NCBI GenBank assembly: GCA_950295325.1
Contig: OX485806.1
Span: 9,612,001-9,676,000 of the forward strand
Reading direction: 5' to 3'
From: Polytrichum commune
Taxonomy: Eukaryota; Streptophyta; Polytrichopsida; Polytrichales; Polytrichaceae
Length of the DNA stretch: 64,000 nt
Of this stretch, positions 1 to 64,000 are shown one piece after another. The notes beneath the pieces were generated by a model that was not told the DNA's origin, did not search any database, and saw only the letters and a list, made by a program, of their open reading frames with translations. The stretch's first letter is position 1; the number at the start of each line of letters is the position of its first letter. The translations under genes were made by a program, and so were the position numbers.

Positions 1-550
1 AGTGTACACAAAACGACACTTGGCATTAGTATGCTCGAGAATATCTTCCTCTTGCATATTAGAATGTAAACACATGACACTTGTCTTTAGTATGCTTAAT
101 AATATCTTCCCCTTGCATACTAGAACACAAAACTTCCATCTCAAGCATCCCAATGTGCTTACACTTGATGTCATAAATATCCAATTCATAGGTTTATCAA
201 AGAGAATCGACACCTTATATGGTAGATCTAACCATACAAATGGAAGCTTTGTATTTGTCACACTTAGATTCAACCGTCCACGTGTCCAAACATAGGAAAG
301 ATATAACGTCACTGATAAACGCGTGTACGTTGATATGGTTGGACCCCAAAAATTGCCGAGATAATAACGTTTGCCACGACCTCAAGGAATTACCCTAACA
401 TGGGTGAATGAGAGGTACACTGCTTATAGTACTTAGTGTCATGCACAATATTTGCACAGGGCCTAAACAAGATGCCTAGAGGTTTCAAAGTGTCATGTCC
501 GTTATAATCAATATGAAACTATTCGTCAACATAAGTGCTCTTTTAAGTGA
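1..550. repeat. Dispersed repeat fragments (match 37,555-37,880)
   Basis: Bases 1-150 match 37,740-37,870 in reverse orientation, and 425-550 match 37,555-37,680 in direct orientation (shared phrase gatgcctagaggt). The two halves are therefore differently arranged in the two places, as expected for parts of an inverted-repeat element. The 97-codon open frame at 2-295 lies inside the repeat and shows no protein signal. Confidence 0.6.
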
Positions 551-760
551 ATTGTTTTAGGCGATTTGGAGAGGAGGGTGGCATTGGAAAAGCTCATGCA
601 ACCCTACTTCAACATGGATTCTTGTTTGCTCGCTCTACACTATGGCGGCTTCAGCCTGGTGGTCGAAATAAATATTAGGGGTTAAGGTGCTTAGTCCTTG
701 TGACCACCCACCACTTGCAATAGAAACCCAAGGTGATAGCAATACCTTGCCCAACTCTTA

Positions 761-1232
761 TACCGTAGCTCTCTAGCAGCTTGGGCACCTCTGCCTAATA
801 ATTGATTAAAAGTGCAAAAGTAAGTTAGGCAGCGCATAAAATAACATTCTAAAATTGGGCATATTCAGAAAGTAATTTAGATTAAGTTAGACATTGGATG
901 CATTCATCCAAGTCATTTCAATAATTCATGAATGGTTTTCCTAGTTTCATCTATGACATCTATGATTAACCTAAAAATTTCACTTAACCAACATACCTCA
1001 TCCTAAAGTTTGTCATTTACTTGTATGTCAAGGTTTTGCTTGGCAACCTATTTTGCTTTGATTTGATGTTGCTTTGTTGGATTTCAGCGAATGTCACCTG
1101 CATTATTGTGATTTTAGGCACTCTTTGAATGTTATTTCTTTTTTCATAGACACTCAACGAAATTAATTTCCGAAAATTTAGGCACCTTTAAAATTAATTA
1201 ATTTCTGCCCAAGTTGCTAGAGAGCTATGGTA
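761..1232. mobile_element. MITE-like element with about 50-bp imperfect terminal inverted repeats
   Basis: The left end reads taccgtagctctctagcag and the right end, reverse complemented, reads taccatagctctctagcaa. The match continues imperfectly for about 50 bases. No open frame lies inside. A target-site duplication is not clear, so the superfamily is unassigned. Confidence 0.6.
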
Positions 1233-1806
1233 AACACCAAATCAAGAGCCCTTCACCCCAAAGGTCATGGAAAAGGCTCTACATTTACGCTTGCTTCCCA
1301 GGAAGTCGACTTGACGATTTAATCTATCTAATTATTCACCTATCAACTGATGTCAACATGGACGAGTTTGCTTGAAACCACGATGTTTTAGCTAACCTCA
1401 TGCAAATATGTATAAGGTAGGTGTACTTATTTATGTTTTGTGATCTATTGTGGATACCCAATTCCAAGGGTATAGTGGACAAAAACCATGTGTTACATGG
1501 TTCCCCAAAAACCAAAAACCAAGTGGAGGTATAGCATAACCTATGTGTACACTAGGCAATTCCATCATGTAACACACTGGGACATAAATCAATGAGTGGC
1601 GGCTTCGACATAGGGTCGTAGATTTGCCTATTTTACACCTTAACCCCCAAATTAAGCCAGCCTTATTACCGTTGAGCTTAACGAGAAAGCTAGGGACGTA
1701 ATATTGTGGTGAGGCACACAATGGTCCCCACACAAAAGTTGTCTTGGTGTGCCCACACCAAAACACACGTGCTATATCACAACCAAATGTCTGGATGAAA
1801 AAAAAA
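1233..1806. other. No gene seen
   Basis: Part of a 138-codon minus-strand open frame (1431-1847) crosses this stretch. It has no recognisable domain, and its far end runs into a tRNA-like repeat head, so I do not call it a gene. Confidence 0.5.
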
Positions 1807-1872
1807 GGCGACATGCTTAGTGGTAAGAGCCTGCCCAAGACTTCCATTGACCCGATCTGGGTCGCATGGGAA
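1807..1872 (+). repeat. tRNA-like SINE head (possible)
   Basis: TTAGTGGTAAGAGC at 1817-1830 resembles the D-arm/A-box of a tRNA. A weak B-box-like GGTCGCATGGG follows about 30 bases later, the spacing expected in a tRNA. No complete cloverleaf forms. This would fit the pol III promoter head of a decayed SINE. Confidence 0.3.
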
Positions 1873-2480
1873 GTTAGTGGCTATTGAACTACACATGAGG
1901 TATTCTGAGCAAGTGTAATACATCACTCATGGCCCCTACGTCTCACAATTATGAGATTTTTTGACAAGTTCGTAGTAAGTTATATGAGAAGCACGTTATT
2001 CCATGCAAAAAGGTGGCGCATGAACGAGATGGGTAGCAAAAGGCGGACCACCGCAATGAACTTTGAAACATTTCAACCCAAAAAACTAGATTGGGATTGA
2101 GATTCAATTCAAATACGTTGAATCACATGATTCCCTAATCCACTTTGAAAGGCTAATTCAATGAAATCAATAACACGCAAACCAAATCACTCTCACATCA
2201 CAACACCCAACTGCAAGAGTACGATGACGTATCTTAAAGAGTGGGAGTTGATTTAGGTTCTAAATGAACTCTATCCAATCTCTTAAAGTGAGTTTCTCGC
2301 AACATGAAAATGAACTTCATTTCATCCACATTAACCATCTAGTTTCCACATTCATCCGCACATAGTCATTCAAGGATCTCATGTATGGGTGAAGAAAGAA
2401 AGGGCAATTAAACCGAGAGCAATTAAACCGAGTGCTCCTCCTCCACAGCTCTAGCTAGTAGGGTAGGGTGGAGCCAATCC
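1873..2480. other. No gene seen
   Basis: AT-rich intergenic sequence without a supported coding region or clear repeat structure. Confidence 0.5.
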
Positions 2481-2510
2481 AATACAATACAATACAATAC
2501 AATACAATAC
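2481..2510. repeat. Pentanucleotide microsatellite (AATAC)6
   Basis: Six perfect AATAC units. Short open frames on both strands here are products of the repeat. Confidence 0.95.
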
Positions 2511-2794
2511 AAGAAAGTATTGTTGGGGCCATGATGTGTGAGAAAAGGAGAGTGTTGTCGTATCCCACGGCAGGCATGATTCATGAGGACGCCAGAAAGT
2601 GGCAGAAAGTCCCACATGGCCCCATATATATATGTTCCAGCTTTGCCATCTCATGCACATATATACGTCGTTGTTGCAGCAGCAGGCAGCTATGGTGATG
2701 AGTGCCCAAGATTCAACTCCTCAGGAACCGACAAAAGGGATTATTTAAAGAGCATATAAGCTTACATCGGATTTCATTCCCAAGTATCTATCTC

Positions 2795-3260
2795 CCATAA
2801 TGTTAGGACATCCTAACTCCGTAATATCAACCTCCATAATGTCACTCACTTTTTAATGTCCCGAAACCCTAGGGAGCGGATGTCCATAGTTCAAATCTCA
2901 CTCCTTATTGTCATATTTTGCTGCCTTATATCACGAATTTTTATCATTGATGCAAACCACCAAAGAAGTCAATCCACATCCTCGCATTGCGTCACGTGTT
3001 AATATGTGGAGTGTCTTCTTCTTCTTCTTCTTCTTCTTCTGATGCCACTTGTTGAGTGTTCGTGCATGCATATGCCACATCGCCCGGGAAGGCCAAGTGG
3101 AGTGGACTACACCACATCATTAAAGTGTTGCACTTTGTGTTATTCCATAGTGTCACATACTACACCAATTCTATAGTATCACGCATCCATGTTAAGCACT
3201 ACAAGACTTTGTAATGTCACGTGCACTTTGGCTGCCACAGGTGTGATACTACGGAGTTTA
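2795..3260. repeat. Dispersed repeat, second copy split at 9,475-9,690 and 10,600-10,790
   Basis: The phrases ccgtaatatcaacc, aaaccctagggagcggatg and gcatccatgttaa recur in order at about 9,500-9,690 and 10,650-10,790. A (TTC)9 run lies at 3014-3040. No coding potential is seen. Confidence 0.65.
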
Positions 3261-3269
3261 GAGTGTAAC

Positions 3270-3765
3270 ATGTCCCATGTCAGATGGCCTTTTCCACGGT
3301 CCGATTTTATGAGAAATGCATTTCGCAAAAGCCTTTGCCCCCCCCCCCCTCACTAGGTGTAAATCAAATGTGGGCCACAAGAAGTGGCCATGCACCAAAA
3401 AGTAGATGTGCTCTTTTTTGTTAATCTATGTTTAAAAAGAGTAGTTTGGGGATTTTGTTCGTATTTGACCTTCTCCCTTTATTTCCTCTTAACTATAGTG
3501 ATGTTTGACTCCCCCCCCCCAAAAAAAGGACTAAAAATATTATAATGGCATTTCTCTGCCATGGTCCCCTAACATTTGTAGCGAGGGAACCTTTTTTTGC
3601 CTCTCTTACCACAAAACATGTTGGACCATAACAATGGATTGTGTAGGCATGATAATAGGCCTTTTGGGGACCTCAAGTTCCATGGTCACTCTTACATTTT
3701 GTTTCTTGATGTAAACCGAAGTGGTCCTGGGATGACTTCACGGTCCATGGTGTAAATAACCCCTT
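3270..3765. mobile_element. Degenerate relative of the 6,191-7,321 MITE
   Basis: Subterminal blocks such as caccaaaaagtaga, gatgtaaaccgaag and cacggtccatggtgtaaa match the element at 6,191-7,321 in the same order. The ends are eroded. Poly-C runs lie near 3,332 and 3,511. Confidence 0.5.
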
Positions 3766-3849
3766 ATTTAACCTTCAAATTCAACCTAAAGAATTTTGAA
3801 ATTGTAAGGTGAATAAGACTGACGAGTGCTCACCTTTTCACTATAGTAA

Positions 3850-4245
3850 CTACTTTAAGGTAGACAACCCTGATATGGTTACTTTTCTTTTTAAGACACT
3901 TTTATTTTGAGTGATGTGTGGTTTGGTGTGGCTCCAAGAACAAGTACCAAATAGTCATGTGTTTAAATGAGATTGGACTTGTGTGCTCAAAACATGATAA
4001 CCAAGATAACTAGGCTCAATAGCACACATATATGGGGGACCTATATGACCATCTAATAAGCACGGAAATCTTCACTTTGACAATGAACAAAATATCCATG
4101 TGAGCTCCAAAAATTATGACGAAAGCAGCTATGGCCTTGGATTTGGATTTGGGGAATATCTTGTACTAATTGTGTGGTACGTCTCCTAGAAGAAGTGGGG
4201 CTAGTCGGGAAAAAGTGACCATTTAAGACCCCACCTACCTTACAT
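3850..4245 (+). mobile_element. R1-family MITE, near full length
   Basis: It starts with AAGGTAGACAACCC and ends with the inverted form around ccacctacctta (terminal motif TAAGGTA). The core phrase is gattggacttgtgtgctcaaa. I call this dispersed family R1. Other copies lie at 5,365-5,590, 15,310-16,235, 33,640-34,030, 39,095-39,440, 50,475-50,850, 52,350-52,600 and 55,755-55,970. There is no open frame, so it is non-autonomous. Confidence 0.65.
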
Positions 4246-4627
4246 ACATTGTTGTCGGTTGTTGGATGCTGGATGTAAATATTGCATAGATGATATGAGA
4301 CATTCATCCTCTTCCGTCCTCTTGGTACATGTCCCCCCGAGTCAACCCTACTAGAGCCCACTTGAGAGAGGAGCCTTTAGCAAAGTTCTCACTTATCTTC
4401 AGTTTATTGAAAGGGAGGCCCATGTGACCGAGATCCAAGTGGCAAATCATTTTGATCGGGCCTTGAAAGCTTGTTGGAATAAGTTAACAACACATGCCTT
4501 ATCACTACACCAATGTACCACAAATATAAGTGAGCCCACCACACTAATTTTGACCGATACGAACTCACGGCCAAACCTTTTGTGTCCTCTAACTTTAGAG
4601 GAACATATAGCGACCCAATTCTCTTGA

Positions 4628-5118
4628 GGGCCACTTCACACACGAGACTGAGAGCCCGTGACCATTACACTTCAAGCGCTCTCATTGGTGGAAAAGGCGG
4701 AGCCGGTCCAAGTTCGCTTCACACTACGCTTGAGGGACCAACGAGTATGTGAATGCAAGATGGGTGTAAAGTCTACATGGCTTTCTACAAGGCATCAAAT
4801 GGATCATGTTTCATGGTCACTTGGATTATTTTCAAAAACCACCTCTTGGAGTTCACAAAAACCAAGAGACCATGGCACTCCGAACGCTCACAACCGTTGG
4901 TTTATTCTATTTTATCATGTGTGGGGACCCACATGAATAAAAATTCATTGAAATGGCATTTAGTTGAGGGTCCAGTCACATATGACTTCACACGACACTT
5001 GAGGGTCCGTGACCGCACTACGTGATTTTGGAGGTGTGTTGGGACGGCCTTTGGACACTTTCGTTTGGGCTCTCACGATTTCATGGTCACGGCTCTTGGC
5101 TCGTGTGTGAAGTGGCCC
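4628..5118. mobile_element. Harbinger-type MITE, 491 bp, TSD TGA
   Basis: Both ends carry GGGCCACTTCACACACGAG in inverted orientation and are flanked by TGA (4625-4627 and 5119-5121). The tips are nearly the same as those of the full Harbinger element at 11,089-15,241, so this is probably a non-autonomous derivative mobilised by that transposase. Short open frames inside are not genes. Confidence 0.8.
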
Positions 5119-5364
5119 TGAGTCCCCATGAATCTCTTAAGACCCGATTTGCATGAGACTTGAGAGCTTTGGATTCTAACTTATGATAGCTTGATCTATG
5201 ACTAGGTTTTATTGAGTTAAGTGATGTTTTTATGAGTCCGTATGGGTGGCGGGGGAGAGTTCCTTTCATATGTTCATCTTCATAGTCAATTTTGTCTCTT
5301 TGCTTCTTTTCGAAATAATGATCGTTCAATTTGGCATGGATCTAATTGTCATTTCTTGAGAGTT

Positions 5365-5590
5365 GGGGTGAAGGGGTCTTAAATGGTTACTTTCTCTTAC
5401 TAGCCCACTTCTCCTAGGATATGACATACATATTCAACACGAGATGATTAGTAAATCCAAATTGAGGTTGTAGCCACTTGTTTCATTTATTTTTTTGGAG
5501 TTCATATGAGTATATTATTTATTACCACAATGATGATTCTCATACTCGTTAAATGGATCTCCATCTTTAAGTTTCTCTTAAACTCCAAAT
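5365..5590 (-). mobile_element. R1-family MITE fragment
   Basis: It carries the right terminal part of R1 (ggtcttaaatggttactttc, tagcccacttctcctagga) and breaks off near 5,590. Confidence 0.6.
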
Positions 5591-6190
5591 GCTTGCATGT
5601 TCCAACTTGAGTCATAGACGTATTATAGAATTTGGACCTTACCGGTGGCGATGCTTTAAGCATTGATCTATGTGTAGATGGACCTTGAAACCTTTACCTA
5701 CTACAAGTTTCCCACTTTGAAGCTTTCCATCTAGAAACCAACCCAATGGCCATCCCTTTGCAACATTTTCTCTCTCTTTACTCCGAAGATTGGATATGGT
5801 GATTGTACCAAGGCCCTTATTGATCATTGAACCACATCACAACATCATCCCAAGGTGGATGGTTTAGGGGTGCGTGCTTGTGTTGAATAATCAAACAAAG
5901 CAATCTAAAAGCATGTTTCACAAGATTTTTGCTTTGGATCTTTTAGAAGTTCCAGACAAAATTCAAGATTTGTTTTTTTTATATTGATAATAGAGCTTAC
6001 TATAAAGTGTGGTGATCAACAAGGATTGAGAGAAAAGAAAAGGAAAGAAAGAAAAACCCAAGGTTGGGCAATCCGACATGAATTTCAACATGTTGGCCCA
6101 ATCCTACTCAAGAGTCCCCTTGGTGCGGGATGGGGTTTACTCCTACCTTGTGGTAGGTGGGCTCTTGTTTGTAAGGTTCAGTAATTCTAA
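5591..6190. other. No gene seen
   Basis: AT-rich sequence without a supported gene or clear repeat. Short open frames here have no recognisable domain. Confidence 0.4.
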
Positions 6191-7321
6191 GGGGCGGTTT
6201 ACACTATGGACCATGAAGTCGTCCCACGTAAGAGGCCTATTTTGCGTGGGACGACTTCATGGGACGACTTCCATGGTCCGAGTTACTAAAATATTAGTTT
6301 TCATGGTTCATGGGCCCTTCACTAGGTGTAAACCGAATGTGGACCATGAAGAATGACCATGCACCAAAAAGTGGAGATTCTGATTTTTTTAATACATGCC
6401 CAAAAAAGGCAATTTTGAAAAAAAAAGTTTGATCATTCCTTGTCTTCTCTTGGGCTTCACTTGTCTTCACTTCTTGTTAAATGTGTCGAAGATATGGCTT
6501 GCAAATCTTCTCACAACAATTTTTTTTAAATAAAATAAAATGAGCAATTTAATTTGTACATGCTCAATGTAATTTACATGTGACATGTACCTTGTGTTGT
6601 CACTACACTAAATAGGATATTTAGTGTTTGATTATATTTAATGTTGTTACCACCCTACCTTGCTCAACACTAATTTTCAATTCTTTGATAATTAATGTTA
6701 GAAGATTTCCCATTGCACTTCTTTTGACTACCCTGATCTACAATCACTAAACCACTACAGATTTTTGTTTTTTGTTTTTTAACTGAATTTTGTAAGAATA
6801 TTGGGGTGTGTAATATACCGTTGGAAAGTTATTTTCAAGACCTTTCCAACGGTATATTACAAGCCCCAAAATTCCAAATATTACATTTGGTAGACCAAAA
6901 AAACAAATCTGCACTTGAATTCTTGAGTTCTAGATGTCCCGCGTTGTTTGGTGAAACACGTGTGAGCAGGTTTAAGGGGTAGGGCAAGGTAGTGTTGGTA
7001 TGTCTAATGGGCTATGGTATAATTAAGGTGCTTAAAAGGTAGATTCATTAAAACATTATTGAAATGGTATTTCTCTGACATGGGCCCTTGCCTTTTCCTA
7101 CCAGACCACCTCTCTTGCCTCTCTCAACGCAAAACCCGTTGGACCATGTCAGTGCATTTATTAGGCCTTAAAAATTATATTTTGGGGACCTCGACCTCCA
7201 TGGTCCCTCTGCCATTTTTTCCTTAGTGTAAACCGAAGTTGTCCCGGGAGAACTTCAACAGCCAATCAGCTGCCTTGCAGAGCCCTGGTCCAACTTCGTG
7301 GTCCATAGTGTAAACCGCCCC
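6191..7321. mobile_element. 1.13-kb MITE with TSD TAA
   Basis: The ends read GGGGCGGTTTACACTATGGA and its reverse complement, flanked by TAA (6188-6190 and 7322-7324). A 3-bp TAA duplication fits PIF/Harbinger. Internally it has a strong hairpin at 6803-6828 paired with 6842-6867, extendable imperfectly to about 6756-6915. A second, inner set of related blocks (gtgtaaaccgaa at about 6,320 and 7,220) suggests one element nested in another. It has no coding capacity. Confidence 0.8.
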
Positions 7322-7429
7322 TAAGTACCACTTACTACAAGGCAGGAGGTATGGGTTATTGTCTATTGTCTAGTTTTTTCTTGTTAAGTACTAGGTAGGT
7401 GAGATGTTTGAGGCTATATGGTGGATGAA

Positions 7430-8690
7430 TTTTATTGTTTTTTTTATTGGTGATTTGGGGATTTGAAGAATTTCAAGGAGTTCGATGCTTATTGTTTGAG
7501 TGGCTCCTCTTACTCATGTGATAGTTATTAGAGGTCTAATCTTCATCCTCGGTCCCTAATTGCATGTGTTAGTGGGTTGTATTTATCATTTTTTGTTTGT
7601 ATGGCTTGATCAATAAAGTTGTCATGTGTGTAAATAAATTCAATGATTTGGATAGTGTGATCAGGTGTGGGACATATTGGGCCAATTTGTTCGTATGTGG
7701 CGCCATGTATGTAGACAATGTCCGGACTTAGTTTTGTTAGACACTTGCATTACGTAGTGTTGCATGAACAATTGAGTCTCCATGGTGGGAGGATGTTGCC
7801 TTGTTGGGTGTTATGTTGATTACCAACATTGATGAGTTTGTGTTGTATAGTGTGGACATTTGATTTGAGAAGTTGGATAGTTGGTGGCTACAACATTGTG
7901 TCTTTCAATTCTCAAACCTTTAAGAAATTTATTGTTGCATTTGGAGAGTAGGTGTGGCCACATGTCTACGTCGTTGTTGTGACATAATGTGCAGTTGGGG
8001 TTGGTGTATATGTGTGGCCAAAAAGGTTTTTCAAGTGCTTGCCCATATATTGGGCGACTTGCAATTTGAGGTGTTGTGTGACTTGTGCGTCCATGGTGTT
8101 GGGGATTTTCCAAAAGTAGTTAGATAGTTTGGGGTGAATTTGTTTGTTGGAGAGTCATTTTTCTACATAGGTGAATTTTGTCGCGCTTGCTTTTGGTAGT
8201 CTATGTTGTTATGTTTTGATGTATGATAGGATGTTCCTAATTATGCATGTTAGATTGGTGCTAAGGGGGGGGGGGGGGAGGGTTGCTAGCATGTATGGTA
8301 TGGTGTGGGCAACATGTATGTGTAGTATATGTGTTATAGGAGTGTTTGTGGTGCCGTCATTTGCTAAGTGTGTTTTCCATGTCATTGCCCTTGATTCCGA
8401 TATGGGCCCAAACTTTCTGGATATTGATATTGTGTGGGAACCATGTTATGTGTTGGACTATGGATGCTACTAGTAGTTTGCTTGGGTACCTATGTCAGGA
8501 GGATGAGTGTCTTATGCGGTTGTTGATGAGGTAGATGCTATTCAGGATCTCTGTGAAGATGTGCATTTTGTGGTTGACTTCTTGAGTATTAGCTAGTGCT
8601 AGCCATATTGCATATAGTTCTACCCAAATGATGTGTTGGAATCATGGAAGTTGCCACACTAATTTCCACCCACACTAATAGGTTTATTTA
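7430..8690 (-). pseudogene. Decayed non-LTR retroelement C-terminus (RNase H, zinc knuckle, tail)
   Basis: Reading the minus strand from about 8,690 downward gives an RNase H-like stretch (ELYAIWLALANTQ, later VWAHIGIKGNDMENTLSK). A cysteine/histidine motif follows (CTLCHNNDVDMWPHLLSKC, encoded near 7,940-8,000), then a tail containing IQIIEFIYTHDNFIDQA and PLITIT. In plant LINE-like elements these follow the reverse transcriptase in this order. Several stops and frameshifts interrupt it, and no reverse-transcriptase core lies upstream. It is a dead 5'-truncated copy. A 14-G run at 8265-8278 lies inside. Confidence 0.65.
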
Positions 8691-9474
8691 CTGTACCTAC
8701 ATTGCTATGTGCAACGAGGTTTTGTTTGTGAATATGTTATTTTTTTATCACGGAAGTTATCTTGTGTCAAAACCAAATTAAATGAATTTATAACTTTGTC
8801 TATTCATCTGTATAACAAATCACAACTAAAAAAAACTAAAAAAAAAACCAATGTATTTTATTGTTGATATATTTAATATTCAGACTAATGTTGATTGTCG
8901 ATATATTAGCTCGGGGCAACCTAATTGCACATAGTGTTCTCCTCTTTATCAAGACACATTTGGTCGCACAAGAAAGTGTCCTATTTGGTATTATTTGAAT
9001 GCCGTATTCAAAGTTATATCACACTCTGGCCTTGAATGCTGATGATTGTATTAATGAGGTTTCTCAAGAAAATGACTTATTTCAATGTAAAATACCATTT
9101 TGTATACATAATGAAAAGATATATAAGTACGAAAAAACACCTATATTATAGGAAATGTGCTCCCAACGTTCCCCAATGTTCCCTGCATGTTTCAAAGTAC
9201 TAATCACATGTGAACCTTGAAATACGCATGGATCCCATCATATATGCACATTAATACCTTTATTATATAACAAACAAGGCCTTTAAAATGTTGTAGTATG
9301 GAGGCAAAACAGCACTAGAAAAGTTTGGTCAACATGAAATGCGTCGTATAGCTGAGGTGTTGTATAAATCGAGTGTCCCCGCGAGTGTCGTAATGTGGAG
9401 GTTACACTATAGCAATGAGAAGTTAGGAAGTCAGTTTCAAGGTTTTTCAAACAATAATTTGCATCATTGATCTC
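8691..9474. other. No gene seen
   Basis: AT-rich sequence. A short phrase (atattagctcggggcaacctaattgcac) may resemble sequence near 41,635-41,660 in reverse orientation. Nothing else is supported. Confidence 0.4.
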
Positions 9475-10790
9475 ATTAACTAGGCTATCATACCCCTAGA
9501 CTTTGTAATATCAACCCTAGTAATATCACTCAACTCTCTAATATCCCCAAACCCTAGGGAGCGGATGTTCTTAGTCCAAACCTCACTCCTCATTGTCACA
9601 TTTCTCTCCCTTGTATCATGGGTTTTGCCATTAATGCAAATCACCAAAGAATTCAACCCACACCCTCGCATTGCACCATCGCATTCTCAGGGTGGTTGGT
9701 TTCATTTCTTTAGGAGGTTCTCACATGGTTTTTATCACCTTCCATTTTAATTTTTATTGAAAGTGTTGGTGTTTCATGTGCCATTGGTTGAGGGCTTTGT
9801 TAGTGTCTACAGGGTTGTCAGTGTCTGAGGAGGATTTTGGGCAAAATCAGTCAAGATTCTAGTGTTTCCAAAACCAACCGGTTACATGTTAAGTTGTTAG
9901 CATCTTTCAGTGTTTCTTTGCTAAATTGGGAAATATTCTATAAATATCTCTAAATGAATCAAATCAAGCTAAAGTCCTCTTCTCTCTTAAATTGGAACTA
10001 CTGCACCATGAGCTTCTTGTCTTCAATGTCTAATTTTTGCACAAATTTCAATACCATCACTTCATTCTAGTCCACCACATGATACAATTAGCAATGCTAG
10101 CAAGCTCCTTTGCATCATTTAAACAAATGCAGTTTTCTACCAAGATTGAAACCTACAAAGTGTTTTGCTTGAAGGCCAAAAAAGAAGAAGCAAGATTCAA
10201 CTTCTCAAAAAGGTTCACATGTGCAGACACACACACACACACCATGAGTCCACTGCACAACTAATGTCATTCAAAAACCAACAAGTTTATATTCTTCTTC
10301 ATCATCTTCAGAAAGCCCACGTTGAATGCCCCGACTGCCCAAATGCCCCCCCCCCCCTCCCTCCCTACATTCAAAGCTTCCACATCTTCATTGAACATCC
10401 AATTGCCCACCCACGAGAGAGCCTAACCAATTTTCATCAGCTCCAAATTTTGTAGACCCATAATTGTATCATTCTCCCACCACCATCTTCATAATCTTCT
10501 CGATCTGCTCCATGTCGGGTTCTTGCACCAAGGTCCTCTACAAAGTGTCTCTCAACTTCTCGGACTACCCGATCATACCATAAGCTTTACGAATGTGTGC
10601 AACTTTGAAAGATTATCCATGTCCCATGTACGAAGTCACCAACTTCCAACATTACATGGTTGTAATCATTCCATAATGTCACATGCTACACTAATTCTTT
10701 ATTATCATGCATCCATGTTAACATTACAGAACTCCGTAATATCACGTGCACTTTGTGATACTAATGGAGTTTAGAATGTATAAAATAACA
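9475..10790. repeat. Copy of the 2,795-3,260 repeat interrupted by about 900 bp
   Basis: The left half (9,475-9,690) and right half (10,600-10,790) align to adjacent parts of 2,795-3,260. The 9,691-10,599 stretch between them is absent from the first copy. It contains a (CA)n run near 10,227, a C-run near 10,347 and no recognisable gene. It is either an insertion here or a deletion in the other copy. Confidence 0.5.
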
Positions 10791-11364
10791 TCTCCTTGCT
10801 CTGAATAATACTTGGAGCATGTGGGCGGGAATGTTTGCAGTTGGGGAAGCTGGTTGTAGGATTGGGCATACTTATAAGTAAGTTAAAATATGAGCTTAAT
10901 TATTTGGGAATCAGGCTCATACTTTGATGACACTGCCAAAATTCCATGGTTTCCCAGCTAAGAGACACACTCAAATCGAACTTGAGCATCGATCACAAAT
11001 ATGATAATTTAAGCACATGTACCTGGAATGTGTGAAGCTTAATTACCAAATCCACATGTTTGACATTTTGTCTCCATGTTGCACCTTAGGGCCACTTCAC
11101 ACACGAGCCAAGAGCCGTGGCCATGAAATGGTGAGGGCCTTTGACTTTCATCCAAAGGCCGTACCATGGGTGTTGGGCTGCCCGTTTTGTGTGGGGCCGG
11201 GTCCTCAAACATAGTGTGAAGTGAGAATGGACCATGTTGAGGGACCGTTGCATATTTTATTAGTGGAAAAAGAGGGGCAGCCCTACCACACTAGTTACAT
11301 ATCTTCATTCTCTCTTTTCTCACTCTCTTTTCGAGTTATACATTGGAGAGGAAGGAAAGAGAGC

Positions 11365-13290
11365 ATGATGGATCACATTGAGAGAAGAAGAGGGATTCTT
11401 GTTGCATTAGCTTTATATTGGTACTTGCACATGATTGTGCAACATGTGCTTGATATGCAAGCATTGGCACTAAATGGAGAATGGGAAAATGCCTTGATTT
11501 TGAGCATTTGCTTTGAGGGTATGAAGATAAGCGATCGTAGTGTGTGGGCATTTGAGAGAAATGTAGGGTTTACGGATAGGTTGTTATTGGGTTCATTCAC
11601 GGAAAAAATGTTTAAACAAAGAACTCGTGTATGTCACAATACATTCAAGTTTCTTTGTGAGAGGTTAGGTCCATATTTGCAGAGGAAGAATACACAAATG
11701 AGAGAGACAATTTCAGTTGAAAGTAGAATTGCAATGTCATTACAAAGGCTTGGGACTGGAAATACCTTGTGTACCGTAGGAGAGGTATATGGGGTGGCCG
11801 AAAGTACAATTTCAGAAATAGTTCGAAATTTTTGTAGATCGGTTAAGCCCCTTCCCCACTTGACATTAGCTAAGCCTAAAAGTGGGTCCTTAAAACTGAG
11901 CTTCCGCACCATCGACATTATCTAGTGCCGAGCCTAGTTGGCAAATGATGTGGCATGGCTTAAAAGTGGAGGTTTTAAGCTAAAACTACCGACCCTCCCA
12001 TCGGTACCTAGACATGAGGCAAGAAAATAGGACCTCTAAAAGTGTCGCCTCCCGCCCTTGTGATTGGTTGCTTTTAGTCTTAGCTATTAGGCCCCTCGGA
12101 GCTCCAATAACAAAAACCGATGGTAAGTATTAAGGCATTTGGGGATGGGACAAAAACTATCCAACATTCATTGGTTGGTAGATAAAACAATGACCATGTG
12201 TGAAAGCTACTTAACTAAAACCTACTTGATAATATCCGGAGCAAGTTCTTGTAGGTGCATTGGGTTAGCCGGACGTGTCCGCTATAACCGAGGGAGCTTT
12301 ACCCGGGTTTTAGGGAAGTCTTTGGTTATTTGCTAATGTCAAGTGGGGAAGGGGCATTAGAGTTCATTTGCAAGGGACTTTTGTGCAATTTCCAAGTCCA
12401 ACTCGGTTTAGGGTTTTAGCCCAAGAATTTGAGGCTCTTCATGGAATTCCTCATATTATAGGCGCAATTGACGGGTCTCACATTCCAATTCTTGCACCTG
12501 TAATTGGGGGAGAGGATTATTATTGTAGAAAATCATTTCATTCCGCTTTATTACAAGGTATAGTGATATAAAATGTGTGTTTTGGGATTACGAATTTGGA
12601 TGGGAAGGAAGTATGCATGATTGGATATTATTTCAGTTGACAAAAGTTAGAAGAGATTGCATTAAAGAAAAATTCTTACCTTATAAGTTGATCGGAAATT
12701 GTGCATATCCAGTGCGGCCATGGATTTACAGTCCATTCAAAGGGTGTGCAGAAGGATTAGAAGGCTACAAAGCAAATTGGAATTTTATTCAAAGTTCTAC
12801 CCGCATGTGTGTAGAACGTGCTTTCGGAATCTTGAAGGGAAGATGGAGAATCATTATGAGAAGATCCGATATACCATTACGGCATATGGCTGATATAGTA
12901 GCTACATGTATTACTCTACACAATATGTGTACTATTGGAAAAGACAAATTTGATATAGAATGGATAGAAGAAGCTGAAAGAGAATTGGGTAGACATATAG
13001 AGAATAGATCATTGAGAGAAGGATAAGAAATGAGGGCTGAATTAACAGCTATAGGTGAAGTCAGAAATATTAGTATTACAGAAAATGAAACAAGAAGAGC
13101 AGAAGTAGTTGATAGAAATACTGAAATTTTCTTGATAAAAGAAAATGAAAAAGATGAAGATTTATTGATAGAAGCTACAAATATGCATATAGCAATAGCT
13201 AAATCCCTGTGGCAAATCAAACTGCAGAAAAATTCTAACCTGGAATTCCAGGATATGGATACTGATTCTGATATGAGTATGATACTATAA
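11365..13290 (+). pseudogene. Harbinger DDE transposase (DDE_Tnp_4 type), disrupted
   Basis: The transposase would cut and rejoin the element ends. Translation starts at ATG 11365 and runs to the nested MITE at 11,846. It resumes at 12,357 with HIIGAIDGSHIPI (first catalytic Asp), then GSMHDW (second Asp), then CVERAFGILKGRWR (catalytic Glu). All three acidic residues are still present. Three lesions break it: the 511-bp MITE, a probable 1-base deletion near 12,565 that puts a stop at 12,569, and an in-frame TAA at 13,024 before an acidic C-terminal stretch that stays open to 13,290. That last stop could be the real end. The upstream helical segment (SVESRIAMSLQRLGTG, VAESTISEIVRNFCRSV) fits the family N-terminal region. 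Confidence 0.8.
11846..12356. mobile_element. Nested 511-bp MITE inside the transposase gene, TSD TTA
   Basis: The terminal repeats are GCCCCTTCCCCACTTGACAT and its complement. TTA lies on both sides (11843-11845 and 12357-12359). Removing the element and one TTA joins the transposase reading frame without a shift. A second copy in opposite orientation lies at 15,548-16,060. Confidence 0.85.
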
Positions 13291-13728
13291 CTTCTGTACT
13301 AAGGTTGCCATATGAGCATCCATATTTTTCAGTAAATCTGTTGTTGCCTGAAAAGATGCAATCAAATTTGAAGAATTACTAATTATCTGTTCTAGGAAGC
13401 CTTCTATTTTGTCTTGAAATTTCTTCTTCTTGTCCTTTGTAGCATTTGCAGGTGAATTTTTTTGTGTGGTTTGCATATTGTTGTGGTCTTCATCCTCTTG
13501 AGCACTTGCTGCCATCTGATTTACCACACTTGCACGCTGTCCATTCCACATGTCCATCTGCTTATAATACTGACACTCTCGTTTTTCATGTCCTGATATT
13601 TCATTTGACCTCTTATCATTCTTGTACTCCATCAACAAAACTTTGTATTTCTTCTTACAGGCTAGCCAAGTTCTTCCAAAATTCCGCAATGTAGAAACCA
13701 TACGAGCATGTAACTTGATCCAAACATT

Positions 13729-14052
13729 CATTCATGTTTACATACAACCAGTAGAATTTCAGAATATTACAACAGTACAATACAAAGAGATCAAGTACTA
13801 TGTGGCATCCATTCCTGTTTACATACAACCAGTAGAATTTGAGAATATTACAACAGTACAATACAAAGAGATCAAGTATTATGTGGCATCCATTCCTGTT
13901 TACATACAACCAGTAGAATTTGAAAATATTACAACAGTACAATACAAAGAGATAAAGTATTATGTGGCATCCATTCCTGTTTACATACAACCAGTAGAAT
14001 TTTATAATATTACAACAGTACAATACAAAGAGAATAAATACTATGTGGCATC
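13729..14052. repeat. 81-bp minisatellite, four units
   Basis: Units start at 13,729, 13,810, 13,891 and 13,972 and differ by a few bases. Because 81 is a multiple of three, long open frames appear on both strands (for example 13,622-14,068 plus), but these are artefacts. The array lies where the ORF1 intron should end. Confidence 0.9.
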
Positions 14053-14084
14053 TAGTTTATACACTTGAGGGAAGGAATACTCTA

Positions 14085-14149
14085 GGTTATCCAACCCTCT
14101 ACGGTTGTCCTATACCCTAGAGGTCCCGGGCTCGATTCCCGAGGTAGCC
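14085..14149 (+). repeat. tRNA-derived sequence (SINE head or tRNA relic)
   Basis: GGTTATC at the left can pair with GGTAGCC at the right over seven positions with two G-T pairs, like an acceptor stem. CGGGCTCGATTCCCG forms a T-arm-like hairpin with a near B-box. At 65 bases it is too short and lacks a proper D arm, so it is not a functional tRNA. Confidence 0.4.
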
Positions 14150-14984
14150 AAAACGCCTAAGTCCTCCAATGGGGGGGAAGGGGGGCCCGGGGCAGGCGGC
14201 TAAAGGCCCAATTGGCCCAATCTGTATCTGAACTTTTGCATTTTGATTGAACTAACAAATATTAATGAACATAGTGTACAAATAATATCAATACATACCT
14301 TGCTTTCTTGTTGATTTTGCAAATTCCTCCTCCATCTCACCGCGAATGGCGATGAGAGTTTCGATCTCATAATCTCGCCATTTAATAGAGGCCTCTTCTT
14401 CACCTTCCGAATCTCCCAAATCTATTTCATCTACTTTTGCTTTTTTTTTGTGCTCCTTTCGATTTTGTAGCCACTGCCCTACCTCTCTTCTTCTTGCCAA
14501 TTTCATCTTCTTTCCTACTCACATGTTCTGCCTCTTCTCTCATGCTCATTTCTCTACTACCCTCTATATGTTGTGGCATTTGAGTTCCAATCACTTCTAC
14601 ATCTTCTTCATTGAACAACTGAAAATTGTTGAAATTTCTACTTCCTAATGAGGGTCCGTGCAATCCGAATTGTGGTTGACTCCACGACATCCAAGGAGAA
14701 TTTTGGCTCCATTGCTGGGTTTCGAAACCACTTCCATCTTGCGAGAATCCTGCCATCTTGTGAAAAAAATTGACAAAAAAAAATTCAATCAAAAAATCTC
14801 TCTACCTCTCTCACACATACAACACACTTCAAGAACTTCTGGGCATTTCAAAGAAACGGCCATCTTCCTCTTATCCCCTAAACTGCCCTGAAAAAGTTAC
14901 TGTTGAAAAAAATATTAAAATAATACTGCCAGCCTACTTGCTGACTGCTGGCAGCTGTCTGACTGCTGTTTTGGGTTCTGACTG

Positions 14985-15057
14985 CCATGGTCTGCCGGAA
15001 TTTGCGTCAGGCCTACCTCTTGGAGGTGGGCCTGACGCAAATTCCGGCAGACCATGG
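14985..15057. repeat. 73-bp near-perfect palindrome inside Harbinger
   Basis: The arms begin ccatggtctgccggaattt and mirror at the other end. They pair over about 35 bases with one mismatch and a 3-base loop. The hairpin lies just inside the right end of the element, a place where transposases often bind. Confidence 0.9.
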
Positions 15058-15309
15058 AGCCTTATCCATAGCCTGCCATGTAGGACTCCATGTAGACTTT
15101 TCATCCACGAACTTTTCTTTGGGCCTTTAGGCCTTCACCTCCTAGTGTGAAGCGAACTTGGACGGTCTCCGCCTTTTCGACCAATGAGAGCTCTTACATC
15201 GTCATGGTCATGGGCCTTCAGCCTTGTGTGTGAAGTGGCCCTTAGCCCGAGGCAGTGTATGTGCTCGAAGTTTCCAACAATCATAATGAAGGAGGATGGG
15301 TCCCAATTA

Positions 15310-16235
15310 ATGGTTGGTTTTTATAAAAAAGAATTTTTAACTGGCCCACTTCTGCTAAGAATGGTATGAAACACGCGATTAGTACGAGACGGTTAGCAAA
15401 TCCGAATCGAGGCCATAGCTACTTTCCTCATCATCGTTGGAGCTCGTATGAATATCTTATTCATTATGAAAGTAAGATTCGCATGCTCATTAAATGGTCA
15501 TATAGGTTTATCCAAATTATACTGAGTATTAAGGTTATGCTTCCTCATGCCCCTTCCCCACCTGACTTTACCAAATAACCAAAGTTTTTTCTTAAACCCG
15601 GGTAAAGCTCCCTCGGTTATAGCGGAGGCATCCAGATGTCCCAATGCACCTACAATACCTTGCTTTCAAGTAGGTTTTTAATTAAGTAGCTTTCACACAT
15701 GTTCATTGTTTTATCTACCAAGCAATGAATGTTGGATAGTTTTTGTCCCATCCCCAAATGCCTTACTACTCATCTATCTTACCATCGGTTTTTGTTGATG
15801 CAGCTCCTCGTGCCCTCATAGCTAAGACTAAAAGCAACCAATCACAAGGGCGGGAGGTGACACTTTTAAAGGTCCTACATTCTTGCCTCATGTCTAGGTA
15901 CCAATGGGAGGGTCACTGCTTGAGGCTTAGAAACCTCCACTTTTAAACCATACCACATCATTTGCCAACTAGGCTCGGCATTAGATAATGTCGATGGTGT
16001 GAAGGCCGTGTTTTTAGAACCAACTTCTAGGCTTAGGTAAAGTCAGGTGGAGAGGGGACATTAGAATGGTTATCATATATTGAACACATAGACCAATCTC
16101 TTTGCAATGCATGTCTTTTTGGCAGATGTTCCTAAAGCTACACTAAACCATACACCATTCAAACATAGGTGTCCGAGTAAGATAAGTAACCGAACGAAAT
16201 AGGCACATCTACCTTAATATAACAATATGAAGACC
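15310..16235 (-). mobile_element. R1-family MITE interrupted by a nested MITE
   Basis: R1 sequence runs from about 15,310 to 15,547 and resumes at 16,061 with the expected next bases (ttagaatggttatca) through about 16,235. The 513-bp insert is described separately. The R1 copy is therefore older than the insert. Confidence 0.7.
15548..16060. mobile_element. 513-bp MITE, second copy of the element at 11,846-12,356
   Basis: It aligns end to end in reverse orientation with the MITE inside the transposase gene (shared ataaccaaag, ggtaaagctccctcgg, atcacaagggcgggagg). The flanks are tca and tta, so the target duplication is no longer perfect. Confidence 0.8.
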
Positions 16236-17640
16236 TTGACCCTTCCTAACCATTTTGCCTAAACATGAAGTCTAGGCAAGCTAAGGTAGACGGACCTTAA
16301 CTGGTTGATTTATCTTGTTTGCTATGATATTTAACTCCATATCTCATACTCTAAATTTTTTGATGATCTGTGAACGTGGATGGAGACCCCAAACTCAATC
16401 ACATAGAAAATTGAAGTTCATTCTTAAAGACATCTAGAACAATGAACAAAAATTGAACATGTAGTCCAATCTCTTTTACACACTTGTCTATTTGGTGTAC
16501 GTTTTTAGATCTACACCTAAGCACTCGCCACTTATTTGTAGGTGTTCATTTAAGTTAAGTCACCTATTGAGGCATGCTTACCTTAGCATAAGACTAGGTA
16601 GGCAAGATGTGACCTTAATGCATATGAAATCAAGCCATTATTCTTGTTGCAACGGTTTTTGAATCCCCATATGGAGTTCAAATAATGTTGTGTATCTCAC
16701 GAATTATAAATCTAAGATTGGGATTCCAGATGACTATGTATTGTCACAACAAAAGTTATGGGAGAAGATCACACAATACATATGATATTTTTACTAAGGT
16801 ACAAGGTGCTAATATTGTTGCTTTAAACGCTAAATATAGCTAGTATTAGTATTAGTATTAGTATCTTTATTATCTTTATTTAACTTACAAACTTAAATGA
16901 TTCTTGTAACCAATTAGAAGGGGATTCCAACAGACCAAAGTATGGCTTATTGGGCTTTCGTTTGTAAAAGTTATTAGGGTTCAAAGTTCTATTGTTGGTA
17001 GACCCAAAACTATCACGGGAGCATGATGTTGAAGTGGTAGACATTCTCAGACGCTCTATGTGCTCACTATACAATATGATGGTTTACATATTGCTTTTCC
17101 ATTGAGTAAACTATGTGGGCAAATGTGGCCACTCTTTAATTGGAAACCTTTAATTTGAGTAATATATGGCATTGGCTTGTAGTTTGAATGGGCACCAAAA
17201 AATCACGTGGTATAATGACATTGGACTATGTGCTTAGAATTTATTGAATGCAATTAGGATGGCATGTGTGATCATTTGAAGAGAAAGAGAAAGAGAATCA
17301 TCACTTTCACATGTTATGGGTTTTGCAACTGTATTCCGATTTTGAAATATGAAATTGATAATATGTTTGACTTGCATCCACTAAGCAAATGGGATAATTC
17401 CCAACATGATCCAACATCCAAAATTTATTAGTGGAGTTGGAATTACCCACAATAGGGCTTGAGAGGTAGGCTTGCACGCACATCTCCATTAGATCATGCC
17501 CACATGTAATATCCTATTGTGAATCACGGCGGAAATCCTTGTATATAACCCGGCCCGCTCATATAGAACCAAAATAGTTATAAGTGTTTAACTCATTTAT
17601 GAAAGCCTTGATGGCCACCATAAGGGAAGAAACAATAGTT
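16236..17640. other. No gene; fragments of R1/R2 MITEs and a TAGTAT microsatellite
   Basis: R1-like sequence lies at about 16,430-16,640 and R1/R2-like sequence at about 17,190-17,400 (phrases gtagtccaatctctttt, gattggactatgtgctta-like, cttgaagagaaagagaaag-like). A short imperfect TAGTAT repeat lies near 16,841-16,864. Confidence 0.5.
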
Positions 17641-18440
17641 GGAGTCACATGTTGGGAACTCAAAACTCATTTAGTCAAGGCTTCAATACTTCCAACTATC
17701 AAATATGGCCTGAGATTTGGGGATGGGGCTTGAAAAACTCCCATTGGAAGGTTTTTGAGAAGGGCATGAACATACATATGATGTTTCATATTAAAAGTGC
17801 ATTCTTCAACAACCTACCATATTTTGTTGGCCAAATTAGGAGAACTTCCCATGGAACTATATGCTCTTAAGCTAACTATAGGCTTTCAACAACGGCTTGC
17901 CCACCTACCCTCGTCTTGGTTAGTCAGTCAAGCAACCTTACTTTCTCGGCATCTTGGGGAACAAGGATTTGACACCTTGCACAATTTGACAACTATTTGG
18001 AAGGCATAATGACAACTATCTCAATGGGAAACCCATGACAACCCAACACCATCAAAAATCACATTTGTCAATCTCAAGGAGGTTTTTCTAGCTAAGAGTG
18101 AAACTCTTTCCATCTCTCAAGGAAGAAACTAGATTACCTCCACCTTGAGGATTTTCTCAAATACAAATGTGAATTGTACTTGAAGCAACCATAGACACCA
18201 CTTCAATTCAAGATCATTGTTGCTGACTGCACCTCAATTCATAGAAATGCCATTGAAATTGGACGGTGGTCAACTATCCGTATCCCTAGAGATAATAGAT
18301 TATGCCACTTTTGCTCGTTTGATATAGTTGAAAATGAGGCACACTTTGTGTTGAGGTGTTCCCAACATAAATCCATAAGAGATAAGTACGAATCATTATT
18401 TGAGATGCACTATTAGGGAGTTTGAGATCTTTCTTTCAAC
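17640..18440 (+). pseudogene. Reverse-transcriptase C-terminal remnant (zf-RVT type)
   Basis: Around 17,820-18,005 the translation AKLGELPMELYALKL and LAHLPSSWLVSQATLL resembles the post-RT region of non-LTR-type reverse transcriptases. Near 18,215-18,415 it gives RWSTIRIPRDNRLCHFC, then ENEAHFVLRCSQH, a CxxC...H...C zinc motif typical of these protein ends. The pieces lie in different frames with stops between them, so the copy is dead. It is a different lineage from the LINE tail at 7,430-8,690. Confidence 0.6.
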
Positions 18441-19790
18441 TGGACAATCAAGTCGATATTACACTATCTCATGGAACTACTGCACTACAACACCACTGTA
18501 AGGAATTAGTCAGTTTGACACCATCTTGACATACTTTTAGTCCCATAAGCCTTTTCGCTCCAGGACTCTTAAAACCAGAAGTTCATTTCATTTGTCTTTT
18601 TGGTGTCCAATCTTCAATACAAACCCAGCCATACACACTCATATATAGGCGTGTTATTCTTGGTTAGTGTTCTTCTTTCCGTTTCTTTCGATGCACTTGA
18701 AACTAATAATCACCTCAAACAAAAATTATAGAAATTGTCTATAAAGTATTTTTCTTGGTGAACCTTGAAATGGATGGGACCTTTAATTTCTTTCTTTTTA
18801 CAATTGTTCTTTATTTCAGGAAAGTTACAAGGTTAGTGACTTGATACATTTTTCCTTCCTCCACCAAGTTTCATGGAACCAATGGAAACAAAAGTCAAGT
18901 GTTTTCTATATATCTTGGGATTCTAGTAATATTTGCAGAATAATGCTTCTTATATAGTTTGATGAATATCAATGAGAATGATCTTTGTAATCAATAGTTC
19001 ACCCTATACAACTTTCTCATGTATGTCAATTCATTTCATGTATCTCAAAAGTGTTGCAGCTATAAAACAACCAAGTATGCCTCCCAATTATGGTGACTAT
19101 CGAGCCAAAATGTTTAGCAAGAGTTGAGCGCATAGTTCAATCTGTTTTCAACATACTGAATTATATAGGAGTTCGACTAAAATAAGTAACCAAATTACAC
19201 ACGTTTATCTAATGTAAGTTGGTCATTAATAACATCACAATTGTTTTCCTTTGGTTTCTGACCAATCAAAATGCAACTAATACACCTAGTTGTGTTGGCT
19301 CAGGCATGTCCCTTCACTTACATACACAACCACTGCCCATTCTCCAAAATCCAGGGACTAAACAGTTCAAAATGTGTCAATGAGAATAACCAAGTGTCCT
19401 ACTTAAGCTAAAATTGTTGTTTGGAGTTCAGAATTGGGGTTGAGATGCAAAAGCTCTAAGACCAAAGTGAGCACATAGGCCCTACTGAACTTAGAATAGT
19501 GTCTACATTTGGAGCACATAGTCCAGTCTCATCTATGGTGTTCAGTCTTCACTGCAAGCCTTATAGCATTTAACTATAGGTGTCTTAGAGGACTCACCAC
19601 ATAGATCCACTTGTACCTTAATTAAGGATGCTGCACTAATCTGATGTAATGAACAACTGAACATTATTCTGCCCCATACTTTATGAAAAAAAATTCCAAG
19701 AGGACCACAAATACAATCAGACCAATCACTGGGACAAAGTAATACAAGACAAGTCAGTCCAACCATTCCTGGTGACCAATGACCATCGCA
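18441..19790. other. No gene; R2-type fragments
   Basis: Fragments of the R1/R2 MITE families at about 19,090-19,210 and 19,440-19,640 (gagatgcaaaagctctaag, gagcacatagtccagtctc). Nothing else is recognised. Confidence 0.45.
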
Positions 19791-19799
19791 AGGAAGCTT

Positions 19800-20450
19800 G
19801 AATTTCTCGCAAACTCTATTGTGTCCACATTCTAGGGACTTCAGGAGGTGTCATGTCTATCATCCTTCTTATTTTACTAGGAAAACCCAAACAGATACTC
19901 TCAATGCTTTAGATTCGGCCCAAATAGCCTCTAAACATGACAACTTACACAGCCTGACGGCTGTTTGGACTTTGCAGGGTTGGAAAGAGAACTGCCATGT
20001 AATCTACCCACAACTTTGAAGCTCAAAATCCTCACAAACTCTATTGATGTCTACATTCTAGTGACTTCAGGAGGTGTTCTGTCTCTATTGTGCTTCATTT
20101 TTACTATAAAAACCCAGACAGGGGCATCAACCCTTAAGATTCTTTGCAAGAACCTTAAAATAGGACAACCTACACAGCCTGGCAACTATTCAGACTTTTG
20201 CAAACCCTTCAAGCTCTGCTTTGTAGGTTATTACCTCAAGAAACTACAGGCAGAGAGAGATGGGGTCCCTTCTGTAGCACTCTACCAAGTTGGCAAGAGA
20301 ACTGCCTTATGCTGTACTCAAAACTTTAAAGCTCAAATTTCTAACAAACTCTAATCATGTCCACATTCTAGTCACTCCAAAGGTATCCTGTATCTATTGT
20401 GCTCGAGTTTTTACTAAGAAAAACCCAAACTACCTTGAATTCTACCTACA
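19800..20450. repeat. Imperfect tandem repeat, three units of 220-310 bp
   Basis: The phrase caaactcta followed by gtccacattctag-like sequence starts units near 19,809, 20,035 and 20,345. Each is followed by a related gtgtc...tattgtgct and aaaacccaaac block. The array lies downstream of the VHA-c'' stop codon. Apparent open frames are repeat products. Confidence 0.6.
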
Positions 20451-21015
20451 ACTTTGAAGCCCCACCTGGACTACAACATCCATCTTTTATGCTGACCATT
20501 CACTTTTCATTGTTCCCTACCTATCCATGACAGGCCAACATCAACCATCAGCTGATAACATTAAAAGCACACAAGTTGCATGACAAGAGCAGCCAAAACA
20601 GGAGAGAAGTTCATGAAGGTTGAATTTTGAGAAATAATGAGCATACACTCTGGTCTAGATTTCTTGCATCTAAACCAATCTGGTACTCTATTCTATGAAT
20701 ACATACTTGAAGGAAAAATACTACATGAAGTTACAAGACAACAAGCACTCACTACAAATCCCTCTTCTCATCCTAGGGTTTGAGTATATAGCAGCAATCT
20801 AACCCAAGCTGAAGGTTACATGCAGAAGGTAAGTTCTGATTTCGTTGAACTCATCAAAACTTACAACTCACACTCGGGAGAAGAGGACCTCAAAAGAACC
20901 ATTTTGAGCTTGAGTATGTGTTCCAACAGCCACCACCATAGCCCTGGTGATGAAAAATAGAGGTAAAATATGCACAATGATTGTGATATTCCATTGGTAA
21001 AGCTGAGCTTATCCC
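20451..21015 (-). other. Downstream flank of VHA-c'' (3' UTR expected here)
   Basis: There is no gene in this stretch. The VHA-c'' transcript must end in it or just beyond, but I see no clear polyadenylation motif close to the stop codon. Confidence 0.4.
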
Positions 21016-22735
21016 TTAGGCAACTATAGCTGTTGGCCAGGTGGCCTGGGATGACATGATAATGCCCACAATAACTCCAAAGAGACCTAATGCACTCCCA
21101 AAGATTTCAATCACCAGAATCTTCACAAATAAGGTGGAATTCTGGGCATCTGAAAGTGCACAGCTGCTCCCAATAATACCCACGCACAGCCTGCCAAGTA
21201 TACAGAGGGGTGAGTAATATATTTATATACATATATATGACATTCTGATTATCACGTTCTTTCTTGCCCGCATCAACATTTACTGAAGCTGCATTTAAAC
21301 ACAACTACTTGGGTAATAAGTGGTCGTGGTTTAAGCTCACAGTCCACAAAATGCATTCTTTCATTTACACTCAACTACTCCTGTAGTTGAGGAGTGGATT
21401 TGACCTTAATGATCCGTCCCTCCTCTCTCAATTCTTAAGCCTTGAAGTTCCCTTCCAGCATCACATAATAACTACAAGCAAAATAAAACCAAAGAAAGTA
21501 GACTACAACCATCGTAACCACTCCCAACGGGCAAGTAAGAGTAGTTGTGAGTATCATAAAAATACACTGTATCCTTCGTTATCCCTCAAAAATAGAACCA
21601 AAAAAAAGTAAACTATAACCATCAACCACCGGTACAGAAATGGTGGTTGTGTGTAAAAGCACCTTGAGCCCCAAAACATAACACGTGCGAACAAGAATTT
21701 CCAAATACATTGCCGCACTATAGATTTCCGATTTATATCAAGTCAGTGGAAGTAGTTGGACTGTCGTCCTCTTGTACAGCAGTGACACACTTCAAGGCTA
21801 AACCTCAGAAGAGAAAACTCACCCGCAGAGAAGATTGGCAAACCCAACAATGATCCCTGAGGCAAACAGTGAATATCCAGCACGCATGGAGTCAGGATGG
21901 AAGGGTTGTTTTGTTGCTTCCAACTTGGTCTGCAATATAATAGCTACAATCACACCATAGATAGCCACTGCTTCACAGAAAATAACACTGCATAGGCCCA
22001 CTCACCACAAATATAATCAGTCAGAGAAAGAATAACCACTAAACATAAAACCATTTCAATAGCAGAATGTTGATTCAAATTCCTAGTTTGCACATAAACT
22101 GATGTGGTTTATGAAGGTTACCTGATGAGGTTTTTGGAGGTGATGCGAGGGGCCTTGATTGCTGCACCTAAGAGACTGCTTCCTGTTATGTAGATGCCCC
22201 TGTTTGGTCCAAGATCAAATGAAGAATGTGACATTAGATATGGTACACATAAACAAAACTCTCATCAACTACTTCAAGACATACATATGAAACCCTAATC
22301 GCACTCCACCATCTACTCCAGCTACATAGCAGTTCATCCTTCCCAAATTCTTGCGCGGTTTTCAGAGCCATCAGGCATCACAAGAAAGCATCTGGCTTAG
22401 GAGTTCTCTGGGTGGCCCGGATCATTAAAGGAAACAGGCAGCCATGATGGAGAAATCATTTACATGGAAGAATGTGAAGATGAGCTCGGATCCTATATCG
22501 ATCTCTCACACAGGACATCATCTACAACCTCAAGGAGCCCGCGTATTTCCTCAATCAGCTCCCTGCTGAAGATTAGGACATTTTGAACATCGTCAAGGGC
22601 AGTATTGGGAACATACCATGAAGCTCCGAGGACAGAAACCCCAATTGAGATCGCGATACCGATTGCGGAGTACACATAAGGAGACATATACAGCAACGCA
22701 TGTGTCCACGCGTACCACCACGCCACAAACCCCAT
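21016..22735 (-). CDS. VHA-c'': V-type proton ATPase 21-kDa proteolipid subunit c''
   Basis: This is a subunit of the membrane Vo rotor that carries protons across vacuole, Golgi and endosome membranes. Coding exons on the minus strand are 22,735-22,617, 22,199-22,122, 21,987-21,823 and 21,190-21,016, with consistent GT/AG borders and phases. They give 178 residues, close to the roughly 180 of land-plant homologues. Motifs: [19 protein letters not shown] (residues 22-40, first helix of the repeat), [19 protein letters not shown] (41-59), [12 protein letters not shown] with the ion-carrying Glu71, [12 protein letters not shown], and [18 protein letters not shown] with a second membrane Glu149. 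Four membrane helices are expected. I use ATG 22,735; a TTG nine codons upstream is in frame but not an ATG. The gene is intact and the family match is clear. Confidence 0.95.
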
Positions 22736-23040
22736 CTCGCCGAGTGTTCCTCCTCCTTCCAAGGACCTCTACAGATCGGAATAAACAAGCACGAAGGTAA
22801 CCCTAAAATGAGCTTAAAATGAGCTCACGAGACCAAATTCGCCTCTGAAAACCGCAGGAAAGAGCGCCCGGTGAAATGGAATCGAGGCTGCGCAACGAGC
22901 GGAGGAAAAAATGATCGCCAGCGACAACGAAGGGCGAAGAGGAATTGAAAAACCTGCGAATTGCTCTTCGCCAACACTGGCGATGCTTCTTCGTCCCCTG
23001 CCTCACCTCACTACATCGCTCATCGCTCCTCACGGGCAGG
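22736..23040 (-). promoter_or_regulatory. 5' UTR and promoter-proximal region of VHA-c''
   Basis: A comparatively GC-rich stretch lies directly upstream of the ATG, with a purine-rich leader (ggaaggaggaggaac) before it. Composition changes to AT-rich beyond about 23,200. No TATA box is obvious, as often in housekeeping genes. Confidence 0.45.
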
Positions 23041-25524
<2,484 letters not shown>

Positions 25525-26975
25525 AGGGTGATAAAGTCATTGACAAGTTTAATGGAAAGAACTTCAATATTTAGAAGTTTAAATTGGAGATAGAGTTGGT
25601 TTTGTGGATCTTTGGACTATTATAGACGAATTTGAGAAAAATATATTTCTTGACGTTGATTCTAAAGTGAAGAAAAAAAATACAAAAGACATGTTAAAAT
25701 GACAATATAGACCATTGTGCTCAACTTAGCGGACAATCAACTTGCGCACATTAAAAGTTGCAAATGACTAGCGGTGGCATAGAAATCCCTTTACAACATT
25801 CACGAGACAAAAAATTAGTCAAACATTTTGTTTATTCGCCACAAGTTCTTCACATGCAAGATGCAAGAATGTAATGACTTGTTGAACCATATAACACAGT
25901 CAAGGCACTTGCGGATCAATTTGTTTGCTTGGAGGTATATGTAAGAAGTGGAAATCTTGTCATAACTTTTCTCAAGAACTTGCAACCCTCGTACGTACAT
26001 TTGATCACTGCCTTGGGGACCATGTCGATGAAGGAATTAACTTTGAAGTACATGACAACATATCTAACGCACGAAATGTCTAAGAGGAAGGAGCAAGAAT
26101 CAAAGGTGATGATTTTATAATAGTATTGCGTTAGGGCAAACATGGCAATCGATTTTCACACAAAGACATCAAGATGTGCTATTATTGTGGCAAATTGGGC
26201 TATGTTATGCATTTTTCCTATAAGACAAATAACAACAATCAAGAGAATGCTAATAATATCAAAGAAGATGATGACTACACATTTGTAATGCAACACAAAA
26301 CACATTCGGAAACCATATGGAAGTGGATCATGGATTCGGGAGCAAAGAAACATATGACTTCTGGTAGGACATCATTTGACACATACAAGGTAATCGCTTC
26401 ATTCAATGTATGTTTGGGTGATGATAGCATCATGGAAACAATTGGAATGGGTCCCATTATAATTTAGGTAATGGTGAAAGACAAAACGAAAATGACTTGT
26501 ATCAAGGATTTTTTTCATGTGTCCAAGTTGCAAGCAAAATTGCTCATGATGAGCAAATTTTTGTCAAGTGGATTAAAACTACAATTCAACCTAAATGAAT
26601 CTATTATGAGAGGTCCATATAGAGAAGTAAATGTAATGGGACTACATCAATTTGTACAAAATAAACGTTACTAAAGGTACATGGAGCAAATGCACCTAAT
26701 TTGGCCCAATCATTGAAGAAAGACGGTGTACTTGAGATTCGGTATCGTCGGCTGGAGCATTTGAATGTGAAGAATGTTCATGCACTTTGAAACATGGTGA
26801 ATGACATGAATCTCGAAAAAAAATCCTTGTGTCATATTTTTGTTGATTACTGAAGCATGTCTTGAAGGTAAACAATATAGAACAACTTTGTCTAATGATG
26901 GAGGGAAACAAATAACTAGGCTTTTGGAGATTGTGCATTTAGATGTATGTGGTCTCATGACAAAAGTTGTGTTCA
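25525..26975 (+). pseudogene. Ty1/copia gag-pol remnant (gag, zinc knuckle, protease, integrase start)
   Basis: The order of conserved pieces is that of a copia polyprotein. Gag phrases are KFNGKNF near 25,535 and LADNQLAHIKSCK near 25,725. A degraded zinc knuckle follows (CYYCGKLGY at 26,175; the normal His and last Cys are replaced). The protease gives WIMDSGAKKHMTS (about 26,325), with the DSG active-site triplet intact. The pre-integrase region gives LEHLNVKNVHAL (26,755) and EGKQYRTTLSNDGGKQ, then IVHLDVCG near 26,935. Numerous stops and frameshifts interrupt it. It ends before the integrase core and reverse transcriptase, and no LTR pair was found. Confidence 0.75.
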
Positions 26976-28345
26976 TGGAGGAAAATATATTCAAACATCA
27001 TAAAACATAAATGAATTTGTATGGCAAAATATTATGTTCTCATTAAATAGTCATAACAATGCATAACTCCAAATAGTAACACACACTAGTTGGGATAATC
27101 GATGTAGCTATCAACACATGTTACCATAAGTAAACACATCAAATGCAAAAGAAATAAAATTGGAAGCAATCTCTATCTAAATATGACTACCAACAAGCAT
27201 GCTAATATGTAGACTAGAGCAATTAGTCACAACAAAACACACCATTGTCTACCCAAGCTTGCACCAAAATTTGCACTTGTACTAAACTCCTCGTGGTGCA
27301 ACAAAGACCATATGGGTGTTGTAGTATAGCACATTCTCTTGCACTTGACATTCCTTGTCATCGTGATCAAAATGCTCAAACTCCATTGCACAAAGTATAG
27401 GTAAAGTAACAACTTCAACGTCATTTGCTACATGCATCAAATCTCCAAAGCGTAGTGTATTTTGTAGTTATTATGGTGCAATTATAACAAGTGGTGCATA
27501 ATGCAATTTTATCATATATAATGAATGTGTCACTTTTATGCAACAATATACTTTGTAGTAGCAAAATGTGGCACATGTTAGAATAAGATAAGAAATCATT
27601 TGACATCATTAGGGCATTTGTATTCATGAAAAAAATAAGTTTATTGAAACATTTTATTGTTTATGTATGATAATTTAGCCTTCAGAAGTTTGTGATGTGG
27701 GTTCTATGGGAGTCAATTTACATGAAGGGAACTTTGTGAATGTGTTGGGAACAATTGGGTTCTTGTTTGAAGTGTTGAGTCATGCATACTGTCAATTCAT
27801 GTTTCATAATTGTAGTTGAGATGCAAAAGTTACAAGAGGTCAAACTGAAGATTCTCCTCTTTAAGTGATCACATAGGCCTTCCATGTTGAATTATATTAA
27901 CTCTAAAGCTAAGAATGGGGAGATCCAATTGGTACATTGATTATCCCATTCAATGCATGCTACTATTTGAAAATACACAATGCAATTACGTTTTATGTAG
28001 GAGTTCAACTTTTACTAACGAAAGTTTAACATGTTGTTTGGACAATACATAACATAAATGACTTTGCTTGGTAAATATTACATTGTTATTGAGTAGTTAT
28101 AGTGTTGTGTAACTCCGAATACTAACACGCACTAAACGAGATAATTAGTGTAATTACAAATGGACCAGTTGAGTTCGAGAAATAACTAGTTGAAGTTCAA
28201 GACCTTAGGCAAATTGTCATGTGATATTTTGAACGTGTAATCCAATCTCATTGTGCCACATGTCTTTGTGATGTCCATTCTTAACCACCTCAACAATTAC
28301 ATGTGTCCAATTAAGAAGAGTGACCACCTAAAGGCCCACAAGGCA
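26976..28345. repeat. Repeat mosaic upstream of the first FMO gene
   Basis: Bases 27,000-27,130 and 28,010-28,165 match the MITE at 59,236-59,462 (taacacgcactaa, tgggataat). R2-type fragments lie at 27,815-27,905 and 28,200-28,345 (gagatgcaaaagttacaagag, gtaatccaatctca). No gene is seen. Confidence 0.55.
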
Positions 28346-28675
28346 GCTTTAAGCATTGGGTTGTTGGTTTTGGGATTGCGTGCAAACTTTGGGAGTGCCA
28401 AAGAGAGTGCCATGGCGATGGGATCATTGGGATGGGCATCCACAACAGCCTCCAAGCACCAATTGTGGAAGAACATTCTACCCCACACCTTCAATTATCG
28501 CCACAACGCAATAAGATCGTACTCCTCCTCCTCCTTGGATTTGAGTCCCACGAATTGGAGCACACAGCTCCGCAAACGCGTGACCGCATTCGCGAGTGGG
28601 ATGGGGGAAATCGGAGGTGGAAGAGAACAACTTTCAGGATTCGTGAGAGCTTCGCCGTCTTCTGCTGCCACTACG
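28346..28675 (+). promoter_or_regulatory. Promoter/5' leader of the first FMO gene, with an in-frame upstream ATG
   Basis: GC content rises here. The stretch aligns at its 3' end with the leader of the second FMO gene (tcttctgctgcca versus tcttcttcagctgcta). The reading frame of the FMO start codon stays open upstream through this region. It includes an ATG at 28,412 in a good context (gccATGG) that would add 88 residues rich in Ser, Thr, Arg and Ala. The second FMO gene has an in-frame TAA two codons before its ATG, so the extension is not shared. Confidence 0.4.
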
Positions 28676-28694
28676 ATGAAGGGCGATCAGCAAG
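28676..28694 (+). other. Micro-exon 1 of the first FMO gene (start codon)
   Basis: ATG AAG GGC GAT CAG CAA G, followed by gtgagg. It joins in phase to exon 2 after acag at 30,053 and gives MKGDQQGEDLR. The same arrangement gives MGDQGEDLR in the second gene. This shared design, with the same intron phase, is the evidence for the exon. Confidence 0.75.
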
Positions 28695-31600
28695 GTGAGG
28701 ATGAGATTTTTTACTTTTTTGGGGGGGTGGGGGGAGATTTTCTTTGGCTGTTTCAATTAAGCTCAAGTTTGCTGAGATTTGCACGCTTTTGAGTCGTTGT
28801 TGGGTCGGGAAGGATTTGGAATGCAATTTGTTCCTTACATGCTCAATGAATTTTTCATGGTGCTTGATGAGGAGGACCGAGGTTTTGGGTTTTGGATTTT
28901 GGGTGTTGGATGGGGGGATGATGAGGTGGTGATGAGCAAGGTGAGGATGAGAAATTTCGGGTAGTTTTGTTCGGTTGTGTGAATTAAGCTAAAGGTTGCC
29001 AAGTTTTGCACAATTTTGAGTCGTTGCATTGATATGGGTTGGGACGGATTCGGAGTGAATTTGTTCCTTACATACTCAATGAATTTGTCACGGTTTTACA
29101 TGAGGAGGAGGGAGGTTTTGGGATTTGGGGTTTGGGTATTGGAGGGGGGATGATGATGTAAACAAGGCGTGGCGCCCTTTTAAACTCTTTCTGGAATGGT
29201 GGTGTACGCCCTTGGGACCGCCACTAATTGCACTTATATGTAAATTGTTTTTGAGCAATTTTAAGCAGGAGGGTATTGGTTGAAATGGGATTTGGATGTC
29301 TTGTTCCATCCTGCCACATGTCTGGGAACTCCGATGTTAGAATTCACCAAACTCAAGAGAGTTAGGAAAAGGAATGTTGGATGACTTGGACGAGGTGGAT
29401 GTGTATGAGCTTGAGAAGGATCTGTGCTCTCTATGAATCTTCAGAAACTAAGGGAGGAATTGGCATGGAGTTGCTTCAAAACCAATATCTGCCTCTCCTC
29501 TACCATGCCACCCATTTGTTGCTTCTGTATGAAGTGTCATTTGATACACCTCGTTGGAATCTTTGAATCTGCCGCGCGTGGGTCATAATTTCAGAGCTCC
29601 CTGGACCAGATTCTGAGCGATCGGCAATTATTTTGTGCCAATTAAACAATCTTGACAATTCCACATAGGCCTTCCAATCGGTGGGTCCTACACATGTTAA
29701 TCCACATGAAATGGCAATGCAGTTAAAATTACTAACACAGATAGTCGTGTTCTGTTTTCTCTATGTTTTCAGAAAATTGATTGAGGCATTGGCATTGAAT
29801 TGCTTCACAAACATATTTGCCTCTCATCTACAAACCCATGTCACCTTCTTGTTGGAATGAACCCTCCTTGTTGGAATGTTTGAATCTGCCGCGCGTGGCA
29901 CATAATGTCAGAGCTCCCTGGACCAGATTTTAAGTGATAGGCAATAATTTTGTGCTAATTACACATTTTTGACAATTCCACATCCGGCTTTTGATTGGAA
30001 GTGCCCACGACAGGGTCACATACCTAACTTTGTGCAACTTGATCCATATACAGGAGAAGATTTGAGATGTGAAGCAACCCACACCAAAGAAGTCGAAGAA
30101 ATGCGAGTAGTAAAACGATCGTGCAAAGTGGCCGTCATAGGGTGTGGGGCATCTGGTCTCGTTGCAGCACGAGAACTTCTGCGAGAAGGCCACCAAGTCT
30201 CCGTGTTCGAGCAGGGGAACAGTGTGGGCGGGGTATGGGTTTACGACCCGGAAATTGAAACAGATTTGTTAGGGATCAATGTCGACCGGAAGCGTGTGCA
30301 TTCAAGCATGTACGCATCGTTACGGACCAATTTACCTCGAGAGCTTATGTCGTTCACAGATTTCCCATTTCTGCCCACAGAAAAAGAGGGATCCCAAAGA
30401 GACACCCGGCGGTTCCCAGGTCATCCGGAGGTGGCTTCTTATTTGCAAGACTTTGCGGAACATTATAAGCTTATGGATTACATTCACTTCTCCACTGTTG
30501 TGGAATACGCAGGTGTAAGGGAAATCGGAGAAAAAAAGGAGGTTTCCTGGAAAGTAAGGACGAGGCGATTGGGCGAGACAACAACAACAAAACGTTTGAA
30601 GGAGGAGGATTTTGATGCAGTTGTGGTCTGCAATGGTCACTACTCTGAGCCTTACGTTGTGCCAATTTCGGGTAACCTGATTCCTTCTCCTCTCCTAATC
30701 TCTGAGCTTCAAATGTGTGAGATGTTGGGTTGTTGTTGAGATTTTGTTCCAATTTTGTGGGTTGGGTTGAAGTCCAGTCAACCCTGGGTTGTCTGAATGT
30801 TATAATAAGGTGTGATTTGGCCCCACTGTGGCACTTCCAATTCTACAAACAATCTTGGTCATTGGATCGGATCGGGAGTTGTCTTGTATTAGATTGGATC
30901 GGGAACTGTCTTGTATTAGATCGGTCGGGAATTGCCTTGTATTAGATTGAATCGGGAATTGCAATAGTGATGGATCACGATGATTCTCATCAGAATTGGA
31001 GTTTGATGAGATGCAAAAGTTATAAGAGGTCAAAGTGAAGATTCTCATCAAGTGACCACGTGGGTCCTCCCAATTGTGATGTTCACTATTGAACCTAGAA
31101 TGGTGTCAATTGAATTTGAGCACCTAGTCTAATCTCAATGTAACACATGACGTCTTTTTGGTCTTCGTTGTCAACAAGCCTTACCATATACCACTTAAAA
31201 ATAGGTGTCCAATAAAGAAGAATGAACATGAAGGCCCTGTACCTTAAGTGTAATCCAACATAACTTCGGCAATGTCTTTGGCTTCTATTTCAGATCAGTC
31301 ACAGTTCGGGTCAATAGATGCCACTGCTAATATCACCTGTGGGAGGGCCTATGTGATCACGTAAAGAGAAAGAGAATCTTCATGTTGTTCTCTTAGAGCT
31401 TTTGCATCTCATCAAAAGTGTGATGATTCTGAAACTTGAATGGACAATCTGTGTGATTCATCACAGTTTCTAACCATCTGAGACAATTCCTGGTTCAGTC
31501 CAACGATCATAATTGTCTGCCCACAATAGGGCCACATACCTTAGTATCACTCTTGCTTCTCTTTATCAGCAATGCTGCGAGCTCTTGTTGATTTTTGTGG

Positions 31601-34600
31601 TGTTTGACGACATTCAGGTATAAAGGAGTGGCCAGGAAGGCAAATGCACAGCCATAATTACCGGGAGCCACATTCTTTTGCAGACCAGGTAACTGATATA
31701 TTTCATAACACTTTTGGGATTTAGCAGTGTTGATCAAATTTTTGGAAATGCATTCAGACGAAGTACCATGTAGGCACAAGATAAGCAATCATCATGTACA
31801 ATTTTTTTGGTGAAATCATTGAAACGAGAGAGGAGGTTCTTGACTAGGAGTTGCAAATGCTGCTCTGTGTGCCAGGTTTCGAAACATGGTGATATATCAT
31901 GTCGATACCTCAAGTATCTTTGGTAGATGTTTGTGTTGCACAATATCAAATCACTAGAATTAGAGTTAACCTTTAACTGAAAATGGCTTCTGGTCAGGAG
32001 TTGGTTGTTCTGCATACAACACCTTCCATGTTCAGTAAGTTTTTGGTGCATGCTTGGAGTTAGCATGGAGGTTTTAACGAAGAACATTCTATGTCGGTTT
32101 GAGGGTCAAACTCATTGGCATGCCAAGTGGTGTGAAATTGAGTTTGGCCCTCAGTGAACCAAACTAGGTTGCTCTTCATTCAAATTCAAACTCCACCTCC
32201 AAGCATGCAGCAAAAGTGGAAAGAAATCATTGGTGTTGTGTGCAAAAAAGCTAATGGAAAATCGTAGGGGACCAATTTTTGACGAAAAGTCCCACTAAGT
32301 TAAAAGATAACACTAATAATGTTATTGCTTTATAATGTCGTGCACTATAATGAGAGGCTCATTAGAGAAGTGCATATGTGCTTGTAAAAATATTTGTAAT
32401 GTGCTGATAAGTAATACACATCATTCGTACAAACCACGTCAGATTGTGGTGGTGATAGGGAATGCAGCCAGCGGTACCGACATTGCGAGGGAGCTCGCAG
32501 ATTTTGCAAAGGAAGTTCACATAAGTGGCCGCACGTGGAGCTCTAGTGTGGACTTCTCGGAGCCCGATGGTCCAAATGCCAATATCTGGCGTCATTCTTT
32601 GGTACGTTTGGCAGCATAGACTACTGCAAAGTAAATATCTTGGATCTTTGTGTATTGGTTTTATGTATGGTAAAAGAGTTCTCCTTGAATCCAATGGGAA
32701 TTTCGTGGGGTGTTGGTCCCCTATGATTTTTCATTGGTTGTTTTGCATAATCAATAATTTTTTTCCACTTGTGGTGCATGTTCAGAGGTAGTGTCTGAAT
32801 TGTAACGAAGAGCAACCTATTTCAGTTCATTGAGGGCCAAACTCACATCAGCACCTCTTGGCATGCCAAAATGAGTTTGATCCTCAATGAACTGATCTGG
32901 AATGTTCTTCACTCAAACCTCCAAGCATGCACGGAAAACTTGCCAAACATGGAAGGTCTTGTAATCAAAATAACCTACCCCCAAGCAAAAGTCATATTGA
33001 GTTAGAGGATAAATTTAATAGTCTGACAATACTTTTCAAGTTTTGAGTCTAATAAAAATTTCCATTTCCATTGGAATTTGAGTTTAATGTCCATACAATC
33101 TTGTTATAGGCATGCGCTTAATCAATGTAGCACTTGCTGGTCAGTGGTCGAGTTGAGATTAGTTCAGTATTATAAAATCGAGGCTGAAAGTGATGAGATA
33201 AGAATCTCAAGTTATCAGGTCAGGCATGGCATAAAGCTACTGATATCTAGAGGTCCTCAATAACTCAAATGTTTTGGAAAATGATTATGTAAAAATAAGA
33301 AAATGTTGAAGTAACATCATAAACTTCAATTGATCTCGTGATAATTACATCATTTTGTTAATCTCTTTTATTTTGTGCCACATACTATTACAAAGCAAAT
33401 TATTACCTAAGAATGAAACATACATGTATCACAGGATAATCGCATTATACACCACCTTTTAGAAGTTTGTGATGCTTGTATGAGTCTCTTTTCTGAAAGA
33501 ATGTGTGGCTGCAATAGGTGGAGTGTGCATGTGAGGATGGCATTGTGAAGTTTAAAGATGGAGGGTCTGTTCAAGCAGATGTAATATTGCACTGCACAGG
33601 GTGAGCAACTAACAGATGGATTTGTTGTTGGTGTAAGGTAGATGGGTCTTAAATGGTACTTCTCGTGACTAGCCCACTTCTAGGATATAAAAACGTGCGA
33701 TTAGTATGAGATGGTGAGCAAGTCCAAACCGAGGTCATAGCTGCTTTCCTCATAATTTTCAGAGCTCATATGCACATCTTACTCACTACCAAAGTGAAGA
33801 TTCTTGTGCTCATTAAGTGGTCATATAGGTGCCCCCAATTATGTTGATTACTGAGCGTAGAGTAGTTACCATACTTTGGGCATGTTGTCCAATCCCTTAT
33901 AAATACATGTCTTTTTGGTATCCGTTCTTGGAGCCACACCTAACCTCATACCACTCAAATATAGATGTTTGATTGACAAAAGTAACCAAATTAGGGACAT
34001 TGACCTTACACTCTTTCATGTTCTTAGTTGTATTATACTAGCTTGGACCCTTGTTCTCTCAACCTATTGCACCCATGCATGTGAATTAATATCCCGGATG
34101 AACCCAACCCTGTGCACCTATGCAACTATATGCCCATCCATGTGCGTACCTGCCACATGCATTTATGCCCATGTTCATAAGCCCCCCATGACCTACCACC
34201 ATGTCCCCATGGAGTGCTTAAAAAAAGAAGGATAATCTTTTTGTTTTAGTTGAATAGTCCTTCTTTGTCCTATTGCCCATGCCTTGTCGCCACCGTCGCT
34301 TCATGCGTGCTCTCTCCCTCTAGTTTCCCACACCATGCCCATCTTTTGCACTTGTAGTCCCCCACATTTCCACATTTATTTCCTCTTTTGGTCATAGGTT
34401 TGTTTCGGGGAAGGATTTTGGGATGTGGCCCTTTTTCATTGGCAAGCTAGTTGGACATGTGTCCATGATTTGTAGACTCCCACCACCATGAGTTCTATTG
34501 TATATAGATTTCCTCATTCACCTCCTAACTATACTTGCTCCAAGAAATGTTGATTACACTTTGGATATCAACATTTCAGTGTCCGTCTTTTGTGTATTAA

Positions 34601-37540
34601 ATCTTGTAGGTTTGGTGAACCTTGACATCTTGCTGTTGTTTCTAGTTAGACCCACTTTACATTATGGCCCATGGCCTTGACCATGAAATTTTGAGATTTT
34701 GAAGTGTTATGGTCTCCTGGTGTTAAGTTAGACCCATCTCTTTCAGGTACGCTTGACACAAAATCTAGCAGACCTTGAAACATTATTCAATCCATGTAGG
34801 TTTGTTCATCCATTCAAACTTCCTTAGTCCCTTAGGCTCTGAAGCTCTACTGTAAAGTGAAGTGGGACGGTCTTAATGTTTTCCACCAGTGAAAGGTTTT
34901 AGATTTAATGGGAACGGGCCCTCAGGCCTTAAGCTGTACTTCATGCTTGTGATTACATTGCAAGAGATGGCAGTCTGGATCAATTCGTCAGGTTGGATTT
35001 GCAATGAATCTTTGAGTAGTCTGAGATACATTTTTTGACATAGATGAATTGTTGGGTTGATGCACATTTTCAGGTATTTATATTCCTTCCCATTTCTGGA
35101 TTCAAATGGGAAAGTGTTTGTAGATGACAACTGTGTTGGCCCCCTATATGAGCACGTCTTTGCTGCAGCTTTTGGTGCATCACTCTCTTTTGTGGGGCTG
35201 CCATGGAAGGTAGATATTCTTGTTCTTGATCGCTCCTTTTTCCTCGCTTTAGATTGAGTAACTCTAAAAATCTGTTTCAACTATCTCCTGATCTTAATTT
35301 TCTTGTTCACTGGTTACCTATATCTGTAAGTGTTGTCCAAACCTCGATGCTTCCAAGCATATATTTTATACATATTGCAGTCATCTTTTAACTAAATAGG
35401 AATTTTCGTGAGGAGTTGGTCCTCTACAATTTTCCATTGGTTGTTTTGTATATAAAATCAAAAATTATTTTCGACTTATGGTGTGTGCTTGGAGTTAGTG
35501 TTTGAATTTGAACAAAGAATAACTTATTTCAGTTCATTGAGGGCTAAACTCATTTTAGCATCTCTTGGTATGCCAAATTGAGTTTGAACCTCAATGAACC
35601 AATATAGAATGTTTTTCGTTCAAATCTCCACACTACCATCTCCAAGCATGCACCAAAATCTCTCTGACCAAAAGTCATGTTGAGGAGTTAGAGGATACCT
35701 CCATTGTATTTCTTTCACTGGGAGTGATGGATCTCTGTTGTTTGTGTCTTCTACAGATATGGTGTACTTGTCTTTGTCGCCTCAAAGCACATTCTAAAAT
35801 TGCTGAATGTTTTGTTTGACATGACTTAAGAATGAGTGAAGTGCAGGTAGTTCCATTTCCAATCTGTGAACTTCAATCGCGTTGGGTAGCCATGGCATTA
35901 TCAGGCAGAGTGGGGCTTCCACCAGTAGAGGAGATGATGCAGTCCATCGAGGCATTTTATGCAAAACTTGAAGCTTCTGGCAAGTCCAAGAGATTGGCAC
36001 ACAATTTGTCCACCACTCAGGTTGGCTCATCCACTTTCATGAAAGCCTCAAAACCTCTAGATTATTGCATAGCCTGTTCTTTGAGCTTGTGGATGTTCTC
36101 AAAGCTCTTCTATGAAAAGCTTCTCCTCTGCAATTTCTTAGGTATGCATTGACATCAGTGTTATCCCTCAAGTCTCTCAAAACTTGAGAGGGTTGAGGGA
36201 GTTTTGGTTTGGTAGGGAGTTTTGGTCCCTTTTGACATGTTATGATGTTTGAGGGGTGTTCAAGTGGTGTTGGAACCCCCAATTTTGATGACATGAAGGG
36301 GGAGGTGATTGACTTTGGCCAAAAGATACATATATAAAAATAAACTCCTTGTCAAACTTTCAAGAGCACCATTATAGGAGTTCTCAAAAAGTTTGCCATG
36401 ATGGAATGCATTATTTTACGAATGTGTTTTGGCCAAAGTCAAACACCTCCCATTCATTTAACCAAAATTGGGAGGTCCGGCACCACTTGATAATAATAAT
36501 AGTACAAGTGCTAACAATGATGATGTCGTGCCATTTTCAATTGGTATTGGGCTCGTAATATTGATATTCATGTGTCCACACCTATTGGTAAAGCCAACTT
36601 TGAGTTAATTGATCATCTTTTGGACATATTAAATACCACCTCATCCTGAACTAAGACTTGAGATTTAACATTACATGCCAGTGATAACTTATCGAAAAAC
36701 TTAGTACTCTAAATATTGTATTTCGCGTCACCAATTCTTTTTGTCTGCTCAATACGAATTGTAAACTGCCCGTGTAGTGTCACCAACACTAAATGTAGAC
36801 CAAACATTATTTGTTAATCCTTGCAAAAAGAATTGCGCATAGTAGATTTACGATGTTGTAAATTACTGTCACTTATTGAGTGATTTTTCATCCAAATTTT
36901 AATCACCCATGACAATATTCTATTCCAGAAATGTTAGGATGCAGAATATACCGTACTTGTAAAGTTGGGATTACAGTACTTGTAAACTTATTCATAAGAA
37001 GTGGCATTAGAACATTTACCACGATGACACTACATGCAATATTCAGTGTTGTCAGTGGCATCTTACCAGTTTGCTTAACATCAAATGACACATCAAATGC
37101 CACCCAAGATTTGAAAGTTAACTCTATGCCACATTGGGTATGGACGTGTTGTATGTCTTTTTATTTATTTTCAACATTATTTTACCATTGACTTACCACT
37201 TAGTGTGTCTCGTTTTCTCGGAAGTGAATTTGGTCTGCCTTCATATTCTTAAAATTGGTTTTGGCTGTTGCAGTTTCAGTATGTTGACTGGCTTGCTGAT
37301 CAGACCGGCAGTGATCATCTTGAGACCTGGAGAAAAACAATTTATGAAGTGGCGTCGAAGAACAAACGCGTAAATGCAGAGACCTACCGAGATGTTTGGC
37401 CAGATGAGGATTTACACCAAGAGGTCTTGTCTTCTTTGAAGAAGAGGGACGTATTAAGAGGTGATTTATCCTCTTATCATCTGAGTCCCGGCTTTGAAGA
37501 AAAATTGAAAACAAAACATTGTCTACCTACTTCAGGATAA
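28676..37540 (+). CDS. FMO: Flavin-containing monooxygenase, GS-OX-like (first copy)
   Basis: It is predicted to transfer one oxygen from O2 to a sulfur or nitrogen atom of a small substrate, using FAD and NADPH. Exons are 28,676-28,694, 30,054-30,671, 31,618-31,688, 32,443-32,601, 33,518-33,600, 35,074-35,209, 35,847-36,020 and 37,274-37,540, all with GT/AG borders and matching phases, giving 508 residues. Motifs: FAD-binding VAVIGCGASG (GxGxxG at residues 36-41) with VFEQGNSVGGVW; the FMO signature W217-x-G-xxx-H-xxx-Y227 (EWPGRQMHSHNY); NADPH-binding VVVIGNAASG (about 238-247); and LHCTGY (313-318), the ATGY-like motif. The ATG lies in a 19-base exon. ATG 30,101 in exon 2 is a weaker alternative. 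Family length is usually 450-500. The substrate cannot be inferred; glucosinolate oxidation is known only for the Brassica members. Confidence 0.9.
28685..29160. repeat. Tandem duplication (about 246 bp x 2) in FMO-1 intron 1
   Basis: gatcagcaaggtgaggatgag at 28,685 recurs as gatgagcaag gtgaggatgag at 28,931, and the following 200 bases remain similar (ttgagtcgttg, ttccttacat.ctcaatgaa, gaggaggaccgaggttttggg). The duplicated block includes the exon 1 donor site, so a second potential 5' splice site lies at 28,940/28,941. Confidence 0.8.
29440..30010. repeat. Direct duplication (about 230 bp x 2) just before FMO-1 exon 2
   Basis: Segments at 29,440-29,690 and 29,775-30,000 share tgaatctgccgcgcgtgg, cagagctccctggaccagat and ttgacaattccacat in the same order. 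The second copy runs into the end of an R2-type MITE (gaagtgcccacgacagggtcacataccta) immediately before exon 2. Confidence 0.75.
30995..31555. mobile_element. R2-family MITE (both arms) in FMO-1 intron 2
   Basis: The left arm (30,995-31,260) reads in reverse and the right arm (31,340-31,555) forward, with the typical end gcccacaatagggccacataccttag. The same two-arm arrangement occurs in intron 2 of the second FMO gene (51,000-51,470). I infer the insertion is older than the gene duplication. Confidence 0.6.
31975..32310. mobile_element. Hairpin MITE (family H) in FMO-1 intron 3
   Basis: The whole element folds back on itself around gagggtcaaactcattggcatg...aattgagtttggccctc. The outer arms contain ttggttgttctgcatacaac and its mirrored form. 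A homologous copy occupies the corresponding intron of the second FMO gene (51,840-52,170). Confidence 0.7.
32690..33020. mobile_element. Hairpin MITE (family H) in FMO-1 intron 4
   Basis: Same foldback core (cattgagggccaaactca / atgagtttgatcctcaatga). The matching intron of the second FMO gene also carries one (53,335-53,690). Confidence 0.7.
33640..34030 (-). mobile_element. R1-family MITE in FMO-1 intron 5
   Basis: It begins ggtcttaaatgg.acttctc.tgactagcccacttct-like and continues through gttgtccaatccctta and tatagatgtttgattgaca. I see no counterpart in intron 5 of the second FMO gene. Confidence 0.6.
34647..34942. mobile_element. Harbinger-derived MITE in FMO-1 intron 5
   Basis: Terminal-like actttacattatggcccatgg and subterminal blocks (gacacaaaatctagcagacc, tgaagctctactgtaaagtgaag) match both the copy at 54,001-54,497 in the same intron of the second gene and subterminal sequence of the Harbinger element near 15,030-15,200. 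This copy is shortened. Confidence 0.6.
35395..35710. mobile_element. Hairpin MITE (family H) in FMO-1 intron 6
   Basis: Same foldback core as the copies in introns 3 and 4 (cattgagggctaaactcat / attgagtttgaacctcaatg). Intron 6 of the second FMO gene lacks it and instead carries an R2 element. Confidence 0.65.
36261..36490. mobile_element. MITE with about 70-bp inverted repeats in FMO-1 intron 7
   Basis: The left arm (caagtggtgttgg...ttgactttggccaaaa) and right arm (ttttggccaaagtcaa...cggcaccacttg) are mirrored. No coding capacity. Absent from intron 7 of the second gene. Confidence 0.7.
36715..37075 (+). repeat. Dispersed repeat in FMO-1 intron 7 (second copy 38,720-39,075)
   Basis: The two copies run in the same direction and share tgtagtgtca.caacactaaatgta, cttattgagtgatttttcat and aggatgcagaatatacc. 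Shorter related pieces lie at about 58,340-58,450 and 60,090-60,160. Confidence 0.65.
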
Positions 37541-37554
37541 GTACACCATATATG

Positions 37555-37880
37555 GTATTTAGTGTCAAGTACACTATTTGCAAAGGGAATAAACTAGATG
37601 CCTAGAGGTCTCAAAGTGTCACGCCCGCTTAGTGCCAATTTGATTCCATTTGTCAACATAAGTAACTTCTCTAAGTGAAAAAATATCTACATTATGACAT
37701 GTAGAGTAGCACATTGGGATACTATAGTTGATAGTCTTGCGTTTTAGTATGCAAGGGGAAGATATTTTTGAGCATACTAATGGCAAGTGTCGTGTGTTTA
37801 CATTTTAGTTGGCAAGAAGAAGATATTCTTGAGCATCCTAATGGCAAGTGTCATTTGTGTGCACTTTAGCCAACTTGTAG
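37555..37880. repeat. Dispersed repeat shared with 1-550
   Basis: It carries the two blocks described at the window start, here in the order gatgcctagaggtctcaaag and then tggcaagtgtc. It lies directly after the first FMO gene. Confidence 0.6.
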
Positions 37881-38149
37881 ACCATTGTGTAACATAGGCA
37901 TGCACTTCATAACACTATTGAACATGCTCATGCCAAGATATTAGTAAGCGCACTTGAATGCCAAGTGTCATGAGGTGACACTTATGGTGAAGTTGTTCAT
38001 CATTAGTGCAACCTAGCATTCACCCTCAAAATAGGGTAAGTGACACTAAATGCCATAATGTTGTACTATTGTAGTCTACATTATCTTCATAGTGTAATTT
38101 CTAGTTGTACATTTATAAAATCAATTTTCAGGGTTCCATACTTGTTGTT

Positions 38150-38510
38150 CGTAAGGTATTTGAGCCTTATGTGATCACTATACTTAATTGAACACCTATA
38201 TTGTTAGAGTGGTAAATGACAAGTCTTTGTATTTAACCATGGACACAAATAAGACATGTGTTATGATGGGATTGGACTTTGTGCTCAAAATATAGACACC
38301 ATTCTAGATTCTTGTCTTAACACAAAAGACAGGGCCTCTGTAATCACTTTGACTTCACTTTAATCTCCTGTAACTTTTGAATTGTGAATCCTATCATGGA
38401 ACTTGAAATGTCGATTTACATGATTCACATTGCCAGATGAGACAATTCCTGAATTGAATAGTACACTAGTCAAAATTTGTCTGCGGAGTCGGACAAGCTC
38501 ATAAGTGATA
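38150..38510 (+). mobile_element. R2-family MITE
   Basis: It starts near ggtatttgagccttatgtgatcac and ends near tcaaaatttgtctgcggag. R2 is the second dispersed family. Its end motif (TAAGGTA.GTGG.CCTT.TGTGG.CACT) is related to that of R1. Confidence 0.6.
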
Positions 38511-38719
38511 TGACTGGCATACCTTTATAGTAATGTGTATTGATCATACTTGTATGAATACCATTTGTCAGATGTCAGACTCTTTCAATGTGCAAATGGA
38601 AAGGAAGGATAAATGAGTGGAAGGACTCTAGGAGGCTGAGTTGTACCCTCGTACACAAAATTTTGTAACAAGGTGGATTTACTGAAACCCTGTTTTTTGA
38701 AGCTACAATCAGTCTTGTA

Positions 38720-39075
38720 TTTACTGTCACCAATTCTATTTGTCTTGCTCAACACTAATTGTAAATCGCCTGTGTAGTGTCACTAACACTAAATGTAAAC
38801 CAAACATCTTTTGTCATTCCTTGTAAAACACTTTGGGCATTACAGATTTACATTGTTGTGATTTTTGCCACTTATTGAGTGATTTTTCATTCACATTTCA
38901 ATCATCCATGACAATGTTTCACGATGGAAACGTCAGGATGCAGAATATACCAAAATGTGTAAGTATTTCATGATGGAAATGTAAGTTGAGATTACACGTA
39001 ATCTTATACACAAGAAGTGTCATTAGAAAAGTCATCACAGTGACACAAAATACCATATGACAATAAATACAGTAT
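38720..39075 (+). repeat. Dispersed repeat, direct copy of 36,715-37,075
   Basis: It aligns along its length with the copy in FMO-1 intron 7, about 2 kb away in the same orientation. Confidence 0.65.
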
Positions 39076-39094
39076 TTAGTGTATTAAAATGCAC

Positions 39095-39440
39095 TTCTAC
39101 TAAGGTAGACAACCCTTATTTGGTTACTTTTTTTGTGAGGACACCTCTATTTGTATTGTATGTGATTTGGTGTGGCTCCAAGGACGGATACCAAAAAGAC
39201 ATCATGTGTTTCAAAGAAATTGGACTACGTGCTCAAAATATGATCAACATTATAGGCTTAATAGCCAACATAATTGAGGAGATTCTTCATTTTGATAATG
39301 AATGAGATATTCAATATGAGCTCCAAAGTTTATGAGGAAAGCTACAACTTTGGATCTGCTAACCAACGTACTAATTGCATGTTTCATATCCTAGGAGCAG
39401 TGGGCTAGTCAGAGAAGTAACCATCTAAGGCATTCTGGGT
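39095..39440 (+). mobile_element. R1-family MITE, near full length
   Basis: It starts aaggtagacaacccttatttgg and ends near gctagtcagagaagtaacc. It is one of the best-preserved R1 copies. Confidence 0.65.
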
Positions 39441-39869
39441 CAACCAATTTTTCATGATGCAAAGACACCCATGTATTGTTGTTGTGTGGTTCTCAAAAAC
39501 CAAGGGAACTATTTTTGTCAAGAATTTAGGGTTGTGGCTTCGATGCAGGTGCAGTTGCATCTTTTTATCAAATACTAACTAGATCAAATTTTTACTAGAG
39601 TATTGATGAATAACTGCACCAAATTCTTTGACCCAGTTCTTAACAACCTTTCATGCTCCTTTGTAATTGATTTTTTTCTCGTTGGCCCTCGAGAAATTGC
39701 GGCTAGGGTGAACCAACTACTACACTCGTACCCCTAGTTGATGAAGGCCTCACGGATGAGTCTCAAACTTTCATCCTACTTTATGGGAAAGCCTTGCCGA
39801 TCCACACAAACTTGCATTCACCTTGATCAATTTGTGATGAAAAATACAAGTTGGCATATGTAAGCAGCA

Positions 39870-40400
39870 TTTCGATTTCTTATCATAGAATTTGAACCTT
39901 GGATTAGATCCGAGGCCCTACATGTGGATATGATTGTGGGTATGGTAGTGTGCCGTTTGGTGCATGAATTAAGTGCGAAATTCTTGACTGACAAATTTGA
40001 AGTCAAAGAGTCCACGATCTATAAGCACATTCATCTAGTCATTTGGCGTTTGATCCGATGAGTGCAACTTTTTGGCCAAATGTATTTCTATACCACACCA
40101 ACCATGATTACAATATATTATCGATATGTTTCAATATGTATGTGGGCTTCCAACATGCATGGCTCAATCAACAACACCCACATTGTGATGGACACAAAGC
40201 CAAGTCGATGTAATATGAACATTCTAGTGAACTTCTATTGCGCAAGGAAGGCATTCAACTTCGTTGTCCTCGAGGACGTTTGCAATGTTGAACCCTTGTT
40301 ATGGAGTGTGTGTTTGCACAATGCCAAGGGTTTCAATTGACAATGGTGCACTAACTTACATGTTTCCTCTTGGTACGCACAACTTATTGTGGATCGCAAC
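39870..40400 (+). pseudogene. Harbinger (HARBI1-like) nuclease remnant, second lineage
   Basis: Translation gives VCRLVHELSAKFLTDKFEV and ESTIYKHIHLVIWRLIR, then a stop, then LFGQMYF, then NMHGSINNTHIVMDTKPSR (where IDGTHI with the first catalytic Asp is expected; here Asp is lost), then FYCARKAFNFVVLEDVCN and EPLLWSVCLHNAKG. The order fits a DDE_Tnp_4 nuclease. It differs clearly from the transposase at 11,365. Stops and the missing Asp show it is dead. No terminal repeats were found. Confidence 0.6.
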
Positions 40401-43400
40401 ATATTGTAAGAGCTTATTATTATGGTCTAAGGTACAAGGGTGCAGTTGTATCTCTTTGCATATGTAGGCCACACTAGTAAGGAGTACATGTTGTTCTGGA
40501 TGTTCTACGAATAAACACTCTATTCACTCTGGCCTCCTCCGGAGACTGGAGTTCTTCTTCTTCTTCTTCTTCTACATGCTGCTCAATTTCAAGCCTGCAG
40601 ACAACAACCTTGACCAAAAAACCCACTTCAACCTACAAATGAATGCTCGATATGGGGTTGTTGAAGGGTAGGTGGATGATGCTATAGGGGACGAATTGCT
40701 CTGTGCTCTAACTTCCGAAGCTTGTTGTTGCATGTTGTGTGTTGCACAACTTTTGTGAGCTAATGGGGGTTGGAGATCCAGGTGACAGCCCAAGGGTCTA
40801 CATTGACCTACGTGTTGGGTTGGCTCGGTAGTTGCCCTAGCATCTTGAGGAGTGATGTGCAACACTTGCGGGCAAGGCGTTGCGTCGGTTTTTGTATACA
40901 AAATTCCTTGCTATTCCAAAGTAGTGACACCGAGGACGCATTGTGTGTTTCATGTTGATGATATACATACATTCTCTATTTTTGTTTGTTTTGTTCCTTG
41001 GTTTTGTCTTCTTGATTTTTTACTAGAACACTAACAAATGCGAAAACAGTGTTATGGGAAGCTCTGTGCAACACATTTAATTTTGTTTTTAAAGTGAAAG
41101 CTCATGTAATGTTTTTGCGCACACATGTTTTGGGCTTTCATTCATTTGTTTCACAAAAAATTCGGTTTTTTTTTAAAGTCCTTTCTTCATATACTATTCA
41201 AATTTAAACAACCATTGCTATAAACAAGGACCCTAACTGACTAATATGCCGGGGGTGCACTCCATTGTCAAGTTGAACACCACGTGAGATTAAAAAAAAA
41301 ATCTACATTTTACATAAAGCATCACCAAAATGGGTCAAAATTTTATCAAATTTTTCTCATGAGTAGATATACACGGTATTTATCACATAGTAAAAAATGG
41401 TCACCAAATTTGATGATTTTAAAAAAAACCATTTCTAACTAGAATGACACAGAATTGAACTAAAACTATTACTACAAAAATGAAGATAACTAAAAAATAT
41501 TAAAAATATTAAAAAATCATCAATAGTTATGTATATGTAGAAAAAATATCATAATTTTAAAAACTATCAATGGCAAATAATATAGCGTAGCAAACTTTTA
41601 ACGCATGTGGTTATGAAACGTAAGGAGGTGTGATCGCCCCGAGCTAATATGTGCTTTAGGGCACAATTTCTTTGCTTTGGGTGACCATCCGGGGGGTGGA
41701 CTCTTCGTAGCACATGCAAATTAACATGAGGTAGAAAGAGGCACTATTTGAGGCATTGGCATATGGAGCATACATAAGGGAGATGGGATTTTTGTCATCA
41801 CTATGTACATTTAAAAAAGCTATTATAAATTGGAAGCCAAGGTAGACATACAAGGGGGGGGGGGGCTTAAGGTTTAGAGAAACAATTGACAATTGATATG
41901 TTGGTTTCATCCTATTTGCATTTTTTCCATTATTGTCATATTGGTCTATCCATTTTTGTTAGCCTTTGCATGTGGTTTCTAGGTTTCACAAACTGGAGGC
42001 TCTTAGAGCACTAATTGGCTCCCTTAAGTTTTTCTCTCTGGATTGGGGCTAAGTTAATGTGTGCGTGCTTTCATTTGTTTCATGAGTTAGTTAGTTGCCA
42101 TCTATGCATAAAAAACATGTTCAATGCCTTTCTCATCAAAAAGTGAATGTGGATTTAGTATGTAATATAGTCTTATTTTTTATAATTTATACTTTATATA
42201 TGTAATAAAAATAATTATCACACTACATTGCAAAGCTTAGGTGCACTTCATATTTGGGGCTGAATTGAGGGTTGGTGTGGACTTTAAGAATTTAAGCCAA
42301 TAGGATTGCCCGGTCTCATCAAATCCGGCCCAAAAGCTTTCTACTGGGATTTTTCTTGAATATATACTCATCATATGTGGCGTCCTAGGTGGTAAAGATT
42401 TGGAACCAACTCTTTTGTGCCTACTTGAAAAAATCAAGACCCATTCACATCGGTGTATAAACCAAACCCCGACGTTACTTTTATTTTACTTTATTCGTAG
42501 AGCCCTCCCTCAATGAAGCTACTGATAGCATTCACCAAGTAAGGTGCCGATGAGGATGCGTTGCTTGGCGTTCAACTTCCTTGCAATACATAACCGCTTG
42601 CACGAAGCAAACTTCGGGGAGAGGGAATTCTACACTAAGCCTTCTCCTATATGTTGCAAATTTGCAACACCAACAATGGCCGGCGACTTGACATCCACAT
42701 CAACCAAAGGATCCGGGGTAGTGTTGCGGAGCCTCTCAAAGATCTCTTCATGTCTTGGACTTGAGTTTCGGGATGGAATTCTCTCCCTCCAAAGGCTCAC
42801 CCCACGAGGGGCAACCTTGGTCGCACGCAACCCCCGATTGGGCCATCCCCCTTTGCGGTTCCACCCATGATATATCTCATGTGCTTGAACTAACCCCACG
42901 TGGAGCCAATGTTGTTGGTGTGTTCCTCTGGTAGGGTTTGTTGGTGCCAGTTGTTTGCCTTCAACTTCTCTATCTTGTTCTTAGTGTGCATGTCCGCTTG
43001 TCGGCCTTCATTAGGCATTTGCCTTGTGTGCTCGATCCAAATGTGGGTTCAGTGATAGGTAGCTAATAACCCCAAGTTACAATGTTGTCACTCCACCTCG
43101 TATAAACCTAATATGTTCGCAATGGCTCCATCGTTTTGCCTCCCACCAATATGAACAACCCTAATTGCCAACAAGAGTTTCTTCCTCCCCACCTGCTTTT
43201 TAGGTTGAACACTATAAGCATAAATCAAAGGTGGCGCTCCAAAAACAACGGAAAAGACTTTGGGTGCAACGGTGGGCACCATCACAACTCCACTAGGCCC
43301 CTCCATATCAATTCCATAAAATAATTAAAATTTGGATTGGTAATCCTTCACAAACAAGCACGCAAACAATCTGATACAATTTACGGCTAAGAGAAATATG

Positions 43401-44110
43401 TAAATTTGAGAAAGAAAAAAAAAACAGAAAATTGAACACATGTGCAAACCCCAATATGATTGAAGACTAGCAAAAAGCTCCCGGAATCCCTTGTACAAAC
43501 AAAACCGTCATAATTATTAGCAACATTAAAACAATTACAATAAAAACTACAATAAAAACTACAATAAAAAATGCAGTAAAAAATGCGGGTAAAGTGTAGG
43601 GAGTGTTTTATTGCACCATGTACAACACAAGCAACATGTGCAGTGGCCCCACCTGGGCGGCAACATTTTTTTCTATGACGTATTAATGTCCATGTGGCTA
43701 CCAGGCCTTCCCAATGATTAAATTCAGCTACAATCTAGCAAAGTTGGGGCATGTGCCCTACCCTACAACCAAGGCAAGTCACTGAACATGCTACATAATG
43801 ATGTAAAAACACAACTTGCGTTTTTATCCCAATACAGTAAACATGCCACATGTGTTTAACTTGATAATCAAAATATGTGTTTTTACAGCAAATGTAAACT
43901 ATGGCGCTCAAATTTCTAATCAGGATATGCTCATTGAAGGTTCAAACCCTCAAAAAAAACTCAACCCCCACCCCCACCCCAAAATACAAAGCTGCCAAAA
44001 TATGAGGCTGTCATGTGCCTGGGATCATGAAATGCCTAATGAAACAGTTGCATTGACCACACCACCAACATGGTCAAACTTAGCCATGAGATGAAACATC
44101 TTGCTTGTAA
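40401..44110. other. No gene recognised
   Basis: Short TTC run near 40,554-40,574; a C/G run near 41,851; 41,805-41,960 matches 24,055-24,180. Open frames at 42,544-42,870 (plus), 42,630-42,899 (minus) and 43,088-43,306 (minus) are modest in length and match no family I know. The short direct repeat of aataaaaactac near 43,540 is trivial. The stretch is probably decayed transposon DNA. Confidence 0.45.
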
Positions 44111-44527
44111 GGGCGTCCCCACTAGACCGGGTACACACCAAATAGAGTATATAATATTTTATACCTTTGGGGAGCCCTCCATCTTGGGCGGGGCAGCTCA
44201 TCTTGAGTCAGAGCCCACCAAAGCCTAGGCATACCCCCGGTATAATTAGGAAGCAATCAATAAGACAATGACACCTATTATCTGACATGGGATAAAGTAG
44301 GATATCGGAGTATCTGATATTAAAGTAATCTCTTGGCGGGCCGGAGGAGGGTTGCCATATGAACCATTTATGGCAGGGGAAAGCCTTTACTATACCCGGG
44401 CCGGTTCTAAATTATGCCGGACCGGACATTGGTGGGGCTCAATTTATGCTAGTACCGCCACCTAAGAACCCGAGATGCCCCATTTTTGGCGTTGGCATGC
44501 CCTATGCCCAGTCTGGTGGGGATGCCC
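44111..44527. mobile_element. 417-bp MITE, TSD TAA
   Basis: The ends read GGGCGTCCCCACTAGACCGG and (reverse complement of the right end) GGGCATCCCCACCAGACTGG. TAA lies on both sides (44108-44110 and 44528-44530). It is GC-rich compared with its surroundings, with no coding frame. The 3-bp TAA duplication fits PIF/Harbinger. Confidence 0.75.
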
Positions 44528-44534
44528 TAAGAAA

Positions 44535-47036
44535 GGGGGGACACTAAAGTACCCCCAACGAACTTTTAGGGGGCATGTCAGATCAAAAAAACAGGCTGCC
44601 CGCCCCCCCACGGATGTCACTCTTCCATCCATCGCGAATGACACATGACATAGGCGGATGTCATTTAGGTTCGCGTCATTCTGGACATGTAATTTGTCAT
44701 GCCGCAAAAATCGGATCTAAGACCCTTAGATCTAGGGATTTAGATAGTGGCGGCCGTAAAGGTCAGCCGTTAGATGTAGGTATGACTTGATCTACGGCCA
44801 AGAAGACTCGGTGGTTGGAAAGGGTAGTCCTCCGAAGGGAGCGCGGAGGCTCATTCTTTCTTTCTTTCTCTCTCTCATTCTAGTGGTTAGGACTAGACTT
44901 CTCTTTCACACATTCTTGTGGTTAGCACGACTCTTCTCTTTGCCCCCTCTCCATGTATGTAGATGCAATTAGTTGTTGAAGAATAGGAATAGAAATGAGG
45001 GACAAAGAGGTTTATGAGCCCTATGAATGTTGAATAACATGGTTTTTAAACCCTATGAATGTTGAATGATAGGGTTTTGAACCCTATTGAAGAGATGTGT
45101 TATTATCTAGTTGCATTAGCTTTAATATCTCAGGTTATTGGATTTTACTTAATGATCACTTAATATTTCCTTCCAGCAGTTATTGTCTTAGTCTATACAC
45201 TTTATAATGAATTACATGTCCATCTATGTCATTCAGTGTTCCAGACTAGTCATTCACTGTTTGATTGTCTGAATAACAGTCACCGATGTAATTTTGGGTT
45301 AAATGACAAGTCTCGGGTTGTCTTGCTTGAACGCAAAAAATTACTTGTCACTTCATCATTTGGCCCAAAATTACATCGGTGTCTGTTATTCAAACAACCA
45401 AACAGTGAATGACCGGTCTGGAACACTGAATGACACTGAATGACATAGCGTAAATTCCCAAAGGACTTGGGATGAATATTTTCACAATCATGAATGACAT
45501 CCTAATCATGAAAGACATCACAATTACAAATTACAATTACTATTAATCCGAAATCCTTTGGGAATTTACGCTATGGTCATTATGAATAACAACGTGAATG
45601 ACATAGTGTTCAATATGATGAAGGACTATACGATTTAATATGGAACGTGGTACTTTATAATGAATTATATGTTCATCTATGTCATTCAGTGTTCCAGACG
45701 AGTCATTCATTGTTTGGTTGTCTGAATAGTAAACATTGATGTAATTTTCGATGTCATTGTTCCGTCCATCGCGAACAACGTATAACACAGGCGGATGTCA
45801 TTCAGGTTCGCGTCATTCATGACATGTATTTCGTCATGCCGCAATAATCGGATTTGAGATCTGAGAGTTAAGTTACACTAGGTGCTCATTTGTCATTTGT
45901 GTGTGTAAGGCTCCGTAGTTCCGTGTTGTGATCTTCTTGGTATGCGCACATACTCTTGCTAGGCGATGTGCACACACCATGGTTAATATTGCAACACCAT
46001 CTATCAAAACCCTCAGTCTTTCACGATTAGTGATTAACTTCACTCATCTTTCTCTTGAATCATTTTTAAACTATCATTCATTGATCTAACTATTTGCACA
46101 TGACGTTATTAATAATGAATTACATGTCCATTCAGTGTCATTCAGTGTTCCAGACCGGTCATTCACTGTTTGGTTGTTTGAATAACAGACACCGATGTAA
46201 TTTTGGGCCAAATGATGAAGTGACAAGTAATTTTTTGCGTTCAAGCAAGACAACCCGAGACTTGTCATTTAACCCAAAATTACATCGGTGACTGTTATTC
46301 AGACAATCAAACAGTGAATGACTAGTCTGGAACACTGAATGACATAGATGGACATGTAATTCATTATAAAGTGTATAGACTAAGACAATAACTGCTGGAA
46401 GGAAATATTAAGTGATCATTAAGTAAAATCCAATAACCTGAGATATTAAAGCTAATGCAACTAGATAATAACACATCTCTTCAATAGGGTTCAAAACCCT
46501 ATCATTCAACATTCATAGGGTTTAAAAACCATGTTATTCAACATTCATAGGGCTCATAAACCTCTTTGTCCCTCATTTCTATTCCTATTCTTCAACAACT
46601 AATTGCATCTACATACATGGAGAGGGGGCAAAGAGAAGAGTCGTGCTAACCACAAGAATGTGTGAAAGAGAAGTCTAGTCCTAACCACTAGAATGAGAGA
46701 GAGAAAGAAAGAAAGAATGAGCCTCCGCGCTCCCTTCGGAGGACTACCCTTTCCAACCACCGAGTCTTCTTGGCCGTAGATCAAGTCATACCTACATCTA
46801 ACGGCTGACCTTTACGGCCGCCACTATCTAAATCCCTAGATCTAAGGGTCTTAGATCCGATTTTTGCGGCATGACAAATTACATGTCCAGAATGACGCGA
46901 ACCTAAATGACATCCGCCTATGTCATGTGTCATTCGCGATGGATGGAAGAGTGACATCCGTGGGGGGGCGGGCAGCCTGTTTTTTTGATCTGACATGCCC
47001 CCTAAAAGTTCGTTGGGGGTACTTTAGTGTCCCCCC
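44535..47036. mobile_element. Foldback element, 2.5 kb, with about 906-bp arms
   Basis: 44,535-45,440 and 46,131-47,036 are inverted copies of each other. Mirrored open frames in the arms are identical over about 400 bases, and I saw no mismatch in the stretches compared. The tips are GGGGGGACACTAAAGTACCC. Each arm has its own inner hairpin (for example 45,226-45,310 against 45,360-45,440) built on cattcagtgttccagac. The 690-bp loop (45,441-46,130) holds an older, diverged copy of arm sequence (45,650-45,870). No protein is encoded. No clear target-site duplication was found; the left tip lies 7 bases after the neighbouring MITE. Confidence 0.85.
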
Positions 47037-47513
47037 CGGAGTTAGGTCTGGGTATCATACAGATACCTCAAACACAAGAATCGTCATAACGACGTCATCA
47101 TGATCTTCAGGGTACTTCAAATTCCTCACTCGAAGAGTGAACATTAATTTCAACTACGAGCTTGTTTCTGTGTGGGCTTCCAGATTCTGGAAACACGAGG
47201 GTTGAGACACTTATAATTACCAACTCTACGAATTAGATGCTGATGATGAGTTATAATGCCCCTGGAGCCACCGCTACTTTATTATCTTACACGAACTGCT
47301 TAGTCACGCTGCAAAAGAATTCGGTCAGAGTCATCACGTTTCTACGAGGAGGAACTCGCAGCAAATCAAAGAAGGAAATTCATTCTTCTTACCCAGATTT
47401 GTGCAGGGATGATGCTTGCAGGTGCAGTGGAAGTGAATGGGAATTGAGTAAGTGGAGGGAGCTTGGCAGAGATTCAAGGGGAGAAGATCTTCTTCAGCTG
47501 CTAATACTAAGTT
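47037..47513 (+). promoter_or_regulatory. Promoter/5' leader of the second FMO gene
   Basis: This is the only DNA between the foldback element and the FMO start codon. Its 3' end aligns with the leader of the first gene. An in-frame TAA two codons before the ATG rules out an N-terminal extension. The element must therefore share its border with the promoter. Confidence 0.45.
47082..47097 (-). promoter_or_regulatory. as-1-like pair of TGACG motifs
   Basis: On the minus strand two TGACG pentamers are separated by 6 bases; the classical as-1 element has 7. Such pairs bind TGA-type bZIP factors in stress- and salicylate-responsive promoters. The pair lies about 420 bp upstream of the second FMO start codon. 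Chance occurrence is possible. Confidence 0.25.
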
Positions 47514-47526
47514 ATGGGTGACCAAG
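47514..47526 (+). other. Micro-exon 1 of the second FMO gene (start codon)
   Basis: ATG GGT GAC CAA G, followed by gtgagt; it splices in phase 1 to exon 2 after gtacag at 49,781. Only four full codons are contributed. Without it the gene has no usable start. Confidence 0.75.
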
Positions 47527-50500
47527 GTGAGTAAAAGAATCAAGATGCTGGAGTACAAATTCTAGGTTTAAATGCTTGATCTTCTGTTGCTCAGTTGGTG
47601 TTGATGTTGATAATGTTGAATTTTGGGGTAAATTTTTTAGGGATCTTAGAGCACCATATAGCAGATCTGCGCTGGTTTTGTAGCTTAATTTTCACTCTTT
47701 TGGGCTGAGTAAGCCCAATCCGGATGACAAAAGAGGGTCACTTTGACTTGATGTTTTCTTGTTGTGGGGTTTTCTTTGAGGCTCACTAATATCATCCCAT
47801 TCAGCATAGTGACTTCGGAATCTAAAAAGCACATCTCTACCCAAGTTTCATTGAGGAGAGAGTTTCTGATCGGTGTGTTGTCTTGTCACTGTCGCATTTC
47901 TTTTCGGCTGAGGAAGCTCAATCGGGATGACGAAAAGGGTCACTGTGACTTGGTGTTTTCTTGTTGTAGGTTTTATTTGAATCTAAACAAAAATTAGTAA
48001 GTAGATTCAACATTGTGAGTTCTTAAGTCAGAAAACACATTTCTGACGAATTTCATTGAGGGGAGAGTTTCTGATTATTGTGTATACTTGTCACTCCCGA
48101 ATTCCTTTTTGACTAAGGAAGCTTAATCCCGGATGATGAAGAGGGTCACTGTGACTTGATGTGTTCTTGTTGTGAGTTTTATTTGAAGCTCAACAAAATT
48201 TGTGAGTAAATTTCATCCTATTTAACATTGTGACTTCAGACATTTCTGACCAATTCTTTTGAAGGGAGAGCTCTGATTGGTGCGTAGTTTTGTCACTCCC
48301 GGATTTCTTTTTGGCTGAGGAAGCTCAATCCGGATGATGAAGAGGGTCGCTGTGACTTGATGTGTTCTTGTTGTGGGTTTTATTTGAGGCTAAGCAAATT
48401 TTGTGAGTGCCATTTGTGGATTGTGATAAAATTACACTGAGGAGAATTGTGATGTAAGAATCGGACATGGGATTCCAGAAGCATAGTTTCCATTTCCAGC
48501 TTACAATGAATGTGCCAGTAATGTAATAAATGTCGGTGATATTATTTTTGGCAAGGTCTTTAAGTTGATTCTTGGTAAATTGGAGTAGAAGGCTTTGTCC
48601 GAAGATATTAGGTAACAATGAGATTGGTGTCAACTGATAAGAGCGCAATGCCACTTGACCATGCTTGGCATTCATGCATGTATTTATGAAGGACCTTGGG
48701 TTTTGGATTTTATTCTTGATGAACGTAGAATAGGAAAAGAACGTCCTTATGCATCCTTGAGAATACCATGATGAGAGCCCCTCAAATTGTGTGCCACTTA
48801 CAATGACCCGAATGCGAGTTTTTTTGGTTGAGATTCTATCTGGTAAGGTCTTTAGTTGATTCTTGGTACATTGGAGTAGAAGGCTTTGTCCAAGATATTA
48901 AGTAATAATGAGATTGGTGTCAAACTAATGAGAGCGTAGTGCCACTTGACTATGCTTCGAATTCATGCATACGATTCTCAAGGACCTTGATTTTTGGAAT
49001 TTATTCTTCATGAAGCTAGAATAGAAAAGGACGTCCTTACGCATGCTTAAGAATACTAAGTATGAACGTCCCTCAACTTGTTGTCAGGTGAAATGGCCCG
49101 AATGCAAGTCTTTTTGGGTGAGATTCTATTTGGCAAGGTGTTTGAGTTGAGTCTTGGTACATGGGCATTGAAGGCTTTGTCCGAAGATAGACAGGTAGCA
49201 ATAAGATTGGTGTCAACTAATGACAGCTTAATCAATGCCACTTGACTATGCTTGGCATTCATGCATGTAAAATTATGAAGGACCTTGGTTTTCGGATTTT
49301 ATTCTTGATGAAGCTAGTATAGAAAGACAACGTCCTTACACATGCTTAAGAATGCTAACCTTGAGAGTCCCTCAATTCGTTGACAGGTGAAATAGCCCAA
49401 ATGCAAATCAGATTGATGTATTTGTGCCTTATGTGGTCACTCTTCTAAATCGGACACCTGTATTTGAGTGCTATATGGCAAGGTTTGTTATTAACAATGG
49501 ACACCTCAAAAACGCGTGTTGCAATGAGATTGGACTATGACGTGCTCAAATTATCATAGACACCACTATGGGTTTAACAGTTAACACAGATGGGAAGGCC
49601 TGTGTGATCACTTAAAGTGAAAGAGGATCTTCACTCTGATCTCCTATAACTTTTGCACCTCGTTTAGCTCTGATTCTGATGACATTGAAATGACAATCTT
49701 CACGATTCATCACCATTGCTAAGCGGACGAAAGAATTGTTGATCCCATGGGCGACGTACCTTAACTCTGTGCAATGTACAGGCGAAGATTTGAGGCGTGA
49801 ATCAACCAACCCCCAAAACATAGAAAAAGGAACGGGAGGCGTAAAAAAATCGCGCAAAGTGGCCGTCATAGGGTGTGGGGCAGCCGGACTCGTCGCAGCA
49901 CGAGAACTCCTTCGAGAAGGCCACAGAGTTTCCGTGTTTGAGCAACGGGACACTGTCGGCGGGATGTGGGTTTATGACCCGGAAATCGAAACCGACTTGT
50001 TAGGGATTTGTGCCAACCGACAACGTGTTCATTCGAGCATGTACGCGTCCCTGCGAACAAACGTACCTCGAGAGCTCATGGGGTTCCTCGATTACTCGTT
50101 TATTCCCAATGAAAATGAAAACGACAAACAAAATCGAATTGAGGGATCCCCGAAAAGAGACACCCGGCGGTATCCGGGCCACGCGGAGGTGGCATCTTAC
50201 TTGCAAAACTTTGCGGAACACTTTGGGCTTATGGAGTATATTCACTTGTCCACGGTTGTGGAGTATGCAGGTGTGTGTGAAATCGGAGAAAATAATGAGA
50301 TTTCATGGAAAGTGAGGACGAGACGAGTGGGCGAAAAAACACCACCAACAACAACAAGTTTGGAGGAGGATTTTGATGCGGTTGTTGTCTGCAACGGTCA
50401 TTACTCTGAGCCCTATGTTGCACCAATTCCTGGTGGGTTAACCTGCTCCACTTTACTTTTTTCCAAAGATGGATAGATACTTTTCTCTCTGCATCCACTT

Positions 50501-53500
50501 CTCCTACGATATGAAATCATGCAATTAGTGCGAGATGATTAGGAAATCCAAATCGTGCCCGTAGCCATTCACCTCATAGTTTTCAGAGGGCGAATGAGTA
50601 TCCTGTTGATTATCAAAGTGAAGAATTTTGTGCTCATTGAAGTGGTCACATAGGTCTCCCCAATCATACTGCCTTTTGAGGCCTCGAACGATTAGCATAT
50701 TTTGAGCACATAGTTCAATCTCTTTTAAACATATGATGTCTTTTTGGTGCCAGTTCTTAGACCTACACCAAATCATATACCACTCAAATATAGGTGTCCA
50801 AATTGTTGTTGTGTTCGATGTAAGCATGTCTACCTTAAGTACTAAGGTTTGTGGCGCTTTTGTATGCACTTTTAACTCCATGGACAATTTTGGCGGTTGG
50901 ATTAGATTAAAATCGTCTCATCCGGATGGCAATTGCAAGGATGAATCACAAAGATTGTCATTTCAAATTTCATTGGAGTCAGAGTTCCACGAGATGTGAA
51001 GTGGAGGTTTAAGACATCAAAGTGAAGGTTGCCTTTCTCTTTGAGTGATCACATAGGTTGGCCTCTCGATTGTGGTGATGTTAATGATTGGACCTGAAAT
51101 GGTGTCTTTTGATGGATTTTAAGCACGTAGTCCAATCTCGTTGTAGCACGTGTCTTTTTATTTGGTGTTCGTGTGTTAACTACAGGCCTTGCCATGCACC
51201 ACTTGAATATAGATGTCCAATATAAAAGAGTGACCACATAAGGCCCACATGCCTTAGACTAGACAGTCAGTGCAATTCTCTCTTTCTTATATTTCTCTGA
51301 TTTCTCCCACATTATGCCGAAAACATGTGAGCTTGTGTGTAATTGGAGAAATGACAATCTGTGTCATCAGAATCGCTAACCAGATCATGAGACAATTCCC
51401 AGTTTGATCAAATGATCAAAATTGTCTATGGAGATGGAAGTGCCCACAAAAGGGCCGTGTACCATACTTAATTTAAAGTTCCAGACCTTAATAAGAAATT
51501 CATCACGCAGTATTCTTTAGTTGAGGTGGCTCTCAAATGAACACTCTTATAAGAGTGCATTGCCATTCAAAAGTGGCAATGGATTTTTATGACTGACAAA
51601 CACAAAACTGCTGGACCAACCTCACTTCAAATCAACTCAGGTTGAGCTTCTTTCCCTTCTGAATCAGAATTTTGATATGATTTAATGGTGTGTGCAGGTA
51701 TAAATGAGTGGCCAGGAAGGCAACTACACAGCCACAACTACAGAGAGCCAAATACTTTTGCAGATCAGGTACCCAACTTCCTAGAATGAATGAGTTTATG
51801 GAATCGATGACGCTAGACTGCAATAAAAGGACACTATAGAGTCATCCTTTTATTCAACCAGAGTTTGGTAAGGAGTTGGTTGTTTTGTATACAAAACTCT
51901 TCATGGTCAGTAAGTTCTTGGTGCATGCTTGGAGTTGGTTTGCAAGTTTGAACAAAGAACTTATCGGTTCATTGAGGATCAAGTCATTTTGGCACGTCAA
52001 GAGGTGCTAAAATGAGTTTGGACCCCAATGAGCCGAATTAGAATGTTTGTTCATACCTCCACACCAACTTCAAGAATGCACCAAAAAACTTACTAAACAT
52101 GGAAAGTTTTGTATGCAAAACAACCAACTCCCGACCAAGACCCCTGTTAAATTACCAGATAACTCTAACATCCGTTGTGTCCTTCATTTGCTCCCAACAA
52201 ACGAGGCTGCAAAAAAAAGGTGGTATGCACAGATCTCTTTGTCTTGAAGGTATATTTTCACATTGATGTGTATCTAGGTTTCTTGTCTCAAGCTAAAATT
52301 AAACACTAGGTGGAGGATTACAAGTTAGATTGCACATTAAGGAGACCTTTGTTAATCCAACATAGCAATAATAGGGCCACCTATATTCGAGTGGTATGTG
52401 GTTAGGTGTGGATCTAAGAACGGACATCAAAAGGACATGAAGTATTTTAAAGAGATTGGACTACATGCTCGGAATATGATGTTAACCATTTTAGACTCGA
52501 TAGTCATCAACATAATTGGGGGACCTACATGACCATTTAATGAGCACAAGAATCTTCACTTTCACAACTATTGAATACGATATTCATATGAGCTCCCAAA
52601 ATCGTGAGTTTGGAGTTGCAGAACTTCTTCCTCCCACTAAATTGCAATGTGTTTTGTATCCTGAAAGAAGTTGGCGCAGAGAAAACAAGTCTTCAATTAA
52701 CATCGGTCTATCTAAGGTTGCTCAAAACCATGTCAGATTGTGGTGGTGATAGGAAATGGAATCAGTGGGATGGACATTTCAAAGGACATTGCAAAAGTTG
52801 CAAAGGAAGTTCACGTGAGCGCCCGTAAATGGCCGCCCGGCAGCTCAAATGTCGATATTTTCGAGCATCCATCTGGTTCACGTGGCAATATCTGGCACCA
52901 TTCAATGGTGTGTTTTGGTGTCCTCCCTTAATTTTTGACTGCATAGACTTGTGTGCATTGTTAAATTTTGACTTCACCTTCGAGAGCAGCAGTACACCAT
53001 TTTTGCTATTTAGTGTCGCTTACTATTTGGAGTTACACACCATGCTATAACTTCGTTCATACAATGTACATTGTTTTTACCAAGTCGATTCGTTCGGGAT
53101 CTAGGATGCTCAAACAACCCATACGCCTTTTGTTGATAACAGTTGAAATCTATGACAAGAATTTCTAGCATTGCGTGATTCCGAATAGCAAGTGACGCGA
53201 ACTACGATTAGCGGTGTAGTTGGTTTAGTCATATTTTGTTCCAAGAGTTCTCCTTTTCTTTCCCCCAAGCACATTGAGTTTGCTTTCTGTGTCTGCCAGT
53301 CTTAGGGTTTAGGGTTTAGGGTGATCCTTTTTAACTCAATGGAGTTTCTGTTTGGAGTTGGTTGGCCATGACATTTCCTTTGGTTGTTTTGCATACAATA
53401 TCAATGATTTCTTTCCACTTGTAGCGTATGCTCGGAGGCAGTGTTTGAATATGAATGGAGAGTAATTTATTTTTTGAGGTTCATTGAGGGTCAAACTCAT

Positions 53501-56302
53501 TTTAGCACTTCTTGGCATACCAAAATGAATCTTCATAAACCAATATGAAATGTTCTTTGTTCAAACCTCCACACTACCTCTGAGCATGCACCAAATAGCC
53601 TAATGAATGTGGAAATTAGTGTTGTATGCAAAAAATACCAGCTTCTGATCAAAAGTCATGTTGAGGTGGAGAATAACTCTAACTAATGTCAATGGAAAGA
53701 CTCGTGTTTGGAAGAGGATATTATCTTAGTTAGACACCTTATTGTGATACTCTACTTATTGGTCACAACGCAGGTGGAGTATGTATGTCAGGATGGAACT
53801 GTGAAGTTCAAAGACGGAGGATCGGTTCAACCAGACATAATATTGCACTGCACAGGGTAAGTGCAATTGGAGTTTGATTTTCCTCAAATTTTCAAACAAT
53901 TATTATACTTCATTTAGGATGAGTGGTTGATCAAACTTTCATTTGTATCTTGTATCAATGAATAAATATCACATAGGGTATGGTCTTGGCTCAGGAACAA
54001 AGGGCCAATTTACACTATGGCCAAGGGCCGTGACCATGAAATTGTGAGTGCCCTTGAAACTCATCCAAAGGCCATACCACAGAGATTTGAAATTGAGTTT
54101 GGAGTGGTCACGGGCCTTCAAGTGCAGTGTGAAGACATATGTGACCGGGTTCTCAACTAAATGCTATTTTATTACCTCCTATTCACGTGGGCCCTTCTAC
54201 ACAATAAGCTCTAATAAATCAAGGGTTGAGATTTTTGAAGTATCATGATCTTCCGCTTTTGTGTGAGACTCACCTCTTTGAGGTGGACTTAGACGCAAAA
54301 TGGGTAGACCATGAAACATTATCCATTGTATGCCATGTAGGAATCCATATAAGTTTGTTCTTCCATTTAAATTCCTTGGTCCCTTAGGCCCTTAAGTTCT
54401 AGTGGAAAGTGAAGTGTGACAGTTTCGACATTTTCCATTAACGAGAGATTTTAGATTTCAATGGTCATGGGCCTCAAGCTCTAGTGTAAAGTACCCTCTA
54501 AATTCACATTCCTTTTTCTTTTTGGGGGTACTTGCAGGTACTTCTATTCCTTTCCATTTTTGGATTCAAATGGAAAAGTGGTTGTAGAAGATAATTGTGT
54601 TGGCCCCCTATACCAGCAGGTCTTTGCCCCGGCTCTTGCTCCAACTCTCTCTTTTGTGGGGTTGCCAAAGAAGGTAGGCACACATTATTGATGTTTCAAT
54701 TTCTCATTGCTCTAGTCCAAGGTATGTGGGCCTTATGTGGTCACTCTGCTTCATTGGAAACATACATTTTGAGTGTATATGGCAAGATTCGTAGTTTGAA
54801 ATGGACACCTAAAAGACACCATGTGTTACTGCAATCAAATTTAATTATGTGCTCAAAATATAGACATCATTTTAGGTTCTCGTTTTTTCACACAAGTGGG
54901 AGGGTCTATGTGATTGCTTAAAGAGAAAGGAAGCATTTACTTTGACCTCCTATGACTTTTGCATCTACACTCCTAAACATCCAGAACTTGACATGACAAT
55001 TTGCATGATTCATCGCAATCGCTTCACACCGGACGAGAAAATTCCTGATTGATCAAATGGTCAAAATTGTGTGCGAGGTTGGAAAGTGCTGAGATGAAAT
55101 TCTGCCTGTCTTTGCAACAACAAAATATGGACAAACAGGTTTGTCAAATTCAATCAGTATCTAATACGGAGTAATCCATGACTGCATTGTGCTTTTCTTT
55201 TCTTCTCGTTTCGTTTGCAGGTCATACCATTTGTGCTTTTCGAGCTTCAATCTCGCTGGATCGCAATGGCACTTTCAGGCAGGGTAGCATTACCCTCGGT
55301 GGCGGAGATGCTACAATCAGTTGAGGCCAGCTATGCGAAGCTCGAAGCTTCTGGCAAGTCCAGAAGATCAGCACACAATGTGTTTGAATTTCAGGTGAAG
55401 CCTGGGCCTCTTTTGCCTAGTAAACTTGAAGCTCTTAATGGTGCAAGCATATCAACGCCATTCATCAGTCCCCTGGATCAACTCTTCAAGGACCAAGAGG
55501 CTCAATGTCCAGCCGATAGACACAATTTCTACAAGCCTCACCATGTGAAAAAAACATATTTCGGATATAAATTATGGGTTTGGAGCTTCATTTTGTGTAC
55601 TTATGTCAAGAAGAAAATAATAATACACTCATGTGTGAAATTATGATCACAGTAGTATTTGCATCCCAAGGGCACCTAGATTGTGTGTTTGAACCCATAT
55701 CAATCAGGATTTCTGAGTGATGTAAGCAATTCAAAAAAAAAATGCACTTGAAGAATTGGAAGGACCTTCATGACCATGTAATGAGCACAGGAATCTCCCC
55801 TTTTGATAATGATTAAGATATTCACACGAGCTCCAGAAATCATGAGGAAAGTGGCTACAGCCTTGATTTGGATTTGCTAACCATCTCATACTACTAATCA
55901 CGTGTTTTTCATACTCTCAGAGAAGTGGGTTAGTGGGACAATGTAACCATTCGAGATCCATCTCCCTCAAGGGTTTCATAAGCACGTACAAGGGTGTAAT
56001 TTTATCAGTTGTGTAACGACGTTCTTCATGTTCAATCAATCGAAACTAAACATTCTTGCCTTTGATCATCATACTTGTTCTCATTGCTATTTGTTCGCCG
56101 ACTGCAGTTTGCGTACTTGGACTGGCTCTGTGATCAGACTGGAAGGCATCATGTGGAGAGCTGGAGAAGCGAGTTGTTTCACGAGGTTATAAAATGCCGA
56201 TTGGAATTGAAAGATGCTTATGATCTAGACGTCATTGTCGAGAAGGAATTGTACGAAGAAGCCATGGCGTATTTGAGGGAGACCGAAAGGCTCAAGAGGT
56301 GA
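47514..56302 (+). CDS. FMO: Flavin-containing monooxygenase, GS-OX-like (second copy)
   Basis: Paralogue of the gene at 28,676, with the same predicted NADPH/O2-dependent oxygenase activity. Exons are 47,514-47,526, 49,782-50,432, 51,698-51,768, 52,737-52,907, 53,774-53,856, 54,538-54,673, 55,221-55,394 and 56,108-56,302, giving 497 residues. Four internal exons (3, 5, 6 and 7) have exactly the same length as in the first copy. Motifs: FAD GxGxxG at 35-40 (VAVIGCGAAG), VFEQRDTVGGMW, FMO signature EWPGRQLHSHNY (225-236), NADPH VVVIGNGISG (247-256), LHCTGY (326-331). Exon 2 has no in-frame ATG before the FAD motif; the position matching Met 30,101 of the first copy is ACG. The 13-base first exon therefore supplies the start. 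The C-terminus is 24 residues shorter than in copy 1. No lesion is seen. Confidence 0.9.
47680..48400. repeat. Tandem repeat (about 203 bp x 4) in FMO-2 intron 1
   Basis: The marker agagggtcact.tgacttg.tgt recurs near 47,735, 47,937, 48,143 and 48,344. Each is preceded by ggctgag.aagc.caatc.ggatga and followed by ttcttgttgt.g.ttttatttga. Confidence 0.85.
48540..49400. repeat. Tandem repeat (about 291 bp x 3) in FMO-2 intron 1
   Basis: gaaggctttgtcc recurs near 48,590, 48,881 and 49,172. Further shared blocks are aatgagattggtgtcaac, atgccacttgac.atgctt and tttattcttgatgaa. Confidence 0.85.
49415..49764 (+). mobile_element. R2-family MITE ending at FMO-2 exon 2
   Basis: Runs from gccttatgtggtcactc to gcgacgtacctta and ends 17 bases before the exon 2 acceptor. 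The same terminal sequence abuts exon 2 of the first FMO gene, so the element end appears to be fixed in this intron in both copies. Confidence 0.65.
50475..50850 (-). mobile_element. R1-family MITE in FMO-2 intron 2
   Basis: Contains cacttctcctacgatatgaa, gtggtcacataggtctcccc and accactcaaatataggtgtcc in the R1 order. Confidence 0.6.
51000..51470. mobile_element. R2-family MITE (both arms) in FMO-2 intron 2
   Basis: Reverse arm 51,000-51,255 and forward arm 51,330-51,470 (ending gcccacaaaagggccgtgtacc). The arrangement matches intron 2 of the first FMO gene. Confidence 0.6.
51840..52170. mobile_element. Hairpin MITE (family H) in FMO-2 intron 3
   Basis: Foldback around ggcacgtcaagaggtgc, with arms ggttgttttgtatacaaaac and gttttgtatgcaaaacaacc. 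Counterpart of the copy at 31,975-32,310. Confidence 0.7.
52350..52600 (+). mobile_element. R1-family MITE fragment in FMO-2 intron 3
   Basis: Contains gtggttaggtgtggatct, agattggactacatgctc and gacctacatgaccatttaatg in R1 order; the right end is lost. Confidence 0.55.
53302..53321 (+). repeat. Short interstitial telomere-type repeat (TTTAGGG)
   Basis: ttagggtttagggtttaggg, nearly three units of the common plant telomere heptamer, in FMO-2 intron 4. Short runs like this are frequent in plant introns and promoters. Confidence 0.8.
53335..53690. mobile_element. Hairpin MITE (family H) in FMO-2 intron 4
   Basis: Foldback around gcacttcttggcataccaaaa. Counterpart of the copy at 32,690-33,020 in the same intron of the first gene. 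Confidence 0.7.
54001..54497. mobile_element. Harbinger-derived MITE in FMO-2 intron 5
   Basis: Starts agggccaatttacactatgg and ends (reverse complement) agggtactttacactagag. The inner block cttagacgcaaaatgggtag and the segment gccatgtaggaatccata resemble Harbinger sequence near 15,025-15,090. It is the longer counterpart of 34,647-34,942. Confidence 0.7.
54715..55090 (+). mobile_element. R2-family MITE, near full length, in FMO-2 intron 6
   Basis: Left end aaggtatgtgggccttatgt; right end gatcaaatggtcaaaattgt then ggaaagtgct. Intron 6 of the first FMO gene carries a family H hairpin instead, so this insertion is probably younger than the duplication. Confidence 0.65.
55755..55970 (+). mobile_element. 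R1-family MITE fragment in FMO-2 intron 7
   Basis: Carries the right half of R1 (catgaccatgtaatgagcac, cacgagctccagaaatcatg, agaagtgggttagtgggac). Confidence 0.6.
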
Positions 56303-59235
56303 TAATTCACCCTGTTCCGTTTCGTCTTAAACCCTAAAAGGATCATGAAGGGGCTCAATGTACGACCTATCTACACAATTTCCACATCAAGTCTTTGATC
56401 CATCGTTGTAGTATATGTATTTATGTGTTTGGAGCTTTACTTAGCACATTGTATTATGTCAAGGAGAAAATCAAAATCAAGACATACATGACACTCATGA
56501 TATGTATGGAGAGAGAGAGAGATACGACTCCAACTTCATTGCCACAAGTTCACATGTGAACCCATAACATGTTTATTGAGGATGGTTATGGGACAAGTAT
56601 TATTGCCTCTTGTCTCGGAGGTGGTCCCTTTCTGTAGCCGGTGAAAGAAGGGACATGTGGAGGGTCTTAAGTTGTATATTAGTATGTTATTTATTTATGT
56701 GAGGACCCTAGGGTTGGGTGTTATGATGGCAAGGTGCCTTTGCTAGTTCCAACGTATGTTGGGTTCGACTTGTGTAAGTGGGTAATATGTCTCTTTAACT
56801 AAGCTAAATGGGTTTTTTTGGACATCTTGTTATAATTTTCAACTTTGAAATTTTGGTACTTGTGTGTATGTCCTTGTTGTGGTGTGTAGAAAGGGTGTAA
56901 TGGGAAGTTGGTGGTTGATGCTATATATACTAAGTATATAGTTGCATCCAAGGGCATGTCCTAGGTCGTGTGTCATTTACTTTAAGTTAATATTAACACA
57001 TTATAATTTTGCATTTGATTAATAAGTCATTTTTAGATGGGATCGCTTTTGACACGGTTACCTAAAAATGGAGGTATGTAGCTCAAATGCACCAGGGGTT
57101 AACAAATGTGCTTCTTGACTTCTAGCTAGAAGTGTCTCACATTCATCCTATGCATTTTCAACCACCTTGACAAGGAAAATCAATTATGAGCCTCCACCAA
57201 GTATAAATTGAAGATTTGTTGCCCCACCATTTCATGCCGTTCCGGAAAAGTTTGGGGGACAACAAGGTGATGTTTCGTAGCACCTACCATGAAGGAGGGT
57301 GAAAACATTAATTCTTATTTAGTTGCTATATTTTTGGCCAAATCAATATACAAACTAGGATCGTAGACATCAAATCAGTTTGTTGAGATAGCAACAAACT
57401 TGTGAATGATAGGTTTTACTGCATTCCCATGGTTGGTGTTGGCAATTGAAAACCAAGACCAAGGTTCTTGCGGCACTGAAATGTTATGAGTGGGCCTTGT
57501 ATGGCTGTGGGAACAGTGCAATTTGGTCGTTGATCCACCAAGGCCCATCCAACGGCCTAAGGTGATCCTACATGGCACAAGCGATGGGGGCATGTTGCTA
57601 GCGAGAGAACAGCATGGAATCTAAGCACGGCAACCTACCATTTGGAATACAATCCACCCTCAATATATGCTCACACTTTAGAGCAAGGAAACTTGTAACA
57701 CTTATGCAGTGTGGTGTTAATACATTAATCCTTATCGGGGGTAGCATAGACAATTTATAGCACTTGCACGAATAACACTTATGATTTGAGAATCAAAAAC
57801 AACACCACTTGTATAAATAAAGGATGAGAATACATAATATATGAATGTCATCATACATCTAAGCATCATGGAAGAACAAATCTATAGTCGTTTGATGAGA
57901 TTCTTGTGCATGCCAAGATCCTAATTCCTGTGAAGTGTTTGAATGCTCTAGATGAGAGGTGTAACATCAATAGGTTGTTGTTCCAAAAATCGTTTCAAGG
58001 TCACTCATGCACTTTCATCATCCTTGAATCCTACTCTATCTACCATCACATTACCAATTTGCATGTTGCCAACTTCTTCAATGGGTTCATTGTCAACTGC
58101 ATCGTTTCTTTCATCAAGCATTCTTATAATTTCCTACTCAATAGGTATGTAAGGATTGTTGAGATCAAATTTCAGTTCATAGTTCATGAATTCATGTGCA
58201 TTCATAGTGGGTCCAATTTTACTCCCTACATATACCAATCTTAGTTGTTCCTATAAGATAGTAGGATTTAGCAACTTGCTAACAAGAGAAGGTAGGGTTT
58301 TGACCAATGGATGAACTCATCCAACATCCATAACATTATTTGTAAACGTTTTCATAAGAAGTGTCATTAAAGAAGTTACCATGGTGACATTAAATACCAT
58401 ATGACACTAAATATCATATTTAGTGTAGTTGGCAATATCTGAGAGTCATCACATAGTCCGGTAAACATAGTTATGTAATTAGTGGGCACCTCTGAGCATA
58501 ACACGCAATGCAATGTTGTTAAGAAGTTAACTTATATTGAATCTCTTTTATTTGATGTAAGGTCTATTTTTTCACATGAATCACACCAAGATACACTTAC
58601 CCACAATGGGGACCATGGCTTTTTTGTGATATGTGAATGACATGTACTATTTAAAGGAAAATAAATAAATTGATATAGGTGTGTCGTTTTGATGACTCTT
58701 TTGAATTTATGTTTTGTTAATCATGCGTTGTCTTAAAGTGGATTGAGACATTAAGGGCTTCTATGTGTGTGGTGACTTTGTGTTATAGTAGAGGCGCCTA
58801 TTCCCAATCAAGACCCATCGACAATGTATAGGGTACTAGAAATTCGATTGGGTTGGGACTGAATTTCGATCAAGCCAAAACCAATAGTGCCATGACACAT
58901 TTCCTGGTTTTGAGTGGTAAAGTGAGGAGGAATGAGTGGTTATGGCAAACTCTAAACATTGGTAATATGTTTAGGCCAACTTTTGGATTCAAAAATTCAC
59001 ATTTTTTTTTAATTTGAGGGATACAATTGTCAAAAAAAGTTGCAATCCTCCTAATTTCTATTTTCTTACACAGGATAAACTTGCACCACCTTAAACTTCT
59101 CTTGACCTAGCACATAATCTCTTAAGTGATTGGTTATATGCGCCTCTCCTCAAATATGGAAGTTCAACACGCCCATCGTGCACGATCCATAACTCACCCA
59201 CCATGACAACAAAATTAATCAACATCAATGTTGTC
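56303..59235. other. No gene recognised
   Basis: FMO-2 3' UTR and AT-rich intergenic DNA. A GA microsatellite lies near 56,509-56,521. A minus-strand open stretch at about 57,900-58,170 (phrase NDAVDNEPIEEVGNMQIGN) is interrupted by stops and matches nothing I know. Part of the 36,715 repeat recurs at 58,340-58,450. Confidence 0.45.
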
Positions 59236-59462
59236 TACACTGATTATCCCGATTAGTGCGTGTTATTGTTCAGAGTTATGTAGTGCAACAATGTCTTACT
59301 CAAGAGTTCAATTTTTTACACGAAGGAAAGTTCAACAGGTTGTTTAGACCTTATAAAACATAAATAACTTTGCTTGGTAGAACACTACATTCTCAATATA
59401 AATAATTACAACACTAGGTAACTCCGAATAATAACACGCACTAAATTGGGATAATTAGTGTA
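59236..59462. mobile_element. 227-bp MITE with about 50-bp inverted repeats
   Basis: The left end tacactgattatcccgatta and the right end (reverse complement) tacactaattatcccaattt are mirrored, followed by agtgcgtgttatt. Fragments of the same element occur at 27,000-27,130 and 28,010-28,165. The target duplication is unclear. Confidence 0.7.
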
Positions 59463-60422
59463 CTACTCAACTTTCTCCCACTATATAAGACATGTATAAT
59501 ATCATAGGGTGGAGTTTTGTGCTAGAGATTCACCTTTCATGCCCATTTTGGGCTATTGCAAATAGCCCACCTAGACCCTTTTCACACGGCACATCATCCA
59601 ATAAGTGTTTGGATTGAGTGGTGAATGGAAAATGGTGTGAGCCTTTGTGAGTTTAGGCCTTTGTCTCCTCACCCACCCTTCTCCACTTCTTTTTCTTCTC
59701 ATCACATACTTGAGCTCCCAAGTGAGTCCCCTCCCACACCTCTCATCTATCGGCTATTCCTTTCCCTTTGCACAACTAATATCTCCACCATTTTGGGTTA
59801 AGTGGATGTAATTGGCGCTTCTTGTAATGAACGGTAAGCAATTACCGTTCAACAAATTACATACTTTGACCGCATTTGACTTAAGGGTGCAAGCACGGTA
59901 AAGTGGACATCTATTGATCCTTGCAGAGGTTTGGATGAAGGTGACTCAAAACGTTCAACTACTGTGGGGAAAAAATGTAATAAACAAAATGCATTTAGTG
60001 ATCCCTATGTTTTATGGCACATATTTTGTTCATTTCTAGTGAGTGTGCCCCCCCCCCTCCTTTGAAAAACATGGAATTACTTACTCCACATAACATGTAT
60101 AAGAAGTCATAATGACACGTAACACCAAATGGCATCTCACTGTAATAAGATCATTTAGTGTACCTATTTGAGTTAGGTTAATACAAAGGTCGACGTCAAT
60201 GGTGTAAAATAATATAGTAGTGCTTGATACTAGGTATATTTTGAGAGGAGATTGATGGAGAGTATTAAATCATTTAGAGCATGACCACATGTTACCGTTA
60301 GAGACCCCCACAACATGACAATGTCGGGTTTAGTCCACCCATCAGGCCTAACCACTATTGCAACATTGGTGGGGGCCGGAAAGCCCGCCGGGTCATAATA
60401 GCTTGAGTACATTGCGGCCTAG
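59463..60422. other. No gene; LTR-like or decayed repeat sequence
   Basis: A pyrimidine-rich stretch (59,640-59,780) and a C-run near 60,049 are visible. No paired LTR or coding region was found. Confidence 0.35.
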
Positions 60423-60431
60423 CTTTCAACT
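60423..60431 (+). repeat. Target-site duplication, left copy (9 bp)
   Basis: CTTTCAACT directly before the element. The identical 9-mer follows the element at 63,007-63,015. Confidence 0.9.
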
Positions 60432-63006
60432 GGATCTCCGTATTTTAGTGCTACGAGCGTTTGTAGGACGCCTCCCGCGGGCAGCGTTCATGCTCGGGCA
60501 GCCCGTTCCTGTCCTCCCGTCCTGACCCGTCCTCCCGTCTTGACCCGTCTTACCTGCCCGAATTGGCCTTCCTGCCCGTGTCCTCCGTCCTGCCCGACGC
60601 GTCCTCCATCCTGCCCGACGCGGCTTTCCGCCTGTCCAGCTGTCCACCCGTCTGTCCATCCGTCATATCCGTCTCCACCACTACCCCACACCGAACCCGA
60701 GCTCCGTCATTCTTCCTTGCTCACGCCACTAGACAGCTCCGGAGCGAGTGAGGAAGTTGGGGAAAGGTTGTTGCATTGCTAGTTTAGGGTTTGGAAAAGT
60801 TGTAACTTCGATTGATGTTGTCTTAGTCGCCCGCCATGGAGGTGGACATTGTGGATCTGGGAGGGAAATGTGTCTCTTTCGAAGAAGGGTTTGATTTTGT
60901 AATAGAGGAGGCCACGGAAGATGTACAGGACGGACAGGGTTTAGTTTCAGATCTAGAAATTCTTCTGTCATTCTTCTGTCATTTTTCCTTGCTCACGCCA
61001 CTGGACAACTTCGGAGCGAGTGAGGAAGCTGGGGAAAGGCTGTTTAGATCTGGAAATTCCTGCCAGGACGGACGATTATGAGGACAGGCGATTGTACCTG
61101 CTAGTTTCCGATCTGGAAGTTATGAGGACATGTAATGGGTTTGAGGCCATGCAGGCTGAGGCCTCGTCCTGGATGAGAGTTTGTTTCTGGAATGCCTACT
61201 TGGATATGTTGGCTATGGACAAAGAGGATGATCTTTGTGTCATGTGGTTGGACGCGTCAAAGGACACAAATTTTGGTGGTGGAAGGCGAGTGCAATGCAA
61301 TTGTTGATAATGTTATGGAGTTTAGTGCTATTTTTTAGAATAATAGTGTGGGATGTTACAATAAGACAAGGTAGAACCAATGTAATGTTGAATCATAATA
61401 GGACACATTTATGATAGGTGAGAACCATTACATGTCCACTTCGGACACATGAGTATTGATACATTGGCTCCTACCCATTTTCAATAAAGTGTCATTGTTT
61501 GTTGAATTTTGAATGTAAGTGAAACTTCGGCAATTGCGAATTTTCGGAAAACAAGCAATTTAGTAAAATATGACAGGACATGTACAACATTGGTGTCCTG
61601 GAAAGACTTTATGCCTTCCTCATTGAATTCAGTAACATTGTAATGTATCCTATCAATGTCATATATCAATCTATGCAACATCTATTGTTTTCAGTGTTGT
61701 CCTAACATAATCTAAACTCCCATGACAAGCTTGTCCAACCTTGTTGAAATGGTTAATTTTATGGTACTGAATTTCACATAAAGTGTTGTCCATATACAGT
61801 TGCTTCGCCACAAAATTGCATTGGCATCCTCGCTTAGAGGTTAGACTGGCTTGCAATCTACTTGCCCTCCTCTGCTTTGTCTGTCCTATTGGGAGTGGTT
61901 GCCATGTGAGATTTTTAGGACAGCTTATATCAGAGTCAGAGGCTATAGAAACAACTGGACAACTAAAGGTGGAACAAGAGGTGTTTTTGTACTATTTTGT
62001 TTTTTCACTGTCCTAACATCTAGGGTTGATCCTACCCCGTCCTTGGTTGATTTTCTCCTCCCAAGAAATGTCTGTCCTGTCAAAGGGCCCAGGGGGTGGG
62101 ATCTGCAACCTCGCCCGCATATTTTCAAGAGTTACATCCCGCACCCTAAACTTTCTTATGCACCAACTTTCAAGCACGTATTGGTGTCCTTGTGGACGAT
62201 TGTACCTGCAGGAATTTCCAGATCTGAAACTAAACCATATCCGTCCTATAGATCTTCCGTGGCCTCTTCTATAACAAAATCAAATCCTTCTTCGAAAGAG
62301 ACACATTTCCCTCCCAGATCCACAATGTCCACCTCCATGGCGATCAACTAGGACAATGTCGATCAAAGTTACAACTCTTCCAAATCCTAAACTAGCAATG
62401 CAACAGCCTTTCCCCAGCTTCCTCACTCGCTCCGAAGCTGTCCAGTGGCGTGAGCAAGGAAAAATGACAGAAGAATGACAGAAGAATTTCTAAATCTGAA
62501 ACTAAACCCTGTCCGTCCTGTACATCTTCCGTGGCCTCCTCTATTACAAAATCAAACCCTTCTTCGAAAGAGACACATTTCCCTCCCAGATCCACAATGT
62601 CCACCTCCATGGCGGGCGACTAAGACAACATCAATCGAAGTTACAACTTTTCCAAACCCTAAACTAGCAATGCAACAACCTTTCCCCAACTTCCTCACTC
62701 GCTCCGGAGCTGTCTAGTGGCGTGAGCAAGGAAGAATGACGGAGCTCGGGTTCGGTGTGGGGTAGTGGTGGAGACGGATATGACGGATGGACAGACGGGT
62801 GGACAGCTGGACAGACGCGTGGACAGCTGGACAGGCGGAAAGCCGCGTCGGGCAGGATGGAGGACGCGTCGGGCAGGACGGAGGACACGGGCAGGAAGGC
62901 CAATTCGGGCAGATAAGACGGGAGGACAGGAATGGGCTGCCCGAGCATGAACGCTGCCCGCGGGAGGCGTCCTACAAACGCTCGTAGCACTAAAATACGG
63001 AGATCC
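60432..63006. mobile_element. Foldback Mutator-like element (MULE), 2,575 bp
   Basis: Tips GGATCTCCGTATTTTAGTG are inverted at the two ends, and a perfect 9-bp duplication (CTTTCAACT) flanks the element. This is the diagnostic size for Mutator. Arms of roughly 600 bases are mirrored (centre near 61,723) and GC-rich, with small indels near the tips. The right arm carries an additional duplicated block (62,215-62,390 resembles 62,485-62,680). Each arm holds a mirrored frame starting MEVDIVDLGGKCVSFEEGF (60,836 plus; 62,610 minus), perhaps captured or ancestral coding DNA. No intact transposase is present, so it depends on another element. Confidence 0.85.
61671..61946 (-). pseudogene. FAR1/MULE-type zinc-binding fragment in the foldback loop
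   Basis: The minus strand reads WQPLPIGQTKQRRASRL, then SKRGCQCNFVAKQLYMD, then LCEIQYHKINHFNKVGQACH. The spaced Cys/Cys and His/His residues in this order look like the N-terminal DNA-binding domain of FAR1-like and MULE transposases. It breaks off without the MULE catalytic core. The fit to the host element makes this a likely transposase relic; the exact family is uncertain. Confidence 0.45.
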
Positions 63007-63015
63007 CTTTCAACT
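63007..63015 (+). repeat. Target-site duplication, right copy (9 bp)
   Basis: CTTTCAACT, identical to 60,423-60,431. Confidence 0.9.
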
Positions 63016-63263
63016 CCTCTACAAAAGAATCAACTATTAATACCTCATAGTCATTGACCAAATAAGATCTTAGCTTCAACTATTTCTATGTAAAGCTATG
63101 TGTATTGTAAGATACTTGTTTTGATCATGAAACCCATAATTTATGAAGCTCATGTAAAGTGAAAGTGTGGAATATATAATGAGAGTATTCCCCTCTAAAA
63201 TAATGTAACCTGATTTAGCACCGCCTGGTGTTAGCATTTGGTGCACAACGTGCGATCATGTTC

Positions 63264-64000
63264 TCACCCTTGACTGAGTCGATGAACATAACTTGTCGGG
63301 CAAAAACTGGATGAACTTGTGCAAGTTTGGATGAAAATATGGATGAACACATGATCGGCCAGTTATCATATGGTAAAGTTACCTTCGACTGGGTCGATGA
63401 ACATAACTTGTCGGGCAAAAACTGGATGAACTTGTGCAAGTTTGGATGAAAATATGGATGAACACATGATCGGCCAGTTATCATATGGTAAAGTTACCCT
63501 CGACTAATGAGTCGATGAACAAAACTTGTCGGGCAGAAACTGGATGAACTTGTGCAAGTGTGGATGAAAAATACTGATGAACAGATGATCAGCCAGTTAT
63601 CATATGGTAAAGTTTCCCTCGACTGAGTCGATGAACATAACTTGTCTGACAAAAACTGGATGAACTTGTGCAAGTGTGGATGAAAAATACTGATGAATAG
63701 ATGATCAGCCAGTTATCATATCATAAAGTTTCCCTCGACTGTATCAATGAACAAAACTTGTCGGTCAGAAACTGGATGAACTTGTGCAAGTGTGGATGAA
63801 AATACTGATGAACAAATGATCAGCCAGTTATCATATGGTAAAGTTACCCTCGACTGAGTCGATGAACATAACTTGTCAGGCAAAAACTGGATGAACTTGT
63901 GCAAGTGTGGATGAAAATACTGATGAACAGATGATCAGCTAGCTATCATAGGGTAAAGTTACCCTCGACTGAGTCCATGAACATAACCTGTCGGGCAAAA
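63264..64000. repeat. Tandem satellite-like array, unit about 115-118 bp
   Basis: gatgaacataacttgtcggg-like unit starts fall at 63,281, 63,396, 63,514, 63,630, 63,746, 63,861 and 63,976 (periods 115, 118, 116, 116, 115, 115). Units share ggatgaacttgtgcaagt and cagttatcatatg. The array continues past the window. Apparent minus-strand open frames at 63,215-63,904 are repeat products. Confidence 0.95.

Follow-up and report, generated by a model that had tools for sequence, protein, structure and literature searches.

Predicted Short First Coding Exons in Two Tandem FMO GS-OX-Type Genes, with a Possible N-Terminal Extension in One Copy

Related Systems

GSOX1 and the garlic enzyme AsFMO are placed together as S-oxidizing FMOs in the phylogeny described in the available text of PMC10682829. 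Group A FMOs are characterized by a motif written HCTGY or YCTGY, which the available part of the wheat survey states for flowering plants (PMC11046709). As far as their available text goes, the rice and wheat surveys describe variable gene structure, predicted localization, and the HCTGY motif (PMC9960948, PMC11046709). Nothing on GS-OX genes whose first coding exon is short appeared in the titles and abstract openings of the papers that the literature searches listed.

Two other described phenomena bear on the locus analyzed here. Microexons are widely missed in plant annotation; the survey in question, in the portion available, counts internal exons of 1–15 nt (PMC8831610). The FMO genes described below resemble these microexons in that their first coding stretch is very short, in a size range often overlooked by annotation. 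However, the microexons of that survey are internal, with introns on both sides, whereas the FMO stretch opens with a start codon, presumably with 5′ UTR before it in the same exon. It would therefore be a first exon in which just the coding part is short and which is presumably longer as a whole. The second phenomenon is that of the Arabidopsis N-terminal proteoform pairs, represented by the available text of PMC8770321. The likeness lies in nested in-frame starts and a presequence-like extension before a complete enzyme. In contrast to the Arabidopsis pairs, the arrangement here is a prediction from the DNA, and the extension carries no coding signature beyond that of GC-rich controls and occurs in only one of two copies.

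Gene Pair and Its Relatives

The window is a stretch of 64,000 nt (C4:9612001-9676000) from the genome of Polytrichum commune, which was searched as 408 Mb in 64 contigs. It harbors two neighboring FMO genes, copy 1 and copy 2, each consisting of eight coding exons that join at GT/AG borders into an intact frame (Table 1). Read from ATG 28676, copy 1 encodes a protein of 508 aa; copy 2, read from ATG 47514, encodes one of 497 aa. With 332 of 480 aligned residues identical and a whole-gene divergence of dN 0.194 versus dS 0.742 (Nei–Gojobori count), the pair looks to be under constraint.

PF00743, whose curated cut-off is 22 bits, is matched by the two exon-2 frames with scores of 76.7 and 63 bits. 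Both proteins carry a FAD-binding GxGxxG near the N-terminus, KVAVIGCGASG in copy 1 and KVAVIGCGAAG in copy 2, and both contain ILHCTGY, that is, the HCTGY motif of Group A. Among PDB sequences, the best match of the spliced copy 2 protein is 6wpu_A (E 4.3e-132, residues 28–471), followed by a match at 2.8e-50. We take 6wpu to be the garlic enzyme, of plant origin; the match begins at its residue 22 and at residue 28 in copy 2. Judged by these features, both genes are of the FMO GS-OX type of Group A. They share with plant FMO GS-OX enzymes the Group A HCTGY motif, the FAD motif, and the PF00743 match, but the first coding exon here would hold only 4–6 codons. The product is predicted to be a FAD/NADPH monooxygenase, and we infer S-oxygenation by analogy with its relatives.

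Only two good GS-OX-type matches, copies 1 and 2 themselves, are found in the genome. A search for a third GS-OX copy across it returned none, the next best matches being short stretches with E 1.2e-7 or weaker. Four other FMO loci of the genome align at 20–23% identity.

Table 1. Coordinates of the two FMO genes in the window
Feature	Position	Strand	Remarks
Copy 1 first exon, minimal coding part	28676..28694	+	MKGDQQ, phase 1; ATG AAG GGC GAT CAG CAA G then gtgagg
Copy 1 in-frame open stretch upstream	28412..28675	+	88 codons from ATG 28412; 5′ UTR or optional presequence-like N-terminal extension
Copy 1 intron 1	28695..30053	+	holds two tandem duplications
Copy 1 exon 2	30054..30671	+	FAD motif KVAVIGCGASG; ATG 30101 internal
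Copy 1 exon 3	31618..31688	+	
Copy 1 exon 4	32443..32601	+	presumably the second dinucleotide-binding motif
Copy 1 exon 5	33518..33600	+	HCTG of the HCTGY motif
Copy 1 exon 6	35074..35209	+	
Copy 1 exon 7	35847..36020	+	
Copy 1 exon 8	37274..37540	+	includes stop
Copy 2 first exon, coding part	47514..47526	+	MGDQ; ATG GGT GAC CAA G then gtgagt
Copy 2 intron 1	47527..49781	+	mostly tandem duplications
Copy 2 exon 2	49782..50432	+	FAD motif; no in-frame ATG from upstream stop to motif
Copy 2 exon 3	51698..51768	+	
Copy 2 exon 4	52737..52907	+	
Copy 2 exon 5	53774..53856	+	
Copy 2 exon 6	54538..54673	+	
Copy 2 exon 7	55221..55394	+	
Copy 2 exon 8	56108..56302	+	includes stop

Short Coding Start and Its Junction

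The copy 1 stretch 28676–28694 reads ATGAAGGGCGATCAGCAAG and is followed by gtgaggat, while exon 2, from 30054, is preceded by atatacag. The corresponding stretch of copy 2, 47514–47526, reads ATGGGTGACCAAG and is followed by gtgagtaa, with atgtacag ahead of exon 2 at 49782. Both junctions are in phase 1, giving MKGDQQ/GEDLR in copy 1 and MGDQ/GEDLR in copy 2, and an in-frame TAA lies two codons before ATG 47514. Sequence, splice signals, phase, copy comparison, and intact frames are direct observations. They agree with the initial annotation, which had described the sequence and donor of the short copy 1 exon, the acag/G acceptor of the FAD-motif exon, the in-phase join to MKGDQQGEDLR, and the same layout in copy 2, with its junction at 47526/49782. 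That annotation also had copy 1 begin in a “19-base exon”. The coding stretch of 19 nt is real, but it is a minimal coding part to which the transcribed exon would add 5′ UTR and maybe more coding sequence. The upstream phase-1 coding exon is supported, while MKGDQQ is only the more likely beginning of the protein, five further in-frame ATGs, which that annotation does not mention, lying upstream.

The frame of the FAD-motif exon in copy 2 is open from 49694 and contains no in-frame ATG before the FAD motif; therefore, either an upstream exon or a non-AUG start is needed. At the six other FMO loci fetched (of seven other family matches), an in-frame Met lies upstream of the motif in every case. 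The ATG-less frame of copy 2 is the strongest argument for the predicted short upstream exon.

Candidate donors closing a phase-1 ATG exon were scanned for in 28000–30000 (copy 1) and 47000–49730 (copy 2), with scoring weights that approximate plant frequencies. At a threshold of at least 3 bits, copy 1 has a single such donor, 28695, and copy 2 has 47527 and 48843; at 0 bits, the possible donors number 3 and 6, respectively. The donors at 28695 (6.24) and 47527 (7.58) are the top two among the 14 scored in the gene models. When the two regions were subjected to 4000 first-order Markov shuffles (exons up to 40 nt, donors of at least 6 bits), candidates appeared in both regions in 11 shuffles, and a pair sharing a 3-residue word appeared in none. 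These counts and the scarcity of competing donors uphold the earlier statement that chance is an unlikely origin of the shared layout. Since the two genes are duplicates of each other, the shuffle test argues against chance but leaves room for a common noncoding ancestor; in homologous copies, shared letters alone are no proof of coding.

Between the copies, the nine aligned codons at and across the junction show four synonymous differences and not one that is nonsynonymous, on 4.7 and 22.3 sites of the respective kind, and the gaps are whole codons. Random placement on those sites would make four out of four synonymous with a probability of ~0.001, for a stretch picked post hoc, after the alignment had been seen. 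When the comparison is widened to the first 22 codons of copy 1, of which 20 align, it yields 5 synonymous and 9 nonsynonymous differences (dN 0.21, dS 0.68), values close to those of the whole genes. The clean synonymous pattern is, in this comparison, restricted to the codons beside the junction. All of this conservation evidence comes from two paralogues of one genome.

Proposed Gene Model

In the proposed model, the first exon of both tandem FMO GS-OX-type genes would be mostly 5′ UTR, with coding sequence confined to its end: six codons in copy 1 and four in copy 2, start codon included. A long phase-1 intron would come next, followed by the FAD-motif exon. The predicted start codon is ATG 47514 in copy 2; in copy 1, ATG 28676 is the most likely one. 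In the resulting enzyme, the FAD motif would be preceded by about 30 residues. This two-gene model, with copy 1 most likely read from ATG 28676, is considered probable. The exon would be transcribed and spliced as modelled; like the position of the transcription start and the activity of the enzyme, this is a prediction from the DNA.

Any gene model starting at ATG 30101 would be corrected at its N-terminus, which bears on cloning, localization predictions, and annotation transfer. A short, separate first coding exon is nothing unusual, though automated annotation could overlook it, and the locus as a whole presents an ordinary annotation point plus one side question on the copy 1 N-terminus.

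Alternative Starts

A start of copy 1 at ATG 30101 in exon 2, the upstream exon being noncoding or absent, has in its favor that this ATG sits 8 codons ahead of the conserved KVAVIG. It would cost 22 residues, as had been claimed and as the spliced model confirms. However, copy 2 has ACG at the aligned position and lacks any other in-frame ATG ahead of the FAD motif; the codons adjacent to the junction differ only synonymously; and donor and acceptor are in phase in both copies. Such a start, already regarded as likely wrong in the initial annotation, is scarcely credible. The homology of the copies, whose 5′ flank alignment extends weakly past the ATG, would also suit the use of some other, unrecognized first exon, with the short ATG exon a homologous noncoding sequence. 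Against this stand the donors of the short exons, the two strongest of the gene models, as well as the finding of one further candidate of at least 3 bits (48843, copy 2) in the scan from 28000 and 47000 downstream. The differences next to the junction, confined to third codon positions or whole codons, also speak against another first exon, which is judged very unlikely.

The third alternative is a longer form of copy 1. The copy 1 frame is stop-free over 28241–28789 (183 codons) and contains six in-frame ATGs, at 28271, 28301, 28412, 28418, 28601, and finally 28676, with no stop before the exon. Relative to 28676, the protein would be 88 residues longer from 28412, 86 from 28418, and 25 from 28601. 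Three of the five upstream ATGs have G at −3 and G at +4, while 28676 has A and A; the contexts are gccATGG at 28412 and gggATGG at 28601. If transcription began upstream of 28412, the extension would be hard to avoid because a scanning ribosome meets ATG 28412 before 28676. MKGDQQ is opened by the first AUG only if transcription begins downstream of 28601, i.e., if the 5′ UTR is under about 75 nt. Copy 1 may thus be translated from ATG 28412 (or 28418/28601) with a first coding exon of up to 283 nt, the 88 extra residues serving as a presequence for an organelle. Through leaky scanning, or from a second transcription start, the gene may in addition produce a shorter protein that begins at 28676 and is cytosolic, which would amount to dual targeting. 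When the local sequence is modelled to second order, p is ~0.039 for 183 open codons but ~0.22 for the 88 codons at issue. In the sampled plus-strand positions of the window, 183-codon openness occurs at 32 of 9065 and 88-codon openness at 212 of 9106. Besides the gccATGG context at 28412, the composition of the extension resembles that of a presequence. The N-terminus of organelle presequences is basic, hydroxylated, and acid-free; the first 42 residues of the 28412 form lack acidic residues and contain 4 K/R and 11 S/T, including RHNAIRSYSSSS, the first acidic residue being at position 43; taken alone, this is weak evidence. Precedents exist in the documented dual localization of Arabidopsis proteins via alternative starts (PMC8770321) and in 11 rice FMO proteins that software predicts as chloroplast (PMC9960948), both as given in the available text of these papers. 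The codon score of the extension (976 training codons) exceeds that of 97.4% of 1535 unselected control windows. However, it is ordinary against GC-rich noncoding windows, of which 28% of 465 score as high; with 2133 training codons, 31% of 216 GC-rich controls do so. Of the coding pieces, 3 of 75 score as low, in a control that is optimistic in that its positive pieces come from the training genes, and the proper frame is the lowest scoring of the three in both codon tests. Furthermore, no matching open frame ends at the copy 2 ATG, and the extension has no relative among PDB sequences (best E 0.34). The codon test is not decisive because the composition of presequences is unusual, and presequences need not be conserved. 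Translation from 28412 (or 28418/28601) is considered unlikely. A fuller scenario is also unlikely: an upstream AUG in frame would have let copy 1 turn its 5′ UTR into an 88-residue organelle-targeting presequence, and an S-oxygenase that is normally cytosolic would thereby be dual-targeted by start choice, while copy 2 retained only the short start. The upstream stretch of copy 1 is favored as 5′ UTR, with an N-extended isoform as the minority reading. The gene model appears sound in its essential part, the short form of copy 1 being favored over the extended one. If an upstream in-frame start were used, the pair would be a modest natural experiment on the emergence of a presequence from 5′ UTR following gene duplication.

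The 2133 training codons were taken from the FMO loci L001, L003, L004, L005, and L007 and both window genes; L008 was omitted as a presumed near-copy of L007, on a comparison of the N-terminus alone.

5′ Flanks of the Two Copies

At the DNA level, the 5′ flanks of the two copies align globally with a score of 85, compared with a maximum of 80 in 500 shuffles. Their local alignment scores 58 (shuffle 95th percentile 47, maximum 64). Protein conservation upstream of both ATGs was looked for, and no frame pair rose above its shuffle control; this result gives no support to the extension being a protein segment common to both copies. The ideas that another gene donated the extension as a presequence, or that it is a mobile element, found no support either, as own-genome searches with the 94-aa protein and the 361-nt DNA each gave only the window itself among the best candidates scored.

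In the local alignment, a pyrimidine-rich run at TCC repeats of copy 1, at about 28520–28540, lies opposite the TCATTCTTCTT run of copy 2; this could equally be a promoter or leader feature. Out-of-frame ATG frames of ~90 codons overlap each FMO start, at 28432–28698 in copy 1 and 47237–47521 in copy 2, and protein conservation between these two frames does not go beyond the shuffle control.

Introns and Repeats

Intron 1 of copy 1 contains two separate tandem duplications, 28682–29160 and 29421–29983, with copies about 227–246 nt and about 330 nt apart, respectively. Next to the first of them, the donor region of exon 1 recurs at 28928–28957, with GGTGATGAGCAAGGTGAGGATGAG at 28928. This second donor was rejected as the end of a coding exon, the frame from 28412 or 28676 reaching a stop at 28790. 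Intron 1 of copy 2 harbors, at 47696–49409, tandem duplications, ~75–88% alike, of two other units of about 205 nt and about 290 nt. The copy 2 units gave no match to those of copy 1 at the same threshold; thus, tandem duplication seems to have lengthened the first intron of each copy separately.

Pieces of a dispersed repeat occupy 27772–28340, with matches at ~30990–31464, 49429–49661, 51214–51249, and 54725–55012. The repeat at 27772–28340 ends ~70 nt before ATG 28412, in the likely promoter of copy 1. A short run of TTTAGGG units at 53300–53322, in intron 4 of copy 2, is taken to be telomere-like.

Other Features of the Window

A transposase-like frame on the plus strand (12529–13026) matches DDE_Tnp_4 with E 7.5e-16, and a Myb/SANT-like frame on the minus strand (13285–13731) gives a weak match under the Pfam cut-off. 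The transposase-like region, 11215–13731, is presumably of the PIF/Harbinger type. A tandem repeat of ~81 nt at 13574–14068 is open on the plus strand and, read by eye, encodes repeats like VYIQPVEFENITTVQYKEIKYYVASIP.
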